Of a stretch of 64,000 nucleotides of DNA, positions 1 to 64,000 are shown one piece after another. Below the pieces are notes generated by a model. That model was not told the DNA's origin, made no database searches, and saw only the letters and a list, made by a program, of their open reading frames with translations. Origin of the DNA: Roseovarius lutimaris (GTDB taxonomy: Bacteria > Pseudomonadota > Alphaproteobacteria > Rhodobacterales > Rhodobacteraceae); NCBI RefSeq assembly GCF_900115165.1, contig NZ_FOVP01000014.1, forward strand, positions 62,001 to 126,000. The letters run 5' to 3'. The stretch's first letter is position 1; every line of letters starts with the position of its first letter. The position numbers were made by a program, and so were the translations under genes.

Positions 1-29
1 CCGCGAGGCAGGCGATCGTCATCCCCTAA
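1..29 (+). CDS. mnhA: Mrp/Mnh antiporter subunit A, C-terminal end (partial)
   Basis: Only the last eight codons are in the window. The frame starting at base 3 reads A-R-Q-A-I-V-I-P and stops at 27-29, and this stop overlaps the ATG of the next gene by one base. Subunit A precedes B in Mrp operons, so the tail is assigned by position and by the tight coupling to mnhB, not by sequence homology, which is too short to use. Confidence 0.5.
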
Positions 30-520
30 TGATGGTGGTGGCGACGCGGGTGATGATGCCCATCGCCCTTATGGTCGGCGCCTTTATCTTTCTGCGCGGC
101 CATAACGAACCGGGTGGCGGATTTATTGCCGGGCTGATCGTCGCGATTGCGTTCCTGATGCAATACATGGCCTCGGGCTTTGCCTGGGCCGAGGCGCGCC
201 AGCGTGTGACCTATCACGCCACCATTGGTGTCGGGGTTCTGGTCGCCAGCGTGACCGGCCTTGGCGCATGGCTTGCGGGCAAACCGTTCCTGACAAGCGC
301 CTATGGGTATATCACCCTTCCGCCGATCGAGAAATTCGAATGGGCCACTGCGATGGCGTTTGACACCGGCGTGTTCCTGACCGTGGTCGGCGCCGTGATG
401 CTTGCGCTCAACAGCCTGTCGAGCATGGCACGTCGCACCGGTGAGACGGTCAACATCTTCCCGATGGATATCAACCCGGCCCGCGCGGATGCAGACGGCA
501 CGGACGAGGGGAACGCGTAA
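29..520 (+). CDS. mnhB: Na+/H+ antiporter subunit B (MnhB/MrpB)
   Basis: A 163-residue membrane subunit of the multisubunit monovalent cation/proton antiporter in the inner membrane. The family hallmark GHNEPGGGF lies at about residues 24-32, inside the first pair of hydrophobic segments, and further membrane segments follow near residues 70-90 and 110-130. The start overlaps the stop of subunit A, and the following mnhC begins two bases after this stop, so it is translated as part of the A-B-C-D-E-F-G operon. The complex exports Na+ (or K+) using the proton gradient, a role suited to a marine cell. Assignment is firm from motif, length and neighbours. Confidence 0.93.
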   Translation: MMVVATRVMMPIALMVGAFIFLRGHNEPGGGFIAGLIVAIAFLMQYMASGFAWAEARQRVTYHATIGVGVLVASVTGLGAWLAGKPFLTSAYGYITLPPIEKFEWATAMAFDTGVFLTVVGAVMLALNSLSSMARRTGETVNIFPMDINPARADADGTDEGNA

Positions 521-521
521 C

Positions 522-875
522 ATGGAAATGCTACTGGCAAGCGCAATTGGCGCGCTCAGCGCGGCGGGCATCTACCTCATGCTGCGGCTGCGCAGTTTTC
601 CGGTGATCATAGGTATTTCACTGCTTAGCTATGCGGTGAACCTGTTTCTGTTCGCGACCGGGCGTCTGGCGGTTAATGCACCGCCGGTGCTGCGCGACGG
701 GGTCGAAACCTATACCGACCCTCTGCCGCAGGCGCTTGTGCTAACGGCGATTGTGATTTCCTTCGGGATGACAGCGGTCATCGTGATCATGGCGCTTGGC
801 TCATACCTGTCGTCGCGCAGTGATACGGTCAATATCACGCGTGACACCCCCGCAGAGCAGGAGGGCGACGCATGA
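522..875 (+). CDS. mnhC: Na+/H+ antiporter subunit C (MnhC/MrpC)
   Basis: A 117-residue NuoK-like subunit with three hydrophobic segments. I chose the ATG at 522 (M-E-M-L-L-A-S) because it follows the mnhB stop by one base; a longer in-frame reading begins within mnhB and lacks a reason to exist. The protein shows the usual subunit C pattern: short N-terminal helix, an acidic/aromatic middle loop with PLPQALVLTAIVIS (about residues 70-83), then a polar tail. In the family this subunit resembles complex I NuoK and helps form the ion path together with MnhA and MnhD. It overlaps mnhD by four bases (ATGA), which implies translational coupling. Confidence 0.92.
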   Translation: MEMLLASAIGALSAAGIYLMLRLRSFPVIIGISLLSYAVNLFLFATGRLAVNAPPVLRDGVETYTDPLPQALVLTAIVISFGMTAVIVIMALGSYLSSRSDTVNITRDTPAEQEGDA

Positions 876-2404
876 ACCACTGGATTATCGCGCCTGTTGT
901 TCTGCCGGCCGTCATGGCCTCTATCATCACACTGACAGTGCGCTTTCACCCGCAATTGCAACGGATCTTTTCGCTGGCAAGCTGTGGCGCGCTTTTGGCG
1001 ATTGCGCTTGGCCTGACGGCAGTTGCCGCAACCGGCAGCATCGAGGTCTACGAGCTTGGCAACTGGCCCGCGCCCTTTGGCATCGTTCTTGTGCTTGACC
1101 GCCTGTCGGCGCTGATGGTGCTTATCACGGCGGCGCTTGCATTGGTGGTGTTACTTTACGCCATCGGCAGCGGCTGGGATCAGCGTGGCAACAATTTCCA
1201 CGCCCTGTTCCAGTTTCAGCTTATGGGCATTTTCGGCGCTTTCCTGACCGGCGATGCCTTTAACCTCTTCGTATTTTTCGAGGTGCTGCTGATTGCCTCA
1301 TATGGGTTGATGATCCATGGCGGCGGGCAGCGGCGGCTTCGTGCGGGCGTTCAATATGTGATCTACAACCTCCTTGGCTCAACCCTGTTCCTGTTCGCTC
1401 TTGGCACGCTTTATGCGGTGACCGGCACGCTTAACATGGCCGATCTGGCCGAGCGGGCGGCGGAAATTCCGGTGGGCGAGAGTGGCCTGTTGCGGGTTGG
1501 CGCGGTGCTGCTCTTGCTGGTCTTTGCCATCAAGGCCGCGCTTTTGCCGCTGCATTTCTGGTTACCGGAAACCTATGCCGAAGCCCCGGCCCCGGTGGCG
1601 GCGCTGTTTGCGATTATGACCAAGGTCGGCGCCTATGCGATCCTGCGTATGTACACGCTTGTTTTCGGGCCCGAGCATGACGCAACGGCGGATATCATCC
1701 CGCCGCTGATCCTTTTCGCGGCGCTGGTGACGCTGGCGGTGGGGATGATCGGCATTCTGGGCGCACGGCGGCTTGGGCGGCTTGCGGCCTTTGCGGCGAT
1801 TGCATCCATGGGCACACTGTTGATTGCGATCTCGGGCTTTCGCCCCGAGACCACGGCGGCGGCAATCTATTACATGATCCACTCGACATTCGCCGGCGCG
1901 CTGTTGTTTCTGGTGGTCGATCTGGTGCGTTCCCAACGGGGCGAGGCCCGTGGCGCGATGACGCCCGCCCCGCGCATGGCGCAACACGGGATCATTGCGG
2001 CACTGTTCTTCGCCTCAGCGATTGCAAGCGCCGGGATGCCGCCGCTGTCGGGCTTTATCGGCAAGCTCTTGATCATGGATGCGGTACGCGACATGCCTGA
2101 GGTCTGGCTTATCTGGTCGGTAATCCTGGTCACCTCGCTTGTGGGCATTTTGGGCTTTGCCCAGGCCGGCAGCGCTATCTTCTGGAAAACCACCACGCCC
2201 GAGCCAGTACCCGAAGACGCCGATGCCGCACCAGTCGCCGCCACGCCGACACCGGCCCTGCCGCTGGTGGCGAGCTTTACCATGCTGGCGGGGATTATTG
2301 CCCTGTCGGTCTTTGCAGGCCCGGTGACGCATTATACCGAGGCCACGGCGGATCAGATTCACACCCCGAGCGGTTATATCAACGCCGTTCTTGGCCAACG
2401 CTGA
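872..2404 (+). CDS. mnhD: Na+/H+ antiporter subunit D (MnhD/MrpD)
   Basis: A 510-residue, roughly 14-helix protein of the proton-conducting quinone oxidoreductase family (NuoM/NuoN-like), the main ion-translocating subunit with MnhA. Visible family marks are FFEVLLIASYGLM near residues 135-147, KAALLPLHFWLPETYAEAP near 220-238 and the following FAIMTKVGAYAILR, which carry the conserved Glu and Lys used in proton transfer. A proline/alanine-rich stretch near residues 445-470 is a species-variable loop. The gene starts in an ATGA overlap with mnhC and is followed by mnhE after a 13-base gap. Length matches the family. Confidence 0.95.
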   Translation: MNHWIIAPVVLPAVMASIITLTVRFHPQLQRIFSLASCGALLAIALGLTAVAATGSIEVYELGNWPAPFGIVLVLDRLSALMVLITAALALVVLLYAIGSGWDQRGNNFHALFQFQLMGIFGAFLTGDAFNLFVFFEVLLIASYGLMIHGGGQRRLRAGVQYVIYNLLGSTLFLFALGTLYAVTGTLNMADLAERAAEIPVGESGLLRVGAVLLLLVFAIKAALLPLHFWLPETYAEAPAPVAALFAIMTKVGAYAILRMYTLVFGPEHDATADIIPPLILFAALVTLAVGMIGILGARRLGRLAAFAAIASMGTLLIAISGFRPETTAAAIYYMIHSTFAGALLFLVVDLVRSQRGEARGAMTPAPRMAQHGIIAALFFASAIASAGMPPLSGFIGKLLIMDAVRDMPEVWLIWSVILVTSLVGILGFAQAGSAIFWKTTTPEPVPEDADAAPVAATPTPALPLVASFTMLAGIIALSVFAGPVTHYTEATADQIHTPSGYINAVLGQR

Positions 2405-2417
2405 CGGAGGGCGAACG

Positions 2418-2909
2418 ATGCTGCGCAAGATACTGCCCCATCCCTTGCTAACCCTGACGCTGATCGTTGTCTGGCAGATGCTGGTGAACAAGCTGACGCT
2501 TGGGAATCTTCTGTTGGGAACGATCCTCGGGCTGATCATTCCGGTCATCACCTCGCCCTATTGGCCCAACAGCCCGCGCCTTACGAGTGTGCCGCGCATC
2601 ATCGGCTATGTGCTTCTGGTGATCTGGGATATCATCGTCGCCAATGTGCAGGTCGCCTATATCGTCCTGTTCAAGGCCAACGCCAATATCAAACCCGCCT
2701 GGATCAGCATCCCGCTTGATCTGCGCACCCCCGAGGCGATTACCGTGCTGGCGGGCACGATCACCATGACCCCCGGCACCGTGTCCAGCGATCTGTCGGC
2801 GGATGGCCGGAGCCTTTTGGTCCATTGCCTCGATGCCCCCGATCCCGACGCGGTGCGCGACGACATCAAGAGCCGCTATGAACGGCGCCTGAAGGAGATT
2901 TTCGAATGA
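2418..2909 (+). CDS. mnhE: Na+/H+ antiporter subunit E (MnhE/MrpE)
   Basis: A 163-residue subunit. Two hydrophobic helices occupy roughly residues 10-60, then a soluble domain with the family signature EAITVLAGTITMTPGTVSSDL near residues 114-134. The start was set at 2418 because GGAGG lies seven bases upstream (2406-2410); an in-frame start inside mnhD has no such site. MnhE is an assembly and stability subunit of the antiporter; it has no complex I counterpart. It overlaps mnhF by four bases. Confidence 0.92.
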   Translation: MLRKILPHPLLTLTLIVVWQMLVNKLTLGNLLLGTILGLIIPVITSPYWPNSPRLTSVPRIIGYVLLVIWDIIVANVQVAYIVLFKANANIKPAWISIPLDLRTPEAITVLAGTITMTPGTVSSDLSADGRSLLVHCLDAPDPDAVRDDIKSRYERRLKEIFE

Positions 2910-3175
2910 TCGAATATGCCCTCCTGTTTGCCTTTTCCTGTTACGGGCTGGCCCTGTTGATGAACATCTATCGCATCATTCAGGCCCCCGGCCCCGGCGA
3001 CCGCATCCTGGCGCTTGATACGTTGGTGGTGAATGCCATCGCGCTTTTGGCCCTGTTTGGCATCCTCGAAGGCACGACCGTCTATTTCGAAGCCTCGATG
3101 ATCATTGCCATGACCGGCTTTATCTCAACCGTGTCCTTCACGCGCTTCATGCTGCGTGGCGACATTATCGAATAA
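2906..3175 (+). CDS. mnhF: Na+/H+ antiporter subunit F (MnhF/MrpF)
   Basis: An 89-residue protein with three membrane helices. The segment RIIQAPGPGDRILALDTLVVN (about residues 23-43) is the typical MnhF loop, containing the GPGDR motif and the buried Asp. Small size, position between E and G, and a four-base overlap with mnhE support the call. It is a structural subunit of the Mrp complex in the inner membrane. Confidence 0.92.
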   Translation: MIEYALLFAFSCYGLALLMNIYRIIQAPGPGDRILALDTLVVNAIALLALFGILEGTTVYFEASMIIAMTGFISTVSFTRFMLRGDIIE

Positions 3176-3187
3176 GGGGGCAGGACA

Positions 3188-3580
3188 ATGATCATAGAAA
3201 TTCTGGTTTCGGTCTGTCTGGTGATCAGCGGCATTTTCGGGCTGGTCGGCTCTTTCGGGCTTATCAAGCTGCCAGACCCGATGATGCGCCTGCATGCGCC
3301 GACCAAGGCCACGACCCTTGGGGTTGGCGGGGCGCTTGTCGCCTCGATGCTCTACATGCATTTCATCAACGGGAATTTTTCGTTTCACGAGCTGATGATC
3401 ACGCTGTTCCTGTTCCTGACCGCGCCGGTCACCGGCAACTTTATCGCCAAGACGCATCTGCATCTCAACCATAAGGCAAGCGATCTGCCGCCCACCGGCA
3501 CAGACCGGCCCTGGGCGACGTTTGAAAGCGATGCAATGCGCGAAAAAATCGAAGCCGCGGAAGACGCCAAGGCAGATTAG
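3188..3580 (+). CDS. mnhG: Na+/H+ antiporter subunit G (MnhG/MrpG)
   Basis: A 130-residue protein with three membrane helices and the PhaG/MnhG signature LPDPMMRLHAPTKATTLGVGG near residues 28-48. The polar C-terminal tail (about residues 98-130) is longer than in many homologues. It closes the Mrp operon. Its stop codon overlaps the stop of the convergent ugpC gene by two bases (3578-3579), so the antiporter operon and the Ugp operon meet tail to tail with no room for a separate terminator. Confidence 0.92.
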   Translation: MIIEILVSVCLVISGIFGLVGSFGLIKLPDPMMRLHAPTKATTLGVGGALVASMLYMHFINGNFSFHELMITLFLFLTAPVTGNFIAKTHLHLNHKASDLPPTGTDRPWATFESDAMREKIEAAEDAKAD

Positions 3581-4626
3581 CCAATCCGCCGCCCGGTCTC
3601 TGCATCGAAAAGATGCAGATTCTGCGGCTCAATCGACAGGCGCAGCGATGCCTCGCCCGGCATGACCCGGTGAACGCCCGGCAGGCTTGCGGTAAAGCCC
3701 GCCCCCGAGGCCAGCTTGCCATGCAAAAGCGTGTTCGCGCCAAGCGGTTCGGCCAGCATCACCTGCATTTCAACAGGTCCGTCAGGATTTGGCGACAGAT
3801 GCTCGGGGCGTAGCCCGAGCATGACCGGCCCCGTGATCCCTGTCGGGGCGGGCAAGGTGACGCCACCAAAATGCAGGGCGCCCTCATGCGCCTCAGCCGC
3901 AATCACATTCATCGAGGGGCTGCCGATGAACTGCGCCGCAAAAAGCGTCTCGGGGCGCTCATAGACGTCCAGCGGCGTGCCGATCTGTTCGGCCACCCCG
4001 CCATTCATCACGATCATCCGGTCGGCCATGGTCATCGCCTCGACCTGATCATGGGTCACGTAAAGCGAGGTGATACCGAGTTTCGATTGCAGCTCCTTGA
4101 TTTCAAGGCGCATCTGCACCCGAAGCTTGGCGTCAAGATTCGAGAGCGGCTCGTCAAACAGAAAGACCGACGGCGCACGTACGATGGCGCGCCCCATCGC
4201 CACCCTTTGCCGTTGCCCGCCCGAAAGCTGTTTGGGCTTGCGATCCAGCAATTCGGTCAGCTGCAAAAGCCTGGCCGCCTCGGCGACCTTGGCGGCAATC
4301 TCGGGCTTGGGCAGCCCCGCGATCTTGAGGCCATAGCCCATGTTCTGCGCCACGCTCATATGCGGGTAAAGCGCGTAATTTTGAAACACCATGGCAATAT
4401 CGCGATCCATCGGTTCAAGGTCATTGGCGCGTGTGCCATTGATCCGCAATTCACCCTCGCTGATCGTCTCAAGCCCGGCGACCATCCGTAAAAGCGTGGA
4501 CTTGCCACAGCCCGAGGGCCCGACGATCACGACAAATTCGCCGTCCTGCACGCTCAGGCTGACGCCCTTGATCACCTCGGTTGCGCCAAAGCGTTTCTTG
4601 ATATTGTCGAGGTCTACAGTTGCCAT
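3577..4626 (-). CDS. ugpC: ABC transporter ATP-binding protein, UgpC type
   Basis: A 349-residue ATPase that powers the adjacent Ugp-type importer at the cytoplasmic face. Walker A GPSGCGKST is at about residues 36-44, the signature LSGGQRQRVAMGRA near 133-146, Walker B VFLFDEPLSNLDAKL near 156-170, the switch His in YVTHDQVEAM near 190, and a C-terminal MOBP/TOBE-like regulatory domain from about 240 as in MalK/UgpC. The start at 4626 (M-A-T-V-D-L) was chosen over an upstream in-frame one because it begins right at the ABC fold. It is the last gene of ugpB-A-E-C. Confidence 0.9.
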   Translation of the reverse strand: MATVDLDNIKKRFGATEVIKGVSLSVQDGEFVVIVGPSGCGKSTLLRMVAGLETISEGELRINGTRANDLEPMDRDIAMVFQNYALYPHMSVAQNMGYGLKIAGLPKPEIAAKVAEAARLLQLTELLDRKPKQLSGGQRQRVAMGRAIVRAPSVFLFDEPLSNLDAKLRVQMRLEIKELQSKLGITSLYVTHDQVEAMTMADRMIVMNGGVAEQIGTPLDVYERPETLFAAQFIGSPSMNVIAAEAHEGALHFGGVTLPAPTGITGPVMLGLRPEHLSPNPDGPVEMQVMLAEPLGANTLLHGKLASGAGFTASLPGVHRVMPGEASLRLSIEPQNLHLFDAETGRRIG

Positions 4627-4630
4627 TGTG

Positions 4631-5488
4631 TTACTTCTCGCTGTCCACAAGCCCGCGGATAAACAGTTTCTGCATTGAAATGACCACCACCACCGGCGGC
4701 ACCATCGCCAAAATCGAGGTGGCCATGATCACCGGCCAATCGGCCACATCGTCGCCCGACGGGAACATCTGCTTGATGCCCATCACGATGGTGTTCATCG
4801 ACGGATCGGTGGTGATCAGAAGCGGCCAGAGGTACTGGTTCCAGCCATAGATAAACAGGATCACAAACAGCGCCGCCACGTTGGTGCGGCTCATCGGCAA
4901 AAGGATATCCCAGAAAAACCGCATCGCGCCTGCGCCATCGACCCGCGCCGCCTCGGCCAATTCATCGGGCACGGTCAGAAAGAATTGCCGGAACAGAAAG
5001 GTCGCCGTCGCCGAGGCGATCAGCGGAAAGATCAGGCCGGAATAGCTATTGAGCATGCCAAAGCCTGCGATCACCTCATAGGTCGGCACGATGCGCACCT
5101 CGACCGGCAGCATGAGGGTGAGGAAGATCAGCCAGAAGAAGATGTTGCGCCCCGGAAAGCGGAAATAGACAATCGCAAAAGCCGACAGAAGCGAGATGAT
5201 GATCTTGCCCACCGCGATTCCGATGGCCATCACCATCGAGTTGGCCAACATCGTCAGCACCGGCACATTCACCCCCGAGAAAAGCGCGGCAGTGTAGTTT
5301 TCAACGAACCGATCGCCAGGCCAGAGCGGCATTGGCGGCTGCACGATCTCGGGCTGGGTCACGGTCGAGGCGACAAAGGCAAGCCAGATCGGAAAGAAGA
5401 TCACCAGCACCCCAATGATCATCAACAGATGCGTCAGCCAAAGGCCCATACCGCGCCGCTCGACCATGCCTGTAATCTCGCGCGCCAT
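4631..5488 (-). CDS. ugpE: ABC transporter permease, UgpE type
   Basis: A 285-residue inner-membrane permease with six predicted helices. The coupling-loop motif [25 protein letters not shown] (about residues 178-202) contacts the ATPase. The sequence [21 protein letters not shown], late in the protein, is typical of UgpE rather than general sugar permeases. It overlaps the ugpA stop by one base and is followed by ugpC after four bases, so the transporter genes form one transcript. Confidence 0.88.
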
Positions 5489-6369
5489 CAGTAATGCACC
5501 CGCTTTTCGATGTATTTGAACTGTACCACGGTCAGCAATCCGACAACCACCAGCAAGATCACCGATTGCGCGGCAGACGACCCCAGATCCTGACCGACGA
5601 AACCGTCGGAGAACACCTTGTAGACAAGGATCGTGGTCGCTTGTTGCGGCCCGCCGCCGGTGATGGTGTGAATGACGCCGAAGGTCTCGAAAAACGCATA
5701 GACCACGTTGACCACCAAGAGGAAAAACGTGGTTGGCGACAGCAGCGGCAGGACGATGGTAAAGAACCGGCGCCAGAACCGCGCGCCGTCAATTGCCGCC
5801 GCCTCGATGATCGAACGCGGCACCGCCTGAAGCGCTGCAAAGAAGAACAAAAAGTTATAGCTGATCCGCCCCCAGCTTGAGGCGACGACCACAAGGCCCA
5901 TCGCCTCGCCCTGGTTCAACACGTGATTCCAGTCATAACCCAATTGCCCCAGATACCAAGCCACCACGCCGACGCGGGTGTTGAACATGAACAGCCAGAG
6001 CACCCCCGCCACCGCCGGGGCCACCGCATAGGGCCAGATCAACAGCGTGCGATAAACCCCCGCCGAATTCACCAGTCGATCCGCCAGCACCGCGAGGAAC
6101 AGCGCCGGCACCATCGCGGTCAGCGTGACCAGCGTCGAAAAGATCGCCGTGGTCACAAATGCACTTCGGTAATAGGGATCGCCCAGAAGGTATTCGAAAT
6201 TGCCAAGCCCCACGAACCGCGACGACAGGCCGAACGGGTCGGGGATGAAAAGCGATTGCCACACCGCCTGCCCCGCCGGGTAAAAGAAAAACACCGCCGA
6301 GATGACCACCTGCGGCGCAATCAGGCAGAGCGGCAAAAGCCAGCCTTTGAAGGTGACGCGTTTTTCCAT
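5488..6369 (-). CDS. ugpA: ABC transporter permease, UgpA type
   Basis: A 293-residue permease of the MalF/UgpA class with six helices. The EAA coupling motif is [24 protein letters not shown] near residues 188-211. A tail segment [22 protein letters not shown] near 239-260 is characteristic of UgpA and sugar permeases. It lies 58 bases after ugpB, with a strong hairpin in between, and directly abuts ugpE. Together they would import a glycerophosphodiester or sn-glycerol 3-phosphate; substrate is inferred from family only. Confidence 0.88.
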
Positions 6370-6389
6370 GATCTGCCCCTTGGGTCAAA

Positions 6390-6415
6390 CGGGCCGGGGC
6401 AACGCGTCCGGCCCG
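6390..6415 (-). terminator. Intercistronic hairpin between ugpB and ugpA
   Basis: Perfect 8-bp inverted repeat CGGGCCGG / CCGGCCCG with a 10-base loop, lying between the binding-protein gene and the first permease gene. There is no U-run, so it is more likely an mRNA-stability or partial-termination element that raises ugpB expression over the permeases than a full terminator. Confidence 0.6.
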
Positions 6416-6427
6416 ATCGCAACCGGC

Positions 6428-7741
6428 CTAGCGGTTGGCCTGCTCGAACCGGCGCAGCAACTGATTGCCGCGCGTGACCGCACTGTCAAGCGCCGCCTGG
6501 GCGTCCTTGTCACCGGACCAGACCGCCTCTAGCTCTTCGTCGATGATGCCGCGAATCTGATCGAATGAGCCAAGCCGAAGCCCCTTTGAATTCGCCGTCG
6601 GTTGTTTCGCGGTCATCTGGATCACCGCCACATCGGTGCCGGGATTGGCGTCATAAAACCCGTCGGCGCGGGTCTTTTCGCCGGCCGCAATCGTGATCGG
6701 CAGGTATCCGGTATCCTGATGCCATTTCGCCTGAACATCGACCGACGACAGGAAGTTCAGGAACGCCGCGACGCCCTCATACTCCTCGGCGTCATGGCCC
6801 GCCATCACCCAGAGCGACGCCCCGCCGATGATAGTGTTCTGCGGCGCGCCTTTGACGCCCTCCCAATAGGGCAAGGGACGCACGTCGAAGTCAAACTGCG
6901 CCTCGGCTTTGATCCCGGCATATCCGGCAGAGCTTTCGGTAAAGAGCGCGCATTCGCCAGCGCGGAAATTGGCGCCGCCCTCGTTGCGGCGACCGGCATA
7001 GATGAATTTGCCCTCATCGGCCCATTCGCCCATCTGCGAGATATGCTGAACCTGAACCGGCCCGTTCAGGGCTAGCTCGGTATCGAGCCCGGCAAAGCCG
7101 TTATCCTTGGTGGCGAAAGGCACGTCATGATAGGCCGAGAGGTTTTCAAGGTGAATCCAGCTCTGCCAGGCGGTGGTCAGCGGGCAGTCGTGGCCCGCGT
7201 CTTTCAGCTTGTCCAGCACCGCATCGACATTCTGCCAGGTGGAGAGGTCGGTATCGGGGTCGATGCCTGCACCATCCAGCGCGTCGCGATTGACCCAGAG
7301 AACCGGCGTGGACGAGTTGAACGGCAGCGACAGCATTTCCCCGTTCGCGGTGGTATAATAGCCTTTGACCGCGCCGATAAAGGCATCCTGGTCAAACTCG
7401 GCATCGGCCTCGGACATGACCTGATAGATCGGCTTGATCGCACCCTCGGCCGCCATCATCGTGGCGGTGCCGACCTCGAACACCATCAGGATCTGCGGCT
7501 GTTCACCGGCGCGAAAGGCGGCGATGCCGGCGTTCAGGGTTTCCGAATAGTTGCCCTTATGGGTGGCCACTACGGTATAATCGCTTTGGCCGTTGTTAAA
7601 GCTCTCGACCTGCGCGGCGACCAATTCGCCCAGGCGCCCGGTGAAGGCATGCCACAATTCAATCTCGGTCTCGGCCATCGCCGCCATTGGCGACAACATC
7701 GTGGTTCCGGCGAGCAATGCGCCAAAGGCAGTCTTTTGCAT
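6428..7741 (-). CDS. ugpB: Periplasmic substrate-binding protein, UgpB type
   Basis: A 437-residue periplasmic binding protein. The Sec signal peptide spans about residues 1-21 and ends A-M-A-E; the mature part opens with ETEIELWHAFTG. The stretch HKGNYSETLNAGIAAFRAGE followed by FEVGTATMMAAEGAIKP is typical of UgpB, the sn-glycerol 3-phosphate/glycerophosphodiester receptor. The start at 7741 is supported by GGGAGG about 7 bases upstream; longer in-frame readings have no such site. First gene of the operon and divergent from a LysR gene, which probably controls it. No ugpQ phosphodiesterase is nearby, so the exact substrate is open. Confidence 0.87.
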   Translation of the reverse strand: MQKTAFGALLAGTTMLSPMAAMAETEIELWHAFTGRLGELVAAQVESFNNGQSDYTVVATHKGNYSETLNAGIAAFRAGEQPQILMVFEVGTATMMAAEGAIKPIYQVMSEADAEFDQDAFIGAVKGYYTTANGEMLSLPFNSSTPVLWVNRDALDGAGIDPDTDLSTWQNVDAVLDKLKDAGHDCPLTTAWQSWIHLENLSAYHDVPFATKDNGFAGLDTELALNGPVQVQHISQMGEWADEGKFIYAGRRNEGGANFRAGECALFTESSAGYAGIKAEAQFDFDVRPLPYWEGVKGAPQNTIIGGASLWVMAGHDAEEYEGVAAFLNFLSSVDVQAKWHQDTGYLPITIAAGEKTRADGFYDANPGTDVAVIQMTAKQPTANSKGLRLGSFDQIRGIIDEELEAVWSGDKDAQAALDSAVTRGNQLLRRFEQANR

Positions 7742-7856
7742 GTTTTCCTCCCAGGTGACATGGCGGACCGCGCTGTGCCGTCCGCCGCGGTGTTCGAATA
7801 GGGAATACGCTACACGGAAACAAGCATAATACAATACAGCTTTTTCTTGCCTATTT

Positions 7857-7871
7857 ATAATATCATATTAT
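7857..7871. promoter_or_regulatory. Putative LysR operator (perfect palindrome)
   Basis: In the 166-bp divergent space between ugpB and the lysR gene, ATAATAT-C-ATATTAT is a perfect palindrome with 7-bp arms. It contains the T-N11-A form of LysR-family boxes and sits in an AT-rich stretch about 36 bases upstream of the lysR start. Assignment as operator is inference. Confidence 0.5.
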
Positions 7872-7907
7872 TGTCATATACTTTCCCGAGACAGGGAAAG
7901 GTCGCCT

Positions 7908-8846
7908 ATGCCCGCTCGCCTGCGCCTCAGACAGCTGGAAGCGCTTGAATGCGTTGCCGAGACCGGGTCAATGACCCGCGCCGCCGAAGGGCTGGGCATC
8001 TCGCAACCTGCCGTCAGCCGTCTGCTGTCCGATCTTGCCTCCGAGGTCGGCTTTCAGCTTTTTGACCGTCGCAACGGGCGCCTTATCCCGACGCAAGAGG
8101 CGCGGTTTTTGCTGCCCGATATTCACCGGCTTCTGGAAATGCTTGATCATATCGGCGAGGTGAGCCGCCATTTGAACGACCGCAAGGCCGGGCATCTGCG
8201 CATTGCCTGCTTGCCGGGCTTTGCCACAAGCCATCTGCCCGGGGTTCTGGCGCGGTTTCTGGCAGAGCGCCCCGGCGTTACCGCTACAATAGAGCCCGAC
8301 CGCCCCGAACGCATTCTGGAATGGATCGTCGGCGAGCAATATGATTTCGCCATCACCGACAGTTTTGATGCTCATCCGGCGGTCACCAGCGAAACGATAT
8401 CGGTCCGCTCGGTCTGCGTGATGCCCGAGGATCATCCGCTTTTGGCGCGCGAGGTGATCACCCCCGCCGATCTTGCCGATCAGCGGCTTATCCACACCCG
8501 ACGCGATTCCGCCTTTTTCCGCGAGTTGAACGAGGTGTTCCTGTCTGAGGGAGTCGAGATCAATTCGATTGTCGAGACGCGACAGTTCACCGCCGCCTGC
8601 GAGCTGGTTTTGCGCCGTGTCGGCCTGTCGATCATCAGCGAGCTGGATGCCGCCGGTTACGCCGGGCGCGGACTGGCGTTTCGTGCCTTTGCGCCCGCAG
8701 TGCCGCACCGTCTGGCATTGGTGCGCCCGTTGCACAAGCATCCCTCGATGATCACGCTGGAATTCATGGAAATCTTCCGCGACAGCCTGCGCGCGTTTGA
8801 GCTGGCCACGGGACCGGCACAGGGGGGCGGCACAGCGCCCCCCTGA
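7908..8846 (+). CDS. LysR-family transcriptional regulator
   Basis: A 312-residue LTTR. The N-terminal winged helix-turn-helix spans about residues 1-65 (LRQLEALECVAETGSMTRAAEGLGISQPAVSRLLSDLASEVG region), followed by the effector domain from about 95 to 300. It is divergent from ugpB and likely regulates it, as LTTRs usually control the adjacent divergent operon, through the palindrome at 7857-7871. Its stop is three bases from the stop of the convergent bhcD gene. The inducer cannot be read from the sequence. Confidence 0.9.
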   Translation: MPARLRLRQLEALECVAETGSMTRAAEGLGISQPAVSRLLSDLASEVGFQLFDRRNGRLIPTQEARFLLPDIHRLLEMLDHIGEVSRHLNDRKAGHLRIACLPGFATSHLPGVLARFLAERPGVTATIEPDRPERILEWIVGEQYDFAITDSFDAHPAVTSETISVRSVCVMPEDHPLLAREVITPADLADQRLIHTRRDSAFFRELNEVFLSEGVEINSIVETRQFTAACELVLRRVGLSIISELDAAGYAGRGLAFRAFAPAVPHRLALVRPLHKHPSMITLEFMEIFRDSLRAFELATGPAQGGGTAPP

Positions 8847-8849
8847 CCG

Positions 8850-9839
8850 TCAAAGCGCGACCGGAGTGACCAGCCCCTGTTCGCGCGCAAGCCGCGCCGC
8901 GACCGAGGCCACCGCCAGATCCTGTAGGCCGACGCCGGTGCCGTCAAAAAGCGTGATCTCGTCATCGCTGCTGCGGCCCGGATGGGTGGCGTTGATCACC
9001 TCGCCAATCGCCGTCAGGTCACCCTCGCCGATAAGCCCGCTGGCCACCGCATGCTGGGCCTCGCCGATGGTGATGGATTGCGCGATCTCATCGGCAAAGA
9101 CCGTGGCCGATTTGAACAGCGCCGGATCGACCTCCTGCTTGCCTTTGGTATCGGTGCCCATACAGGCGATATGTGTGCCCGGCTTGATCCAATCGGCCAT
9201 GATCAGCGGCTCAAACGCGCTTGTGATTGTGATGATCACATCGGCCTGCGCGCCAAGGCCCTCGGGCGTGACCGCCTCGAAGGCAAGGCCAAGTTCTTCG
9301 GCCACCGCCGCCAGACGCGGCAGCATGTCGGGATGCGGATTCCAGGCGACGACACGCTCGAAATCGCGCTGCTCAACGGCGGCACGCAACTGAAACGTCG
9401 ATTGATGGCCGGCGCCGACCATGCCCAAAACCTTCGCATCCTTGCGCGCCAGATGGGCGATCGACACCGCAGAGGAGGCCGCCGTGCGCAGCGCCGTCAG
9501 GTAGTTGCCGCCGACAAGCGCCACAAGCCGCCCGGTGTCAGGATCAAACAGACAGACCGTCGATTGATGATTGGTCAGCCCCTTGGCCATATTGCCCGGC
9601 CAATAGCCGCCCGCCTTGACGCCAAGAACCATGCCCGCGCGATCAAAGCCCGACTTGAAGCCGTACAACGCATCGGCATGGCCAATCGCCTCGCGGACCA
9701 CCGGAAAGTTATAGGCATCACCGCGCGCCATGGCGCCGAACACGGCCTCGACGGCCGAAAAGGCATCGGGCCGGCGAATGACCTGTTCGCAAATCTCTTC
9801 GCTGACAATCAGCAGCCCGTCATCGGTATTGGCGCTCAT
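8850..9839 (-). CDS. bhcD: Iminosuccinate reductase (BhcD), ornithine cyclodeaminase/mu-crystallin family
   Basis: A 329-residue NAD(P)H-dependent enzyme that reduces iminosuccinate to L-aspartate, closing the beta-hydroxyaspartate cycle. A Rossmann motif VLGMVGAGHQS is near residues 133-143; GGNYLTALRTAA near 112-123 is the substrate-side family motif. The start at 9839 is preferred: GGAG is nine bases upstream of it but directly abuts the alternative ATG at 9848. By sequence alone this would be called ornithine cyclodeaminase; the operon context with bhcA, bhcB and bhcC in the order known from Paracoccus denitrificans fixes the role. Confidence 0.9.
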   Translation of the reverse strand: MSANTDDGLLIVSEEICEQVIRRPDAFSAVEAVFGAMARGDAYNFPVVREAIGHADALYGFKSGFDRAGMVLGVKAGGYWPGNMAKGLTNHQSTVCLFDPDTGRLVALVGGNYLTALRTAASSAVSIAHLARKDAKVLGMVGAGHQSTFQLRAAVEQRDFERVVAWNPHPDMLPRLAAVAEELGLAFEAVTPEGLGAQADVIITITSAFEPLIMADWIKPGTHIACMGTDTKGKQEVDPALFKSATVFADEIAQSITIGEAQHAVASGLIGEGDLTAIGEVINATHPGRSSDDEITLFDGTGVGLQDLAVASVAARLAREQGLVTPVAL

Positions 9840-9873
9840 CTCGTTCATCTCCAACAGTCTTATGGTTTGAAAG

Positions 9874-9900
9874 GGGCGGCCCACACCAAGCGGGCCGCCC
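9874..9900 (-). terminator. Hairpin between bhcC and bhcD
   Basis: Perfect 9-bp inverted repeat GGGCGGCCC / GGGCCGCCC around a 9-base loop, in the 82-bp space between bhcC and bhcD. There is no long U-run after the stem, so it probably tunes mRNA level or stability between the third and fourth genes. Confidence 0.6.
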
Positions 9901-9921
9901 TTGTAGTCTGCGGTCGAGGAC

Positions 9922-11085
9922 TTAGTACGCCTTGCCGCGCGCCGAGACCGGCCAGAGGGTTTCAACCTTGCCACCCCGCACACCGACATACCAGTCATGC
10001 ACGTTGCAGGTCGGATCGCAGTGACCCGGCACCAGTTTGAGCTTGTCATTGACCTTGAGCACGCCCTTGGGGTCGGCGACAACGCCATGCTCATCCGAGC
10101 ATTTGACATATTCCACGTCCGTCCGGCCATAAACGGTCGGCAGGCCGCTATCGACCGACTGTGCCTTGAGGCCAGCATCGACAATCGCCTTGTCGGGTTT
10201 GGCATGGCTCATGACAGAGGTCAGGATGAACAACGCATTTTCCCACTCGCCACGGTCAATCCGGTTGCCGTCCTTGTCGAGGATACGACCGTAATCGGCA
10301 TCCATGAAGGCATAGGACCCGCATTGCAATTCGTTGAACACATTCGAAGCGCTCTCGAAGTAATACGACCCGGTGCCGCCGCCGCCAACGATATCGCTCT
10401 CGATTCCTTCGGCCTTTAGAAGGTCAAGCGTATCGGACACTTGCTGAATGGCGATATCGGTCTTGGCTTTGCGATCCTCGTAGCTGTCCATATGCTGCAT
10501 CGCGCCCTGATAGGCTTGGATGCCGGCATATTTCAGGCCCGGCGCGGCCTCGATCGCTTTGGCAAGCTCAACCACTGGCTGCCCGTATTGCACGCCACAG
10601 CGCCCCGCGCCAACGTCGATCTCGACAAGGCATTCGATTTGCGTGCCATGCTTTTGCGCCGCCGCCGAAAGGTCGGCGACATTGTCGAGATCATCGACAC
10701 AGCAAATGGTGCGCGCGCCCAGTTTGGGCATGCGGGCAAGCCGGTCGATCTTTTCTGGTTGCGTCACCTGGTTGGAGACCAGCACATCCTTGATGCCGCC
10801 ACGGGCGAACACCTCGGCCTCTGACACCTTCTGACAGCAGACCCCGCACGACCCGCCAAGGCGTTCCTGCAACAGGGCCACATCGACCGATTTGTGCATC
10901 TTGCCATGCACCCGGTGGCGCATACCGTGGGATTTGGCGAAATCGCCCATTTTCTTGATGTTGCGCTCAAGCGCGTCCAGATCCAGCACAAGGCAGGGGG
11001 TCTGGATATCGGCCTCGTCCATGCCCGGCAGGGCAGGCACGTCAAAGCCGACTTCGAGATCGTCAAATGTCACAGGCTTGTTCAT
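9922..11085 (-). CDS. bhcC: Erythro-beta-hydroxyaspartate aldolase (BhcC)
   Basis: A 387-residue PLP enzyme of the D-threonine aldolase/alanine racemase-fold family. In the cycle it condenses glycine with glyoxylate to (2R,3S)-beta-hydroxyaspartate. The PLP-binding lysine is in the HRVHGKMHK motif (Lys near residue 62), an N-terminal barrel follows, and the metal-site HCDPTCN motif is near residues 356-362. The start at 11085 has GAGGA ten bases upstream. Second-to-last gene of bhcABCD, downstream of bhcB by ten bases. Length and motifs agree with the family. Confidence 0.93.
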   Translation of the reverse strand: MNKPVTFDDLEVGFDVPALPGMDEADIQTPCLVLDLDALERNIKKMGDFAKSHGMRHRVHGKMHKSVDVALLQERLGGSCGVCCQKVSEAEVFARGGIKDVLVSNQVTQPEKIDRLARMPKLGARTICCVDDLDNVADLSAAAQKHGTQIECLVEIDVGAGRCGVQYGQPVVELAKAIEAAPGLKYAGIQAYQGAMQHMDSYEDRKAKTDIAIQQVSDTLDLLKAEGIESDIVGGGGTGSYYFESASNVFNELQCGSYAFMDADYGRILDKDGNRIDRGEWENALFILTSVMSHAKPDKAIVDAGLKAQSVDSGLPTVYGRTDVEYVKCSDEHGVVADPKGVLKVNDKLKLVPGHCDPTCNVHDWYVGVRGGKVETLWPVSARGKAY

Positions 11086-11095
11086 TTCAGTATCC

Positions 11096-12064
11096 TCACT
11101 TGATCCAGGGAAGCGTGTCGAGATCGACATTGCCACCGGTGATAATCACGCCGACACGTTTGCCGGCAAAGGTCTCGCGGTTCTTCAGGATCGTGGCCAG
11201 CGGCACGGCGCAGCTTGCCTCGATCACGATCTTCATGCGCTGCCAGGTCAGCTTCATCGCGTCGATGATTTCCTGCTCGCTGGCGGTCAGGATATCGGTC
11301 ACGTCATGGGACACGAAATGCCAGGTGTTTTCCTTGAGCGGCACCTTGAGCCCATCGGCCACCGTCACCGGCGCATCATCGGCGATGATATGACCGGCCT
11401 TGAAGCTGCGATAGGCGTCATCGGCCTGTTCGGGCTCTGCGGCATAGATTCTCACGCCCGGCGCGAGGTTCGACAGCGTCAGACAGGTGCCCGACACCAT
11501 GCCACCGCCGCCAATCGGCGCGACCACCGCGTCTAGGCCCTCGGTCTGTTCCAGAAGTTCCGCCGAACAGGTCGCCTGCCCCGCGATCACCCGCACATCG
11601 TTATAGGGATGCACGAATTCGGCGCCGGTTTCGGCCTGAACCCGGGCAAACACCTCTTCGCGGCTTGTGGTCGAGGGTTCGCATTCGGTGATGATGCCGC
11701 CATAGCCGCGCACGGCGGCCTTTTTCGCCTCGGGCGCGGTGCGTGGCATCACCACATGGCACGGGATACCACGACGCCCGGCGGCATAGCTCAGGCTAAG
11801 CGCGTGATTGCCCGAACTATGGGTGGCGACGCCGCGTTTGGCCATCTCGTCGCTAAGACCAAAGACCGCGTTCGACGCGCCGCGCACCTTGAACGCTCCG
11901 GCCTTTTGAAAGTTCTCGCATTTGAAGAACAGCTCTGCCCCGGTCAGATCATTGAGATAGGACGAGGTCAGAACCGGCGTGCGGTGAACATAGGGCGCGA
12001 TCCGCTCGCGCGCCGCCAGCATGTCGCCGATCGTCAATTCGCTGGCCGTTTTGATATCAAGCAT
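11096..12064 (-). CDS. bhcB: Beta-hydroxyaspartate dehydratase (BhcB)
   Basis: A 322-residue PLP enzyme of the threonine dehydratase/serine racemase family that converts beta-hydroxyaspartate to iminosuccinate. The PLP lysine is in AGAFKVRGA (about Lys59), the phosphate-binding loop is GGGGMVSGTC near residues 180-189, and THSSGNHA near 82-89 contains the catalytic serine region. The start at 12064 is preceded by GGAGAG. It lies between bhcA and bhcC with gaps of 13 and 10 bases. Called from context plus family; isolated, it could be mistaken for threonine ammonia-lyase. Confidence 0.92.
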   Translation of the reverse strand: MLDIKTASELTIGDMLAARERIAPYVHRTPVLTSSYLNDLTGAELFFKCENFQKAGAFKVRGASNAVFGLSDEMAKRGVATHSSGNHALSLSYAAGRRGIPCHVVMPRTAPEAKKAAVRGYGGIITECEPSTTSREEVFARVQAETGAEFVHPYNDVRVIAGQATCSAELLEQTEGLDAVVAPIGGGGMVSGTCLTLSNLAPGVRIYAAEPEQADDAYRSFKAGHIIADDAPVTVADGLKVPLKENTWHFVSHDVTDILTASEQEIIDAMKLTWQRMKIVIEASCAVPLATILKNRETFAGKRVGVIITGGNVDLDTLPWIK

Positions 12065-12077
12065 TCCGGTCTCTCCT

Positions 12078-13268
12078 TCAGGCCGCCTTGGCCAGGGCGG
12101 GTTTGGTGGTGGCGCGGAAATACTCCTGCGCGGCGACAACCCCACTGCCAAGCTTAACGGGGTAGCCTAGATCGGCCATCGCCATTTCAATGGTTGCAAG
12201 ACCCGACAGAACCATCGTGTCGGTCAGGCTTCCAAGATGGCCGATCCGAAACGCCCGGCCGTTCATCTCGCCCATGCCGATGCCAAAGCTGACACCATAG
12301 GTGGCAAAAACATGCTCGATCAGGGCGTTGCTGTCAAAGCCCTCGGGCACGAACACCGCGCTGACCGTATCAGAGTAAAGCTCAGGGCTTTGCGCCACCA
12401 GCCTGAGCCCCCAGGCATCAACCGCACGGCGCACGCCGGTCGCCAGACGGTGATGGCGGGCATAGACGTTTTCAAGCCCTTCCTCGAACAGCATCTTGAG
12501 GCTTTCAGCCATGCCATAGATCAACTGCAACGGCGGCGTATAGGGGTATCCGCCGCCTGCGTTGGCGCTCATCATGTCGCGGAAATCAAAGAAGGTGCGC
12601 GGCAGTTTGGCGGTGTCCATCGCAGCAATCGCCTTGGGGCTGACGGCAAGGATTGCCATGCCGGTGGCCAGCATGAACCCCTTTTGCGAGCCCGATACCG
12701 CGATATCCACGCCCCAGTCATCCATGCGGAATTCCATCGAGCCAAGCGAGCTGACGCAATCGACAAACATCATCGCCGGGTGGTTGGCGGTGTTCATCGC
12801 GCGGCGCACGGCGGCAATATCGGATTTCACGCCGGTTGCGGTCTCGTTATGGGTGACCAGAACCGCCTTGATGGCGTGATCGGCGTCGGCGCTCAACGCC
12901 TCCTGAAACTTGTCGGCGGGCGCACCGCTCCCCCAGGGGCATTCGATGATTTGCACGTTCAACCCGTGCCGTTGGCACATATCAATCCAGCGATGGCTGA
13001 ACATGCCATAGCGCGCCACAAGAACCGTATCGCCGGGGCTGAGCGTGTTGGAAATCGCCGCCTCCCAGCCGCCGGTGCCGCTGGCGGGAAAGGTGATGAT
13101 GGTGCCGGTTGTCGTGCGAAAAACCGTTTTACAGCCCTCAAGCACAGGCGTCAGCGTCTCGACAAACGCGGGCGAGCGGTGATCCTGGGTCTGCACCTGC
13201 ATCGCACGGCGCAGCCGGTCGGGCATGTTGGTGGGGCCCGGAATAAAGACTGGATTTTGATCTGACAT
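12078..13268 (-). CDS. bhcA: L-aspartate:glyoxylate aminotransferase (BhcA)
   Basis: A 396-residue class V aminotransferase (serine-glyoxylate aminotransferase family). It transfers the amino group of L-aspartate to glyoxylate, giving glycine and oxaloacetate, and starts the cycle. PLP lysine is in SGSQKGFM (Lys196), with the PLP-contacting Asp in MFVDCVSSLGS about residues 168-178 and FIPGPTNMPDR at the N-terminus. The start at 13268 is backed by AGGA eight bases upstream. First gene of bhcABCD, divergent from bhcR. Confidence 0.94.
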   Translation of the reverse strand: MSDQNPVFIPGPTNMPDRLRRAMQVQTQDHRSPAFVETLTPVLEGCKTVFRTTTGTIITFPASGTGGWEAAISNTLSPGDTVLVARYGMFSHRWIDMCQRHGLNVQIIECPWGSGAPADKFQEALSADADHAIKAVLVTHNETATGVKSDIAAVRRAMNTANHPAMMFVDCVSSLGSMEFRMDDWGVDIAVSGSQKGFMLATGMAILAVSPKAIAAMDTAKLPRTFFDFRDMMSANAGGGYPYTPPLQLIYGMAESLKMLFEEGLENVYARHHRLATGVRRAVDAWGLRLVAQSPELYSDTVSAVFVPEGFDSNALIEHVFATYGVSFGIGMGEMNGRAFRIGHLGSLTDTMVLSGLATIEMAMADLGYPVKLGSGVVAAQEYFRATTKPALAKAA

Positions 13269-13470
13269 AGCCGTCATCCTTTTTCGGTGATGACCTATAG
13301 TGCCGCAGGATTCGATTTTCTGCAATTTTCTTGAAAGCATTTTTCATTATTAAAATAAAATACGCAATCCTTTGTTTTACGGTCATTTTTCTTTTTCCAC
13401 ATTTCCCCTATTATTATTAATGAAAATATTTTTTAATTGCATGCAAATGTCTACCGAAGGAACCCGCGCC
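13269..13470. promoter_or_regulatory. AT-rich divergent control region between bhcA and bhcR
   Basis: A 202-bp spacer whose right two thirds (about 13320-13445) is strikingly AT-rich (runs such as TTATTATTAATG and AATATTTTTTAATTG) compared with the surrounding GC-rich coding DNA. It must hold the bhcABCD and bhcR promoters and the BhcR site. I could not define a convincing single operator by eye. Confidence 0.6.
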
Positions 13471-14298
13471 ATGACACCCCCCAAACGCGCCCGTGGTCGC
13501 CCCAAATCCCAGTTTGGCGAAAGCTCGGCCGGAACCATGCAATCGCTGGATCGCGCGCTCAGCGTGCTGGTTGCCGTTGCGCGCGAGGACCGCGCGACGC
13601 TGACCGATCTGTCGCTGGCGCTTGGCATTCCGACCGCCACCACGCACCGCATTCTGACCACCCTGCAAAAGCGCGATTTCGTGCGCTTTGACGACGAGCG
13701 TCAGGATTGGAGCATCGGCATCGAGGCCTATCGCACCGGGGTTGCCTTTCTCAAGCGCACCAACCTGTCGGATGTCGGGCGCCCGGTGATGCGCCGCCTG
13801 ATGGAACAGACCGGCGAAACCGCCAATCTTGCGGTACGCGATGGCGCCGAGGTGGTGTTTATCGGCCAGGTCGAGACCCAGAACCCGATCCGCGCGTTCT
13901 TTCCGCCCGGATCGCGCACGCCAATGCATGCCTCGGGCACCGGCAAGGCGATTATGGCCGCCCTGCCCAAGGATCGGCTTTTGTCCCTGCTCAAGGGCGC
14001 CGGCCTAAAGGGGTTTACCGAGCAGACCCATGTCACCCCAAAGGCTCTGTTTGACGATCTGGCAAAAACCCGCGCGCGGGGCTGGTCGTTTGATCGCAAT
14101 GAGCGCTACGACGGCATGTCCTGCATCGGCAGCGCGATTTTCAATGACCGGGGCGAGCCTTGCGCCGGGGTCTCGATCTCGGGCCCCAGCAGTCGGTTTT
14201 CCGACGCCCAGATCGCCGAGTTCGGCGCGGCGGTGGCGCAGGCCGCGGCAGAGATCACCCATCTGATCGCCGGGCAATCGGTTGACACGACCGGCTAG
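13471..14298 (+). CDS. bhcR: IclR-family regulator of the beta-hydroxyaspartate cycle (BhcR)
   Basis: A 275-residue IclR protein. The winged helix-turn-helix is near residues 20-80 (SLDRALSVLVAVAR, TDLSLALGIPTATTHRIL), and the effector domain from about 95 to 260. In Paracoccus, BhcR activates bhcABCD and senses glyoxylate; divergent placement here is the same. The start at 13471 has GAAGGA eight bases upstream and gives the expected basic N-terminus PPKRARGRPK; upstream in-frame starts add an AT-rich non-coding-like stretch. It ends two bases before the stop of a convergent oxidoreductase gene. Confidence 0.9.
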   Translation: MTPPKRARGRPKSQFGESSAGTMQSLDRALSVLVAVAREDRATLTDLSLALGIPTATTHRILTTLQKRDFVRFDDERQDWSIGIEAYRTGVAFLKRTNLSDVGRPVMRRLMEQTGETANLAVRDGAEVVFIGQVETQNPIRAFFPPGSRTPMHASGTGKAIMAALPKDRLLSLLKGAGLKGFTEQTHVTPKALFDDLAKTRARGWSFDRNERYDGMSCIGSAIFNDRGEPCAGVSISGPSSRFSDAQIAEFGAAVAQAAAEITHLIAGQSVDTTG

Positions 14299-14299
14299 G

Positions 14300-15691
14300 T
14301 TATTCTGCCGCCTCCGGCGCATCGTCCATCGCCGCCAATTCGCCAAGCGTCACCGGCTTGAGCGGCGGGCGAATGCGATAGTATCCGGTCGCGTCGTGGC
14401 TCTGGCTATTTTCCTTGGCCAAAATCTGCGTCACGCTTAGCCCGCAATAACGCCCCTGACAGGGGCCCATCCCCGCACGGCCAAAGGCCTTGGTCTGATT
14501 CGGGCCGATACAGCCAAGCCTTGCATAGCCGCGAATATCCCCTGCCGTCACCTCTTCACACCGACATATGATTGTCTTGTCGGCCGGCGCAAGCGCTTCT
14601 GGCAGCGGCGGATAGGCTGCATCAAGAAACGGGCGCGCCGCAAGCTCGGATAGCATCGCGCGGCGCAATGACGCGCCTTCGGTATCGCGCGCAGTCGCGT
14701 CGATCGCCTCAAGACGAGCGGCAATATCGAGCGCCGCCAGACGCCCGGCAAGCGCCGCCACCTTTGCGCCGCCGATCCCCGCGCCATCCCCCGCGATATG
14801 AAGACATCCGACCGAGGTGGCGCCCCAGCCATCAAGCTCTGGCACGAAACACCGTTGCTGCGTGTTCCAGCAATGCGCCACCCCGACAGACCGCGCAGCC
14901 TGGGTATTGGGCACCACCCCGTGGTGCAGAAATACCGTGTCGCAAGCGATGCGATGCGCCCTGCCAAAGGCGGTAAATTCGACCGCTTCGGCACGCCCCT
15001 CGCCGGTGATCGCAATGCCATGCGCCCCCGTATGGCGCACCACCCCGGCGCGGCGGATTTCGTTGAGCAACCCAAGCCCCTTGAGCAGATAGCGCCAGCC
15101 GCGCAGCGCCCCGCCAATATGGCGCAACGCCCCCGTGAAATCGCCGCGTGTCTGGGTCTCGACCATGGCCAGCGGCGGCGTGCCCGCACGCACCATCTGG
15201 GCCGCGATCAGATAAAGCAGAGGGCCAGAGCCGACCAGCACTGCGCGCCGCGCCATAACCCCCGATTGCTTGAGCAGGATCTGCCCCGCGCCCGCCGTCA
15301 TCACCCCCGGCAAGGTCCAACCCGGCAGCGGCATCGGTCGCTCAAGCGCGCCAGTGGCCAGCAACACATGACGTGCGTCAATCAGCGCGCCCTTGCCATC
15401 CTGCGTGTAGGCAAGGCGCGGGCCCTCCTCGATGGCCCAGACCACGGCCCCCGCCAGATGGGTGATCCCCGGCGCGCCAAGCCCGGCGGTCAGGGCACGC
15501 CCTTCGATGTACTCCTTGCCCAGAAGGTCACCGCGCAGCGGCGCAACCCGGTCAACATCGCGGTAAATCTGTCCGCCGGCGCGTGGCTGTTCATCCAGAA
15601 TGCAGACCGACAGGCCCTTGCCCGCCGCCAATTGCGCCGCCGCCATGCCCGCAGGACCAGCCCCGATAATCGCAAGATCGACCCGCGCCAT
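14300..15691 (-). CDS. FAD/NAD(P)-binding dehydrogenase alpha subunit with BFD-like [2Fe-2S] domain
   Basis: A 463-residue flavoprotein resembling the alpha subunits of opine oxidase, HcnB and D-hydroxyproline dehydrogenase. An N-terminal dinucleotide motif IIGAGPAGMAAAQLA is at about residues 7-21, a second one VLVGSGPLLYLIAAQ near 148, and a C-terminal Cys cluster (CRCEEVTAGDI, later GPCQGRYC) forms a BFD-like iron-sulfur site. It overlaps by one base the small [2Fe-2S] gene upstream, which in turn overlaps a D-amino-acid-oxidase-like gene, giving a three-subunit amine/imino-acid dehydrogenase. Substrate unknown; a route releasing glyoxylate would fit the neighbouring bhc genes (inference). 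Confidence 0.82.
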   Translation of the reverse strand: MARVDLAIIGAGPAGMAAAQLAAGKGLSVCILDEQPRAGGQIYRDVDRVAPLRGDLLGKEYIEGRALTAGLGAPGITHLAGAVVWAIEEGPRLAYTQDGKGALIDARHVLLATGALERPMPLPGWTLPGVMTAGAGQILLKQSGVMARRAVLVGSGPLLYLIAAQMVRAGTPPLAMVETQTRGDFTGALRHIGGALRGWRYLLKGLGLLNEIRRAGVVRHTGAHGIAITGEGRAEAVEFTAFGRAHRIACDTVFLHHGVVPNTQAARSVGVAHCWNTQQRCFVPELDGWGATSVGCLHIAGDGAGIGGAKVAALAGRLAALDIAARLEAIDATARDTEGASLRRAMLSELAARPFLDAAYPPLPEALAPADKTIICRCEEVTAGDIRGYARLGCIGPNQTKAFGRAGMGPCQGRYCGLSVTQILAKENSQSHDATGYYRIRPPLKPVTLGELAAMDDAPEAAE

Positions 15692-15987
15692 CACCTTTCC
15701 CCCGCTTGCGGCATGTCCAGAACCAGCCCGTCACTGACCTCCATCATGCAGGCCTGACGGGTCACGCCATCGACCTCGACAAGACAGTCGAAGCAGGCCC
15801 CCATCATGCAAAACGGGCCGCGCGGCGCACCAGACGCAGGCGTATGGCGAAAGGTCGTGATCCCGGCCCCAAGCAGGGCAGCGGCAAGGTTGGCCCCCTC
15901 GGGCAGGTGCAGGTCCTGTCCTCCAAAGCTCACCGCGACACGCGCGCGGCCCGCCTCAAGATCCTCAAACGGCAAAGCGTTGTTCAC
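15691..15987 (-). CDS. Small (2Fe-2S)-binding subunit (Fer2_4/HcnA-like)
   Basis: A 98-residue ferredoxin-like subunit. The cluster ligands are in FCMMGACFDC (C-x4-C-x2-C, about residues 59-68) plus a later Cys in VTRQACMM near 79. The start is a GTG at 15987 with GGAGG six bases upstream, sited inside the 3' end of the preceding gene; the longer reading in this frame has no start support. Such proteins pass electrons between the two flavoprotein subunits of opine oxidase and D-hydroxyproline dehydrogenase type enzymes. Confidence 0.82.
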   Translation of the reverse strand: MNNALPFEDLEAGRARVAVSFGGQDLHLPEGANLAAALLGAGITTFRHTPASGAPRGPFCMMGACFDCLVEVDGVTRQACMMEVSDGLVLDMPQAGER

Positions 15988-17062
15988 TGAACACCTCCAG
16001 ATCAGGGGCCTTTTCAGTGCCCTCAAGCCATTCCGGCAAAAGCGTCGCATGTGCTGCGGCAAGGGTGATGCCGCTGTGACAGGTGACAAGGTACGCCCCC
16101 GGCATGGTTTCACTTTGCTGATAAATCGGCAAACCATCCGGCGACAACACCCGAAGCGCCCCCCAGCTGCGCACAAGCTGGGCGCGCGCAAGGGCGGGAA
16201 AGGCGGCAATCGCTTCGGCGGCAAGGCCCGACAGGCCCGGCTGCGTCACGCGGTCATCAAGGCCCACCTCTTCATTGGTGGCGCCGATCTGAATACCGCC
16301 CTCATCGACCTGCCGCGCGACAAGCGAGGGGCGGTTGATCATTTTTGGAAGTTTTTCGGTGATCAGAACCTGCCCGCGCTGTGCCCGGATCGGGGCGATA
16401 AACCCAAGTTTGGGGCCAAGCGTCATCGCGCCAAGCCCGGCGGAGAGGATCACCTTGGCGGATTTCACCACCGTGCCATCGGCGCAGGTTACGGTAAAGA
16501 TATCGGCCTTGGTCACATCGGTGACCATCTTGCCGGTCAAAACCTGCCCGCCCCGGCGGCGCACGTCATCGGCCAACGCCTTCAAAAGGCGCAGCGGATT
16601 GGCATGCCCGTCTTGATGATGCAGGATCGCGCCGACCACCTTGGGGCCAATGGCCGGTTCTTGCTTGCGCAGGGCGTTATGACCCAGCACCTCGTAGGGG
16701 TAATCGCCGCCAAGTTTGGACTTCAACCCCTCGTAATCCCTGACCCGCGCCGCAAGGGTCTCTTCCGAGAAATGCAGGTCATAACCGCCGTTCTGTTCCA
16801 GCCCGACATCGCGCCCGGTTGCATCGCCAAGCGTGTCGGCAAACCCGCGCCATGCGGCGGCAGAGGTCTGTGACCAGCGGGCGTAGCGGGGTTGTGCCAT
16901 GCCTTTGGATTGCACCCAGACAAGGCCGAAATTACCCCGGCTGGCACGAAACGATCCGTCATCGCCATCCAGAACAATCACCCGGCGGCCCTTGTTCAAA
17001 AGGCCCCAGGCCACCGACAGGCCGACAACGCCGCCGCCGATGATGGTATAATCCGCCTCCAT
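15965..17062 (-). CDS. FAD-dependent D-amino-acid/opine oxidase beta subunit (DadA/SoxB-like)
   Basis: A 365-residue DAO-family flavoprotein. The FAD motif TIIGGGVVGLSVAWGLL is at residues 6-22 and the second DAO motif (GLPIYQQSE ... YLVTCHSGITLAAA) is near 315-345. It is the catalytic subunit of the three-part dehydrogenase with the next two genes, oxidising the C-N bond of an amino or imino acid. The TRAP transporter directly upstream (17140-19940) presumably imports the substrate. Homologues include sarcosine oxidase beta, LhpB-type hydroxyproline dehydrogenase and NOX/OOX opine oxidases; I cannot choose among them. Confidence 0.82.
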   Translation of the reverse strand: MEADYTIIGGGVVGLSVAWGLLNKGRRVIVLDGDDGSFRASRGNFGLVWVQSKGMAQPRYARWSQTSAAAWRGFADTLGDATGRDVGLEQNGGYDLHFSEETLAARVRDYEGLKSKLGGDYPYEVLGHNALRKQEPAIGPKVVGAILHHQDGHANPLRLLKALADDVRRRGGQVLTGKMVTDVTKADIFTVTCADGTVVKSAKVILSAGLGAMTLGPKLGFIAPIRAQRGQVLITEKLPKMINRPSLVARQVDEGGIQIGATNEEVGLDDRVTQPGLSGLAAEAIAAFPALARAQLVRSWGALRVLSPDGLPIYQQSETMPGAYLVTCHSGITLAAAHATLLPEWLEGTEKAPDLEVFSEQRFAV

Positions 17063-17089
17063 ACTGATGTCCTTTGGCTCGGGGGGTGG

Positions 17090-17109
17090 TCCGGGGGAAA
17101 TCCCCCGGA
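17090..17109 (-). terminator. Hairpin between TRAP dctP and the dehydrogenase genes
   Basis: TCCGGGGG-AAAT-CCCCCGGA, a perfect 8-bp stem with a tetraloop, 31 bases after the dctP stop and 28 bases before the next start. No T-run follows, suggesting an mRNA stabiliser or attenuator after the binding-protein cistron. Confidence 0.6.
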
Positions 17110-17139
17110 TAGCTCTGTTTTACTGTCGTGACAGCGGCC

Positions 17140-18129
17140 TTACTTGCCGATTTGATCAAGAATGCCCTGGCCCCATTCAACGCCGACATCCTCAAGCACA
17201 ACCGGCCAGACATCGGCACGTACCTTGGCGGCCATGGCGGCAAGCTGTTCATCGGACAGTTCGACCACAGTGGTGCCAAGATCATCGGCAAGGCGCTGTT
17301 CGTTCTTGCCCTGATCGGCCTCGGCCACGGTCCAGCGGGTCGCCTCGAACGCTTCGGCCTCGGCCTTGAGCGCGGCCTGATCCTCGGCGTCAAGCTCGGC
17401 CAGGCTTTCGTTCGAGATGATCATATACCAGACCTCGAAATGGGTATTGGCGGGGATATAGGTTTTGGTCACATCACGGAACGAGGCGTAATAGCCCTCG
17501 GCACCCGACCCGATAACGCCATCGACAACGCCGGTCTGAATGGCGGTGAAGGCCTCGGAGAACGGGATTGGCGACGGGATATAGCCAAGCGCCTCACCGG
17601 TCAGCTGGAACGACTTGATGCCGGGCACGCGTACCTTGATGCCGTTGGGCGAGGGATCGCCGGGATGCACCGCGTCGGTGTTGAGGGCAATACCGCCGAA
17701 ATAAACCGGATAGGCCGCCAGCATGGTGATGTCCTGCTTGGCATAAAGCTCGCCCATGACGTTGCGCACAACGCCGCCGGGGCCGTAAATCTCACGCGCC
17801 TGCGCCCAGTTGGCGGCCAGAAACGGAAAAGAACTGATCTGCATCTTGCGATCAGCCGCCGTTGCGGCGGGCTGGGTGGCCATGTCGATGGCGCCGACGC
17901 TGATGCGTTCCTGCACCGAGGTATAATCGCCAAGCGCAGAGGCCGGGAACAGGCTGATCTTGACGTCACCGCCGGTGGCCGCAGCGACCTTATCGGCAAA
18001 TGCGCGCAACTCGACGTCGATGGTGGTGTCCTGCGGGCGCACGTGGCTCATCTTAAGGTCGGCCGCCGAGGCGATGCTGCCAAGGGCCAGAAGGGCGGCG
18101 GTCGCCGTGCCAAGCATAAAGTGTTTCAT
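17140..18129 (-). CDS. TRAP transporter substrate-binding protein (DctP family)
   Basis: A 329-residue periplasmic receptor with a Sec signal peptide (about residues 1-22, ending ASA-A). The mature protein starts DLKMSHVRPQDTT. Typical DctP features include FPFLAANWAQAREIY near 99-113, VRVPGIKSFQLTGEALG near 165-181 (including the conserved Arg that holds a substrate carboxylate) and FTAIQTGVVDGVIG near 192-205. It follows dctQ and dctM in the same direction and precedes the three-subunit dehydrogenase, so the ligand is probably a carboxylated amine or amino-acid derivative (inference). Confidence 0.9.
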   Translation of the reverse strand: MKHFMLGTATAALLALGSIASAADLKMSHVRPQDTTIDVELRAFADKVAAATGGDVKISLFPASALGDYTSVQERISVGAIDMATQPAATAADRKMQISSFPFLAANWAQAREIYGPGGVVRNVMGELYAKQDITMLAAYPVYFGGIALNTDAVHPGDPSPNGIKVRVPGIKSFQLTGEALGYIPSPIPFSEAFTAIQTGVVDGVIGSGAEGYYASFRDVTKTYIPANTHFEVWYMIISNESLAELDAEDQAALKAEAEAFEATRWTVAEADQGKNEQRLADDLGTTVVELSDEQLAAMAAKVRADVWPVVLEDVGVEWGQGILDQIGK

Positions 18130-18168
18130 TTCAGTATCTCCTTGTTGGGTGTTCAGGGTTTTTTGTGA

Positions 18169-19473
18169 TTACGGGGCATAGCCAAACAGTCGCGGCAGGT
18201 AGAGCGACAGGTCCGGCCAAAGCGACGTGAGAAAGACGACCGGCACATAGCCCGTCACGATCAAGAGCATGGCAGGCGGGATCACCTTGGTCACCTTGAC
18301 CTTGCCGATCCGCGCCCCGAGATAAAGGATCGAGGCATAGGGCGGCGTGACCCCACCCATGGCGGTATTGACGCCCATGATCGCGGCGAACTGTACCGGG
18401 CTGACGCCAATCGCATTCATCAGCGGCAACAAAAGCGGCGCGATCAGGATGATGGCGGTGACGTCATTGACCACCATGCCGACCAGAAACAGCAGGATGT
18501 TGATCAGGATCAGCAGCAAAACCTTGTCGTCGGTCAGCGAGAAGATCGAACTTACAAGCGCCTGCGGGATCGCCTCCATCACGAAAATCTGGCTCAGGAT
18601 CATCGAGAACAGGATCATCAGCATGATTGCGCCCACGGCGGTCGCGGCCTCCTGGCCTGCACTCAGGAAATTCTCCCACCTCAGACCCTTGTAGATCAAA
18701 AAGCCAACCGGCACCGCATAGATCACCGACACGGCGGCAGCCTCGGTCGGGGTCATGATGCCGCCATAGATGCCGCCAAGAATGATCACTGGCATCAAAA
18801 GCGCCGGAAAGGCGTGAAAGCCGCGTTGCGCCACCTGGGTGCTCAGCTCGGAAAAGCTCGGCTTGTCGTCCAGGATAAGGTTGAACTTGCGGCTCATCCA
18901 GAGATTCACGACCGAGAAATTGAACATGATCAAAAGGCCCGGCCCAAGCGTCGCCAGAAAACAGGCCAGGATCGAAGTATCGGTGACCCAGCCATAGACG
19001 ATCATCGTCACCGATGGCGGGATCAACAGGCCAAGGATCGACGAATTGGCGATCAGCGCAGTGGCATATTCACGCGGATAGCCGCGCTTTTCCATCTCGG
19101 GAATGAGCAGCGGACCAATCGCCGCGATCCCGGTCAGACCAGAGCCGGAAATCGCACCGATCACCGCGCAAGACACTGCCGCCACCACGCCAAGCCCGCC
19201 GCGAACATGACCGATAAAGGCGCTCACGAAGCGCAGCAAAGAGGCGGCGATGCCGCTTTCCGACATGATCGTACCGGCAAGAACAAACAGAGGGATGGCA
19301 AGCAGGACCGGGTTGCTAAGCTGCTGAAACCCCCAGAGCATATTGCCCTTCATGGTCACGTCGCCGATGAAATACATCGCCATCAACGCGCCGCCAAAAC
19401 AATAGGGCAGCGGCACGCCAAGCGTCAGGAACAGCACCAGAACGGCGATGGCCAGAAGAGCAACTTCGATCAT
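18169..19473 (-). CDS. TRAP transporter large permease (DctM family)
   Basis: A 434-residue membrane protein with about 12 helices, the ion-coupled translocation subunit of the TRAP importer. Family motifs include GLTGIAAIGPLLIPEMEKRGYPREYATALIANSSILGLLIPPS in the first half and MPTEAAAVSV-like IMTPTEAAAVSVIYAVPVG in the second. The start at 19473 overlaps the dctQ stop in an ATGA arrangement; an upstream in-frame extension runs antisense-free through dctQ and is not used. Confidence 0.9.
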   Translation of the reverse strand: MIEVALLAIAVLVLFLTLGVPLPYCFGGALMAMYFIGDVTMKGNMLWGFQQLSNPVLLAIPLFVLAGTIMSESGIAASLLRFVSAFIGHVRGGLGVVAAVSCAVIGAISGSGLTGIAAIGPLLIPEMEKRGYPREYATALIANSSILGLLIPPSVTMIVYGWVTDTSILACFLATLGPGLLIMFNFSVVNLWMSRKFNLILDDKPSFSELSTQVAQRGFHAFPALLMPVIILGGIYGGIMTPTEAAAVSVIYAVPVGFLIYKGLRWENFLSAGQEAATAVGAIMLMILFSMILSQIFVMEAIPQALVSSIFSLTDDKVLLLILINILLFLVGMVVNDVTAIILIAPLLLPLMNAIGVSPVQFAAIMGVNTAMGGVTPPYASILYLGARIGKVKVTKVIPPAMLLIVTGYVPVVFLTSLWPDLSLYLPRLFGYAP

Positions 19474-19940
19474 TGGGCCGATCCTTTGGTCAATGCGCGG
19501 ATATGGGTCAGAAGGTGCCAGGCGGTATAGACCATCATCAGCGCCAACCCGACAAACAGCGCCACGTCGGAATAAAACGTCGGAATATAAAGCGTCGGGC
19601 TTTCGCGCCAGACCCGCCAGGCATAGCGCGTGTAATCCCAGGCCCAGCTTAGCAACCAAAGCCCGACAACAAGGCTTATGATCTCGCCGACAATCGCCAG
19701 AATGGTATGGCCGCGAGCCGTCTTGACGAATATTTCCAGAACATTGGCGCGGATATGGGTGTTTTCACGCGAGGCATTGACCGCGCCCAGAATATAAAGC
19801 CAAAGCGTCGGATAAAGCATGGTTTCCTCAAGCCCCATCACCGGAATTTGCAGCACATAGCGCGTGATCACCTGCACGAACTGGCCAAGGGCCACCACGC
19901 AGATCAATGCGGTCAGCAGATATTTCGAAAACCTGTCCAT
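19470..19940 (-). CDS. TRAP transporter small permease (DctQ family)
   Basis: A 156-residue protein with four membrane helices, including the family segment FVQVITRYVLQIPVMGLEETMLYPTLW. The start at 19940 is supported by a GGGGGA run a few bases upstream; the ATG nine codons earlier lacks a ribosome-binding site. First gene of the TRAP-dehydrogenase operon, divergent from a LysR gene 110 bases away. Confidence 0.86.
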   Translation of the reverse strand: MDRFSKYLLTALICVVALGQFVQVITRYVLQIPVMGLEETMLYPTLWLYILGAVNASRENTHIRANVLEIFVKTARGHTILAIVGEIISLVVGLWLLSWAWDYTRYAWRVWRESPTLYIPTFYSDVALFVGLALMMVYTAWHLLTHIRALTKGSAQ

Positions 19941-20050
19941 AATTCCCCCGACGACTCGACCGGTCATTCAGCAATAGCTTGACGCCCGGCGGCATATAAA
20001 ATCAAATTGGAAAAAACGTTCAATCCATAGATTAGGCTTATACCCCTGCC

Positions 20051-21004
20051 ATGAACCTCACTTTTCGCCAGCTTCATACCTTCCGCGAGGTGATCCGTTC
20101 GGGGTCAATCAGCGGCGCGGCGCGCACACTGGGGCGCACGCAACCCGCCGTCAGTTCCATGATCGCCGGGCTAGAGGATGAGTTGGGCTTTGCCCTATTC
20201 TTGCGCGAGCATGGCAAGCTTACCCCGACGCCCGAGGCGCAGTTTTTCCTTGAGGAATGCGAGGATATTCTCGACCGGCTGGATCAGACCAAACGCACCC
20301 TCGGCGGCATCGGCAATCTGTCGGCCGGGCGATTGCGGATTGCCTGTCATCCGGCGGCGTCGGGTTTTTTCATGCCGATGGTCCTGACCGATTTCCTGCG
20401 TTACAAGCCGGGGATCGAAGTATCGCTGATGATGCGCTCGTCGACCGTGATCGAAGATCTGATCGCCTCGCAGCAATTCGATGTGGGCTTTGCCGAGGCG
20501 CCGATGCCGCGCGCCTCGATCAGGCAACAGGATTTCGATATGGAATGCGTCTGTGCCCTGCCTGCGGGCGATCCATTGGCGGCGCGCGATTGCGTAACCG
20601 CGCGCGATCTTGATGGCGCCGCGCTCGCCACGTTGTTTGCCGAGCACACCACCTATGCCCAGACCTGTCGCGCCTTCGAGGCGGCCGATTGCACCTTTCA
20701 ACGGCGCTTTGAGTTGCAGACATTTCTACCCGGGCTTCGCTTTGTCGAGGCCGGGTTATGCGCCATGATCTGCGATATGATCACCGCCCACACCCATCTT
20801 CAAAGCAACAGCGCGGGCACGATCCGGTTTCGCCGCTTTGCGCCAAAAATCACCAGCAAAGTGTCGATCCTGACGCCCGCGCACAGCCCGCAATCGGTGA
20901 TCGCGGCGGCGTTTTGTGCGCATCTGGCAGGCCATGTCAGCGCGCTTCAGGCGGATATGCAGGCCGGTCTGGCCGCTATTTCTGAAACAGACGGGTCGCG
21001 TTGA
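20051..21004 (+). CDS. LysR-family transcriptional regulator
   Basis: A 317-residue LTTR with an N-terminal helix-turn-helix (LTFRQLHTFREVIRSGSISGAARTLGRTQPAVSSMI, about residues 2-37) and a periplasmic-binding-like effector domain from about 90. It is divergent from the dctQ-M-P-dehydrogenase operon and is the likely regulator of it. Its 3' end overlaps the convergent rpiR gene by 29 bases. Effector unknown, presumably the substrate of the TRAP system. Confidence 0.9.
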   Translation: MNLTFRQLHTFREVIRSGSISGAARTLGRTQPAVSSMIAGLEDELGFALFLREHGKLTPTPEAQFFLEECEDILDRLDQTKRTLGGIGNLSAGRLRIACHPAASGFFMPMVLTDFLRYKPGIEVSLMMRSSTVIEDLIASQQFDVGFAEAPMPRASIRQQDFDMECVCALPAGDPLAARDCVTARDLDGAALATLFAEHTTYAQTCRAFEAADCTFQRRFELQTFLPGLRFVEAGLCAMICDMITAHTHLQSNSAGTIRFRRFAPKITSKVSILTPAHSPQSVIAAAFCAHLAGHVSALQADMQAGLAAISETDGSR

Positions 21005-21854
21005 ACAGCTCGTCAAGTCGCTCGTAACGCTCACGCGTGGCGGGCCAGCGTTCTTCCTGTGCGGCGGCGATCAACGCCTCAAGCAACATCATCGTCGAAA
21101 CATTCGAATCCCACGCCGAGGGGATTTCGACCCAGCAATTGAAGGTATGGCGTGCCAGATCGGCAATCGGGCTGACCCATTGATCGGTGATCAGGATAAC
21201 CCGCACACCGCGCGCCGTCGCAAGCTCGGCCAGCCGCAAGAGGTTGGTTTCATAGCGCCGGATATCGAACATCAAAAGCGTGTCGCCCTCGGCCATATCG
21301 AGCACATAGTGCGGCCATGTCGCCGATGAGGCCGTCATATGCGTAACCCGCTCGCGCACCGCCTGAAAATGGGTAAATGCATAATCGGCAAGCGCCCGCG
21401 TGATGCGCCCGCCCACCACGTAAAGCCGCCCCGATGTATCGGCGAGATCGCGCGCCGCCCGATCAAAGCGGTCGCTGTCGATATTGGCAAAGGTCTGTTC
21501 GATGTTCTGGGTCACCGCCTGGGCAAACCGGTTGAGGTGATGCGTGGCCGGCGCCTCGCTTGCCCAATTGGCGCGGCGTTGGGTGGGCCCCGAAACCTTG
21601 GCCTCAAGCTCTTTCAGCAAGGCCTGATGAAATTGCGGATAGCCCTTGAAGCCCAGCTTTTGCACCATCCGCGCCACGGTCGGGGTCGAAACACCTGCAT
21701 TCGCCGCCACGATAGTGATCGAGGCCAGCCCCGCCGCCGGATAGCTGTCAAGCAAGGCCTGCGCAAATTTACGCTCGGATTGGGTGAGCGCGCTGTAATG
21801 ATCACGGATCAGTTCGCGCACCGTTGCTGTGGGCTGGGCCGGTGTCGTGGTCAC
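20976..21854 (-). CDS. RpiR/MurR-family transcriptional regulator
   Basis: A 292-residue regulator with an N-terminal RpiR helix-turn-helix (ALTQSERKFAQALLDSYPAAGLASITIVAANAGVSTPTVARMVQKLGFKGYPQFHQAL, about residues 20-78 in pieces) and a C-terminal SIS domain (RLYVVGGRITRALADY and later DTLLMFDIRRYETNLLRLAELATARGVRVILITD). SIS domains usually bind phosphosugars, but RpiR proteins also control amine catabolism. I chose the GTG at 21854, which has AGGA eight bases upstream, over a start 34 codons earlier that would run through the putative operators. Divergent from the gamma-glutamylation operon, which it likely controls. Confidence 0.86.
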   Translation of the reverse strand: MTTTPAQPTATVRELIRDHYSALTQSERKFAQALLDSYPAAGLASITIVAANAGVSTPTVARMVQKLGFKGYPQFHQALLKELEAKVSGPTQRRANWASEAPATHHLNRFAQAVTQNIEQTFANIDSDRFDRAARDLADTSGRLYVVGGRITRALADYAFTHFQAVRERVTHMTASSATWPHYVLDMAEGDTLLMFDIRRYETNLLRLAELATARGVRVILITDQWVSPIADLARHTFNCWVEIPSAWDSNVSTMMLLEALIAAAQEERWPATRERYERLDELFNATRLFQK

Positions 21855-21939
21855 ATCACAAATCCTGTTTTGGATGCCGTCCTTTGAGGCAGGTTGTTCA
21901 TCATAGCGCGGCGCGGCAAGACAATCACCGCAGCGAGGC

Positions 21940-21989
21940 TGAAAACATATTGACATAAATATTGCCTCGTGAAAACATCTTTACAAATG
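21940..21989. promoter_or_regulatory. Tandem operator-like repeats between rpiR and the amidohydrolase operon
   Basis: Two similar direct repeats start exactly 30 bp apart, at 21940 and 21970: each begins TGAAAACAT and continues with a TTxACA-AAT-like part. A 30-bp spacing is close to three helical turns, so two regulator dimers would sit on one face. The first repeat also holds a TTGACA hexamer (21950-21955) that could be a -35 element for the rightward operon. The likely ligand is the adjacent RpiR protein (inference). Confidence 0.55.
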
Positions 21990-22003
21990 CCAGTGGGGAC
22001 AAA

Positions 22004-22795
22004 ATGCAAGCCAATCCGGAAAGGGATGATTCTGACGCTGTTGAGGTATTGAACCCACAAGGTCGCGGTGCGGCCCTGATCCTGTGCGAACATGCCTCAA
22101 ACCATATTCCCGCGCGTTATCATGGCCTTGGCCTAAAAGAGAGTGACCGGACAAGCCATGCGGCCTGGGATCCGGGCGCGCGCGATGTGGCGCTTGGCCT
22201 GATGCGCGCGCTTGATGCGCCGCTGATCGCCTCGACCGTGTCGCGGCTGGTCTACGACTGTAACCGCCCGCCCGAGGCGCCAAGCGCGATGCCCGAGCGA
22301 TCCGAAGTGATCGAGGTGCCCGGCAATCGCGATCTGAGCGAGGCCGCCCGACGTGAGCGTGTGGACGCCGTCTATACCCCGTTTTGTAATGCCGTCAGCG
22401 CCCTGACCGCCACGCGCAAGGCGGCCGGTCTTGTTACGCATCTGATCACCATCCACAGCTTTACGCCGCTTTATTACGGCAAGCCGCGTGATTGCGAGAT
22501 CGGGATCTTGCACGACAGCGATAGCCGTCTGGCCGATGCGATGCTGAGCGAGGCACACAGATTGCCCACCCGCGTGATCCGGCGCAACGATCCTTATGGG
22601 CCAGAGGATGGTGTGACCCATTCGCTCAAGCTGCACGGAATTGCGCAGGGCCTGGCGAATGTGATGATCGAAATCCGCAACGAACTTTTGGTTGGCGCAG
22701 AGGCGCAACACGCAATGATCGACGAGCTTTTGACGCTCTTGCGCCCGGCGATGGCAACGCTTGATCAGCAAGCCCCCGGAGGGACGCATGCCTAG
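22004..22795 (+). CDS. N-formylglutamate amidohydrolase-family protein
   Basis: A 263-residue member of the FGase family (zinc carboxypeptidase-like amidohydrolases). The metal-site motif ILCEHASNHIP lies near residues 26-36; LVYDCNRPPEAPSAMP near 81-96 and HLITIHSFTPLYYG near 143-156 supply further family residues. The start at 22004 follows a GGGG run. No histidine-utilisation genes are present, so N-formylglutamate is unlikely to be the substrate here. In this operon, next to a glutamine-synthetase-like ligase, it may hydrolyse a gamma-glutamyl amide to glutamate plus acid (inference). Confidence 0.8.
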   Translation: MQANPERDDSDAVEVLNPQGRGAALILCEHASNHIPARYHGLGLKESDRTSHAAWDPGARDVALGLMRALDAPLIASTVSRLVYDCNRPPEAPSAMPERSEVIEVPGNRDLSEAARRERVDAVYTPFCNAVSALTATRKAAGLVTHLITIHSFTPLYYGKPRDCEIGILHDSDSRLADAMLSEAHRLPTRVIRRNDPYGPEDGVTHSLKLHGIAQGLANVMIEIRNELLVGAEAQHAMIDELLTLLRPAMATLDQQAPGGTHA

Positions 22796-23384
22796 ATTTA
22801 TCCTGTCCTATATCCGCTCGATTGACGCGATGAACCGCTTTATCGGGCGCTTTGCGATGTACCTCATCTTTGCGCTGATCGGGGTGTTGCTCTGGTCGTC
22901 GTTTTCCAAGGCGTTTTTCACGCCGTCGCACTGGACGCTTGAAACCGCACAATTCGTGATGGTCGCCTATTACGTGCTTGGCGGCCCCTATTCGATTCAG
23001 CTAGGATCGAACGTGCGGATGGATTTGTTCTATGGCGGCTGGTCGGTCCGGCAACGGGCTTGGTTTGACGCCTTTACCGTGTTGTTTCTGCTGTTTTATC
23101 TCGGCATGCTTTTATACGGCGCGATTAGCTCGACCGCCTATTCCCTTGGCTATTTTGGCACCGAACCCTTTGCCTTTTTCTGGGATCTTTTCGTGACCTT
23201 TGTCACCCAAGGCCCAAGCGCCGCCACCGAGAAAATCGGCTTTATGGAGCGCAGCCCGACCGCCTGGCGCCCATATATCTGGCCGGTCAAGACCATCCTG
23301 TGCATCGGGGTTTTCCTGATGCTGCTGCAATCCCTAGCCGAATTTTTCCGCGACATCGGCCGTATCCGTGAAGAGGCGCTCTGA
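22788..23384 (+). CDS. TRAP transporter small permease (DctQ family)
   Basis: A 198-residue membrane protein, longer than usual because of an extended loop (about residues 125-165) before the last helix. The DctQ core WTLETAQFVMVAYYVLGGPYSIQLGSNVRMDLFY spans about residues 45-78. The start at 22788 has GGAGGG seven bases upstream and overlaps the previous gene by eight bases. Its one-base overlap with dctM shows coupled translation. This long form is typical of the mannitol/chloroaromatic-type TRAP subfamily. Confidence 0.87.
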   Translation: MPRFILSYIRSIDAMNRFIGRFAMYLIFALIGVLLWSSFSKAFFTPSHWTLETAQFVMVAYYVLGGPYSIQLGSNVRMDLFYGGWSVRQRAWFDAFTVLFLLFYLGMLLYGAISSTAYSLGYFGTEPFAFFWDLFVTFVTQGPSAATEKIGFMERSPTAWRPYIWPVKTILCIGVFLMLLQSLAEFFRDIGRIREEAL

Positions 23385-24706
23385 TGTCCTATGAAATGAT
23401 CGCCATTTTGATGTTCAGCTCGATGATGCTGATGCTTCTGACCGGCCAGCGGGTATTTGGCGCCATCGGCTTTGTCGGGGCCTTTGCCGGGCTGATGCTC
23501 TGGGGGACGGGCGGGGCGGATATGCCGTTTTCCGCCGCTATGAAGCTGATGAAATGGTATCCGCTTCTGACGCTGCCGATGTTCATTTTCATGGGCTATG
23601 TGCTGTCGGAAAGCAAAATCGCTGATGACCTTTACAAGATGTTTCACGTCTGGATGGGCCCGGTGCGCGGCGGTCTGGCCATCGGCACCATCGGGTTGAT
23701 GGTGCTTATTTCAGCGATGAACGGCCTGTCGGTGGCGGGCATGGCGATTGGCGCGACCATTGCCCTGCCCGAGCTTTTGAAACGCGGCTATGACAAGATC
23801 ATGGTGACCGGCGTAATTCAGGCGGGATCAAGCCTCGGCATCCTTGTGCCACCCTCGGTGGTGCTGGTGCTTTACGCGATGATCGCACGCCAACCGGTTG
23901 GGCAACTCTGGCTCGCGGGTGTCATTCCGGGGCTGATGATGGCGACGATGTTCATCATCTATATCTATGTACGCTGCCGGATACAGCCAGAGCTTGGCCC
24001 GGTCCTGCCGCCCGAAGAACGCGACGTGCCCTTGGCCGAAAAGCTGCGCCTGCTGCGCGCCGGGCTTTTGCCGCTCGTGATTTTCGCGGTGATGATGGTG
24101 CCCTTTGTCAAAGGCTATACCTCGCTTGTCGAAAGCTCGGCGATTGGCGCGATGGCGGCCTTTGTCGCGGCGGTGATCAAGGGGCGGATGACCCGCGAGG
24201 TTTTCGAGACCTCGGTGCGCTCGACCCTGGCGATTTCCTGCATGTTCATGTGGATTATTCTTGCCGCCTTGGGCTTTGGCGCGATTTTTGACGGGCTTGG
24301 CGCGGTCAAGGCGATTGATCATCTCTTTACCGAACAACTCGGGTTTGGCCCCTGGACGATCCTGATCCTGATGCAGCTTAGCTTTATCCTGATGGGCACC
24401 TTTCTCGATGACACTGCAATGCTTGTCATCGTGGCGCCGCTTTACGTGCCGCTGGTCGGTTCGATGGGGTTCGATCTGGTGTGGTATGGTGTACTCTATA
24501 CGATCACCTGTCAGATTGCTTATATGACGCCGCCGTTTGGCTATAACCTGTTTTTGATGCGCGCGATGGCCCCGCCCGAGATTTCGATCCGGGATATCTA
24601 TCGCTCGATCATACCCTTTGTGCTTGTGATGACCTTTGCGCTGGCGATGGTGATCATCTTCCCGCAGATCGCGCTCTGGCTGCCGAATTACGTGTACGGG
24701 AAATAA
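23384..24706 (+). CDS. TRAP transporter large permease (DctM family)
   Basis: A 440-residue membrane protein with about 12 helices. Recognisable parts include LPMFIFMGYVLSESKIADDLY near residues 63-83, NGLSVAGMAIGATIALPELLKRGYDKIMVTGVIQAGSSLGILVPPSV through 110-157, and MGTFLDDTAMLVIVAPLYVPL near 335-356. It starts on the last base of dctQ and precedes the binding-protein gene by 52 bases, completing a full TRAP system in the order Q-M-P. Confidence 0.9.
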   Translation: MSYEMIAILMFSSMMLMLLTGQRVFGAIGFVGAFAGLMLWGTGGADMPFSAAMKLMKWYPLLTLPMFIFMGYVLSESKIADDLYKMFHVWMGPVRGGLAIGTIGLMVLISAMNGLSVAGMAIGATIALPELLKRGYDKIMVTGVIQAGSSLGILVPPSVVLVLYAMIARQPVGQLWLAGVIPGLMMATMFIIYIYVRCRIQPELGPVLPPEERDVPLAEKLRLLRAGLLPLVIFAVMMVPFVKGYTSLVESSAIGAMAAFVAAVIKGRMTREVFETSVRSTLAISCMFMWIILAALGFGAIFDGLGAVKAIDHLFTEQLGFGPWTILILMQLSFILMGTFLDDTAMLVIVAPLYVPLVGSMGFDLVWYGVLYTITCQIAYMTPPFGYNLFLMRAMAPPEISIRDIYRSIIPFVLVMTFALAMVIIFPQIALWLPNYVYGK

Positions 24707-24758
24707 CCCCAAGAACTCCGCCAACGGAGCATGAAGATAACCAACCAAGGAGAGATCA

Positions 24759-25799
24759 ATGACCACCACCAGACGTTCATTCCTTCGCGCCGCGACACTG
24801 GGCGGCGCCGCAACATTGGCCAGCCCGGCCATTGTCCACGCCCAGGCCCCGATCAAATGGCGCTTTCAAACCTATGCCGGTGCGGCCTTGGGTGAGTTTG
24901 TGACCAAACCGGCCATCGACTTCATCAACAACGCCGCCAATGGCGAGATGGAGATCGAGCTTTATTATGCCGATCAGATCGTGCCCACCGGTGAGCTTTT
25001 CCAGGCGCTTCAGCGCGGCACCATCGACGGGGTCCACTCAGACGACGATTCAATGGCGTCCCCGACGCCGCTTCAGGTCTTTGGCGGCTACTTCCCGCTG
25101 GCCACCAAGCACGCACTTGATGTGCCGGTGCTGTTTGACCAATACGGGCTGGCCGATATCTGGCGCTCGGAATACGAGAAAGTCGGCGTGACATGGCTCT
25201 CGGCTGCGGGGCAAGACCCCTGTAACTTCAACACCAAGAAAGAGATCACATCGCTGGCCGATCTTGATGGGCTCAAGCTTTACACCTTCCCCACTGCGGG
25301 GCGGTTCCTGTCGCAATTCGGCGTGGTGCCGGTGTCGATCCCCTATGAGGATGCCGAAGTCGCGGTGCAAACCGGCGAGCTTGACGGCATGGCATGGTCG
25401 GGCATCACAGAGGATTATACCGTCGGCTGGGCCAATGTGACCGACTATTTCCTGACCAACAACATCTCGGGCGCCTGGATCGGGTCGTTCTATGTGAACC
25501 AGAAAATGTGGGCCGACTTGCCAGAGCATCTCAAGGCCGTTGTCATGGCCGGGATCGAGGCCAGCCACACCTATCGCAACCAGTGGTACTGGGGCGGTGA
25601 GGCGCGCCTGCGCTCGACTGGGGATCAGCTCAAGCTGCGCTCGATCCCGCAGGAAGAATGGAAGACCGTCGAAGAGGCAGCCGTCACGTTCTGGGATGAA
25701 ATCGCCCAAGAAGGCGAAGTCCACGCGAAAATCGTCAAGATCTTCCGCGACTATAACGACGTTACAAGCAAGGCTGGCCCGCCCTATACCTTCGGCTAA
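24759..25799 (+). CDS. TRAP transporter substrate-binding protein (DctP), Tat-exported
   Basis: A 346-residue periplasmic receptor. The N-terminus has a twin-arginine signal (TTRRSFLRAATLGG, cleavage near A-H-A-Q at about residue 29), so it is exported folded. The core contains GLKLYTFPTAGRFLSQFGVVPVSIPYEDAEVAVQTGELDGMAWSG (about residues 169-213, in pieces), the usual TRAP ligand region but with a Tyr-Thr-Phe stretch where many carboxylate receptors carry Arg. That loss of the carboxylate-binding Arg would be in line with a non-acid ligand such as an amine or amino alcohol (inference). AAGGAGAG precedes the start. Confidence 0.88.
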   Translation: MTTTRRSFLRAATLGGAATLASPAIVHAQAPIKWRFQTYAGAALGEFVTKPAIDFINNAANGEMEIELYYADQIVPTGELFQALQRGTIDGVHSDDDSMASPTPLQVFGGYFPLATKHALDVPVLFDQYGLADIWRSEYEKVGVTWLSAAGQDPCNFNTKKEITSLADLDGLKLYTFPTAGRFLSQFGVVPVSIPYEDAEVAVQTGELDGMAWSGITEDYTVGWANVTDYFLTNNISGAWIGSFYVNQKMWADLPEHLKAVVMAGIEASHTYRNQWYWGGEARLRSTGDQLKLRSIPQEEWKTVEEAAVTFWDEIAQEGEVHAKIVKIFRDYNDVTSKAGPPYTFG

Positions 25800-25806
25800 G
25801 CCCCTT

Positions 25807-25832
25807 GCCCCGGCGCGGTGCCGTGCCGGGGC
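25807..25832 (+). terminator. Intercistronic hairpin between dctP and the GS-like gene
   Basis: Perfect 8-bp stem GCCCCGGC / GCCGGGGC with a 10-base loop, eight bases after the dctP stop. It lacks a clear T-run, so it likely reduces read-through or protects the upstream mRNA rather than ending all transcription. Confidence 0.6.
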
Positions 25833-25872
25833 GCACCAATTGTTATGCCTTCAATCACACAGGAAATTCCCC

Positions 25873-27234
25873 ATGTCAGGCCCGCTGAGTTTCGAGACCC
25901 TAAAAACCCAAGTTGCCGCCGGCGAAGTGGATACCGTTCTGGCCTGCCTTGTCGATATGCAGGGCCGCCTGATGGGCAAGCGGTTTCACGCGGGCCATTT
26001 CATTGCCAGCGCCTGGGAAGAAACCCATTGCTGCAACTACCTGTTGGCCACCGATCTTGAGATGACCACCCCCGAGGGCTTTGCCTCGACCAGCTGGGAA
26101 AAGGGTTATGGCGATTACGTGATGAAGCCGGATCTGAGCACCCTGCGCCCGATGCCCTGGCTTGAGGGCACGGTTCTGGTGCTTTGCGATGTGCTTGATC
26201 ACCACACCCAAGAGGACGTGCCGCATTCGCCGCGCGCCATGCTCAAGACACAGCTCAAGCGGCTTGAGGCGCTTGGCTTTGACGCGATGATGGCGACCGA
26301 GCTGGAGTTTTTCCTCTTCGAGCAAAGCTTTGATGAGTTGCGCAAATCGGGCTATCGCGATCTGGTGCCGATCTCGGGTTATAACGAGGATTACAACATC
26401 TTCCAGACCACCAAGGAAGAACACGTGATGCGCCCGGTGCGCAATCATCTCTGGAACGCGGGCCTGCCGATCGAGAATTCCAAGGGCGAGGCCGAGGCCG
26501 GTCAGGAAGAGCTTAACATCAAATACGCGCCCGCCCTCGATACCGCCGATTATCACACCATCGCCAAGCACGCGATCAAGGAAATCGCCTGGCAGCAAGG
26601 GCACGCGGCAAGTTTTCTGCCAAAATGGGATCACAGCCGCGTCGGTTCGTCCAGCCACGTGCATCAGTCTTTGTGGAAAGACGGAAAACCGGCGTTTCAT
26701 GACCCGAACGACAGCCTTGGCATGAGCCAACTGATGAAGCATTACATGGCCGGATTGCTGAAATACGCGCCCGATTACACCTATTTTCTTGCGCCCTATA
26801 TCAACAGCTACAAGCGCTTTCAAAAGGGCACATTCGCGCCGACACGCACGATCTGGTCAGTGGACAATCGCACCGCCGGTTTCCGCCTCTGCGGTGAAGG
26901 CAGCAAGGCGGTGCGCGTCGAGTGCCGGGTTGGTGGGTCTGACCTGAACCCCTACCTCGCGATGGCGGCGCAATTGGCGGCCGGCATCAAGGGCATCGAG
27001 GATGCGCTTGACCTGGCCCCGCCCACGGTGGGCGACGCCTATGCGGGCGATACCGGGCTGATCCCGCAAACGCTGCGCGACGCCTATGTGACGCTCAAAG
27101 GGTCTGACATGCTGCGCGCGGCCTTTGGCGACGATGTGATCGACCACTACGCCCGTGCCGCCGAAGTCGAGATCGAGGATTTTGACCGCGTTGTGACCGA
27201 TTACGAGGTGGCGCGCGGGTTTGAACGGGCGTAA
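25873..27234 (+). CDS. Glutamine synthetase-like gamma-glutamyl-amine ligase (PuuA/GlnT family)
   Basis: A 453-residue GS-fold ligase expected to join glutamate to an amine at the expense of ATP. Catalytic stretches are MMATELEFFLFEQ near residues 137-149, SSHVHQSLW near 259-267, and NRTAGFRLCGEGSKAVRVECRVGGSDLNPYLA near 333-364 in pieces. The start at 25873 has AGGA eight bases upstream; the long upstream in-frame extension crosses the dctP gene and is not real. True GlnA normally sits with glnB, absent here. With the ALDH and Fe-ADH downstream it probably makes gamma-glutamyl-amino-alcohol (inference). Confidence 0.85.
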   Translation: MSGPLSFETLKTQVAAGEVDTVLACLVDMQGRLMGKRFHAGHFIASAWEETHCCNYLLATDLEMTTPEGFASTSWEKGYGDYVMKPDLSTLRPMPWLEGTVLVLCDVLDHHTQEDVPHSPRAMLKTQLKRLEALGFDAMMATELEFFLFEQSFDELRKSGYRDLVPISGYNEDYNIFQTTKEEHVMRPVRNHLWNAGLPIENSKGEAEAGQEELNIKYAPALDTADYHTIAKHAIKEIAWQQGHAASFLPKWDHSRVGSSSHVHQSLWKDGKPAFHDPNDSLGMSQLMKHYMAGLLKYAPDYTYFLAPYINSYKRFQKGTFAPTRTIWSVDNRTAGFRLCGEGSKAVRVECRVGGSDLNPYLAMAAQLAAGIKGIEDALDLAPPTVGDAYAGDTGLIPQTLRDAYVTLKGSDMLRAAFGDDVIDHYARAAEVEIEDFDRVVTDYEVARGFERA

Positions 27235-27313
27235 CAGCCACGCCGTTGGACTTGAGTATTTTTGCCAAGAAGAAACAGGGCGAGTGCGCTTGCCCGTGAC
27301 CAAGGATGCAATC

Positions 27314-28693
27314 ATGCAGACATTGAAATGTATCTCACCCATCGACGGATCGGTCTTTGCCACCCGCGAGGTTTTGAGTGTTGAGGCGGCGCAGGAAGTC
27401 GCCACGCGCGCCCGCGCGGCACAGGTCGCATGGGCCGCGCGCCCCTTGCAGGAGCGGATAGATCTGGTGATGGCAGGCGTCGCCGCCGTTGGCGAGATGA
27501 ACGACGAGATCGTGCCGGAACTGGCGCATATGATGGGGCGGCCGATCCGCTATGGCGGCGAATTTGGCGGCTTCAACGAGCGCGCCAGCCATATGGCCGC
27601 CATTGCCAGGGACGCGCTGGCCGATATCGCCGTGGGCGAGGATGAGACGTTTTTGCGTTATATCAAACGCGTCCCGCATGGCGTGGTGTTTGTCGTAGCG
27701 CCGTGGAATTACCCCTATATGACCGCGATCAATACCGTGGCGCCGGCGCTTATTGCCGGGAATACGATGATCCTCAAGCACGCCACGCAAACGCTGTTGG
27801 CGGGCGAGCGGATGGCACGCGCCTTTCACGCCGCAGGGGTGCCAGAGGATGTCTTTCAGAACGTGTTTCTGGATCACGACACCACATCCACCCTGATCGC
27901 CGCCCGCGCCTTTGATTTCGTCAATTTCACCGGCTCGGTTGGTGGCGGGCGCGCGATGGAGCGTGCGGCGGCAGGCACCTTTACCGGTCTTGGGCTGGAG
28001 CTGGGTGGCAAGGATCCCGGCTATGTCATGCAGGACGCCGATCTTGACGCCGCTGTCGACACGCTGATTGACGGGGCGATGTTCAATTCGGGGCAATGCT
28101 GTTGCGGGATCGAGCGGATTTATGTCCACGAGAGTCTTTATGACGCCTTTGTCGAAAAGGCCGTGGCGATTGTGAAGGGCTATACCCTTGGCAACCCTCT
28201 GGACGCAGAAACCACAATCGGCCCGATGGCCAATGTGCGCTTTGCAACCGAGGTGCGCGGGCAGATCGCCGAGGCGCTGAAAATGGGGGCTGTGGCGCAT
28301 ATCCCGGCGATGCCGGGCGATGATGGCGCCGCCTATCTCACGCCGCAGATTTTGACCGATGTGAACCACGACATGCGCGTCATGCGCGACGAAAGCTTTG
28401 GCCCGGTTGTGGGGATCATGCCGGTCAAAGACGACACCGAGGCCATTGCCCTGATGAACGATAGCGAATTCGGCCTGACCGCCAGCCTCTGGACCGCCGA
28501 TGTTGCGCGCGCACAGAGGGTGGGTGATCAGATCGAGACCGGCACCATTTTTCTCAATCGCGCCGATTACCTTGATCCGGGCCTGTGCTGGACGGGTTGC
28601 AAGAATACCGGTCGCGGCGGTGGCCTGTCGGTGATCGGCTATCACAATCTGACACGTCCCAAATCCTACCATCTCAAGAAGGTGACACAATGA
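27314..28693 (+). CDS. NAD(P)-dependent aldehyde dehydrogenase
   Basis: A 459-residue ALDH. Substrate-independent marks: VVAPWNYPYMTAINTVAPALIAGNTMILKHA near residues 112-142, FTGSVGGGRAM near 201-211, the general base in LELGGKDPGYV near 225-235, and the nucleophile in FNSGQCCCGIERIY near 258-271. The start at 27314 has AAGGA seven bases upstream. Translational coupling to the next gene by an ATGA overlap shows joint function: the alcohol dehydrogenase would supply the aldehyde and this enzyme would oxidise it to the acid. Confidence 0.9.
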   Translation: MQTLKCISPIDGSVFATREVLSVEAAQEVATRARAAQVAWAARPLQERIDLVMAGVAAVGEMNDEIVPELAHMMGRPIRYGGEFGGFNERASHMAAIARDALADIAVGEDETFLRYIKRVPHGVVFVVAPWNYPYMTAINTVAPALIAGNTMILKHATQTLLAGERMARAFHAAGVPEDVFQNVFLDHDTTSTLIAARAFDFVNFTGSVGGGRAMERAAAGTFTGLGLELGGKDPGYVMQDADLDAAVDTLIDGAMFNSGQCCCGIERIYVHESLYDAFVEKAVAIVKGYTLGNPLDAETTIGPMANVRFATEVRGQIAEALKMGAVAHIPAMPGDDGAAYLTPQILTDVNHDMRVMRDESFGPVVGIMPVKDDTEAIALMNDSEFGLTASLWTADVARAQRVGDQIETGTIFLNRADYLDPGLCWTGCKNTGRGGGLSVIGYHNLTRPKSYHLKKVTQ

Positions 28694-29835
28694 GCCTGAC
28701 AGGAAACTGGTCCTATCCGACCACAATGAAATTCGGCGCTGGCCGGATCAAGGAACTGCCCGCTGCCTGTGCGCAGGCTGGGATCAAACGCCCGCTGCTG
28801 GTGACAGACAAAGGCTTGGCCAACCTGCCCGTCACCCAGGCCACGCTTGACATCATGGAGGCCGCCGACCTTGGCCGCGCGATATTTTCCGAGGTCGATC
28901 CAAACCCGAACGAGATCAACCTTGCCGCCGGTGTCGCCGCCTATAAGGCGGGCGACCATGACGGGGTAATCGCCTTTGGCGGCGGTTCGGGGCTCGATCT
29001 GGGCAAGATGGTCGCTTTCATGGCCGGACAAACCCGGCCGGTCTGGGATTACGAGGATGTCGGCGATTGGTGGACCCGCGCCAACAGCGATGCCATCGCG
29101 CCAATCATCGCCGTGCCCACCACTGCGGGCACCGGATCAGAGGTCGGGCGCGCATCGGTGATCACCAATTCCGTGACCCATGTGAAAAAGATCATCTTTC
29201 ACCCCAAGGTCCTGCCCGCCGTGGTGATCTGCGATCCCGAACTAACCGTCGGCATGCCGAAATTCATCACCGCCGGCACCGGGCTTGACGCCTTCGCCCA
29301 TTGCGTCGAGGCATTTTCAAGCCCGCATTACCACCCGATGAGCCAAGGCATTGCGCTTGAGGGCATGCGCCTTGTCATCAACTACCTGCCGCGCGCCTAT
29401 AGTGATGGTACCGATATCGAGGCCCGCGCCCAAATGATGAGCGCCGCCGCCATGGGCGCCACCGCGTTTCAGAAAGGCCTTGGCGCGATCCACGCCATGA
29501 GCCACCCCATCGGCGCCGTCTTCAACACCCACCACGGCACCACCAATGCGGTCTGCATGCCTGCGGTGCTTGACCTCAACGCCGATGTAATCGCCGAACG
29601 GTTTGACCGCGCGACGGGTTATCTTGGCATTTCCGGCGGCTTCGATGGCTTTCGCAGCTTCGTGCAGGAATTCAACGACAGCCTTGGCATCCCGCGCCAC
29701 CTCTCTGATCTTGGCGTCACCGCCGAAGCGATCCCCGATCTGGTGGCCGGCGCAATTACCGACCCAAGCTGTGGCGGCAACCCTGTCACCTTGACCGAAG
29801 AGAACCTGACCGCTCTCTTCCACGCCGCCCTGTAA
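28690..29835 (+). CDS. Iron-containing alcohol dehydrogenase
   Basis: A 381-residue group III (Fe-ADH) dehydrogenase. The NAD-binding GGGSGLDLGKM is near residues 97-107, and PTTAGTGSEVGRASVI near 138-153 is a family hallmark. Metal ligands are in GLDAFAHCVEAF (Asp and His, about residues 198-209) and AIHAMSHPIGAVFNTHHG (two further His, about 262-279). Overlaps the ALDH stop by four bases. As the last gene of the operon it probably oxidises the alcohol group of the glutamylated amino alcohol (inference). Confidence 0.9.
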   Translation: MSLTGNWSYPTTMKFGAGRIKELPAACAQAGIKRPLLVTDKGLANLPVTQATLDIMEAADLGRAIFSEVDPNPNEINLAAGVAAYKAGDHDGVIAFGGGSGLDLGKMVAFMAGQTRPVWDYEDVGDWWTRANSDAIAPIIAVPTTAGTGSEVGRASVITNSVTHVKKIIFHPKVLPAVVICDPELTVGMPKFITAGTGLDAFAHCVEAFSSPHYHPMSQGIALEGMRLVINYLPRAYSDGTDIEARAQMMSAAAMGATAFQKGLGAIHAMSHPIGAVFNTHHGTTNAVCMPAVLDLNADVIAERFDRATGYLGISGGFDGFRSFVQEFNDSLGIPRHLSDLGVTAEAIPDLVAGAITDPSCGGNPVTLTEENLTALFHAAL

Positions 29836-29868
29836 CCCGGCCCAAAGGGCCCGAAGACGCGCACTTGT

Positions 29869-29890
29869 GTTTCTTCTGGCTCTAAATATC
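29869..29890 (+). repeat. 22-bp dispersed repeat, copy 1
   Basis: A 22-bp sequence (core TTCTTCTGGCTCTAAATAT) located 34 bp after the Fe-ADH stop. An identical copy is at 49985-50006, and a one-mismatch copy in opposite orientation is at 46506-46527. All lie in spaces just downstream of genes. Confidence 0.85.
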
Positions 29891-29928
29891 TACCGTGTTG
29901 CTTCGGTCGACACCTGGTAGCAACGAAA

Positions 29929-29981
29929 GCATGGGCAAAAAGCGTGTAAACGCCAAAAATCGGAACGCTTTTTGCCCATGC
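29929..29981. repeat. 16-bp perfect inverted repeat
   Basis: Arms GCATGGGCAAAAAGCG (29929-29944) and its exact complement (29966-29981) flank a 21-base loop. The stem is strong and symmetric and could act as a bidirectional terminator or be the remains of a small mobile element. Confidence 0.8.
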
Positions 29982-30234
29982 GATTTCAGCAGAGCAGTCG
30001 TTCGTCTTTCGCGCGGCGGATTCAACGAGAGAGCCCACAGCAGAAGTCTTAATTCCTCGCTGCGCGCGCTCGCGACACAAATTTCTTTGCATCTGCGCAA
30101 GTTTGAACGCTGCGTGGCAGCGGGGAAATGGACGCTAATGCTCCGCGCGGCGAAATTCACGTGATCAACTTTCAGGTCGCGGAAAAACTCGACCTTCGTT
30201 GCGGCTGCACCGATGGCAACTCTTCATAAGCGTT

Positions 30235-30507
30235 TCAGTTCTGCAGATTGAAATCAAAGAGTGTCGAGTGCCGATCTCGGGCAAGTGTTTTAACCTCGGC
30301 CTTGTTCAGCGACTTAAGTATTTCCTCTTGCGTCAGGCCCTTGGAGCGCAATGTCGACCACAAGCGTCGCGCCGATGCAGGCGACCAGGGTAAGGCGGCG
30401 ACTGATAGCCACTGTCTCAGCGGGGCGGGCAAGCCATCATAGGCCGACATGGGATCACCAGACCGACGTTTGTGACGCAGACTGCTTTGTCCAAGATTTC
30501 CGCTCAT
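30235..30507 (-). CDS. Small conserved protein, DUF6525-like, in zinc locus
   Basis: A 90-residue basic protein with an N-terminal [19 protein letters not shown] segment and a central LPAPLRQWLSVAALPWSP motif (about residues 26-43), followed by a helical part ending in KSLNKAEVKTLARDRHSTLF. I recall this layout from the DUF6525 family of Rhodobacteraceae but cannot confirm it. It overlaps the DUF1826 gene by four bases (ATGA), so it is co-translated with the COG0523 operon. No metal-binding motif is evident; function unknown. Confidence 0.7.
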   Translation of the reverse strand: MSGNLGQSSLRHKRRSGDPMSAYDGLPAPLRQWLSVAALPWSPASARRLWSTLRSKGLTQEEILKSLNKAEVKTLARDRHSTLFDFNLQN

Positions 30508-31139
30508 ATTTCATCTTCCGGATCAGTCACGGGATCGAGCACGAGGACCAGCCGGGTTTCGCCCGTGCCTTCGATGGGCGGTGAGCGATGCAGCAAACCG
30601 GAGGACGGCTCAGCGGGCCAAAGCGTTCCGCGCAACAGGATGGGTGAGCCAGTCTGAACCGTGAAGAAGCGTTGCGGGTCAGCCCCGTCGGACGATATCC
30701 CGTATTGCGTTCCGGTGCCCCGATAGGTGCACACAAGCCGCGCGGTAATGGCGTCGACGTGGAACTTGCGGCAGGCATTGGTGGTTACCACGTCCAACCG
30801 AAGCCGCAAGAACCTTGCCTTCATCAGGTCCGAAAACATGTCGGCCAACCCGACAATGTCCTGCTGAAGCCAGTCACGTTCTGACCCGTCAGGCAGATTG
30901 GCCATATCAAAGAGGTGCTGCACGGCCTCACCAACGGCGTGCAGCGGGAGGATAACCCGCGCCCGTGGTAAACCTTCGCTGTCAATGCCATCCAACCAGA
31001 CTTCCACGTCAGGGGGCATTTTCCGACGCCAGATTGCAGCGGCACATCCGGGCTGCACGAAAGTGCCCAGGTCAGCTGGATCATCTGCCATGCCAACCCC
31101 GATAGCCGCATCCTTGACGGTTCTTCTGACCAAATTCAT
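30504..31139 (-). CDS. DUF1826 domain protein
   Basis: A 211-residue soluble protein. Family-like parts are [21 protein letters not shown] early on, then [17 protein letters not shown] (about residues 113-129), [11 protein letters not shown] and [20 protein letters not shown] near the C-terminus. The spread of conserved His, Cys and Arg and its fold pattern recall a cupin or 2-oxoglutarate-dependent-like protein, but this is not certain. DUF1826 genes are commonly beside COG0523 GTPases in Zur regulons, which is the case here, with ATGA overlaps on both sides. The start at 31139 overlaps the GTPase stop. Confidence 0.78.
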
Positions 31140-32356
31140 GCAGCGTCCTCGACATGGCGCCAACCTGGGAACGGATCGGGCAGGTCTAGCGGCAAGGCGT
31201 CCGGTCCGGCCGCCAGGACAGCGGGCACCACGCAGGTATCCAGTTTTGCCTTGAGAACCGCCCAGTCAATGCCCGCGCCGATAAAGACCAGTTCCTGCCG
31301 CCGGTCGCCCCAAGGCTCCGCCCAGTGTTGTTTGATGTAATCGGATGCCGTGACATGTTCGGGCCACCGTTCCCGGGGTACGTTCGCCCACCAGGTCCCG
31401 ATAGGTTTGACGCTCGACAACGATCCCGCAAGCGAAAATTCCGCCACCCATTCGGGTCGGGTTGCGATCCAGAAATGCCCCTTGGCCCTGATAACGCTGG
31501 GCATGTCTCCGTTCAGTACGGCGAGGATTTTCTCGGGGATAAACGGGGCCTTGGCGCGATACACATAGGAGGCCACGCCGTATTCCTCGGTCTCGGGCAC
31601 GTGGTCGGCAAAGCCGTAGAGTTCCTTTGCCCACATCGGGTGCTCATGGGCCTGATCGAAATCAAAGAGGCCTGTGTCGAGGATCTTTTCGGCCGCGACG
31701 CGCGACTGGTTGGTCTCGATGACCTGTGCATCCGCATTTAGGCTTCTGATAATCTTGCGCGCTGCGTCGACCTTATCGGGGCCTGCATCATCGACTTTGT
31801 TCAGGATCACGACATCGGCAAATTCGATCTGGTCAGTCAGCAGATGCACAAGGGTGCGTTCGTCTTCCTCGCCCATCGTTTCGCCGCGGTCGCGCAGGAA
31901 ATCGTGGCTGGCGTAATCGTTCAGAAGGTTCACGGCATCCACCACCGTGACCATCGTATCGAGACGGGCCACATCCGACAGGCTGTCGCCGAATTCATCG
32001 CGGAAATCGAAGGTGGCGGCGACGGGCAGCGGCTCGGAGATCCCGGTGGATTCGATCAACAGATAGTCAAACCGCCCCTCGCCAGCCAGCTTGCGCACCT
32101 CATCAAGCAGGTCATCGCGCAGGGTGCAGCAGATGCAGCCGTTCGACATCTCCACCAGTGTTTCGTCCCTGCGACTTAGTTCGGTGTCAGCGCGGACCAG
32201 ATCCGCATCGATGTTCACCTCAGACATGTCGTTGACGATCACTGCGACCCGCCGTCCGTCCCTGTTGTTGAGAACGCGATTGAGAAGCGTGGTCTTGCCA
32301 GCCCCAAGGAAGCCGGACAGGACAGTTACGGGAAGGCGGGAGTCTGTATCTTTCAT
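31136..32356 (-). CDS. COG0523 (CobW/ZigA-type) GTP-binding metal chaperone
   Basis: A 406-residue G3E-family GTPase. Walker [10 protein letters not shown] is at about residues 15-23, the metal-binding CxCC motif is in [11 protein letters not shown] near 72-82, and ILNKVD is the guanine-specificity loop near 183. A C-terminal CobW_C domain follows from about 265 ([14 protein letters not shown]). Long members with this form (ZigA/YeiR class) are made under zinc starvation and deliver Zn to client enzymes. The start at 32356 has GAGG five bases upstream. It heads the short unit with DUF1826 and DUF6525-like genes, downstream of a second GTPase. Confidence 0.88.
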
Positions 32357-32561
32357 GGGGACCTCATTCATCAATGGTTTTGGGTAGGTGGGAACATCGA
32401 ATTCGGTTCGCAGAACCCGCATTTCTCTAAGTCCCTATGCGCAATCATGACTGCGCCCCCAGCGACTTGACCAGCCTGGCTCGGGCCAAATGGGCACTGG
32501 TACTGGGCGGGAGCAGCCAGAGCATTGGGCGGATCATGGAGTTGAATGCACGCTGCATGAG

Positions 32562-33683
32562 TCAGAATGGCATCTCTGTGGTGTGCACAAGACTACCGTC
32601 GGCGCGCGTTTCTTGCGGTCGCATCCGCAACGTCTCCAGACTGCCCCTCAGGTGGCTTTTGTCGATATCGCGCGCAATGACCACGACGCGGCTTGTCGTG
32701 TCTTTGCCAGACCAGGATTTCAGCGGCACAGGGGCGTCGAAAATATGTTGTACACCGTGAAACACGAAGGGCCAGTCGATGCCCTCTACGTGAACGATAC
32801 CCTTTATTCTCAATATATCCGGACCCTTGAGTGCGATCAGCGTATCAAGCCAGAAGTCAAAGACGTCAGCCGGGATTGGCTCGGCCACTTCGATGGAGGC
32901 AGAGCCGATGCGGCTGTCGTGATGCGCATGGGCTCCAAGGCTGGCCATGGGTTGAGCCGCAGGCGTTTTGGGGGCCAGGCCTGAAAGGCCCGCCAATGGG
33001 TCAGGCTTGGAACTGGACACACCAAGCCAATCCGAAAGCTCATCTGATGTCACGCCCTCGCGCATGGCCGTAAGGTTGAAAAGGCTACCAGGGGCGATCC
33101 GCCCCTGATCACCAAGCACGACCCGCGCCGTGCTATTGATACCGTGCAGTCGGTCCGTGAGGCGATCAAGCTGCGAGGTTGAGACAAGATCGGTTTTTGT
33201 GATGACCAGCAAATCAGCCATGGCCACTTGGTTCACCGCCTCGAATTGCGCATCAAGCGTGCGCGGGCCGTTTGCGGCATCGGCCAGCGTCACGATCCCG
33301 TCCATCCGGTAATGGGGCGCGATCAGGTCATCGACGATCAGGGTATGATGGATCGGCCCCGGATCCGCGATCCCGGTGGTCTCGATCACGACACGATCAA
33401 ACGCCAACTCCCCGCGCTTGCGACGCGCCATGAGCGATGCCATCGTTTTCGCCAGATCGCCGCGGATCGAGCAGCACAGGCAACCCGACTGCATGAGCAC
33501 GGTTTCCTCGGTCGCCTCCTCGATCAGGTCATGATCAAGACCGACATCCCCGAATTCGTTCATCACAACGGCAATGCGCCCCGCGTCCGGATCGCGGATC
33601 AAATGGTTCAAGAGAGTCGTCTTGCCAGCACCTAAAAAACCGGTCAGCAAGGTAACAGGCACCCTGTCATCTTCGCGCTCCAT
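32562..33683 (-). CDS. Second COG0523 (CobW-like) GTP-binding protein
   Basis: A 373-residue G3E GTPase, clearly distinct from the next gene. Walker [10 protein letters not shown] lies near residues 15-23, the CxCC motif is SGCLCCSIRGD near 66-76, and VITKTD is the specificity loop. A His-rich insertion GAHAHHD near residue 268 precedes the CobW_C domain (RIKGIVHVEGIDWPFVFHGVQHIFD). The start at 33683 has GGGGA upstream. It is divergent from hisI, sharing a putative Zur box, and is followed by the ZigA-type gene after 205 bases. Two COG0523 paralogues in one locus suggests different client enzymes, one of which may be HisI (inference). Confidence 0.87.
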   Translation of the reverse strand: MEREDDRVPVTLLTGFLGAGKTTLLNHLIRDPDAGRIAVVMNEFGDVGLDHDLIEEATEETVLMQSGCLCCSIRGDLAKTMASLMARRKRGELAFDRVVIETTGIADPGPIHHTLIVDDLIAPHYRMDGIVTLADAANGPRTLDAQFEAVNQVAMADLLVITKTDLVSTSQLDRLTDRLHGINSTARVVLGDQGRIAPGSLFNLTAMREGVTSDELSDWLGVSSSKPDPLAGLSGLAPKTPAAQPMASLGAHAHHDSRIGSASIEVAEPIPADVFDFWLDTLIALKGPDILRIKGIVHVEGIDWPFVFHGVQHIFDAPVPLKSWSGKDTTSRVVVIARDIDKSHLRGSLETLRMRPQETRADGSLVHTTEMPF

Positions 33684-33730
33684 AAAGACGTCCCCTCTGT
33701 TCGATCTTGATCCGATCAGCAATTTATGTT

Positions 33731-33752
33731 TGTTACGTTATATCATAATATT
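33731..33752. promoter_or_regulatory. Putative Zur box, cobW/hisI divergent promoter
   Basis: AT-rich 22-bp site with core GTTACGTTATATCATAAT in the 87-bp space between the divergent COG0523 and hisI genes. Its core GTnACGTTATATnAT recurs, on the opposite strand, in the znuA-zur space (35676-35697). GTTAT...ATAAT-type dyads are typical of alphaproteobacterial Zur sites. Binding is inferred. Confidence 0.6.
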
Positions 33753-33770
33753 CCGCAAGAGGATCAAATC

Positions 33771-34244
33771 ATGTCGAGCATCTCTTTTCACCCGCGCCAA
33801 TCGCTCGAACAGGTCGAAGAGGGATGCATGCTTGCACCGAAATTCGGTGTGGACGGGCTCGTTCCCTGCGTCACCACCGATGCAACCAGCCACGAGGTTC
33901 TGATGCTGGGCTGGATGAACGCCGAAGCGCTGCGCCGAACGCTGGAAACCGGCGAAGCGCATTACTTCAGCCGCTCACGACAAGTGATGTGGCGCAAGGG
34001 AGCCACCTCGGGTCTTGTCCAAAATGTGGTAGAGGCGCGGATCGACGATGACCAGGACGCGATCTGGCTTCGGGTCGAGATTGGGGGCGCGGGTGCGTCC
34101 TGCCATGTCGGCTATCGGTCATGTTTCTACAGAGCGATCCCAACCGTAGAAAACGCGGGAGACCCGTTGATGTTCACGGAAAGCGCGAAAACGTTTGATC
34201 CAGTCGCCGTCTATGGCGATGCGCCCAATCCAACGCTACTGTGA
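33771..34244 (+). CDS. hisI: HisI-type phosphoribosyl-AMP cyclohydrolase paralogue
   Basis: A 157-residue HisI-family protein. Visible family residues are [28 protein letters not shown] near residues 43-70, [24 protein letters not shown] near 79-103 with the Mg-binding Asp cluster (D-D-D-Q-D), and Cys pairs in [15 protein letters not shown] near 108-122. HisI is a zinc enzyme of histidine biosynthesis (PR-AMP to ProFAR). No other his genes are nearby; placement in a Zur-type locus matches known zinc-starvation HisI paralogues linked to COG0523 proteins. The start at 33771 has AGAGGA upstream. Confidence 0.85.
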
Positions 34245-34501
34245 GCCTCGCTGCGGGTATGCGCGACAGGGCAGCGATGCTGTGGCACGTCCAGCGCGTC
34301 AAACGCATGGTTCGCGAACGGATGCCCCTTGGAAACCATGCGCTTGTTTCAGTTGCCGAGGTTCCCTGTGATGACCCCGCTTGTCCGGGTCCAGCGACCC
34401 AGATCACGATCCTTGGTCTCGATATGGTCCGGCGCGGGTTTGTGATCCATGTGCCGGTCGCGGCGATCACCGAGGCCGATCTTGCCGCGATCAGCGCCTA
34501 G
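34241..34501 (+). CDS. Small Cys-motif protein of the zinc locus, unknown function
   Basis: An 86-residue protein translationally coupled to hisI (GTG at 34241 overlaps the hisI stop; an ATG at 34259 is the alternative). It contains [21 protein letters not shown] near residues 37-57 with a C-x5-C pair, and two short beta-rich stretches ([21 protein letters not shown]). The Cys motif could bind a metal. I do not recognise a named family. The tight coupling to a zinc-enzyme paralogue suggests a zinc-linked role such as a metal carrier or a HisI partner (inference). Confidence 0.68.
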
Positions 34502-34600
34502 GGCCGCCAATCGCGGCTTGGCCCGGCCAGGCCTCACAACACAGAACAAATGGCCGTCCGCGTGCCACAAAAGAAACTCGGCGGCACGCGGTCAAAGCGT

Positions 34601-35665
34601 CTAGAGACAGTCGGCAAGCGCCGTGGCAAGGCTACGCAGGACGTTGCCATAAAGGTCCTGCCCCGGTTCCAGGTCAGAGCCCAAGGGATCGAGAACCCCG
34701 GTGTTTGCTTCAGAGCCTTCCATCACCGCGGCCACGATGCCCGGACTGAATTGTGGCTCCGACAAAACACAAGTCACACCCTGTTCTGCCACTCGTGCCT
34801 GAATCTCGGCAATACGGGCCGGGCTGGGGTCGGAGGCGTCGGACACAGAAATCGCGCCCGAGGCGGGAAAATCGAACGCTGTCTCAAAATACTGATAGGC
34901 GTCATGGAAGACAATAAAGTTGCGGTCCCTCACCGGATCGAGGATTGCGTTGATTTCGGCACTCAGCGTGGCCAGCTCCTCACGGCCTGCGGCTGCATTG
35001 GCGAAGTAAGCGCCCGCATTGTCCGGGTCAGCAGCGGAAAGTTGTGCCGCAATGGCATTCAGCCAGACTGCGCCATTGTCAGGCGACAACCAGGCGTGTG
35101 AGTCGTGCTCGCCATGGTCGTGCCCTTCATGCCCGTCAGCTTCGGCATGGTCTTCGTGGTCGTGATCATCATGCCCCGCTTCTTCGGCATGTTCCTCGTG
35201 GTCATGCTCATCATGGTCATCGCCGTCAGCGTGTTCTTCATGGTCATGATCGTCGTGGTCGTCATGATCATCGCCATCCGCATGATCGTCATGAGCATGT
35301 GCTTCAAACAAGGCATTTTCCCGGAACGGAAGCACCGTTGCGCCGTCAACCTCTAGCAGTTCCGTAACGTTCGCGTCGCTGGTCAATGTGTCGATCGCAT
35401 CTGCCATCCAGGGCGTCAGGTCGGGGCCGATCCAGAACACCAGATCGGCCTCCTGCAACGCGGCCGCCTCTGATGGGCGAAGGCTATATTCGTGCGGGCT
35501 TGCCCCAGGCGCCACGATCAAGGATGGCTCGCCCACCCCCTGCATCACGCGCGCCACGAGCGAATGCACAGGGGCGATATCTGCAGCCACGCTTGGTACA
35601 TCGGCCATAGCTGTACCGCCAAGCAGGGTTGCGGCAACAGACAAGGGAATGAGGTTTCTGGACAT
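34601..35665 (-). CDS. znuA: Zinc ABC transporter substrate-binding protein (ZnuA)
   Basis: A 354-residue periplasmic zinc receptor. A signal peptide of about 21 residues ends A-M-A. Zinc ligands are in IAPVHSLV (about residue 34), SPHEYSLRPS near 56-65 and DSHAWLSPDN near 187. Between them is a very long His/Asp/Glu-rich loop (about residues 117-186) with repeats of H-x-D-H-D and H-E-E-H-A. Two Cys near the C-terminus (GVTCVLSEPQ and the final DCL) may form a disulfide. Divergent from zur, with a putative Zur box in between. The loop is longer than in common ZnuA proteins. Confidence 0.93.
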   Translation of the reverse strand: MSRNLIPLSVAATLLGGTAMADVPSVAADIAPVHSLVARVMQGVGEPSLIVAPGASPHEYSLRPSEAAALQEADLVFWIGPDLTPWMADAIDTLTSDANVTELLEVDGATVLPFRENALFEAHAHDDHADGDDHDDHDDHDHEEHADGDDHDEHDHEEHAEEAGHDDHDHEDHAEADGHEGHDHGEHDSHAWLSPDNGAVWLNAIAAQLSAADPDNAGAYFANAAAGREELATLSAEINAILDPVRDRNFIVFHDAYQYFETAFDFPASGAISVSDASDPSPARIAEIQARVAEQGVTCVLSEPQFSPGIVAAVMEGSEANTGVLDPLGSDLEPGQDLYGNVLRSLATALADCL

Positions 35666-35675
35666 ATCTTACTCC

Positions 35676-35697
35676 ATGTGATTATATAACGTTACAT
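35676..35697. promoter_or_regulatory. Putative Zur box, znuA/zur divergent promoter
   Basis: A 22-bp imperfect palindrome starting ATGTGATTATATAACG and ending TTACAT, between znuA and zur (56-bp space). The complement of its core matches the hisI-side site at 33731-33752. It lies 10 bases from the znuA start and would allow Zur to control znuA and its own znuCB operon. Confidence 0.62.
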
Positions 35698-35721
35698 TTT
35701 GGGTATAGGAAATGAGATAAC

Positions 35722-36240
35722 ATGACAAGTGCTGCCCAAGCAGGAAAACCTGTGCCCAGCGATCCGATCGGGTTCGAAAAACACGATCATGGGTCCTGCA
35801 TGACTGCGGGTCTTTCAGCCGCCGAAGCGCATTGTTTGGCGGAAGGTCTGCGTTTCACACCGGTCCGCCGCAAGGCACTGGAAATCCTCTTGCAAGAGCA
35901 TCGCGCCCTTGGGGCCTATGAAATGCTCGACAGGTTGCGCGATGCAGGGTTCGGCTCGCAACCGCCCGTGGCTTACCGGGCACTTGAATTCCTCGTCGCC
36001 AACGGTTTTGCGCACAAGATCGAACGCCTTAATGCCTTTATCGCCTGCGCCCACCCTGGGGCCAAGCACTCCCCTGCGTTCATGATCTGCCGACTTTGCG
36101 ATTCGGTGGCCGAGGCACAATCTTCGCCAGCGCGCGGAGCCCTTGGAGAGGCGGCGCGCGCCACAGGTTTCAAGATAGAGCGGACCGTTGTCGAGGCTGA
36201 AGGCATCTGTCCCGTTTGTGTGGATAAGGCTGACGCATGA
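35722..36240 (+). CDS. zur: Zinc uptake regulator (Zur, Fur family)
   Basis: A 172-residue Fur-family repressor. The DNA-binding winged helix spans about residues 40-95 (LRFTPVRRKALEILLQEHRALGAYEMLDRL and PPVAYRALEFLVANGFAHKIE). Metal sites: a structural pair of CxxC motifs (CRLC near 120-123, CPVC near 163-166), plus His/Cys in FIACAHPGAKHSPAFM. An N-terminal HDHGSCMT segment (about residues 16-23) adds possible metal ligands. First gene of zur-znuC-znuB; ATGA overlap with znuC. Neighbours make Zur rather than Fur or PerR nearly certain. Confidence 0.92.
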   Translation: MTSAAQAGKPVPSDPIGFEKHDHGSCMTAGLSAAEAHCLAEGLRFTPVRRKALEILLQEHRALGAYEMLDRLRDAGFGSQPPVAYRALEFLVANGFAHKIERLNAFIACAHPGAKHSPAFMICRLCDSVAEAQSSPARGALGEAARATGFKIERTVVEAEGICPVCVDKADA

Positions 36241-37001
36241 GCCTGATCGCGGCGGAGAATATCAGTGTCAGCTATGGCGCGAACATGGTTTTGCGTGACG
36301 TGTCCCTGGCGGTAGAGCCGGGCGAGATCGTGACCATCGTCGGGCCGAACGGATCCGGCAAGACCACACTTTTGAAATTGCTCATCGGCGCGGAACGACC
36401 GCAATCAGGGCTGATCACGCGCAAATCCGGGCTGCGTATCGGTTATGTCCCGCAGAAGCTTCACATTGATCCGACCCTGCCAATCACGGTAGAACGGTTT
36501 CTCCGCCTTCCTGGCGGCACCACGCGCGCGGCCTGCGCGACTGCGTTAGAAAAGGCTGGTGTGCCTGGCCTGTCCCACCGCCAGATGTCCGCATTGTCGG
36601 GGGGGCAGTTCCAACGGGTGCTTCTGGCGCGCGCGCTCATCAACGAGCCGGACCTGCTATTGCTGGACGAGGCGACACAAGGGCTGGACCAGCCCGGTTC
36701 CGCCGCCTTCTACCTTCAGATCGAGGAGGTTCGTCAAAAAACCGGATGCGCCATCCTGATGATCAGCCACGAATTGCATGTGGTTATGGCCGCTTCGGAC
36801 CGGGTGATCTGCCTCAATGGTCACGTCTGTTGCGAAGGCGCGCCCGAAATCGTCTCTGCCGCGCCGGAATACCGCGCGCTTTTCGGCACAGGTACCGGGG
36901 GCGCGCTGGCCCTGTATCGGCACGAGCATAACCATACACATGATGAAACCTGCACGCACAACCATGCGCCGCAGGACAAAGAGACTGAGGCGGCCGAATA
37001 A
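36237..37001 (+). CDS. znuC: Zinc ABC transporter ATP-binding protein (ZnuC)
   Basis: A 254-residue ATPase: Walker A GPNGSGKTT near residues 37-45, signature LSGGQFQRVLLARAL near 117-131, Walker B LLLLDEATQGLD near 137-148, switch His in MISHELH. Unusually, the C-terminus (about the last 30 residues) is His-rich, with HEHNHTHDETCTHNH, giving a cytoplasmic zinc-binding tail that could sense or gate transport (inference). Coupled to zur upstream and to znuB by a one-base overlap. Confidence 0.92.
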   Translation: MSLIAAENISVSYGANMVLRDVSLAVEPGEIVTIVGPNGSGKTTLLKLLIGAERPQSGLITRKSGLRIGYVPQKLHIDPTLPITVERFLRLPGGTTRAACATALEKAGVPGLSHRQMSALSGGQFQRVLLARALINEPDLLLLDEATQGLDQPGSAAFYLQIEEVRQKTGCAILMISHELHVVMAASDRVICLNGHVCCEGAPEIVSAAPEYRALFGTGTGGALALYRHEHNHTHDETCTHNHAPQDKETEAAE

Positions 37002-37789
37002 TGCTGGATGATTTCATGACACGCGCTGCGCTGGCAGGTGTCGGCGTGGCCCTTGCGGCGGCCCCCTTGGGCAGTTTCGTGGTCTGGCGGCGTATGGCCT
37101 ATTTCGGCGACGCCACAGCCCATGCCGCCATTCTTGGGGTGGCCTTGTCACTGGCGCTTCAGATATCCGTCTTTGCTGGTGCGGTGGCCGTTGCGTTGGC
37201 GATGGCGCTGACCGTCACGTTGCTGACCGGGCGGGGCTATGCAATGGACACGCTTCTGGGCGTGCTGGCGCATTCCGCGCTGGCCTTCGGGCTGGTCGCA
37301 GTCTCTTTCCTGTCCGGCATTCGTATTGACCTCATGGCCTACCTCTTCGGAGATATCCTGGCCGTGTCACGCGGCGATCTGGCCGTGATTTGGGGCGGTG
37401 CGGCGCTCGTCGTCGGATTGATCGGCTGGCGCTGGTCTGCGCTGCTCACCTCCACCATCAGCGCGGAACTTGCCTATGCCAGCGGGATCGACCCGAAGCG
37501 CGAACAATTGATCCTGACATTATCGCTCGCCATCACTGTGGCTGTAGCAATCAAGGTGGTGGGCGTGTTGCTGATCGCCGCCATGCTGATCATTCCCGCA
37601 GCCGCCGCCCGCCCTCTATCGCGCACACCTGAGCAGATGGCCTTCACCGCGGCGGGTATCGGAAGTGCGTCTGCTGTGATCGGCTTGCACGCAGCCTATG
37701 CGCTCGACACGCCAGCGGGACCATCCATCGTCTGCGTCGCAGCACTCGTATTTTTGGCGACCAGTATTCTGCAAAGTGTGCGATCCTGA
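37001..37789 (+). CDS. znuB: Zinc ABC transporter permease (ZnuB)
   Basis: A 262-residue inner-membrane permease of the ABC-3 family with about eight helices. The conserved PLGSFVVWRRMAYFGDATAHAAILG segment spans about residues 22-46, and LIAAMLIIPAAAARPLSRTPEQM near 192-214 is the second family signature. It completes zur-znuC-znuB. The following 406 bp hold no gene. Confidence 0.93.
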   Translation: MLDDFMTRAALAGVGVALAAAPLGSFVVWRRMAYFGDATAHAAILGVALSLALQISVFAGAVAVALAMALTVTLLTGRGYAMDTLLGVLAHSALAFGLVAVSFLSGIRIDLMAYLFGDILAVSRGDLAVIWGGAALVVGLIGWRWSALLTSTISAELAYASGIDPKREQLILTLSLAITVAVAIKVVGVLLIAAMLIIPAAAARPLSRTPEQMAFTAAGIGSASAVIGLHAAYALDTPAGPSIVCVAALVFLATSILQSVRS

Positions 37790-38195
37790 AGAGCGTAAGT
37801 ACCCGAGAAACAGAGCGTGGCGTTTTTCGGCAGTGATGTTAACTTTCTGCCGTGAAGCCTTTCCATCGCATTGAATGACCTGTCTGGCATCGCAAGCGGT
37901 ACTGCAGCTTCAACCGCTCGGCGCGGGCGGATGCTGCGTAAGCAATAGCTGCGATTGCATAGGTCCGCTTCGTCCTGTCTATCGATACCATTAAAACCGC
38001 GCTAGCGAAGTACGGTTTGGATTTGACTTCATTGTGCCAACTTAAATGACCGCTTCCGCGATTTGAGCTGCGACGCAGCGACGATCTCGCCGCGTTTGCA
38101 AAGCGATGCTGCGTCAGCGAAGAAGAAAAACCCAAGGTCAGCATTGTCCGCATCTTACCAGTTCATCGAGCCCGCAGCGAATGGCGGCGGTTGAT
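37790..38195. other. Non-coding degenerate spacer between znuB and the IS110 relic
   Basis: 406 bp with no gene that I would support. A 104-codon open frame on the minus strand (37839-38153) is rich in Ser/Arg/Ala, lacks a ribosome-binding site and resembles no domain. Blocks of similar look (CGAAGTACGG, GCGATGCTGCG, GAAGAAGAAAAACCC) are of a kind I associate with recurrent non-coding roseobacter spacers. One IS end may lie within it, but I could not place the boundary. Confidence 0.5.
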
Positions 38196-39161
38196 TTATG
38201 CTGCGCCGTAGCGATTTGACGCCCGCCCTTCCTTGAGAACCGCGTTCATGATCACGATGAGCTTGCGCATGATGGCGGTGAGGATCACCTTTGACGGCTT
38301 TCCGCGCGCTTTCAGTTTGGCGGCTAAGTCACGGATCGCCGGGTTGCTGCGTAGAGCCGACAGTGCTGCCATGTAAAGACTGGCTCGCACATCCTTTCGA
38401 CCGCCTGCGACATGGCGACGACCCTGATAGGTGCCAGAATCCTTTGCATATGGGGACAGCCCAACAATCGCTGCGGCCTCGCCTTTGGTTAACGACCCAA
38501 GTTCCGGCAGGTAGGCCAGACAGGCCGATGCTGTCTTGGGACCGATCCCCTTGATAGATTGCATCAGCTCGGCCTTGCGTTTGAATGCGGGGGTGGCGGC
38601 AACCAGCTCCGCGATCTGTTTGTCCAGCCCTGTCATCTCTCACGTCATGGACCGGACATGCCGTTGCAGCGAAAGACGCACCGTTTTGACTGCCGCATGT
38701 TCAAGCCGGTTCTGCTCAATCCGCGTGATCTTCGCCAGATCATCGCGACGGCGGCGCAAAGCTCGGAGTTCTTCAGCTTGCGGATCGGTTGGCTCCCAGA
38801 GAGGCAGCCCATCCGACTTCTGCGCGAACAGAGCCAGCATCCGCGCGTCGATGGAATCTGTCTTCGATACCAGGCCCGGAAACCGCGCGAAATTGCGCGT
38901 CCTGGTGCCATGCGCGCGATGCACCGGCAAGTTGGCGGCAGCGCAGCAGGCCAGGACATGCCGCTCGTAGCCACCCGAGGCTTCGCAAATGGCGAAGGGT
39001 GTTTCCTGATTGTCGAATTTTCGAAGCAGCTTGTTGATCGTTTTTGGGGTGTTGGCGATCACTATTTTCTGATCTTCCGGCATCAAATGCACCGTCAGAC
39101 TGGCTTTGGAAACTTCGAATGCAATGATGCGCTTTGGCGCGTATTGAGTTGAAATGCTCAT
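38196..39161 (-). pseudogene. IS110-family transposase interrupted by one in-frame TGA
   Basis: The frame from ATG 39161 to the stop at 38196 would encode about 321 residues, normal for IS110 transposases, but a TGA at 38640-38642 (after ...HVRSMT) splits it. Both parts are in the same frame, so it is a nonsense change, not a frameshift. The N-part has the RuvC-like DEDD domain (CEASGGYERHVL, KTDSIDARML; the first acid appears as Glu in AFEVSKASL), then a coiled coil. The C-part has GIGPKTASACLAYLPELG and the catalytic-serine motif in KDSGTYQGRRHVAGGRK. AGGA precedes the start. Probably dead. Confidence 0.85.
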
Positions 39162-39360
39162 GTTAGTATCCTGATCCTTGATTATGTGCGGCCGCGAAGG
39201 CCCTTCTACCGTTCGGATGGCCGGACATATGGCGCGGCGAGTGGCGAGATATTTTACGACCGTAAAGCCACCAGCTTCAGGTCTTCCTAGGGGGCGCCCG
39301 CCCGCCACCAGCTCACCGGATGGCCACCCGGAAAACCGACCGCCCTCACCATCCCACACA
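39162..39360 (-). ncRNA. Candidate bridge-RNA segment of the IS110 element
   Basis: About 200 bp upstream of the transposase start, where IS110-group elements encode a structured bridge RNA. It holds a near-palindrome (39316-39331, CCGGATGGCCACCCGG) and two sets of direct repeats: CGGATGGCC at 39214-39222 and 39317-39325, and GCCACCAGCT at 39267-39276 and 39304-39313. Such duplicated short words would fit paired target- and donor-binding loops, but the RNA fold was not computed. The ribosome-binding site occupies the proximal end. Confidence 0.4.
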
Positions 39361-39402
39361 AGGAATCAGGGGCAATGACAAACACATAATCCCAGGGGGT
39401 TT

Positions 39403-39452
39403 GGGGGACAGCTTCCCCCATTTATAACGCGGTTTGGGGGACAGCGTCTCCC
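39403..39452. repeat. Two tandem GGGGGACAGC-type hairpin repeats
   Basis: Copy one (39403-39419) is GGGGGA-CAGC-TTCCCCC; copy two (39436-39452) is GGGGGAC-AGC-GTCTCCC with one stem mismatch. Each is preceded by GGTTT or GGGTTT. A perfect version occurs at 50019-50035. They lie downstream of the minus-strand flavoprotein gene and could serve as its terminator. Confidence 0.75.
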
Positions 39453-39480
39453 ATCCTGTCCTTGCCTCGCAACGCTGCCC

Positions 39481-40644
39481 TCAAAACCTGGCGCGGATCG
39501 CCAGCACCGTAAGACGCGGCAAACGCAGGATGACCCGCGCAAGGATATCGCCATATTCTACCTCGCCCGCCATCAGACGCAGGTATTGCATCCGAAGCGT
39601 CGAGGATCGCCGAAAGGCGCGGGCAAATCCGGCCTCCATGGCGGGTAAAAAGATCACCGGCCGGATCATCCGCGCCATGCGCAGCGCGCGGTGAATGGGG
39701 CGCAGGTGACGGCGATAGAGCGCCAGTGCTGTCTCAGGGCGCGCGCGCTTCAGCGCCTCGATCCCGGCCTCTGCCGCAAGCTGGCCGCTGTGCAACGCAT
39801 AGCCGATGCCCTCGCCGGTGATCGGGTCGACAAGCCCGGCCGCATCGCCTGCCAGCAATACCGCCCCCTGCCCCGGCACCTTGCGGAAATCGCCGAATGG
39901 CAGGAACTGCCCCTTAAAGCTGCGGGTCTCGGCCTCAACCCCCAAGAGCGCGCAATACTCGGCCATGGCAACCTTCATATCCGGATTTTTCGCCAGCAAT
40001 CCGCCCACCCCGATGGTGGTCGAACAGCGCTTGGGAAAAGACCAGCCATAGCCCCATTTCGCCGCGGCAAGGTCGATGCGAATGGGCGCGCTTGGGTCCA
40101 CGTGGTCGCCCCCGGCCTCGATCTCAAGGCCAAAACCGACCTCGGCGCGATCAAACGCCTGCCCGAACAGCGCCTTGGCCACCTGGCTATTGGCGCCATC
40201 GGCCCCGATCAGCACGTCAAACCCGATCCGCCGCCCATCCTTGAGGGTCAGGGCCTTGGCCTTCACGTCAATCTCGGCGACGCTCACCCCGGTGAAATCT
40301 ACCGCCCCCGTGCCAAGCGCCTGCGCGCAGATCATCGCATCCATATCGCGCCGCATTGTCGCGCAAAGCGCGGGCGCATCGCTGATCACGCCCATCGGCG
40401 CGCCGCGAAACCGGAAATCGACAGTGGTCTTGCGGTCCTCGGGCCCAAACGGCATCTCATGGCCGAAAATCTCGGCATAATGGCGGCGCGCGCGCCCGGT
40501 GACCAATCCGCCACAGAGCTTGTCGCGCGGAAAGGCCTTGCGATCAATCAGCGCCACGCGCAAGCCCGCCCTTGCCGCCGTAAAGGCTGCCGCCCCGCCG
40601 GCCGGGCCCGCGCCGATGACCACGATATCAAATGTCTGCGCCAT
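39481..40644 (-). CDS. Geranylgeranyl-reductase-family FAD-dependent oxidoreductase
   Basis: A 387-residue flavoprotein. The FAD motif IVVIGAGPAGGAAAFTAARAG lies near residues 7-27, the active-site PRDKLCGGLVTGRA near 38-51, and GDAAGLVDPITGEGIGYAL near 273-291 is the second FAD contact typical of the GGR family (BchP/ChlP/archaeal GGR). It probably saturates isoprenoid or lipid double bonds; no photosynthesis genes are nearby, so a role in bacteriochlorophyll is not supported. The start at 40644 has GAGG nine bases upstream. It follows lrp on the same strand by four bases. Confidence 0.82.
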   Translation of the reverse strand: MAQTFDIVVIGAGPAGGAAAFTAARAGLRVALIDRKAFPRDKLCGGLVTGRARRHYAEIFGHEMPFGPEDRKTTVDFRFRGAPMGVISDAPALCATMRRDMDAMICAQALGTGAVDFTGVSVAEIDVKAKALTLKDGRRIGFDVLIGADGANSQVAKALFGQAFDRAEVGFGLEIEAGGDHVDPSAPIRIDLAAAKWGYGWSFPKRCSTTIGVGGLLAKNPDMKVAMAEYCALLGVEAETRSFKGQFLPFGDFRKVPGQGAVLLAGDAAGLVDPITGEGIGYALHSGQLAAEAGIEALKRARPETALALYRRHLRPIHRALRMARMIRPVIFLPAMEAGFARAFRRSSTLRMQYLRLMAGEVEYGDILARVILRLPRLTVLAIRARF

Positions 40645-40648
40645 GATC

Positions 40649-41104
40649 TCAGACCTCGGGCAAGGCATCGCGGCGGATCATCGTGCGCAAGGCAAAACTT
40701 GACCGCATTGATCGGATTCCCGGCGTCTGCATCAAGCCATCCTCCAGAAACCGGTCAAACCCGGCAAGGTCGGCGGCCACCACCCGGATAAGAACATCCC
40801 GCGTGCCGGTCATCAGATAGCATTCCATCACCTCATCAAAGCGGCGCAACCAGGTTTCGAACTTGGAAATGGCGTCGCGGGTGTGATTCTCCAGCTCGAC
40901 AAAGATAAACACGTTGAGCGGCAGGCCAAGCTTGTCCTGATCGACGCGCGCTGCATAACCGGTGATCATCCCAGAGGATTCAAGCCGGGCAATACGCCGG
41001 GCCAATGGTGTCGTCGAAAGCCCCACCTGCGCCGACAGATCGGCCAGTTTGAGTCGTCCATCGCGTTGCAGGGCGGCGATGATCTGGCGGTCAATCTTGT
41101 CCAT
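40649..41104 (-). CDS. Lrp/AsnC-family transcriptional regulator
   Basis: A 151-residue Lrp protein: helix-turn-helix at about residues 4-55 (KIDRQIIAALQRDGRLKLADLSAQVGLSTTPLARRIARLESSGMI in pieces), then a RAM ligand-binding domain with VFIFVELENHTRDAISKFETWL and ECYLMTGTRDVLIRVVA. Divergent from the leucine-type dehydrogenase gene, which it most likely controls in response to branched-chain amino acids, and through the inverted repeat at 41144-41163 perhaps also itself. In one unit with the flavoprotein gene downstream. Confidence 0.9.
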   Translation of the reverse strand: MDKIDRQIIAALQRDGRLKLADLSAQVGLSTTPLARRIARLESSGMITGYAARVDQDKLGLPLNVFIFVELENHTRDAISKFETWLRRFDEVMECYLMTGTRDVLIRVVAADLAGFDRFLEDGLMQTPGIRSMRSSFALRTMIRRDALPEV

Positions 41105-41143
41105 TTCCCTAAAACCTCGGCTCTCGTTAGGGGTTTCACCTAA

Positions 41144-41163
41144 AGGTCACCCAGATGTGACCT
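41144..41163. promoter_or_regulatory. Perfect inverted repeat between lrp and the dehydrogenase gene
   Basis: AGGTCAC-CCAGAT-GTGACCT, 7-bp arms and a 6-base spacer, in the 118-bp divergent promoter space. A CCTAAA...TTAGG pair lies just left of it. Candidate Lrp operator. Confidence 0.5.
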
Positions 41164-41222
41164 GATTTTGCTGTTTTTTCGCGCAGGCCAGCCCTTACGT
41201 TATATCGCAGGAGGATACCACC

Positions 41223-42269
41223 ATGCTCACACGCCTTGCGTCAACAAGCCACGAAGAACTGTACCGGGTCGACGATCCTGAAACCGGCCTGCGCGGGTTT
41301 ATCGCGCTGCATTCCACCCGGCTTGGGCCGGCGGCGGGGGGCCTGCGGATGCGGGTCTATGACGGGGACGCTGCGGCGATTGACGATGTTCTCAATCTGT
41401 CGCGCGGGATGAGTTACAAGAATGCCGCTGCGGGCCTGCCCTTGGGCGGTGGCAAGGCGGTGATCATGGGCGATCCGGCCCGCGACAAGACCCCCGCATT
41501 GCTGCGCGCCATGGGCCGGGCGATCGAGGCCTTGCAGGGCCGTTACTGGACTGCCGAGGATATGGGCATGGCGCCCGACGATATGGCGGAAATTGCCCGC
41601 GAGACGCGCTTTGTCGCCGGTCTTGATCACGGTCAGCACGCCAGCGGCGATCCCTCGCCGATCACAGCAAAGGGCGTGTTCAACGCCATGCGCGCCGGTG
41701 CCGCAGAGGTGTTTGGCAGCGATGATTTGCGCAGTCGCCATGTGGCGGTTCAGGGGCTTGGCCATGTCGGCTGGCATTTGTGTCGGCTTTTGCACGAGGC
41801 TGGCGCGCACCTGAGCGTGGCGGACATGAATGCGGGGCGCGTGGCCAACGCCGTCAGCGAGTTCGGGGCATGCGCCGTGGCTCCTGAACAGATACACGCC
41901 ACCGAGGCTGATATTTTCGCCCCCTGCGCGGTTGGTGGCATTCTGAACGCCCGCACCATTCCCGAGATTCGCGCGCGCCTCGTGGTCGGCGCCGCCAATA
42001 ATCAGCTTGCGATGCCCGAGGACGGCGATGCCCTGCATGCGCGCGGCATTCTCTATCTGCCCGATTACGTGGCCAATGGCGGCGGGATCATCAATGTCGC
42101 AGCCGAGATCCTGCGGATCACCGACAGCGGGCCTTGGGTCGCCGAACGCCTTGACGCGATGCAAGCCACCATGACGCAGATCCTGAACCGTGCCAAAGGC
42201 GAGGGCCTCAGCCCCGCGCCGATTGCCGACCGGATGATTGAAGATCAGCTTTTGCAGGTGGCCGTCTGA
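41223..42269 (+). CDS. Glu/Leu/Phe/Val dehydrogenase (leucine dehydrogenase type)
   Basis: A 348-residue NAD+-dependent amino-acid dehydrogenase. The catalytic lysines lie in GGLRMRVYDGD to GMSYKNAAAGLPLGGGKAVIMGDP (about residues 39-84 in pieces), and the Rossmann motif VAVQGLGHVGWHLCRLL is near 174-190. The short length (348) fits leucine/valine dehydrogenase rather than the longer glutamate dehydrogenase. It oxidatively deaminates branched-chain amino acids to 2-oxo acids. AGGAGG lies eight bases upstream. Regulated, very likely, by the divergent Lrp protein. Confidence 0.88.
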   Translation: MLTRLASTSHEELYRVDDPETGLRGFIALHSTRLGPAAGGLRMRVYDGDAAAIDDVLNLSRGMSYKNAAAGLPLGGGKAVIMGDPARDKTPALLRAMGRAIEALQGRYWTAEDMGMAPDDMAEIARETRFVAGLDHGQHASGDPSPITAKGVFNAMRAGAAEVFGSDDLRSRHVAVQGLGHVGWHLCRLLHEAGAHLSVADMNAGRVANAVSEFGACAVAPEQIHATEADIFAPCAVGGILNARTIPEIRARLVVGAANNQLAMPEDGDALHARGILYLPDYVANGGGIINVAAEILRITDSGPWVAERLDAMQATMTQILNRAKGEGLSPAPIADRMIEDQLLQVAV

Positions 42270-42358
42270 TGGCAATCCCATGCCACTGCGCGCAGCCGTG
42301 AATTGAGCCTTGCTCCGGGGCCTGTTAGGCTATGCCCATACAGCCCCGGAGACCCGCC

Positions 42359-43276
42359 ATGCTACGCCCGTTTGCTTTATCTCTGATCCTTGGCCTTGCC
42401 GGTGCGGCGCAGGCCCAGAACACCCTGAGCGACCGGGTCACGCTCAGCCATGGCAGCTATTCTTCGGGCGGCGGCCTCACCATCGCCGCCGAGTTGCGGC
42501 CCAAGGACGGCCGCACCGCGCTTTGCGGCACATGGGCGCAAAGTGAACGCCAGTCGAGCTATACCTCGGGCACCGCCCGCAACATCGTGCAGCTCGCCAG
42601 CGTCTATGTCAAAGGGCAGCGGATCTACCAGGATCTTGGCTTCATGCCACAAACCGCGCCGCGACTGGATTATGCTGGCGCGCCCGCGCGCTGTGTGCTG
42701 ACCGACCTGCCATGGCGCGCGGGGCGTGTCCCCGAGGTCTTCTTGCCGCGCCAGCAGATCAGCCATAGCGCTGGCGGCGGCAGCGATCGCAACATTACCT
42801 TTCGCCAGACCGGCGCAGGAGCCATGGGCCAGGGGCTCGAACTGGTGCCGTTCCTGACGCGCAACAGCCACCTTCTGCGCCTTGCGCCGGGGCCGACTGT
42901 GGCCGAGGGGCGCTATAGCTCTGGTGGAGGGGTTCGCCTGGCCGCCGAAATGGTCTCGGTGAACGGGAACGCGCATCTCTGTGGGGTATGGTCTGACCTT
43001 CCGGGACAGGTGGACAGGACTGCGCCGCTGGGCCACGAAATCCTGCGCCGGAGCAGCGCCCGGCAAGGCGGCAAGACCGTGTTGAAGGATCTGAGCGGAT
43101 TGCGCCGCGTGCGGGCGCGCGCGGATTATACCGGCGTGGATGCAACCTGTCTCGACACCGGAGCCCCCTGGACAGCGCAGCATGCAAGCAAGGCCCTGAG
43201 CCTACGCCTGCCCGCCCAGATCGTCTATCGCAGCACCACGGCGCAAGGCCGCGAAGTGATCCGGTTTCAACCTTAA
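42359..43276 (+). CDS. Secreted protein with two tandem repeat domains, unknown function
   Basis: A 305-residue exported protein. A Sec signal peptide ends AQA-Q near residue 20. The mature protein is an internal duplication: unit one opens RVTLSHGSYSSGGGLTIAAELRP (about residue 27) and unit two VAEGRYSSGGGVRLAAEM (about 182). Each unit has paired Cys in the same places (ALCGTW ... ARCVLTD; HLCGVW ... ATCLDTG), probably making one disulfide per unit. I recognise no named family. Start at 42359 has GGAG eight bases upstream. Possibly a periplasmic binding or adhesion protein (speculation). Confidence 0.72.
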   Translation: MLRPFALSLILGLAGAAQAQNTLSDRVTLSHGSYSSGGGLTIAAELRPKDGRTALCGTWAQSERQSSYTSGTARNIVQLASVYVKGQRIYQDLGFMPQTAPRLDYAGAPARCVLTDLPWRAGRVPEVFLPRQQISHSAGGGSDRNITFRQTGAGAMGQGLELVPFLTRNSHLLRLAPGPTVAEGRYSSGGGVRLAAEMVSVNGNAHLCGVWSDLPGQVDRTAPLGHEILRRSSARQGGKTVLKDLSGLRRVRARADYTGVDATCLDTGAPWTAQHASKALSLRLPAQIVYRSTTAQGREVIRFQP

Positions 43277-43304
43277 AGCGGACCATAGCGATCTGATGTG
43301 GTTT

Positions 43305-43374
43305 CGTAGGGTGGGTGAAACCCACGCCCGTCAAGGCGGCCAAGGGCAAGAGCGTGGGTTTCACCCACCCTACG
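43305..43374. repeat. 23-bp perfect inverted repeat, dispersed palindrome
   Basis: Arms 43305-43327 and 43352-43374 are exact complements (core GTAGGGTGGGTGAAACCC) around a 24-base loop, 29 bp after the duplicated-domain gene and before the convergent protease gene. The same 23-bp word recurs at 59503-59525. Likely a bidirectional terminator or a REP/MITE-like element. Confidence 0.85.
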
Positions 43375-43391
43375 CATTTTGCCCCCCCGCC

Positions 43392-44219
43392 CTAGCCCAT
43401 CCGCCGCCCCGGCGGATCAAACGGCAGGAATTCCACCGCAGACTGTTTGACCGGCGAGGGGTAAAGCGTCATCAGATCAAGCACGCTTTGCGGCAGGCCA
43501 ACAGTGATCGGCAGGCCGAGATCAGTGGCTTCGGTCGGGGTCAGCGCATAATCATGGGTCCATTGGCCAGAGGTCAGCGTGTCGGCCAGAGCCTCGGCCT
43601 TGTTGCGCTCCATGCGTGGGGTCATGATCTCGACTGCGCCGCGTTTCACCTGGGCGGTGGCCTTGTCGCTCACATCGGCCAGCACAAGGGCGACATCCGA
43701 GACGTGTTCAATCGGCTTGGCATCGCGCGCGGCGATGATCGAGGCGGCGGAAATCCCCATGATCTGTGGGTCAATCGGGCCCAGCATCGAAAACTCGCCC
43801 ATCACGATTTCATCGGCGGCCAGAGCCATCAGCGTGCCGCCCGACATCGCATAGATCGGCACGAAAACCGTGACCTTGGCGGGATGCGCCTCAATCGCGC
43901 GGGCGATTTGCATCGAGGCGATCACAAGCCCACCGGGCGTGTGCAGCACAATATCAATCGGTGTCTCGTCCGGGGTGGCCTTGATCGCAGAGATGATGCT
44001 TTGCGCATCCTCAAGCCCGATCTGGCTGGACATGCTGAAGCCGAACAGGCTTCGCCTTTCCTGTCGGTGAATCATGGTGATCACCCGCGATCCCCGCTTG
44101 CGCTCGATTGTGCGGATCGCCTGCGCCCGGCGCAGCGCGAACACCCGCCCGGTCAGGATCGGTTGCAGGATCATCACCAGAAAAAACAGAAAGAAAACAG
44201 TCGAGAGGTTGAAATCCAT
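43392..44219 (-). CDS. Membrane-anchored Clp-fold serine protease (SDH proteinase-like)
   Basis: A 275-residue protein. An N-terminal membrane helix (about residues 5-22, STVFFLFFLVMILQPIL) anchors a ClpP/crotonase-fold domain. Catalytic-type motifs: IDIVLHTPGGLVIASMQIARAI near 87-108 (oxyanion region) and VPIYAMSGGTLMALAADEIVMG near 120-141 with the nucleophile Ser in SGG. The SDH proteinase (DUF114-like) family probably takes part in membrane protein quality control. The start at 44219 begins at the membrane helix; a start eight codons earlier is possible. Convergent with the repeat element downstream. Confidence 0.8.
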   Translation of the reverse strand: MDFNLSTVFFLFFLVMILQPILTGRVFALRRAQAIRTIERKRGSRVITMIHRQERRSLFGFSMSSQIGLEDAQSIISAIKATPDETPIDIVLHTPGGLVIASMQIARAIEAHPAKVTVFVPIYAMSGGTLMALAADEIVMGEFSMLGPIDPQIMGISAASIIAARDAKPIEHVSDVALVLADVSDKATAQVKRGAVEIMTPRMERNKAEALADTLTSGQWTHDYALTPTEATDLGLPITVGLPQSVLDLMTLYPSPVKQSAVEFLPFDPPGRRMG

Positions 44220-44385
44220 CGGGCAGGCACTTCTTTGTTGCATGGGCTAGGTTGAACGGTCGAATGATACATCTGTCGCAGACTGCGGTCATGTTGTGAA
44301 TTGAAAAACCCCGCCCGATGCGGCATTGATCCCTTTCAAAGACTCAAAGGCCATCAGGGCCACGGGCAGACAAGAGGCACAGGCG

Positions 44386-44736
44386 ATGACACGACTTCCA
44401 ACCCTTGGCATGATCCTCTTGTTGACGGGCTGCGGCGGCGCAAACGGATTCAAGGGCGACACCCGCAGCGTGCCGCGCGTCGCGCCTATGGCCTTTGGTC
44501 CAATCAGCACGGCCTGTGAGCAATCAGACCGCAAGGCCCGCTCGCGCGCGCTCTGTGGCTGTATTCAGGCGGTGGCGAATGACACGCTGACCGGCTCGCA
44601 GCAGCGCCGTGCGGTGAAATTTTATCGCGATCCGCACTCGGCCCAGGAAGTCCGCCAATCGGATCGCCCGGGCGACGAGCGATTCTGGCGTTCCTATGCG
44701 GCCTATGCAAAGCGTGCCGAACAGATCTGTCGCTAG
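44386..44736 (+). CDS. Small lipoprotein, unknown function
   Basis: A 116-residue protein with a lipoprotein signal MTRLPTLGMILLLTGCGG (lipid-bearing Cys near residue 16), then a short helical domain with a Cys pattern (CEQSDRKARSRALCGCIQAV, about residues 46-65) and a C-terminal Cys (AEQICR). The Cys set suggests disulfides. Similar small lipoproteins are common in Rhodobacteraceae but unnamed. GAGG lies eight bases upstream. Its stop is two bases from the convergent ABC-2 gene. Confidence 0.7.
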   Translation: MTRLPTLGMILLLTGCGGANGFKGDTRSVPRVAPMAFGPISTACEQSDRKARSRALCGCIQAVANDTLTGSQQRRAVKFYRDPHSAQEVRQSDRPGDERFWRSYAAYAKRAEQICR

Positions 44737-44738
44737 GC

Positions 44739-45569
44739 TCAGGCCTTGAGGCGATAGCCGGTCGCCAGCATCCGCCAGGCCACAAGGCAGACCGCCAACG
44801 TGGATGCGACGCCAACGGCAAGGCCAAGCACAGGTGAGCTGTCAGAAACGCCGATCACCCCATAACGCGCGCCGTCGATCAGATAGAAGATCGGGTTGAA
44901 ATGGGTGACGGTGTTAAGCACCGGCGGCAAGGCATCGACCGAGTAGAATGTACCCGACAGGAACGCGAGCGGCGTGACGATGAAATTGGTGATCGCCGCC
45001 ATCTGATCGAACTTGTCCGCGTAGATGCCCGCAATAATGCCCACGCCGCTCATGAAGGCCGCGCCAAGAAAGACAAAGGCCAGGGCCCAGAGTGGATGCT
45101 CGACCCCGATGCCAAGAAACACCAGCAGGCCAAGCCCTATGGCAAAGGCCACCAACAGGCCCCGCCCGGTGCCGCCCGCAAGATAGCCCAGCACAAGTTC
45201 GCCGCCGCTCAGCGGTGGCATCAGGGTGTCGACGATATTGCCCTGCACCTTGGAAATCACGATCGAGGATGAGGCATTGGCAAACGCGTTCTGAATGACG
45301 GTCATCATCAGGATGCCCGGCGCGATGAAGGTGGTAAAGCTTACCCCCATCACATCGCCCCGGCGCGGGCCGATGGCGATGCTGAAGATCAGCAGGAACA
45401 GACCGGCGGTGACCAGCGGCGCCAGCAAGGTCTGGGTCCAGACCGCCAGAAAGCGGCGCACCTCGCGTTCGGCCAATGTTGCCAGCCCAAGCCAGTTGAC
45501 CCGGCCAAAGCGCCGTGTGCCCATTGTCAAAGGCTCTGCTGGGTGGTTCTGGTCGCGTGCCTGCGTCAT
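44739..45569 (-). CDS. ABC-2 type transporter permease
   Basis: A 276-residue membrane protein with six helices of the ABC-2 family (NodJ/YadH-like). The family signature TPLAFLSGTFYSVDALPPVLNTVTHFNPIFYLIDGARYGVIG lies across about residues 196-237. No ATPase gene is adjacent, so the partner must be elsewhere. Start at 45569 has GAGGAG upstream; an in-frame extension of 64 codons is not supported. Substrate unknown (drug, polysaccharide or lipid are known for the family). Confidence 0.85.
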   Translation of the reverse strand: MTQARDQNHPAEPLTMGTRRFGRVNWLGLATLAEREVRRFLAVWTQTLLAPLVTAGLFLLIFSIAIGPRRGDVMGVSFTTFIAPGILMMTVIQNAFANASSSIVISKVQGNIVDTLMPPLSGGELVLGYLAGGTGRGLLVAFAIGLGLLVFLGIGVEHPLWALAFVFLGAAFMSGVGIIAGIYADKFDQMAAITNFIVTPLAFLSGTFYSVDALPPVLNTVTHFNPIFYLIDGARYGVIGVSDSSPVLGLAVGVASTLAVCLVAWRMLATGYRLKA

Positions 45570-45773
45570 CTCGGTCTCCTCATTTCTGGCGGCGCGTGCG
45601 GCCGATCCTTCCGGGGCGACCCCGCTTTCGGCCTGCACAGGCCGAAATTGACGGCCTGCGGATCGATTCGATGCCTTGTAACTCAGCCGCCAGTGATTAG
45701 AATAGGCCCTTGATCGAATTTGCAAGGCGGCGGGCCATTGACCCGGGCCGCCTTTTGACATGAGGAAGCCCCG

Positions 45774-46370
45774 ATGTCCTGGAACGACGAACGCGTTGAA
45801 GTGTTGAAAAAGATGTGGGGGGAGGGTCAGTCGGCCAGCCAGATCGCAAAAGAGCTAGGCGGCGTGACCCGAAATGCGGTGATCGGCAAGGTACATCGTC
45901 TGGGCCTGTCGAACCGCAACGGGTCGGGTGGGGCAGCCGCCACCACCGCAAGTGCCGCCTCTGACGCCAAGGCGAAAGCCGCGCCCGAGGCCAAGGCCAA
46001 ACCCGCCGCCCCGAAACCGGCGCCAAAGCCCGCGCCGAAACCCGAAACCGTCGCCGAAGCAGCCCCTGCGCCCGCGCCGGTGAGCCGGATCAAGGCGATT
46101 ATTCCCGCAGGTCAGCCCCTGCCGCCACAACCCTCGGCCAATGAGATCGACCCTGCGGCCCTTGCCAAGGTGAGCGAAGTCGAAAAGAAGGCCAAGCGCC
46201 TGAGCTTGATGGAGCTGACCGAGCGGACCTGCAAGTGGCCGGTGGGCGACCCTGCAACGCCGGATTTCTGGTTCTGCGGCCTGCCGGTGCAAGCGGGAAA
46301 GCCCTATTGCGAAGCCCATGTCGGCGTTGCCTTTCAACCGATGAGCAGCCGCCGCGACCGCAAGCGGTAA
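45774..46370 (+). CDS. gcrA: GcrA cell-cycle regulator
   Basis: A 198-residue GcrA protein. The N-terminal DNA-binding domain MSWNDERVEVLKKMWGEGQS to ITRNAVIGKVHRLGLSNR-like residues (1-47) is highly typical. A central Ala/Pro/Lys-rich linker (about 55-105) leads to a C-terminal domain with CKWPVGDPATPDFWFCGLPVQAGKPYCEAH (about 152-181), which in GcrA contacts sigma-70. GcrA stimulates transcription from CcrM-methylated (GANTC) promoters in alphaproteobacteria. GAGGAA precedes the start. Confidence 0.95.
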   Translation: MSWNDERVEVLKKMWGEGQSASQIAKELGGVTRNAVIGKVHRLGLSNRNGSGGAAATTASAASDAKAKAAPEAKAKPAAPKPAPKPAPKPETVAEAAPAPAPVSRIKAIIPAGQPLPPQPSANEIDPAALAKVSEVEKKAKRLSLMELTERTCKWPVGDPATPDFWFCGLPVQAGKPYCEAHVGVAFQPMSSRRDRKR

Positions 46371-46505
46371 CCCCGCGTCTGATCCGTTTGAAAAAGCGGT
46401 GCGCGCTGACGCGCGCGCTGTTTTCAGGATTGGCGCATGGAGAAACGGCAGCGTTTTCTGTTTGCCCGCGCGCCTTTGGGTGGTCCGGGATGCGCTCCGC
46501 GCGGG

Positions 46506-46527
46506 GATATTTAGGGCCAGAAGAAAC
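46506..46527 (-). repeat. 22-bp dispersed repeat, copy 2 (inverted, one mismatch)
   Basis: Matches the 22-bp word at 29869-29890 and 49985-50006 on the opposite strand with a single difference. It lies 136 bp after gcrA in a space of 241 bp without genes. Confidence 0.8.
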
Positions 46528-46611
46528 AGGCCTGCAAAAACCTTGGACGCTTAGATATTTCTTCACTCTTGCCGCCCTATGATCCGGAAAGGCTTTGGAT
46601 AAGGGGGCGGC

Positions 46612-47685
46612 ATGAGCAATTCCACACCATTGGCGCGCATATCCGTGTCACCGCAGGCAGGTGCAAGCGCCCATCTGTCGCGCCGTCAGAAGGCCGCGAT
46701 TATCGTACGGTTTTTATTGAACGAAGGCGCGGATGTGCCCTTGACCGATTTGCCGGAAGCTTTGCAGGCGCAGCTTACGACGCAATTGGGGTCGATGCGC
46801 TATGTTGACCGATCGACCCTGGCCGATGTTGTGGCCGAGTTTGCACAGGAACTGGAAGGCATGGGCCTTACCTTTCCGCGCGGCATGGCCGGGGCTCTGA
46901 CGGCCCTTGATGGGAGAATCAGTCCGCAGACCGCCGCGAGGCTGCGCAAGGAGGCCGGCGTGCGCCAATACGGCGACCCGTGGGAATTGATCCGGCAGGC
47001 CGAGTTGAAAGCATTGATTCCGATGATCGAAAGTGAAAGCGCCGAGGTGGCGGCGGTGATATTGTCGAAACTGGATGTGGCCCGCGCCGCCGAATTGCTT
47101 GGCAAGCTGCCGGGCGACAAGGCGCGCCGGATTACCTATGCGGTGTCGCAAACCGGATCGGTCAGCCCGGCGGCGGTGGATCGAATCGGGCTGGCGCTTG
47201 CGGCACAGTTGCATGATGCCCCCGAAACCGCCTTTGATCAGGGCGCGGTCGAGCGGGTTGGCGCGATCTTGAATTCGTCGCCTGCGGCCACGCGCGACGA
47301 TGTGCTGGTCGGGCTCGATGAGACCGATCAGGATTTTGCCACCCTTGTGCGGCGCGCCATCTTTACCTTTGTCCATATCCCCGAGAGGGTCAAAGCCGTC
47401 GATATCCCACGTGTGATGCGCGAGGTTGATCAGCCGGTTCTGGTGACGGCGCTTGCGGCGGCCTCGGCAGGGGATCTGGCGGCTGTCGCCGATTTCATTC
47501 TGGAGAATATGAGCAAGCGCATGGCCGAAGCGATCCGCGAAGAAATGCAAGAGCTTGGCCGCGTAAAAGGGCGTGACGGAGAAGAGGCGATGATAGCGGT
47601 GGTCAACGCCATTCGCACCCTGGAAGCCGGGGGCGAAATTTCCCTCGTGGTGGCGGATGAGGACAGCGATGAGGAGGAGGATTAG
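46612..47685 (+). CDS. fliG: Flagellar motor switch protein FliG-like
   Basis: A 357-residue FliG homologue. Early part LSRRQKAAIIVRFLLNEGADVPLTDLPE (about residues 23-50) matches the N-terminal domain; the middle has MIESESAEVAAVILSKLDVARAAELLGKLPGDKARRITY (about 142-180); the C-terminal part has FVHIPERVKAVDIPRVMREVDQPVLVTALAAA (about 256-290) and ENMSKRMAEAIREEM. The C-terminus is a run of acidic residues (DEDSDEEED) not usual in FliG. It stands alone, without other flagellar genes, as I recall for some roseobacters. It forms the cytoplasmic rotor ring in flagellated cells. Confidence 0.82.
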   Translation: MSNSTPLARISVSPQAGASAHLSRRQKAAIIVRFLLNEGADVPLTDLPEALQAQLTTQLGSMRYVDRSTLADVVAEFAQELEGMGLTFPRGMAGALTALDGRISPQTAARLRKEAGVRQYGDPWELIRQAELKALIPMIESESAEVAAVILSKLDVARAAELLGKLPGDKARRITYAVSQTGSVSPAAVDRIGLALAAQLHDAPETAFDQGAVERVGAILNSSPAATRDDVLVGLDETDQDFATLVRRAIFTFVHIPERVKAVDIPRVMREVDQPVLVTALAAASAGDLAAVADFILENMSKRMAEAIREEMQELGRVKGRDGEEAMIAVVNAIRTLEAGGEISLVVADEDSDEEED

Positions 47686-47716
47686 ATCAGATCAAACACG
47701 CTGGACAGGCGCGCAC

Positions 47717-48076
47717 ATGGCCTCTACGATCCATCCCATGAGTGATACAGATGGACGCCGCTGGCATGATATGGGCGGACAGGACGCAGGGCCTGTTCCG
47801 ATGGAGGGGCATGATTTTGCCCTCTGGGAAAAGCGCGTCGATGCGCTGATGGTTTTGTGCGGCTCCAAGGGGCTCTTCACCGTGGACGGGTTGCGCCGCG
47901 CGCTTGAGGACATGGGTGAGGACGCCTTTGAAAAGCACAGCTATTACGAACGCTGGATCGCGGCGGTAAATCAGAACCTTATCGAGGCCGGGATTTACAC
48001 CCTGGAAGAGCTTGGCACCCGGATGGAAGAGATCGCCGCGCGCGGACCGACATATGGCGAGGCGCAAAATGGCTGA
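47717..48076 (+). CDS. Nitrile hydratase/thiocyanate hydrolase beta-type N-terminal subunit
   Basis: A 119-residue protein matching the N-terminal half of nitrile hydratase beta (WHDMGGQDAGPVPMEGHDFALWEKRVDALMVLC, then HSYYERWIAAVNQNLIEAGIYTLEEL). The usual 210-220-residue beta chain is here divided into this gene and the next. Start uncertain: ATG 47717 has an AGG seven bases upstream; ATG 47738 is the alternative. A related family, the NHase accessory protein, also resembles the beta N-half and is the other possible reading. First gene of a coupled three-gene set. Confidence 0.78.
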   Translation: MASTIHPMSDTDGRRWHDMGGQDAGPVPMEGHDFALWEKRVDALMVLCGSKGLFTVDGLRRALEDMGEDAFEKHSYYERWIAAVNQNLIEAGIYTLEELGTRMEEIAARGPTYGEAQNG

Positions 48077-48332
48077 GCGGGTGCGTGTCAGGGCGATGAT
48101 GCCGCCGGGCCATGTGCGTGCGCCCGTCTATCTGCGCGGCAAGGAGGGTGTCATCGAGCGCCCGCTTGGTGCCTTTCACAACCCCGAGCAACTGGCCTAT
48201 GGCCTGTCCGCCGAAAAAAAGCCGCTTTACCGGGTGCGCTTTCGCATGGCTGAGCTTTGGGGTGAAACGGCGGAAAACCCCAACGATACGCTTGATGCCG
48301 AAATTTACGAACACTGGCTCGAAAGGCTCTGA
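48069..48332 (+). CDS. Nitrile hydratase/thiocyanate hydrolase beta-type C-terminal subunit (SH3-like)
   Basis: An 87-residue SH3-fold protein equal to the C-terminal half of nitrile hydratase beta: MPPGHVRAPVYLRGKEGVIERPLGAFHNPE (about residues 11-40), then LYRVRFRMAELWGE near 53-66. GAGG lies seven bases upstream and the gene overlaps the preceding one by eight bases. The three-chain architecture (beta-N, beta-C, alpha-like) is that of thiocyanate hydrolase, so that activity must be considered beside nitrile hydratase. Confidence 0.82.
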   Translation: MAERVRVRAMMPPGHVRAPVYLRGKEGVIERPLGAFHNPEQLAYGLSAEKKPLYRVRFRMAELWGETAENPNDTLDAEIYEHWLERL

Positions 48333-48335
48333 GCG

Positions 48336-48992
48336 ATGCCCCATGACCATCCCGACCATGCGCATGATCACGACCACGGCCTAAGCCCTTCTGGTCACCC
48401 CTACCGCGCCGACAATGATGAACCGCTCACCTATTGGCAGCGCATGGAAATTGCGGTGCGCGAGCTTTTGATCGAAAAGGCCAGGGTTAGCCCGGCGGAA
48501 ATCACTGCCCAGATCGAGGTGATGGATGCCCGCAGCCCTGCCAATGGTGCCGCCGTCGTTGCCCGCGCCTGGAGCGATCCGGCGTTCAAGACGCGGCTTT
48601 TGGCCGATGCCGGCGCGGCCAGTCGCGAGATGGGGTTCGATATCGGGCCGCTCAACCTGATTGCAGTGGAAAACACCGACAGCGTTCATAACCTTATCGT
48701 CTGCACGTTGTGCTCTTGCTATCCGCGCAATCTTTTGGGCCTGCCACCCGATTGGTACAAAACCCGCGAATACCGAAGCCGCGCCGTCCGCGAACCGCGC
48801 GCCGTGTTGCGTGAGTTTGGCGTTGATCTGCCCGAAAGCACTCGCATTCGCGTACACGACAGTACCGCCGATATGCGCTATATCGTGCTTCCCGCCCGCC
48901 CGGCTGGCACCGACAAGATGACCGAGGCTGAATTGGCCGACCTTGTCACCCGCGATGCGATGATCGGTACAGGTCTGGCGCGCACCCCCTGA
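48336..48992 (+). CDS. Cobalt-type nitrile hydratase alpha / thiocyanate hydrolase gamma-like catalytic subunit
   Basis: A 218-residue catalytic subunit. The metal motif is VCTLCSC (Cys123, Cys126, Ser127, Cys128), where Thr in position two marks the cobalt type. It is followed by YPRNLLGLPPDWYKTREYRSRAVREPRAVLREFG pieces; the usual Pro-Trp-Pro after the metal loop is Pro-Arg-Asn here. The N-terminus (about residues 3-14) is a His/Asp-rich segment, HDHPDHAHDHDHG, perhaps for cobalt loading. It converts nitriles to amides, or thiocyanate to COS and ammonia, if like the three-subunit form. Starts three bases after the SH3 gene. Confidence 0.85.
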   Translation: MPHDHPDHAHDHDHGLSPSGHPYRADNDEPLTYWQRMEIAVRELLIEKARVSPAEITAQIEVMDARSPANGAAVVARAWSDPAFKTRLLADAGAASREMGFDIGPLNLIAVENTDSVHNLIVCTLCSCYPRNLLGLPPDWYKTREYRSRAVREPRAVLREFGVDLPESTRIRVHDSTADMRYIVLPARPAGTDKMTEAELADLVTRDAMIGTGLARTP

Positions 48993-49052
48993 CCGGCTTA
49001 TGCTTGGGGCGCAGGGGTATACGCAGGACCCGCAACATCAAGGCGCCCCGGC

Positions 49053-49979
49053 ATGAGCGACACCCTCGACCGCATCACCGATACCGCTGGCGGCTTAGCC
49101 ATGTACGCGCCCATCGCGCTGACAAAACTTCTGCCGTACCACCTGCGCATTCCCGTCATGGGCTGGCTGACCGCGCGCATGGTCGCACCGATCGCAGGCT
49201 ATGACAAACGTGTGCGTGACAACCTTGCGCATGTCCTGCCCGCGCTTGCCGAAGCAGACGTGCGGCGGCTGATGCGTGCGGTACCCGACACTGCCGGGCG
49301 CAACATGGCAGAGCTTTTTTCCACCCCAGAGTTTATCGCCCGCGCACGAAAATCACGGGTCTATGGTCCCGGCCTTGCCATGATCCGCACGGCCCGGGCC
49401 AAAGGCCAGCCGATCATCTTTGTCACCGGCCATTTCGGAAGCTTCAACGCCGCCCGCATCGCCCTGATCGAACAGGGGTTCGAAATGGGCGTGTTTTACC
49501 GCCCAATGAAAAACACATGGTTCAACACCCGCTACACTGCGGCGATGGGGGCGCTGAGCCAACCGATGTTCAAACAGGGGCGGCGCGGCAAGGTGCAAAT
49601 GGTCAAGCACCTGCGCGGCGGCGGGGTTCTGGCCATTCTCACCGATCTCAACGCCCATGACGGCGTGCCGCTCGATTTCTTCGGCAAACCGGCGCTCTCG
49701 TCCCTCGCCACGGCCGGACTGGCCCTGAAATTCAACGCGCCGCTGGTGCCCATATGGGGCATACGCTCGGAAAACGGGCTTGATTTTGAAATTCTGGTTG
49801 AAGAGCCGATACCACCGAGTAATCCGGTCACCATGACCCAAGAGGTCAACCGCCGGTTAGAGCGTCAGGTGCGCGACCGCATGGATCAGTGGTTCTGGAT
49901 TCACCGCCGCTGGAAAGATGGCACCGGGCCGATGGCCGATCGCGGGGCCAAAAAGCTGCCAGATCGGCAAAAAGACTGA
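49053..49979 (+). CDS. LpxL/HtrB-like lipid A acyltransferase family protein
   Basis: A 308-residue lysophospholipid/lipid A biosynthesis acyltransferase. An N-terminal hydrophobic part leads to the acyltransferase fold: IIFVTGHFGSFNA near residues 121-133, VFYRPMKNTWFNTRY near 150-164, and VLAILTDLNAHDGVPLDFFGKPA near 192-214. The usual catalytic HX4(D/E) motif reads HX4N here (His-Phe-Gly-Ser-Phe-Asn), a change in a key acid. It might act on other acyl acceptors or be less active. A perfect hairpin terminator follows. Confidence 0.82.
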   Translation: MSDTLDRITDTAGGLAMYAPIALTKLLPYHLRIPVMGWLTARMVAPIAGYDKRVRDNLAHVLPALAEADVRRLMRAVPDTAGRNMAELFSTPEFIARARKSRVYGPGLAMIRTARAKGQPIIFVTGHFGSFNAARIALIEQGFEMGVFYRPMKNTWFNTRYTAAMGALSQPMFKQGRRGKVQMVKHLRGGGVLAILTDLNAHDGVPLDFFGKPALSSLATAGLALKFNAPLVPIWGIRSENGLDFEILVEEPIPPSNPVTMTQEVNRRLERQVRDRMDQWFWIHRRWKDGTGPMADRGAKKLPDRQKD

Positions 49980-49984
49980 GCGCA

Positions 49985-50006
49985 GTTTCTTCTGGCTCTA
50001 AATATC
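49985..50006 (+). repeat. 22-bp dispersed repeat, copy 3
   Basis: Identical to 29869-29890 and found six bases after the acyltransferase stop, just before the hairpin at 50019-50035. Confidence 0.85.
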
Positions 50007-50018
50007 CCAGGGGGGGTG

Positions 50019-50035
50019 GGGGGACAGCGTCCCCC
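50019..50035. terminator. Bidirectional hairpin terminator between acyltransferase and hemF
   Basis: GGGGGAC-AGC-GTCCCCC is a perfect 7-bp stem followed by GTTTT on the plus strand. It lies between two convergent genes and is the best copy of the repeat also present at 39403-39452. Confidence 0.7.
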
Positions 50036-50046
50036 GTTTTACCCGC

Positions 50047-50937
50047 TCAAAGCCATTTCGCCAAAGGCGGCAGACTCATCAGAACCGCATTGGCATCATG
50101 TCCGGTGGCAAGGCCAAACTTGGTGCCACGGTCATAGACAAGGTTATATTCCGCATATAGCCCACGATGAATAAGCTGCGCATCCTTGTCGGCCTCGTCC
50201 CAGGGTTGCACGCGGCGTTTTTCGATCAGCGGAATGAAGGCAGGCAAAAACGCCCGGCCAATATCCTGCGTCAGGGCAAAATCGGCGTTCCAATCGCCGG
50301 TGTTGCGATCATCCATGAAAATGCCGCCGACACCGCGCGCCCGGTGGCGATGCGGGATATAGAAATACTCATCCGCCCAGTCCTTGAGACGCGGATATAA
50401 ATCGGCCCCATGCGGATCAAGGTACGCCTTCTGGGTTGCGTGAAAATGGGCGGTATCCTCGTCGTATTCGATGCAGGGGTTAAGGTCCGACCCGCCGCCG
50501 AACCACCAGGCCGAGGGGGTCCAGAACATCCGCGTGTTCATGTGAACGGCGGGGCAATGCGGGTTTTGCATATGCGCCACAAGGCTGATGCCCGACGCCC
50601 AGAACCGCGGATCGCTGTCCATGCCCGGCACACCGCGCGCGGCCATCGCCTTTTGTGCGGCCTCGCCAAGGGTGCCATAGACCTCGGAAACGTTGACACC
50701 GACCTTTTCGAACACGCGGCCACCGCGCATCACGCTCATCAATCCGCCGCCTGCATCGGATCCGTCATCGCTCGCGCGGCGGGTTTCGCTCACATCGAAC
50801 CGCGCCGGGGCGGCATCGGCCATCGGCCCTGTGGCGTGGCTGTCCTCCAGCCCTTCAAAGGCCGCAACGATCTGATCGCGCAAGTCGCGAAACCATGCGG
50901 CGGCGCTCTTTTTCTCCGTGATAAACTCTTCGCTCAT
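50047..50937 (-). CDS. hemF: Oxygen-dependent coproporphyrinogen III oxidase (HemF)
   Basis: A 296-residue enzyme of heme synthesis that oxidatively decarboxylates coproporphyrinogen III to protoporphyrinogen IX using oxygen. Signature stretches are GGGLMSVMRGGRVFEKVGVN near residues 64-83, HMNTRMFW near 133-140, WWFGGGSDLNPC near 145-156 and YEFNLVYDRGTKFGL-like YNLVYDRGTKFGLATG near 261-276. GAGGTCAGG precedes the start. Soluble cytosolic enzyme. Complete. Confidence 0.96.
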   Translation of the reverse strand: MSEEFITEKKSAAAWFRDLRDQIVAAFEGLEDSHATGPMADAAPARFDVSETRRASDDGSDAGGGLMSVMRGGRVFEKVGVNVSEVYGTLGEAAQKAMAARGVPGMDSDPRFWASGISLVAHMQNPHCPAVHMNTRMFWTPSAWWFGGGSDLNPCIEYDEDTAHFHATQKAYLDPHGADLYPRLKDWADEYFYIPHRHRARGVGGIFMDDRNTGDWNADFALTQDIGRAFLPAFIPLIEKRRVQPWDEADKDAQLIHRGLYAEYNLVYDRGTKFGLATGHDANAVLMSLPPLAKWL

Positions 50938-51004
50938 CCTGACCTCTTCACTGTTCTGTCGCGCCCGCCTGTTAGGGCGGGCAAGCCACGCCGGTCATAT
51001 CCTG

Positions 51005-51805
51005 TCAATGCGCAGGTGCGGTCACCGGATCAAGCAGCGTGCGCCCGCCATCCACCGTCATGATCTGACCGGTCATGAAGGCCGATCCTTCACAGGCGAG
51101 ATATTGCACCGCTTCGGCCAGTTCGGCAGGCGAGGCGATCCGCCCAAGCGGCGTATGGCATTCGATATCGGATCTGTAATCGCTGTGTTCGCGCAGGGTA
51201 TCCTTGAGCGATGCACTCATCACCGAACCAAATGCCACCGCGTTCACCCGAATGCGATGCGGCGCAAGCGCCACGGCAAGGCTTCGGGTCATCTGATCGA
51301 GCGCCGCCGAGGAAATCGAATAGGCCATAAGGTCTGGATGGGTCCGCCGCGCGGCGATCGACGACAGGTTCACGATTGTCCCCGCCACGCCTTCACGCGA
51401 CCCCTCGGCCTGTTTGATCATCCGGTTGGCAACCTGCTGGCTCATCCGCAACGCGGTCAGCAGGTTTTGCTGCAACAACATCTCGACCGCATCATCGTCA
51501 GGGTTAAGGGCATCCGAGGGCACCACCTGACGACAGGCATTCACAAGGATATCGACCCCCTCGAAGGCATCTATCGTGGCCGACAAAAGATTGGCCTGCG
51601 CCAGCTTTTCACGCAAATCACCAGCGAAATAGCGGATATTGCGGCCCTCATCATTCTCGCCAAGTTCTTTGATCAGACGCTCTTCGTCCATGTCGGCGAA
51701 CATCACATTCGCGCCCTTGTCGGCAAAATGCCGCCCGATGGCCAGGCCGATACCATTGGCCCCACCGGTCACGATGGCGGTTTTACCCGAGATGGAAAAT
51801 GACAT
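51005..51805 (-). CDS. SDR-family oxidoreductase with altered active site
   Basis: A 266-residue classical-length short-chain dehydrogenase. The cofactor motif TGGANGIGLAIG is near residues 13-24 and the NNAG-like segment appears as VDILVNACRQV near 84-94. The catalytic Ser is in NLSSIAARR near 147; the Tyr is in MAYSISSAAL near 163. The normal Y-x3-K motif reads Y-S-I-S-S, so the lysine is missing, and the NAG motif reads NAC. It may be a catalytically changed or non-catalytic SDR. Function unknown. Confidence 0.8.
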   Translation of the reverse strand: MSFSISGKTAIVTGGANGIGLAIGRHFADKGANVMFADMDEERLIKELGENDEGRNIRYFAGDLREKLAQANLLSATIDAFEGVDILVNACRQVVPSDALNPDDDAVEMLLQQNLLTALRMSQQVANRMIKQAEGSREGVAGTIVNLSSIAARRTHPDLMAYSISSAALDQMTRSLAVALAPHRIRVNAVAFGSVMSASLKDTLREHSDYRSDIECHTPLGRIASPAELAEAVQYLACEGSAFMTGQIMTVDGGRTLLDPVTAPAH

Positions 51806-51852
51806 GGAATGCGCCTTTCAAGCTGATTCTGTCCTGCGCAGCCTAAGCGAAG

Positions 51853-52845
51853 TCACCGCGCCTTGCGAGACGGGCGCGCCGCGCGCAACACCTTGAAGCG
51901 GGTATCGCCCGCCACCTCTTCGACCTGAGCAAAACTTTGCGCCAGAGCCGCCTCATAGGGCAGATGCCGGTTCGCCACCAGCCAAAGCTGCCCGCCCGGT
52001 TTCAGCATCCCCGCCGCCGCGCGGATGAAGGCGCGCCCAAGGTCGGGCTCTGCGGCACGCCCCTTGTGAAACGGCGGGTTCATGATCACCGTGTCAACGG
52101 CGCTCTCGGGTTGCCAGCGGGTGGCGTCATCCCAGTGAAACCGAACCCGAGAATCGCCGATGTTCTGGCGCGCACAGGTCAAAGCCGCATGATCGGCCTC
52201 GACAAGATCAAGCTGCACAATGCTCTCGCGCTCAAGCGCGCGCGCCGTGAGGTATCCCCAGCCACCGCCAAGATCGACCACATGCGCGCCCATCTTGACC
52301 GGCAGGTGATCGCCCAGAAAGCGCGAGGCGGGATCAATGCCATCCGCCGAAAACACCCCCGGCGCGGTGACGAAACCGCCCTCGACGGGCTCTGGCGTGC
52401 CTGCCGCCCAATCGGCGAATTCCGGCCCGGCCGGAAAGCTGAAAATCTTGCCATGCGCCTTGGACATCGGCGCGCTGACGTCAACCCGGCGGCGGCATTC
52501 CCTGAGCATCGATTCGATGCCATCGGTCTTGGCCCCGTCCAGGATGACCGGCCCATCCGTGACCGCTGCGGCCTCGGCCACCAGCGCCCGCGCCAGCATC
52601 TTGGCACGCGGCAAATAGATGATCGCCGCGCCATAGCGCCCCTCGGGCGCCACAACGCAGGTATAGCCAAGCCCGCCGAAATAATCGGCATCCGGTTTAA
52701 ACCCGGTGATCACCTCGACCCGGTCTTGCGGTAAGGCCCGCAGATCGGCCCCGACGCGCGGTGCGAATACCGCGATACGCCCGGCCTCGGGCAGGGCGAC
52801 ACTGCCCTCGGACAGGGCCAGCGTCAGGCGAACAGGATCAGCCAA
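51853..52845 (-). CDS. Class I SAM-dependent methyltransferase, RsmC-like
   Basis: A 330-residue methyltransferase. Motif I is HVVDLGGGWGYLTARAL near residues 188-204 and the catalytic NPPF tetrad is in DTVIMNPPFHKGR near 254-266, which is shared by N2-guanine methyltransferases RsmC/RsmD and N6A enzymes. The N-terminal half is the pseudo-MTase domain of RsmC. It probably methylates G1207 of 16S rRNA. The start is a TTG that directly follows the clpS stop, so it relies on coupling to that gene; no better start is seen. Confidence 0.8.
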   Translation of the reverse strand: MADPVRLTLALSEGSVALPEAGRIAVFAPRVGADLRALPQDRVEVITGFKPDADYFGGLGYTCVVAPEGRYGAAIIYLPRAKMLARALVAEAAAVTDGPVILDGAKTDGIESMLRECRRRVDVSAPMSKAHGKIFSFPAGPEFADWAAGTPEPVEGGFVTAPGVFSADGIDPASRFLGDHLPVKMGAHVVDLGGGWGYLTARALERESIVQLDLVEADHAALTCARQNIGDSRVRFHWDDATRWQPESAVDTVIMNPPFHKGRAAEPDLGRAFIRAAAGMLKPGGQLWLVANRHLPYEAALAQSFAQVEEVAGDTRFKVLRAARPSRKAR

Positions 52846-53184
52846 TTATTCTTTTTCCATTGTGCATTGCAGCGGATGCTGGTGGCGGCGGGCGAAATCC
52901 ATCACCTGCGCCACTTTGGTTTCCGCGATTTCATGGCTGAACACGCCAACCACCGCGAGGCCCTTTTTGTGAACCGTCAACATGATCTCGAACGCCTCGG
53001 CGTGGGTCATGCCAAAGAACCGCTCAAGCACGGCAACAACAAATTCCATCGGGGTGTAATCGTCATTGAGCAGCATGACCTTGTATAGCGGCGGGCGCTT
53101 GGTCTTGGGGCGTGTTTCCACCACGACCGACGGGTCGCCATCCTCCTCGTTCGGTCCGGCCATTTTGATGAGATTTTCAATCAT
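52846..53184 (-). CDS. clpS: ATP-dependent Clp protease adaptor ClpS
   Basis: A 112-residue adaptor that hands N-degron proteins to ClpA/ClpAP. Hallmarks: [28 protein letters not shown] near residues 30-57, [30 protein letters not shown] near 61-90, and the binding-pocket residues Asn-Asp near 41-42 and the His in VHKKG. The N-terminal tail is charged and disordered. Expected clpA is not next to it in the window. It is followed by the RsmC-like gene with no gap. Confidence 0.93.
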
Positions 53185-53364
53185 GTCAGTCGCTATACCA
53201 GGTGGGTGTTCAAGACGCGGCTTGGTTCGACCAACCTATATAACTTTTAAACCCCGTTAGAAAAGGGGGGCAGGCGAAAGAACCCCAACACCCTTTGGCG
53301 CGCGCCAAAGATCCGTGCCATGGCGCCGCCTCGGCAAGGTGATCACGAACCCCCCGCACATCGC

Positions 53365-54564
53365 CTAGGCTTTGCGCAGAATGTTGGAATAGAGTAGCAT
53401 CCCGCAGGCCCCCAGATCCCGCTCGATCCGCCCCCAAAGCGCGCCCATGCCAATCGGATCGGTGCCGGTCTGGGCCGCGATCTCGGCCAGGCTGCGGCGC
53501 CCGTCGATCAAGCCTATCAGCGGCGCCGCGCCCTTGGGCAGGCTCAAACGTATTTCCAGCCCCGAAAAGCCAAGCCTGGGCTTTTGCCCCTGCGCAATGG
53601 CCCGCGCAAGATCACCCGCGCCAACCCCCTTGAGATGCGGCACCAACGCGCGATTCTTGCCGCTTGCGGGGGCGCGTGCCTCGCTTGCGCGGATCGCATA
53701 ACCAACATGGGTCTTGATCGTCCCGCGCAGCTTTTCGGCCAGCGCCATCTGCTCCAGCGCGCCAAGGTGATCCGGCACCGGCGTGATCCGGCCAAGATCA
53801 TATAGCGCCGGTATGGTAAACCCGCTCAACTGCCAGCCCGCCGCGCCCATCACCCCGGCCAGAGCGGTCACATCAAACGCGCGGTCCTGACTGTGCAACA
53901 GAAGATCATAAAACCCCGCATCGCTGTCCTTGTGATCACCAAGGTTGATATTGGCGCGAAACGGGTGGCCCTCGGGCAGGTCCGCCACCAGCTTTCTGGC
54001 CGCCTTTAGACGTGCCTCGGGGGGCATCCCGTCGTAAAGCGCGCCAAACGCCTCTTGCAGCGGGTAAACCCCGGACCGCCCATAGGGCGCGTAAACCATG
54101 AACCCCATGCCACCGCCGGGCGCCAGCGCCGCCAAAAGCGCCTCGAACCCCGCCTGCGGCTCGGGCAGATGATGCAACACGCCACAGCAATCAATATAAT
54201 CGAACTGCCCCAGATCGGCCGCGTCCAGCAAACTGCCGGTGACAAAACGTATGCCCTCAAGCCCGCGCACCCTGGCGCGCGCCTCGGCCACCTTTCGCGA
54301 CGCGGTGGACAGGTCAACATAGGTAAGCTCAAGCGGCCGTCCGGCGGTTTTCATCATCTGCGCCAGTTGAATGAGCCCATCGCCGGTGCCGCCGCCCGCC
54401 ACCAACGCCCGAAGCGGTTTTGACCAATCCCGCTGACCGCCAAAGAGGAAATGATCAATCTCAAGCACATGCGACGGCGAGCCGCTGATCAGCCGCTTTT
54501 TCTCGTCGCGGGGGTCGCGCTCGGGATAGGGATAGGCCTCGTATTGCGCCTTGACCTCACTCAT
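53365..54564 (-). CDS. Class I SAM-dependent methyltransferase with C-terminal extension
   Basis: A 399-residue protein starting MSEVKAQYEAYPYPERDPRD, the typical opening of a family of predicted methyltransferases. Motif I is ALVAGGGTGDGLIQLA near residues 52-67 and the acidic loop is LTYVDLS near 79-85; YIDCCGVLHHLPEPQAGF near 125-142 is the post-motif typical of small-molecule/lipid methyltransferases. The C-terminal 160 residues form a separate helical domain with repeats of A-R-A/L-G. Substrate unknown. GAGGCAGG precedes the start. Confidence 0.8.
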   Translation of the reverse strand: MSEVKAQYEAYPYPERDPRDEKKRLISGSPSHVLEIDHFLFGGQRDWSKPLRALVAGGGTGDGLIQLAQMMKTAGRPLELTYVDLSTASRKVAEARARVRGLEGIRFVTGSLLDAADLGQFDYIDCCGVLHHLPEPQAGFEALLAALAPGGGMGFMVYAPYGRSGVYPLQEAFGALYDGMPPEARLKAARKLVADLPEGHPFRANINLGDHKDSDAGFYDLLLHSQDRAFDVTALAGVMGAAGWQLSGFTIPALYDLGRITPVPDHLGALEQMALAEKLRGTIKTHVGYAIRASEARAPASGKNRALVPHLKGVGAGDLARAIAQGQKPRLGFSGLEIRLSLPKGAAPLIGLIDGRRSLAEIAAQTGTDPIGMGALWGRIERDLGACGMLLYSNILRKA

Positions 54565-54662
54565 GCCTGCCTCATGTCGCGTGTCGGGGCTCAGGGCCCC
54601 GATTGTTTCACCGTTCCGAAAATACTCAAACCCGCCCGCGCGACCGGATGCCCTTACCGGCC

Positions 54663-56603
54663 TTACTTGAACAGTTTGAGTAACTTGCTCTTGGCTTTGT
54701 CCTCAAGTTTTTCCTTCACCGCGTCCTCGATCGACTGGCCTTCCTCCACGGTCACGCCAAGCTTTTTCTCGACCGCGCGGTTGATCTCTTTCTTGGCCTT
54801 GGTTTCAAGCTTCTTGCGCTCTTCCTTGAGGTTCATGTCGATCGCTTTTTCAAGGTCGGGCGTGATCCGTGGATTGGCCCAGGGCCCCCTGATCCGCACC
54901 GGAATCGCAAGCCCGCGACTGTTTTCGCCCTCAAGCAGAACCGGCGTGAACAGGTAATCAATATCGCGCGCCCCAAGCCCGACACGGCCGGTGCCGGTGG
55001 CTTTGGCCAGCGGCAGGTTCATCAACAGGTCAGTGTTGAACAGGTTGCCCTTGTCCATCGTATAGCTGGCGCTCATCTCGTCAAACACCGTGGTGCCGCC
55101 CGTCATGTCGCCCGAGCGCATCAACCGATCAAGGTCAATGCCGCTGATCACCCCGCGCCCGGTCTTGAGCGAACCATTGCCGCTCAGGCTATTCATGATC
55201 GCATCAACCGAAGGCCCGGATCCCAGAAAACTCAGGCTGGCGTCGCCACGTGCGGAAAACCGGCTCACATCAATCGCATCGGTCAGGAATGTTTCAAGGT
55301 TGATGGCGCTGACGTTCATAGTGCCGCCCACCGACAGGCCAGAGCGGTTGTTGACCACGAATTCACCGGTGATCAAGCCCTCATAGGCGCGCAATTCGCG
55401 CAGGCCAAAGACCGCGCGCGACCGGTCAAGCGTCATCAGGGTGCGGGTCTTGCCAAGCTTGAGATCGCCCAGATTGACACTATCGGCGACAAGCGCCACC
55501 TCGCCATTGGCAAGCGCAAGCGCACTGGCATCAATCGCCGCTTTCGACCAGCCCGCATCGCCGCCGCTGCCGCCGTTGCTATCGGCCCCGGCAAGCGTGG
55601 ACAGGTCAAGCGCCCCGGCGTTCAGCTGTGCATTGATCCGTGGCACGGTTTCGCCAAGCGCGATATCCGCCCCACCCGCGATCTGGTTGCCGCCAAGCGC
55701 AAGCGCAAGGTCGCGCAACGACAGGCGCATGTCTTCAGTCAGGGTGATCTGGCTGCTGCCTTTGATGCTGCGGCCAAACCCTTTAGGCACGTCAATCGCC
55801 CCAAGGCCAAGCCCCGCCATGAAGCCAGAGGTGCTGGCGATATCGACGTCAAGGCGGCCCTCAAGCTGTGGCTGCAAACCGGCACGCCCGGCAAAACCAA
55901 GGCTGCCGCCCGGCGATGTCAGATTGGCCGCAACACCGGTCACCGCGCCGTCAAGGAACTGTCCCACCTGATCAAGCTGGCCATTGATGCGCACCGCCTC
56001 GCCCGCCGGGCGCAGGGTGGCCTCAAACGTGGCGGTGCCGTCATAGCTTGGCCAGCGAAGCTCGAAATCCATGTTGCGAAAGTCCTGAACCTCGCCACTG
56101 CCATGATCGGTATAGATCAGCGATGCGCCGGTGATCAGAGCCCGGTCAAGCGTCAGCGCAAGCCGCTTGGATTGCGCAGGCGCGCCGCCGTCCGATTGCC
56201 CCGATTGCGCCACGCCGTCAACCCCGAGCTCCCAGTTGACGCGGCCATTGGCGGCGCGTTCAAGCCGGATTGCGGGGTTCACCATCTCAAGCCCGGTGAT
56301 CCGGATATCGCCGCCAAATAGCGCGTTCGGCTCGACCCCGATCTTAAGGCTGTCGGCGCGCAGCATCGGGCCCGCTTCGGACCAGTCGGCATTGGCCACC
56401 TCGACCACGCCGGTGCTGACGCCCAGAACCGGGTAAAAGCTGATCTTGGTGTCGCCCTGCATGGTGACCTTGCGACCGGTGGCACTGCTGATCTGATCCG
56501 CCGCGATCCGCGCGATCCGGTCGCCCGGCAACAGGAAAAGCGACCCCACAGCGACCACGATGATCACAATCAACAGCCCGATCAGCCGAAACACCCAACG
56601 CAT
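54663..56603 (-). CDS. AsmA-family envelope protein
   Basis: A 646-residue protein with one N-terminal membrane helix (about residues 4-24) and a long periplasmic part rich in beta strands, as in AsmA/TamB-like bridge proteins that move or sort phospholipids between membranes. Recognisable parts are SSATGRKVTMQGDTKISFYPVLGVS near residues 41-65 and LSGNGSLKTGRGVISGIDLDRLMR near 476-499, the AsmA C-terminal domain. The last 60 residues are a charged coiled coil (KEERKKLETKAKKEI). AGGGG precedes the start. Confidence 0.87.
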   Translation of the reverse strand: MRWVFRLIGLLIVIIVVAVGSLFLLPGDRIARIAADQISSATGRKVTMQGDTKISFYPVLGVSTGVVEVANADWSEAGPMLRADSLKIGVEPNALFGGDIRITGLEMVNPAIRLERAANGRVNWELGVDGVAQSGQSDGGAPAQSKRLALTLDRALITGASLIYTDHGSGEVQDFRNMDFELRWPSYDGTATFEATLRPAGEAVRINGQLDQVGQFLDGAVTGVAANLTSPGGSLGFAGRAGLQPQLEGRLDVDIASTSGFMAGLGLGAIDVPKGFGRSIKGSSQITLTEDMRLSLRDLALALGGNQIAGGADIALGETVPRINAQLNAGALDLSTLAGADSNGGSGGDAGWSKAAIDASALALANGEVALVADSVNLGDLKLGKTRTLMTLDRSRAVFGLRELRAYEGLITGEFVVNNRSGLSVGGTMNVSAINLETFLTDAIDVSRFSARGDASLSFLGSGPSVDAIMNSLSGNGSLKTGRGVISGIDLDRLMRSGDMTGGTTVFDEMSASYTMDKGNLFNTDLLMNLPLAKATGTGRVGLGARDIDYLFTPVLLEGENSRGLAIPVRIRGPWANPRITPDLEKAIDMNLKEERKKLETKAKKEINRAVEKKLGVTVEEGQSIEDAVKEKLEDKAKSKLLKLFK

Positions 56604-57067
56604 GGCACACCCCTATTATTCTGATGCAACAAGTGTAGGCCCCCGACACCTACGGGGGCAACCGCTTTTGGGGAATGCGCTATTCCTTGCGCCCCACCAG
56701 CCCTGTCAGAACGGCGGTGCCAGCCAATCAGCCGAGATCAAAATCACATCCGAATTCGGCACCATTTATCCGGCGGTATCGACGCTGCCGAAAAGCAGAA
56801 AGGCAAGAGCCTAGATACCTGCGGCCCAAACCAACGCCCACGCTGGTTGATGCCAATAGCCAAACATCCAGCGAAAGAAGAAATCCCAAACCTGACGTAA
56901 CATCGCGGGAATTGAACCAAAGACAGCCCGATGTGTCCCATCCACCGGGCCAAAGGCGCGCATCCGTTCGGCCACGCGCAACTTGCACTCACGCAACCGG
57001 GCGCCCTCTCGCAATCCTCTTCCCACATCCTCTTCACTCTGGCGCGCGCACCCGCTATGACGCCCCC
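56604..57067. other. 464-bp spacer between AsmA and rimO
   Basis: No supported gene. A small hairpin (GCCCCC / GGGGGC, about 56639-56660) lies near the asmA start. A 30-codon minus-strand reading (56811-56903) rich in Trp and Phe is the only candidate and is weak. The region has the promoters for the divergent asmA and rimO genes. Confidence 0.5.
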
Positions 57068-58450
57068 ATGTCACAGAACCCACCCGATCTGCGCCCCGAT
57101 CTGGCGCGCGCCCGCATCACAGAGCATCCCCGCGCCGGTCAGCCGACCATCGGCATGGTCTCTTTGGGCTGTCCCAAGGCGCTTGTGGATAGTGAACGCA
57201 TTCTCACCCGGCTGCGCGCCGAAGGGTATGGCATCTCGCCCGATTACACCGGGGCGGATGCGGTGATCGTCAACACCTGCGGCTTTCTCGATAGCGCCAA
57301 GGCCGAGAGCCTTGAGGCCATCGGCGAGGCGCTGGCGGAAAACGGGCGGGTCATTGTCACCGGATGTCTCGGGGCCGAGCCGGAGTATATCCGCGAGCAT
57401 CACCCGCGTATCCTTGCCGTCACCGGGCCGCACCAATACGAACAGGTGCTTGATGCCGTGCATGCCGCCGTGCCGCCCTCGCCCGACCCATTCATCGACC
57501 TGCTGCCCGGATCCGGCGTAAGCCTGACACCGCGCCATTATAGCTATCTCAAGATCTCCGAGGGCTGTAACCACAAGTGCAAGTTCTGCATCATCCCCGA
57601 CATGCGTGGCCGCCTTGCGTCACGCCCGGCCCATGCGGTGCTGCGCGAGGCCGAAAAGCTTGTCGAGAACGGGGTGAAAGAGCTTTTAGTAATCAGCCAG
57701 GACACAAGTGCCTATGGCGTCGATATCAAACATGCCGAGGCGAACGGTCATCGCGCCCATATCACCGATCTGGCGCGCGATCTCGGCGCGCTCGGGGCCT
57801 GGGTGCGGCTGCATTACGTCTATCCCTATCCGCATGTGCGCAACCTCATTCCGCTGATGGCCGAGGGGCTCGTGCTGCCTTACCTCGATATCCCGTTCCA
57901 GCATGCCCATCCTGAAACGCTGCGCCGTATGGCCCGCCCTGCGGCCGCCGCGCGCACCCTTGATGAGATCGCCGCCTGGCGCTCTGTGTGCCCTGACCTG
58001 ACGCTACGCTCGACCTTTATCGTCGGCTATCCGGGCGAGACTGAAGCTGAGTTTCAGACCCTGCTAGAGTGGCTCGACGAGGCGCAGCTTGATCGCGTCG
58101 GGTGCTTTCAATACGAAAACGTCGCCGGCGCGCGCAGCAACGATTTGCCGGATCACGTGGCCAGCGAGATCAAACAGGACCGCTGGGATCGCTTCATGGA
58201 AAAGGCGCAGGCGATCTCCGAGGCCAAGCTTGCCGCCAAGGTCGGCCGGCGGATCGAGGTGATCATCGACGACATCGACAACGACGGCATCGCCACCTGC
58301 CGCACCAAGGCGGACGCGCCCGAGATCGACGGGAACCTGTTTATTGATGAGGGGACAGACGGGCTGTCGGTCGGGGATATCGTTCAGGTTGTGGTGGATG
58401 AGGCGGGGGAGTATGATTTGTGGGGGGCAATAAGGACTAATTCGCTTTAA
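57068..58450 (+). CDS. rimO: Ribosomal protein S12 methylthiotransferase RimO
   Basis: A 460-residue radical SAM enzyme that adds a methylthio group to Asp89 of ribosomal protein S12. The N-terminal UPF0004 domain has [12 protein letters not shown] (Cys near residue 35), [11 protein letters not shown] and [11 protein letters not shown], binding one [4Fe-4S] cluster. The radical SAM triad is [13 protein letters not shown] near 170-182. A TRAM domain closes the chain. I start at 57068; a longer in-frame reading lacks support and would add non-conserved residues. The 3' end overlaps the convergent low-GC gene by 14 bases. Confidence 0.94.
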
Positions 58451-59237
58451 CAAGGTGATCAAAGAGTTCGTAACCGATCTTTGTTAATCTCCACTTGTCC
58501 TCAATATCACTGGACGCTATTTTGCTTGCCTTTAACTGCTGGAGGCCCTCCCGTGTCTCCACTTCCGCGCGCGTATGATTATAGCTGGGAAGTACTTTAG
58601 ATAATTCTTGCAGAAAATGCGCATCTTGGAGGAGATCACGTTGTGTAACTCTTCCACTTTGGACCCTGCCAAGTTCAAGTATGATTGTCGCGGCTACGGG
58701 GCTCAGTGTGTCTCGAATTTCATCTATTTCATTCGCTTCACTTATCCGATTGGACTGAGCTATTCGCTCGCTCACGAGTTCCTCTACGACGTCATCATCT
58801 CCAATAGATTTTGCATCTTCTAAACGTTGCGCGGCAGCTATCTTTCTTTTCTCTTGTGCAGCTTCCAGTTCAGCCTTTGCATTCTCTTCGCCAGCCGACT
58901 TTCTGAAATCGTTTATTCGCCGTTTGCTCGCCATATCGCCCTGAAGGTCATTCAGCAGTGAAGTTGGCACCTTCGCCAACCGTGCTCCAAACAGTTTGAG
59001 CCACGGCGTTGCAAGTGCGAGCAGAACACCAATAATTATCGGCTTCCAAAGCAGCGTTGCAGAAGTGGTGTTCGCATCAACAAACAGAAACTTTGCCCTA
59101 ACTGGCTTATCTGCGAACAGCAAATAAAAGATCGGCTTCCAATTGCAAACAATAAAAACAATGCCAATTGATCCAAGGAAGGGGCTTCGGATTCGGTCCT
59201 CCCAAGCCTTCAACGCATCCTTAAAAAAATCGGTCAT
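58437..59237 (-). CDS. Low-GC membrane protein with coiled coil, unknown function
   Basis: A 266-residue protein with two membrane segments (about residues 20-43, [21 protein letters not shown], and 63-83), a long charged coiled coil (about 95-165, rich in A, E, K, R), and a C-terminal soluble domain ending in a winged-helix-like part ([32 protein letters not shown]). The base composition is far more AT-rich than adjacent genes, suggesting recent transfer. AAGGA precedes the start. Overlaps the rimO end by 14 bases. No family recognised; similar layouts occur in membrane-linked sensing or defence proteins (speculation). Confidence 0.72.
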
Positions 59238-59365
59238 AAATATATCCTTGGAACACTGTCAATTACACGAGACTTGCGCTCCCGCTAAACTAGAAAGATC
59301 AACGTGAAACACAAGCCTTCTTAAGTTGGCGTAACGTTTGCAATCACATGTGCCTCCCCAACAAA

Positions 59366-59428
59366 GGACAGCGCCCGGCCCTGGGTGGGTGCGAAGCGCC
59401 CTCCCGTGGGGAGGGTCGGGCGCTGTCC
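59366..59428. repeat. Nested palindromic repeat element
   Basis: Outer arms GGACAGCGCCCG (59366-59377) and its exact complement (59417-59428); inner stem CCCTCCC / GGGAGGG (59399-59405 and 59409-59415). A third partial copy of the outer motif follows (about 59430-59455, GGGTCGCAAGCGCCCCGGAC). REP-like structure, likely repeated elsewhere in the genome. Confidence 0.7.
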
Positions 59429-59502
59429 GGGTCGCAAGCGCCCCGGACTTGGGATTTCACCAATGTCACCGTCACAAATTCAAGGTTTGGCACGATTGAC
59501 AC

Positions 59503-59525
59503 GCGTGGGTTTCACCCACCCTACG
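59503..59525. repeat. 23-bp dispersed palindrome arm, single copy
   Basis: Identical to the right arm of the inverted repeat at 43305-43374 (word contains GGGTTTCACCCACCCTAC). Here only one arm occurs, showing the word also moves or persists alone. Confidence 0.8.
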
Positions 59526-59615
59526 GGCTGAGCCTTGGGCGGGCTTCTGGGGGGGTATATGCACCCTATCCTTGATCCCACATCGCCCTACCTCCCATCC
59601 TAAAGGAGGCCCATC

Positions 59616-60002
59616 ATGACCAGCGAAACCGAAGTTCTCTATAACGCCCGTTGCCCGGTCTGTCGGGCCGAGATCGACCATTATGCGGGCTATGCTGCGC
59701 GCCACACCCTGCCGATCACGTTTCATGACCTCAACAGCCATGCGCTTGAGCATTGGGGGATAAGTGCCGATGCCGCCGCCCGCCGGTTGCATGTGCGCCG
59801 CGACGGGCGCATCGCGTCGGGGGTTGAGGCGTTCGTGATGCTCTGGGCGGCGATGCCACGCTATCGGCTGTTGGCGCGTGTGGTGGCGCTGCCGGGTCTG
59901 CGACAGGTCGCCGGGGTGATCTATAACCGCCTTCTTGCGCCCCGGCTTTACGCCCGGCACCTTGCGCGCGAGCGCCGCAATTGCCGCAACGTCACCCTAT
60001 AA
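59616..60002 (+). CDS. DCC-family (DUF393) thiol-disulfide oxidoreductase-like protein
   Basis: A 128-residue protein starting TSETEVLYNARCPVCRAEIDHY. The CPVC pair near residues 13-16 is the redox CxxC of the DCC family, though the name-giving Asp-Cys-Cys here reads Arg-Cys-Pro. A conserved Trp/Tyr-rich middle (VEAFVMLWAAMPRYRLLARVVALPG) and YNRLLAPRLYARH tail are as in DUF393. Strong AAAGGAGG upstream. It lies 66 bp before hemolysin III on the same strand. Substrate unknown. Confidence 0.82.
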   Translation: MTSETEVLYNARCPVCRAEIDHYAGYAARHTLPITFHDLNSHALEHWGISADAAARRLHVRRDGRIASGVEAFVMLWAAMPRYRLLARVVALPGLRQVAGVIYNRLLAPRLYARHLARERRNCRNVTL

Positions 60003-60068
60003 AAGCCAAAAATCTCTGGCATCATGATTTTGTTAAGGTTTTCCTGCCAAACAGGAGTGATGATTGAT

Positions 60069-60710
60069 ATGTCTTATCCAGATTATTCCCGGGCCGAACG
60101 TGTGGCCGACGGCGCGGTTCATATCCTGGGCCTTGCCGCCGCGATTACCGGGGTCAGCTTTCTGTTTGCCATGTGGGCGCTGCGGATGGATGGGGTCACG
60201 CTGGCCTCGACCATCGTCTATTCCGGCGCTTTGATCCTGATGCTGGCCGCCTCGGCCACCTATCATCTTGCCGCCCATACCACCGCGCGCCCGATATTGC
60301 GGCGTCTGGATCATGCGGCGATTTACCTTAAGATTGCGGGCACCTTCACGCCACTTAGCGTGCTTTTGGGCACTGGCTTTGGCTATGTCATCCTGGCGTT
60401 GGTCTGGGTGCTGGCGCTGATTGGGGCCGCGGCCAAACTCTTGGCGAAACGGGGCCAGATGACCACCGGGTGGCTGCCCTATGTGGCGCTTGGCTGGTTC
60501 GGGGTGGCCCTTTTTGTACCGTTGATGGATATCCTGCCCAGCACGAGCCTCTGGCTCATGCTGGCGGGCGGTATCCTCTATACTGCGGGTGTGGTATTTT
60601 ATGCGTGGGAAAACCTGCGCTTTGCCAATGCGATCTGGCATGTGTTTGTCGCGGTGGCCTCGGCCTGCTTTTTCCTCGGAATTTCCGGCGCTTTGGCGAT
60701 AACACTTTGA
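60069..60710 (+). CDS. Hemolysin III / PAQR-family membrane protein
   Basis: A 213-residue protein with seven membrane helices of the hemolysin III (YqfA/PAQR) family. Metal-site residues are visible: Ser and His in ASATYHLAAHTTARPILRRLDHAAIYLKIAGTFTPL (about residues 57-95 in pieces), with the late His in AIWHVFVAVASACFF near 188-202. Start at 60069 is chosen because AGGAG is 11 bases away; ATG 60060 is too close to it. Despite its name it is probably a zinc-dependent membrane hydrolase, not a toxin. Confidence 0.88.
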   Translation: MSYPDYSRAERVADGAVHILGLAAAITGVSFLFAMWALRMDGVTLASTIVYSGALILMLAASATYHLAAHTTARPILRRLDHAAIYLKIAGTFTPLSVLLGTGFGYVILALVWVLALIGAAAKLLAKRGQMTTGWLPYVALGWFGVALFVPLMDILPSTSLWLMLAGGILYTAGVVFYAWENLRFANAIWHVFVAVASACFFLGISGALAITL

Positions 60711-60767
60711 ACGCCGCCCTGAACAGCGTGCCTCGATCACCCTGGCACCGCGCAGCGTAAGCTGCGT

Positions 60768-61034
60768 CTAGGCCTGCTTGCCCGCTTTCAGAAGCGCGAA
60801 CAGATCTCCGTTGCGGCAGTAGTCCGGGCCTTGCTCGACGACCGCGCCTTGTGCCGCCAACCAATGACCGCAGGCCTCGGGATTGGCGCAGCCAGTGCAG
60901 GCGAGTACCGCATCACTCAGGACACCGGGGCGCATTTGCCCGGCCATCATCTTTTCCTCCAGGTCCACACCCAGAGTGTTGGCCATCCGGTCAACCAGGT
61001 CGGCGTGACGTTTCAACGTGCTGGTGCTTTGCAT
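60768..61034 (-). CDS. Small Cys-containing protein, DUF6455-like
   Basis: An 88-residue protein with LKRHADLVDRMANTLGVDLEEKMMAGQM (about residues 7-34), a Cys set LACTGCANPEACGHWL (about 45-60) and an end motif PDYCRNGDLFALLK near 72-85. Four Cys could bind an iron-sulfur cluster or zinc. I recall the pattern as DUF6455 of Rhodobacteraceae. Start 61034 has AGGAG seven bases upstream; ATG 61040 is too close to it. Convergent with hemolysin III. Confidence 0.72.
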   Translation of the reverse strand: MQSTSTLKRHADLVDRMANTLGVDLEEKMMAGQMRPGVLSDAVLACTGCANPEACGHWLAAQGAVVEQGPDYCRNGDLFALLKAGKQA

Positions 61035-61096
61035 GGACATTCTCCTGTTGCTGGACGCAAGATGCGGAGCTTTGCGATTTTTGACCTTGACCTAGA

Positions 61097-61453
61097 TCAA
61101 GCGGCGCGTTCATCAAAATACGCGCGCACGCAGTCCTGCACATGGCGAAACCGGTCACCGCCAAGCTTTTTGCCGCCATACCAACGGGTTACCACGATCA
61201 CATGATCGCGCAGATCGTCGCGCTCCAGCATCCGCAAAATCACCATACCTGCGCCGGATTCACCGTCATCGCCCTTGAGGGCGGTGCCATCCGCCAACAA
61301 AACCGCCCAGGTGTTATGCGTCGCCCTGGCGAATTTCTTGTCGCGCTTGAGATCTTTCAGAAAGGCCTCGACCTCTTTGCGGCTGCGCACGGCGCCGCCC
61401 GAGACCGCATAGCTTGAGCCCCGGTCGTTGATCACACCGCGCAATTGCCGCAT
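61097..61453 (-). CDS. IMPACT/YigZ-family protein
   Basis: A 118-residue protein, close to the N-terminal domain of YigZ (UPF0029), containing SRKEVEAFLKDLKRDKKFARATHNTWAVLLAD near residues 20-50, DDGESGAGMVILRMLERDDLRDHVIVVTRWYGGKKLGGDRF near 57-97. The usual C-terminal domain is absent, giving a short form. It begins one base after the M48 lipoprotein stop (TAA-C-ATG), so is translated by coupling. Family role in translation stress is suggested but unproven. Confidence 0.85.
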   Translation of the reverse strand: MRQLRGVINDRGSSYAVSGGAVRSRKEVEAFLKDLKRDKKFARATHNTWAVLLADGTALKGDDGESGAGMVILRMLERDDLRDHVIVVTRWYGGKKLGGDRFRHVQDCVRAYFDERAA

Positions 61454-61454
61454 G

Positions 61455-62165
61455 TTACAGCCCGGCGTTGACGCGCCGCACGGTTTCGATGCGCTGTGCA
61501 TTGGGCGGGTGCGTCCCAAGGAATCGATCACCGGGATCGGGTATGCGTGTAAAGAACTGCGCGCCCCTCACCGGGTCATAGCCCGCCCGCTTGGTGATCA
61601 CAGTGCCAAGTGCATCTGCCTCAAGCTCGAAATTCTTGGAATAGCTGCGCGCGCCGACGCCCGCGCCAATATCGACCGCCTGATCCACAACCGTCGAACT
61701 AGCCCCGGTGAGCGCCGCAAGCCCGCCAAGCAGGATTGCCCCGGTCGCGGCATTTTGCTGTTGGCGCGGGATATGCCCCTCGATGTGATGCGCGGCCTCA
61801 TGCCCCATCACAAAGGCAAGCTCGTCACGGTTGCCCACATCGGCAATCAGCGCAAGCGTGAACGCCAGAATCGGGCGCCCGGATTTATCAACGGTCTGAT
61901 AGGCATTGGACGGCTGGCCTTTGCGGTCGTCCACGACAATCCGGAAATCGCAATTCGCCCCCGAGGTGCGCGCACGGCATTCGCGTTCTGCAACCGGCTC
62001 TACCGTGTTAACAACGCTTTGAAACTGTTGAAGCTTATCACGCGTCGGCGTCGAGGGCGCTTTTTGAACGGCCTGCGTTGGCGCCGGACGGCTTACCTGC
62101 CCGGGCTCGACGGTCGACACACAGCCCGCCATTGCAAGCAGGCCAAGAATGGGGATCAAACGCAT
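61455..62165 (-). CDS. M48-family metallopeptidase, lipoprotein
   Basis: A 236-residue zinc peptidase exported as a lipoprotein: signal MRLIPILGLLAMAGC with lipid Cys near residue 15. The zinc motif HEAAH is in FVMGHEAAHHIEGHIPRQQQ near 116-135, the third ligand is Glu in FELEADALGTVITKRAGYDP near 176-195, and THPPNAQRIETV is near the end. Similar to BepA/LoiP-type proteases that act on outer-membrane protein assembly. The start at 62165 has GAGG six bases upstream. Confidence 0.87.
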   Translation of the reverse strand: MRLIPILGLLAMAGCVSTVEPGQVSRPAPTQAVQKAPSTPTRDKLQQFQSVVNTVEPVAERECRARTSGANCDFRIVVDDRKGQPSNAYQTVDKSGRPILAFTLALIADVGNRDELAFVMGHEAAHHIEGHIPRQQQNAATGAILLGGLAALTGASSTVVDQAVDIGAGVGARSYSKNFELEADALGTVITKRAGYDPVRGAQFFTRIPDPGDRFLGTHPPNAQRIETVRRVNAGL

Positions 62166-62288
62166 CACGCACCTCATTATCCAACGCTCTTGCACCGGTG
62201 TTTAGCAGGGTTTCATCTTACTGACAGCCCCTTGCGCGATCTTGACCTGTGGGCTTGCAAAGACCCGCCAAGCCGCTAGGATCGGGTC

Positions 62289-62528
62289 ATGTTTTCGATT
62301 GAGCATGAATTCGACGCAACCGTGATCACATTGGTCGATGAGGGGCCTGCGCCCTTAGGCGAAGATGTGATCGTGAATGCCTTTGAGGAATGCGTCACGG
62401 TCCAGCAATACGATCCGCGCACCGATCAAACCCATGTGATCACCCTGTCGATGGCGCAACTGCGTGATCTTGGCTCTGCACTTGATCTGCCCGAGGGCGT
62501 ATATATGCAAACCCCTGTAAAGAAATAG
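62289..62528 (+). CDS. Small conserved hypothetical protein
   Basis: A 79-residue acidic protein starting MFSIEHEFDATVITLVDEG; it contains GEDVIVNAFEECVTVQQYDPRTDQTHVITLSMAQLRDLGSAL in pieces, with an odd beta-strand start and helical end. AGGA lies seven bases upstream, and codon use is like neighbouring genes, so it is probably real. No family recognised. It lies divergent from the M48 gene and convergent to meaB, with an 18-base gap. Confidence 0.7.
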   Translation: MFSIEHEFDATVITLVDEGPAPLGEDVIVNAFEECVTVQQYDPRTDQTHVITLSMAQLRDLGSALDLPEGVYMQTPVKK

Positions 62529-62545
62529 ACAATCGCAGGTCAGGG

Positions 62546-63514
62546 TCAGACCTTTTTCAGAACCTCTACGGCGGCCACTGTCGGTGTCATCGTTCCTTTT
62601 GCCACACGCTCTGAATACTCCTGCATCACGGCGCGGGCGTCGGGCGTGTCCAACTGGGCCAAAAGACCCTGACGCACCTCTTCGCGGAACCAATAGCGCG
62701 CCTGTTCAGCCCGCCGCCCGGAAAAATGCCCTCTTTCGCGCCGCCAATTGACCAATGTCATCATCTCGTCCCAGGCCTGGCGCAGCCCCTCTTCCTGAAG
62801 CGCCGAAACCGTTGTCGCCTTGGGAAATCCCTCGGGATCCTGCGGGCGTTTGCGCAACAGCCGGAGCGCGCCGGCATAATCCGAACAGGTCCGCATGGCC
62901 GCCGGTTTCAGGTCTCCATCGGCCTTGTTGACGAGAATGATATCGGCCATTTCCATGATCCCGCGCTTGACCCCCTGCAATTCATCCCCCCCCGCAGGTG
63001 CCAGCAACAGGATAAACAGGTCGGACATTTCCGCCACCACGGTTTCGGATTGCCCCACCCCGACGGTTTCGATCAGGACAACGTCAAACCCTGCCGCTTC
63101 GCAAAGACGCACCGCCTCGCGGGTCCGCCGGGCAACGCCGCCCAAATGCGACTGGCTTGGCGACGGGCGGATAAAGGCGTTCGGGTCGCGGCTCAGGCGA
63201 TCCATCCGCGTCTTGTCACCCAGAATAGAGCCGCCCGACCGGGTCGAGCTTGGGTCAACCGCCAGCACCGCGACCCGCAACCCCTGCGCGGTCAACATCA
63301 TGCCAAAGCTTTCGATGAAGGTGGATTTACCAACCCCCGGCGTGCCCGAAAGACCGATGCGAATGGCCTCGCGCCCCGCCGATTTAAGCGCCTCTATCAG
63401 GGCCGCCGCCTGTTCACGGTGGTCGACGCGCGTGCTTTCAATCAGGGTAATCGCGCGGGACAGGGCGCGGCGATCACCGGCAACGATCTGGTTTTTGAGG
63501 TCTGAAATATCCAT
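62546..63514 (-). CDS. meaB: Methylmalonyl-CoA mutase-associated GTPase MeaB
   Basis: A 322-residue G3E GTPase. Walker A GLSGTPGVGKST lies near residues 52-63, then VLAVDPSSTRSGGSILGDKTRMD near 84-106 (switch I), the switch III-type IETVGVGQSE near 145-154, and VNKADGD near 193-199. MeaB loads and protects methylmalonyl-CoA or ethylmalonyl-CoA mutase with its B12 cofactor; no mutase gene is in view. The start at 63514 (MDISDLKNQI) is the family-typical one. Confidence 0.93.
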   Translation of the reverse strand: MDISDLKNQIVAGDRRALSRAITLIESTRVDHREQAAALIEALKSAGREAIRIGLSGTPGVGKSTFIESFGMMLTAQGLRVAVLAVDPSSTRSGGSILGDKTRMDRLSRDPNAFIRPSPSQSHLGGVARRTREAVRLCEAAGFDVVLIETVGVGQSETVVAEMSDLFILLLAPAGGDELQGVKRGIMEMADIILVNKADGDLKPAAMRTCSDYAGALRLLRKRPQDPEGFPKATTVSALQEEGLRQAWDEMMTLVNWRRERGHFSGRRAEQARYWFREEVRQGLLAQLDTPDARAVMQEYSERVAKGTMTPTVAAVEVLKKV

Positions 63515-63631
63515 GCATGTGGCCCGCTGTTCAGTGATCAATGTCCTGCGCCTTACATGCCTTGGGCGGGGCGGGCTTGTCCAGATGCGGGGGCTATGGA
63601 ATTCCGCGCCGCGATGGCCGATAAGGCAGGA

Positions 63632-64000
63632 ATGACGCCCAGACTGCCCATCCACGATGCGATTGCCCCGCTGCTTGATGCGTTGCGGGCCTGTGGGCGT
63701 GCGGTTTTACAGGCGCCACCGGGCGCGGGCAAGACCACGGTCGTGCCGCTTGAAATCTTGCGCGCCGGTCTTACCAAGGGCCGAATTTTGATGCTTGAAC
63801 CGCGCCGCCTTGCCGCGCGCGCCGCTGCCGAGCGGATGGCACAGACCCTGGGCGAACAGCCCGGCGAAACCGTCGGCTATCGCATTCGGGGCGAGGCGAA
63901 AATATCATCCCGAACCCGGATCGAGGTGGTCACCGAAGGCATCCTGACCCGAATGATACAATCCGACCCCGAGCTTTCGGGCGTCGGCGCGGTGATCTTT
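63632..64000 (+). CDS. hrpB: ATP-dependent helicase HrpB, N-terminal part (cut by window end)
   Basis: 123 codons run to the window edge. The protein opens MTPRLPIHDAIAPLLDALRA; Walker A is APPGAGKTT near residues 29-37, followed by LEPRRLAARAAAERMA (motif Ia) near 58-73 and VGYRIRGEAKISSRTRIEVVTEGILTRM (motif Ib-c) near 87-114 in pieces, as in DEAH helicases of the HrpB type. The DEAH box lies beyond the end. Upstream ATGs at 63614 and 63596 are also in frame, but 63632 gives the usual family start. Divergent from meaB. Confidence 0.85.
   Translation, partial: MTPRLPIHDAIAPLLDALRACGRAVLQAPPGAGKTTVVPLEILRAGLTKGRILMLEPRRLAARAAAERMAQTLGEQPGETVGYRIRGEAKISSRTRIEVVTEGILTRMIQSDPELSGVGAVIF

Follow-up and report, generated by a model that had tools for sequence, protein, structure and literature searches.

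The gene set around a TRAP importer in Roseovarius lutimaris reads, with a probability that we put at about 93% from its sequence and from analogy with published operons, as the Eto ethanolamine operon, by which ethanolamine would be imported, gamma-glutamylated and oxidized to gamma-glutamylglycine, with glycine being released at the end. The window, that is the whole stretch of DNA analysed, is 64,000 nt long (assembly GCF_900115165.1, contig NZ_FOVP01000014.1, positions 62,001-126,000), and all coordinates given here are window-based. The evidence drawn from the sequence consists of homology, gene order, residues of the receptor pocket and the loss of an ammonium-site motif from the ligase. 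The operon is real and was correctly read in the first-pass annotation; it is also already known. The accompanying statement that no described operon has exactly these parts was mistaken, because the eight-part set was published in 2023 for Phaeobacter sp. MED193 (Westermann et al. 2023, PMC10132767); as a gene set it therefore brings nothing new.

Gene order and proposed pathway

All eight reading frames are open and, by ORF calls and Pfam, follow each other in the order RpiR, FGase, DctQ, DctM, DctP, GS-like, ALDH and Fe-ADH. The RpiR/MurR-type regulator (20976..21956, minus strand; Pfam HTH_6 and SIS) is divergent from the operon proper, which lies on the plus strand. It starts with an FGase-family hydrolase (22004..22795; ATG start; PF05013, 136 bits), predicted to be a gamma-glutamylglycine amidohydrolase (GGAH), and continues with the TRAP small permease DctQ (EtoV, 22788..23384; PF04290), the TRAP large permease DctM (EtoW, 23384..24706; PF06808) and the TRAP receptor DctP (EtoX, 24759..25799), a predicted ethanolamine binder with a Tat-like signal. 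These are followed by a GS-like ligase (25873..27234; Gln-synt_C, 317 bits), predicted to be the ethanolamine gamma-glutamylase (ETAGA), by the aldehyde dehydrogenase ALDH (27314..28693; PF00171 Aldedh, 378 bits; putative GAADDH) and by the iron-containing alcohol dehydrogenase Fe-ADH (28690..29835; PF00465/PF25137; putative GETADH). With starts refined from the sequence, the FGase and DctQ genes overlap by 8 bases, DctQ and DctM meet at TGATG, and ALDH and Fe-ADH share an ATGA overlap. The gene list, families, order, divergent RpiR, Tat receptor and ATGA overlap that had been reported at first pass are thus borne out.

In the proposed pathway, EtoVWX would import ethanolamine, and the GS-like ligase would use ATP to join it to glutamate, forming gamma-glutamylethanolamide. 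We infer that Fe-ADH and then ALDH would oxidize the alcohol end to an aldehyde and on to gamma-glutamylglycine, from which the FGase-family hydrolase, if this is its substrate, would release glycine and regenerate glutamate. RpiR would control the operon, presumably in response to a ligand. A gene for glycine decarboxylase is present in the same genome.

Two neighbouring regions of the window were also noted. Directly adjoining the operon, at 15965-21004, the genes of a further TRAP system and of an FAD-dependent oxidoreductase stand divergent to that of a LysR regulator. The region 30504-36240 holds a zinc-starvation-like cluster with DUF1826, two CobW-type GTPases, phosphoribosyl-AMP cyclohydrolase and ZnuA, as well as a FUR-family match narrowly under its cut-off (22.8 of 23.1 bits), which is perhaps Zur.

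Conservation of the eight-gene set

A receptor scan gave 575 confirmed relatives, the best 80 of which, all named and at least 78% identical, were taken as the set of related loci; within these best 80 of 575, the nearest named receptor matches are from Roseovarius. By best tblastn hit, all eight genes stand together in the same order and on the same strands in 62 of the 80 loci, and a chance arrangement is therefore rejected. The neighbourhood comparison thus shows the co-conservation for which the first-pass annotation had proposed to look. The regulator gene is found at 73 of the 80 loci. Among the remaining 18 loci, 11 are truncated, their contig ending on the side of the absent genes, while seven that are uncut there (L027, L030, L065, L074, L078, L082 and L083) are without one or more of the genes among the matches listed. 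The FGase gene is absent near the TRAP-GS-ALDH-ADH core in L027, L030, L083 and L065, the last of which offers only about 1.5 kb of upstream sequence. Because these four uncut loci have no neighbouring FGase, this enzyme may be replaceable.

Seventeen plasmid records carry a receptor relative. Three of the five examined, from Paracoccus denitrificans PD1222, Ruegeria sp. B32 and Rhodobacteraceae bacterium SC52, hold all eight genes, with a receptor identity of 62-83%; on the plasmids of Tistrella mobilis and Rhizobium sp. ACO-34A, the receptor (about 56% identity) lies in a different setting.

The receptor and its ligand

The best solved match of EtoX is 4uab/4xf5, which scores 478 bits across 318 residues; the second-best reaches 68 bits. 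Since 4xf5 has the same sequence as 4uab and presumably holds 2-amino-1-propanol, the receptor pocket may be permissive, and the same chemistry could have another small amino alcohol (2-amino-1-propanol, isopropanolamine) as its main substrate, with gamma-glutamylalanine or a similar compound as end product. 4UAB itself is Csal_0678 of Chromohalobacter salexigens, in which platform Glu220 and aromatic side chains hold ethanolamine (PMC12410723, 2025), and which is described as being without the Arg that confers carboxylate selectivity on TRAP receptors (PMC4646407, 2015). Glu218 of EtoX aligns with the 4uab Glu of chain index 217, which equates with the published Glu220 on the assumption of a three-residue offset, and Tyr175 of EtoX aligns with a Phe of 4uab in what we infer to be the column of the carboxylate Arg. 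EtoX is thus near the ethanolamine-bound receptor, with the pocket Glu kept and the carboxylate Arg lost, granted this offset and column. Because the pocket Glu is kept and a Tyr stands at the presumed carboxylate-Arg position, the ligand to be expected from the sequence is an amine and not a carboxylate. Glu218 and Tyr175 are both invariant in an alignment of the 62 complete loci (62/62), the other 18 of the 80 loci being left out, and this constancy argues against a main substrate other than ethanolamine. So do the reports from Phaeobacter sp. MED193, where the protein levels of five operon members (GGAH, EtoX, ETAGA, GAADDH and GETADH) are higher on phosphoethanolamine, with EtoX being higher also without phosphate, and where EtoX binds ethanolamine (Kd 7.9 uM) but none of the four analogues named there (PMC10132767). 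We therefore regard another main amino alcohol as improbable and ethanolamine as the predicted substrate. A broader proposal, that the operon scavenges small 1,2-amino alcohols in general and that its FGase enzyme represents a separate class of gamma-glutamyl-amino-acid hydrolases besides PuuD and HutG, appears somewhat less remote, and is still rather unlikely.

Where EtoX-like receptors of about 56% identity occur in L095 (6045-9041) and L096 (8001-8951), the place of the ligase set is taken by two oxidoreductases and a kinase of FGGY or glycerol type. ITEDYTVGW is changed there to FTEAYEVGW while the pocket Glu is retained; a neutral polyol, for example glycerol, may be what this TRAP system imports.

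The GS-like ligase

The ligase is 75% identical to its best match 5dm3, presumably the product of the gene next to that for Csal_0678 in C. salexigens, and 57% identical to 11zs, as against 26-29% to the four other GS-family proteins of its own genome (26% to GlnA), which has five such proteins in total. Given its Pfam Gln-synt_C domain and its matches to the NCBIfam GlnA and GGputSyn (PuuA) models, the ligase could be a glutamine synthetase of the ordinary kind, which assimilates ammonia, or a polyamine ligase of PuuA type. Both models, however, match far under their cut-offs, with 237 of 429 bits for GlnA and 190 of 650 bits for GGputSyn, and the FDGSSIAGW stretch of the organism's own GlnA, presumably the holder of ammonium-site residues, is replaced in the ligase, from which the FDGSS motif is absent. 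The ligase is thus GS-like and, if the motif has this meaning, without the ammonium site of GlnA. Moreover, GlnA and a Puu-like cluster are encoded elsewhere in the genome, the cluster on contig C70 by a pair of GS-family genes, one of them flanked by a GATase and an FAD oxidoreductase (all named by eye). Type I glutamine synthetase GlnA was rejected on its model score and the absent FDGSS, and PuuA gamma-glutamylputrescine synthetase on the GGputSyn score; either activity is barely conceivable for this protein, and ethanolamine gamma-glutamylase remains the predicted function.

By eye, the genome has four GS-like proteins besides GlnA: the ligase and, in L002, L003 and L005 (C70 and C43), the Puu-like pair and a GmaS-like protein. 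The last of these is encoded beside a GltB-like gene. Among 100 genomes sampled from the family, one per genus, the ligase was found at 56% identity or more in 60, own genome included and four of the 60 matches being partial, and the other 40 gave more distant GS-family matches only.

The hydrolase and the dehydrogenases

2odf is the only solved match of the FGase-like protein. Its membership in PF05013, a family whose named activity is the hydrolysis of N-formylglutamate, would fit an N-formylglutamate deformylase of histidine breakdown that had come to lie here by accident. By contrast, one of the four PF05013 genes of the genome already lies among hutI, hutH and hutU on contig C64 (named by eye), whereas the copy in the operon overlaps with the TRAP genes, lies with TRAP and GS genes rather than in a hut operon, and is found with the TRAP genes at 74 of the 80 loci. 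No hut genes were seen among the ORFs listed around the PF05013 genes on C40 and C37. Because a separate family member sits among hut genes, histidine breakdown can probably do without the window FGase, and HutG was rejected for the same reason; an accidentally placed deformylase is thus very improbable, and gamma-glutamylglycine remains the predicted substrate.

For Fe-ADH, the nearest NCBIfam model is 4-hydroxybutyrate dehydrogenase, which stays under its cut-off (358 of 500 bits). Among the matches listed, which for ALDH were 25 of 44, no NCBIfam model reached its cut-off for the hydrolase, the ligase, ALDH or ADH, and public records still name the genes of the operon generically, for example in Paracoccus denitrificans. 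For these two reasons, the operon makes a case for improved annotation and not for discovery. Ethanolamine is a piece of membrane lipids, and the operon suggests that this bacterium is able to harvest carbon and nitrogen from the breakdown of phosphatidylethanolamine by a published route.

The regulator and the intergenic stretch

The RpiR ORF as called encodes 326 aa, and since the annotated homologues are shorter (279-291 aa), a later start, for example the GTG at 21854, is likelier. If this GTG is the start, the divergent gap between RpiR and FGase would be about 150 bases. A putative promoter/operator stretch at 21935..21990 (plus strand), between the regulator and hydrolase genes, has two copies of TGAAAACAT around TTGACA, a general promoter element, and parts of it are conserved upstream of related operons. 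Of 63 upstream regions, 15-19 contain its best 10-mers with no more than one mismatch, compared with at most 4 of 63 in a control that consists of one shuffle of the other sequences and ignores kinship among the regions. The stretch is thus a candidate RpiR operator.

Comparison with known systems

The Eut ammonia-lyase system has ethanolamine as a common substrate. EutB gave no match in the genome of R. lutimaris, while E. coli alone matched among 14 control genomes, and the Eut route was therefore rejected. In the Puu polyamine pathway, a GS-like ligase glutamylates the amine, and oxidation and hydrolysis follow. Unlike the operon in the window, Puu uses an FAD oxidase and a GATase hydrolase, as in the cluster on C70 (named by eye).

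The pathway of Streptomyces coelicolor GlnA4 resembles the window in ethanolamine gamma-glutamylation, for which the ligase activity has been shown, in two oxidations and in a proposed gamma-glutamylglycine hydrolase of the FGase family, SCO1615 (PMC6529630). A figure legend of the same paper gives orf5 of the cluster as a glutamine amidotransferase (PMC6529630). By contrast with the window, that cluster has a putative permease in place of TRAP, a short-chain dehydrogenase and another regulator. A review proposes the same chemistry, with the FGase-family gamma-glutamylglycine hydrolase included. The C. salexigens route is called an in silico prediction in the GlnA4 paper (PMC6529630); the MED193 paper calls the pathway demonstrated in C. 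salexigens and in A. tumefaciens C58, crediting Vetting et al. 2015 (PMC10132767). Chromohalobacter salexigens belongs to another class of bacteria; of the solved structures, that of its ethanolamine-bound receptor Csal_0678 (4UAB) matches EtoX best.

The closest counterpart is the Eto operon of MED193, where RpiR, GGAH, EtoV, EtoW, EtoX, ETAGA, GAADDH and GETADH are listed with rising locus tags (MED193_10021-10056) and where the hydrolase and both dehydrogenases were assigned via protein levels and homology; the receptor gene is reported there to be common in the ocean (PMC10132767). The route that the first-pass annotation had drawn, from ethanolamine over gamma-glutamylethanolamide and the aldehyde to gamma-glutamylglycine and then to glycine and glutamate, agrees with these assignments, with the S. 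coelicolor and C. salexigens proposals and with the receptor and ligase evidence, and is thereby supported, its enzyme steps being predictions here. Judged by locus tags and legend rather than by strands or identities, the window has the eight Eto parts in the order of MED193, the window FGase being by its place in the series the counterpart of MED193_10026, and the steps assigned to these parts are alike in the two operons.
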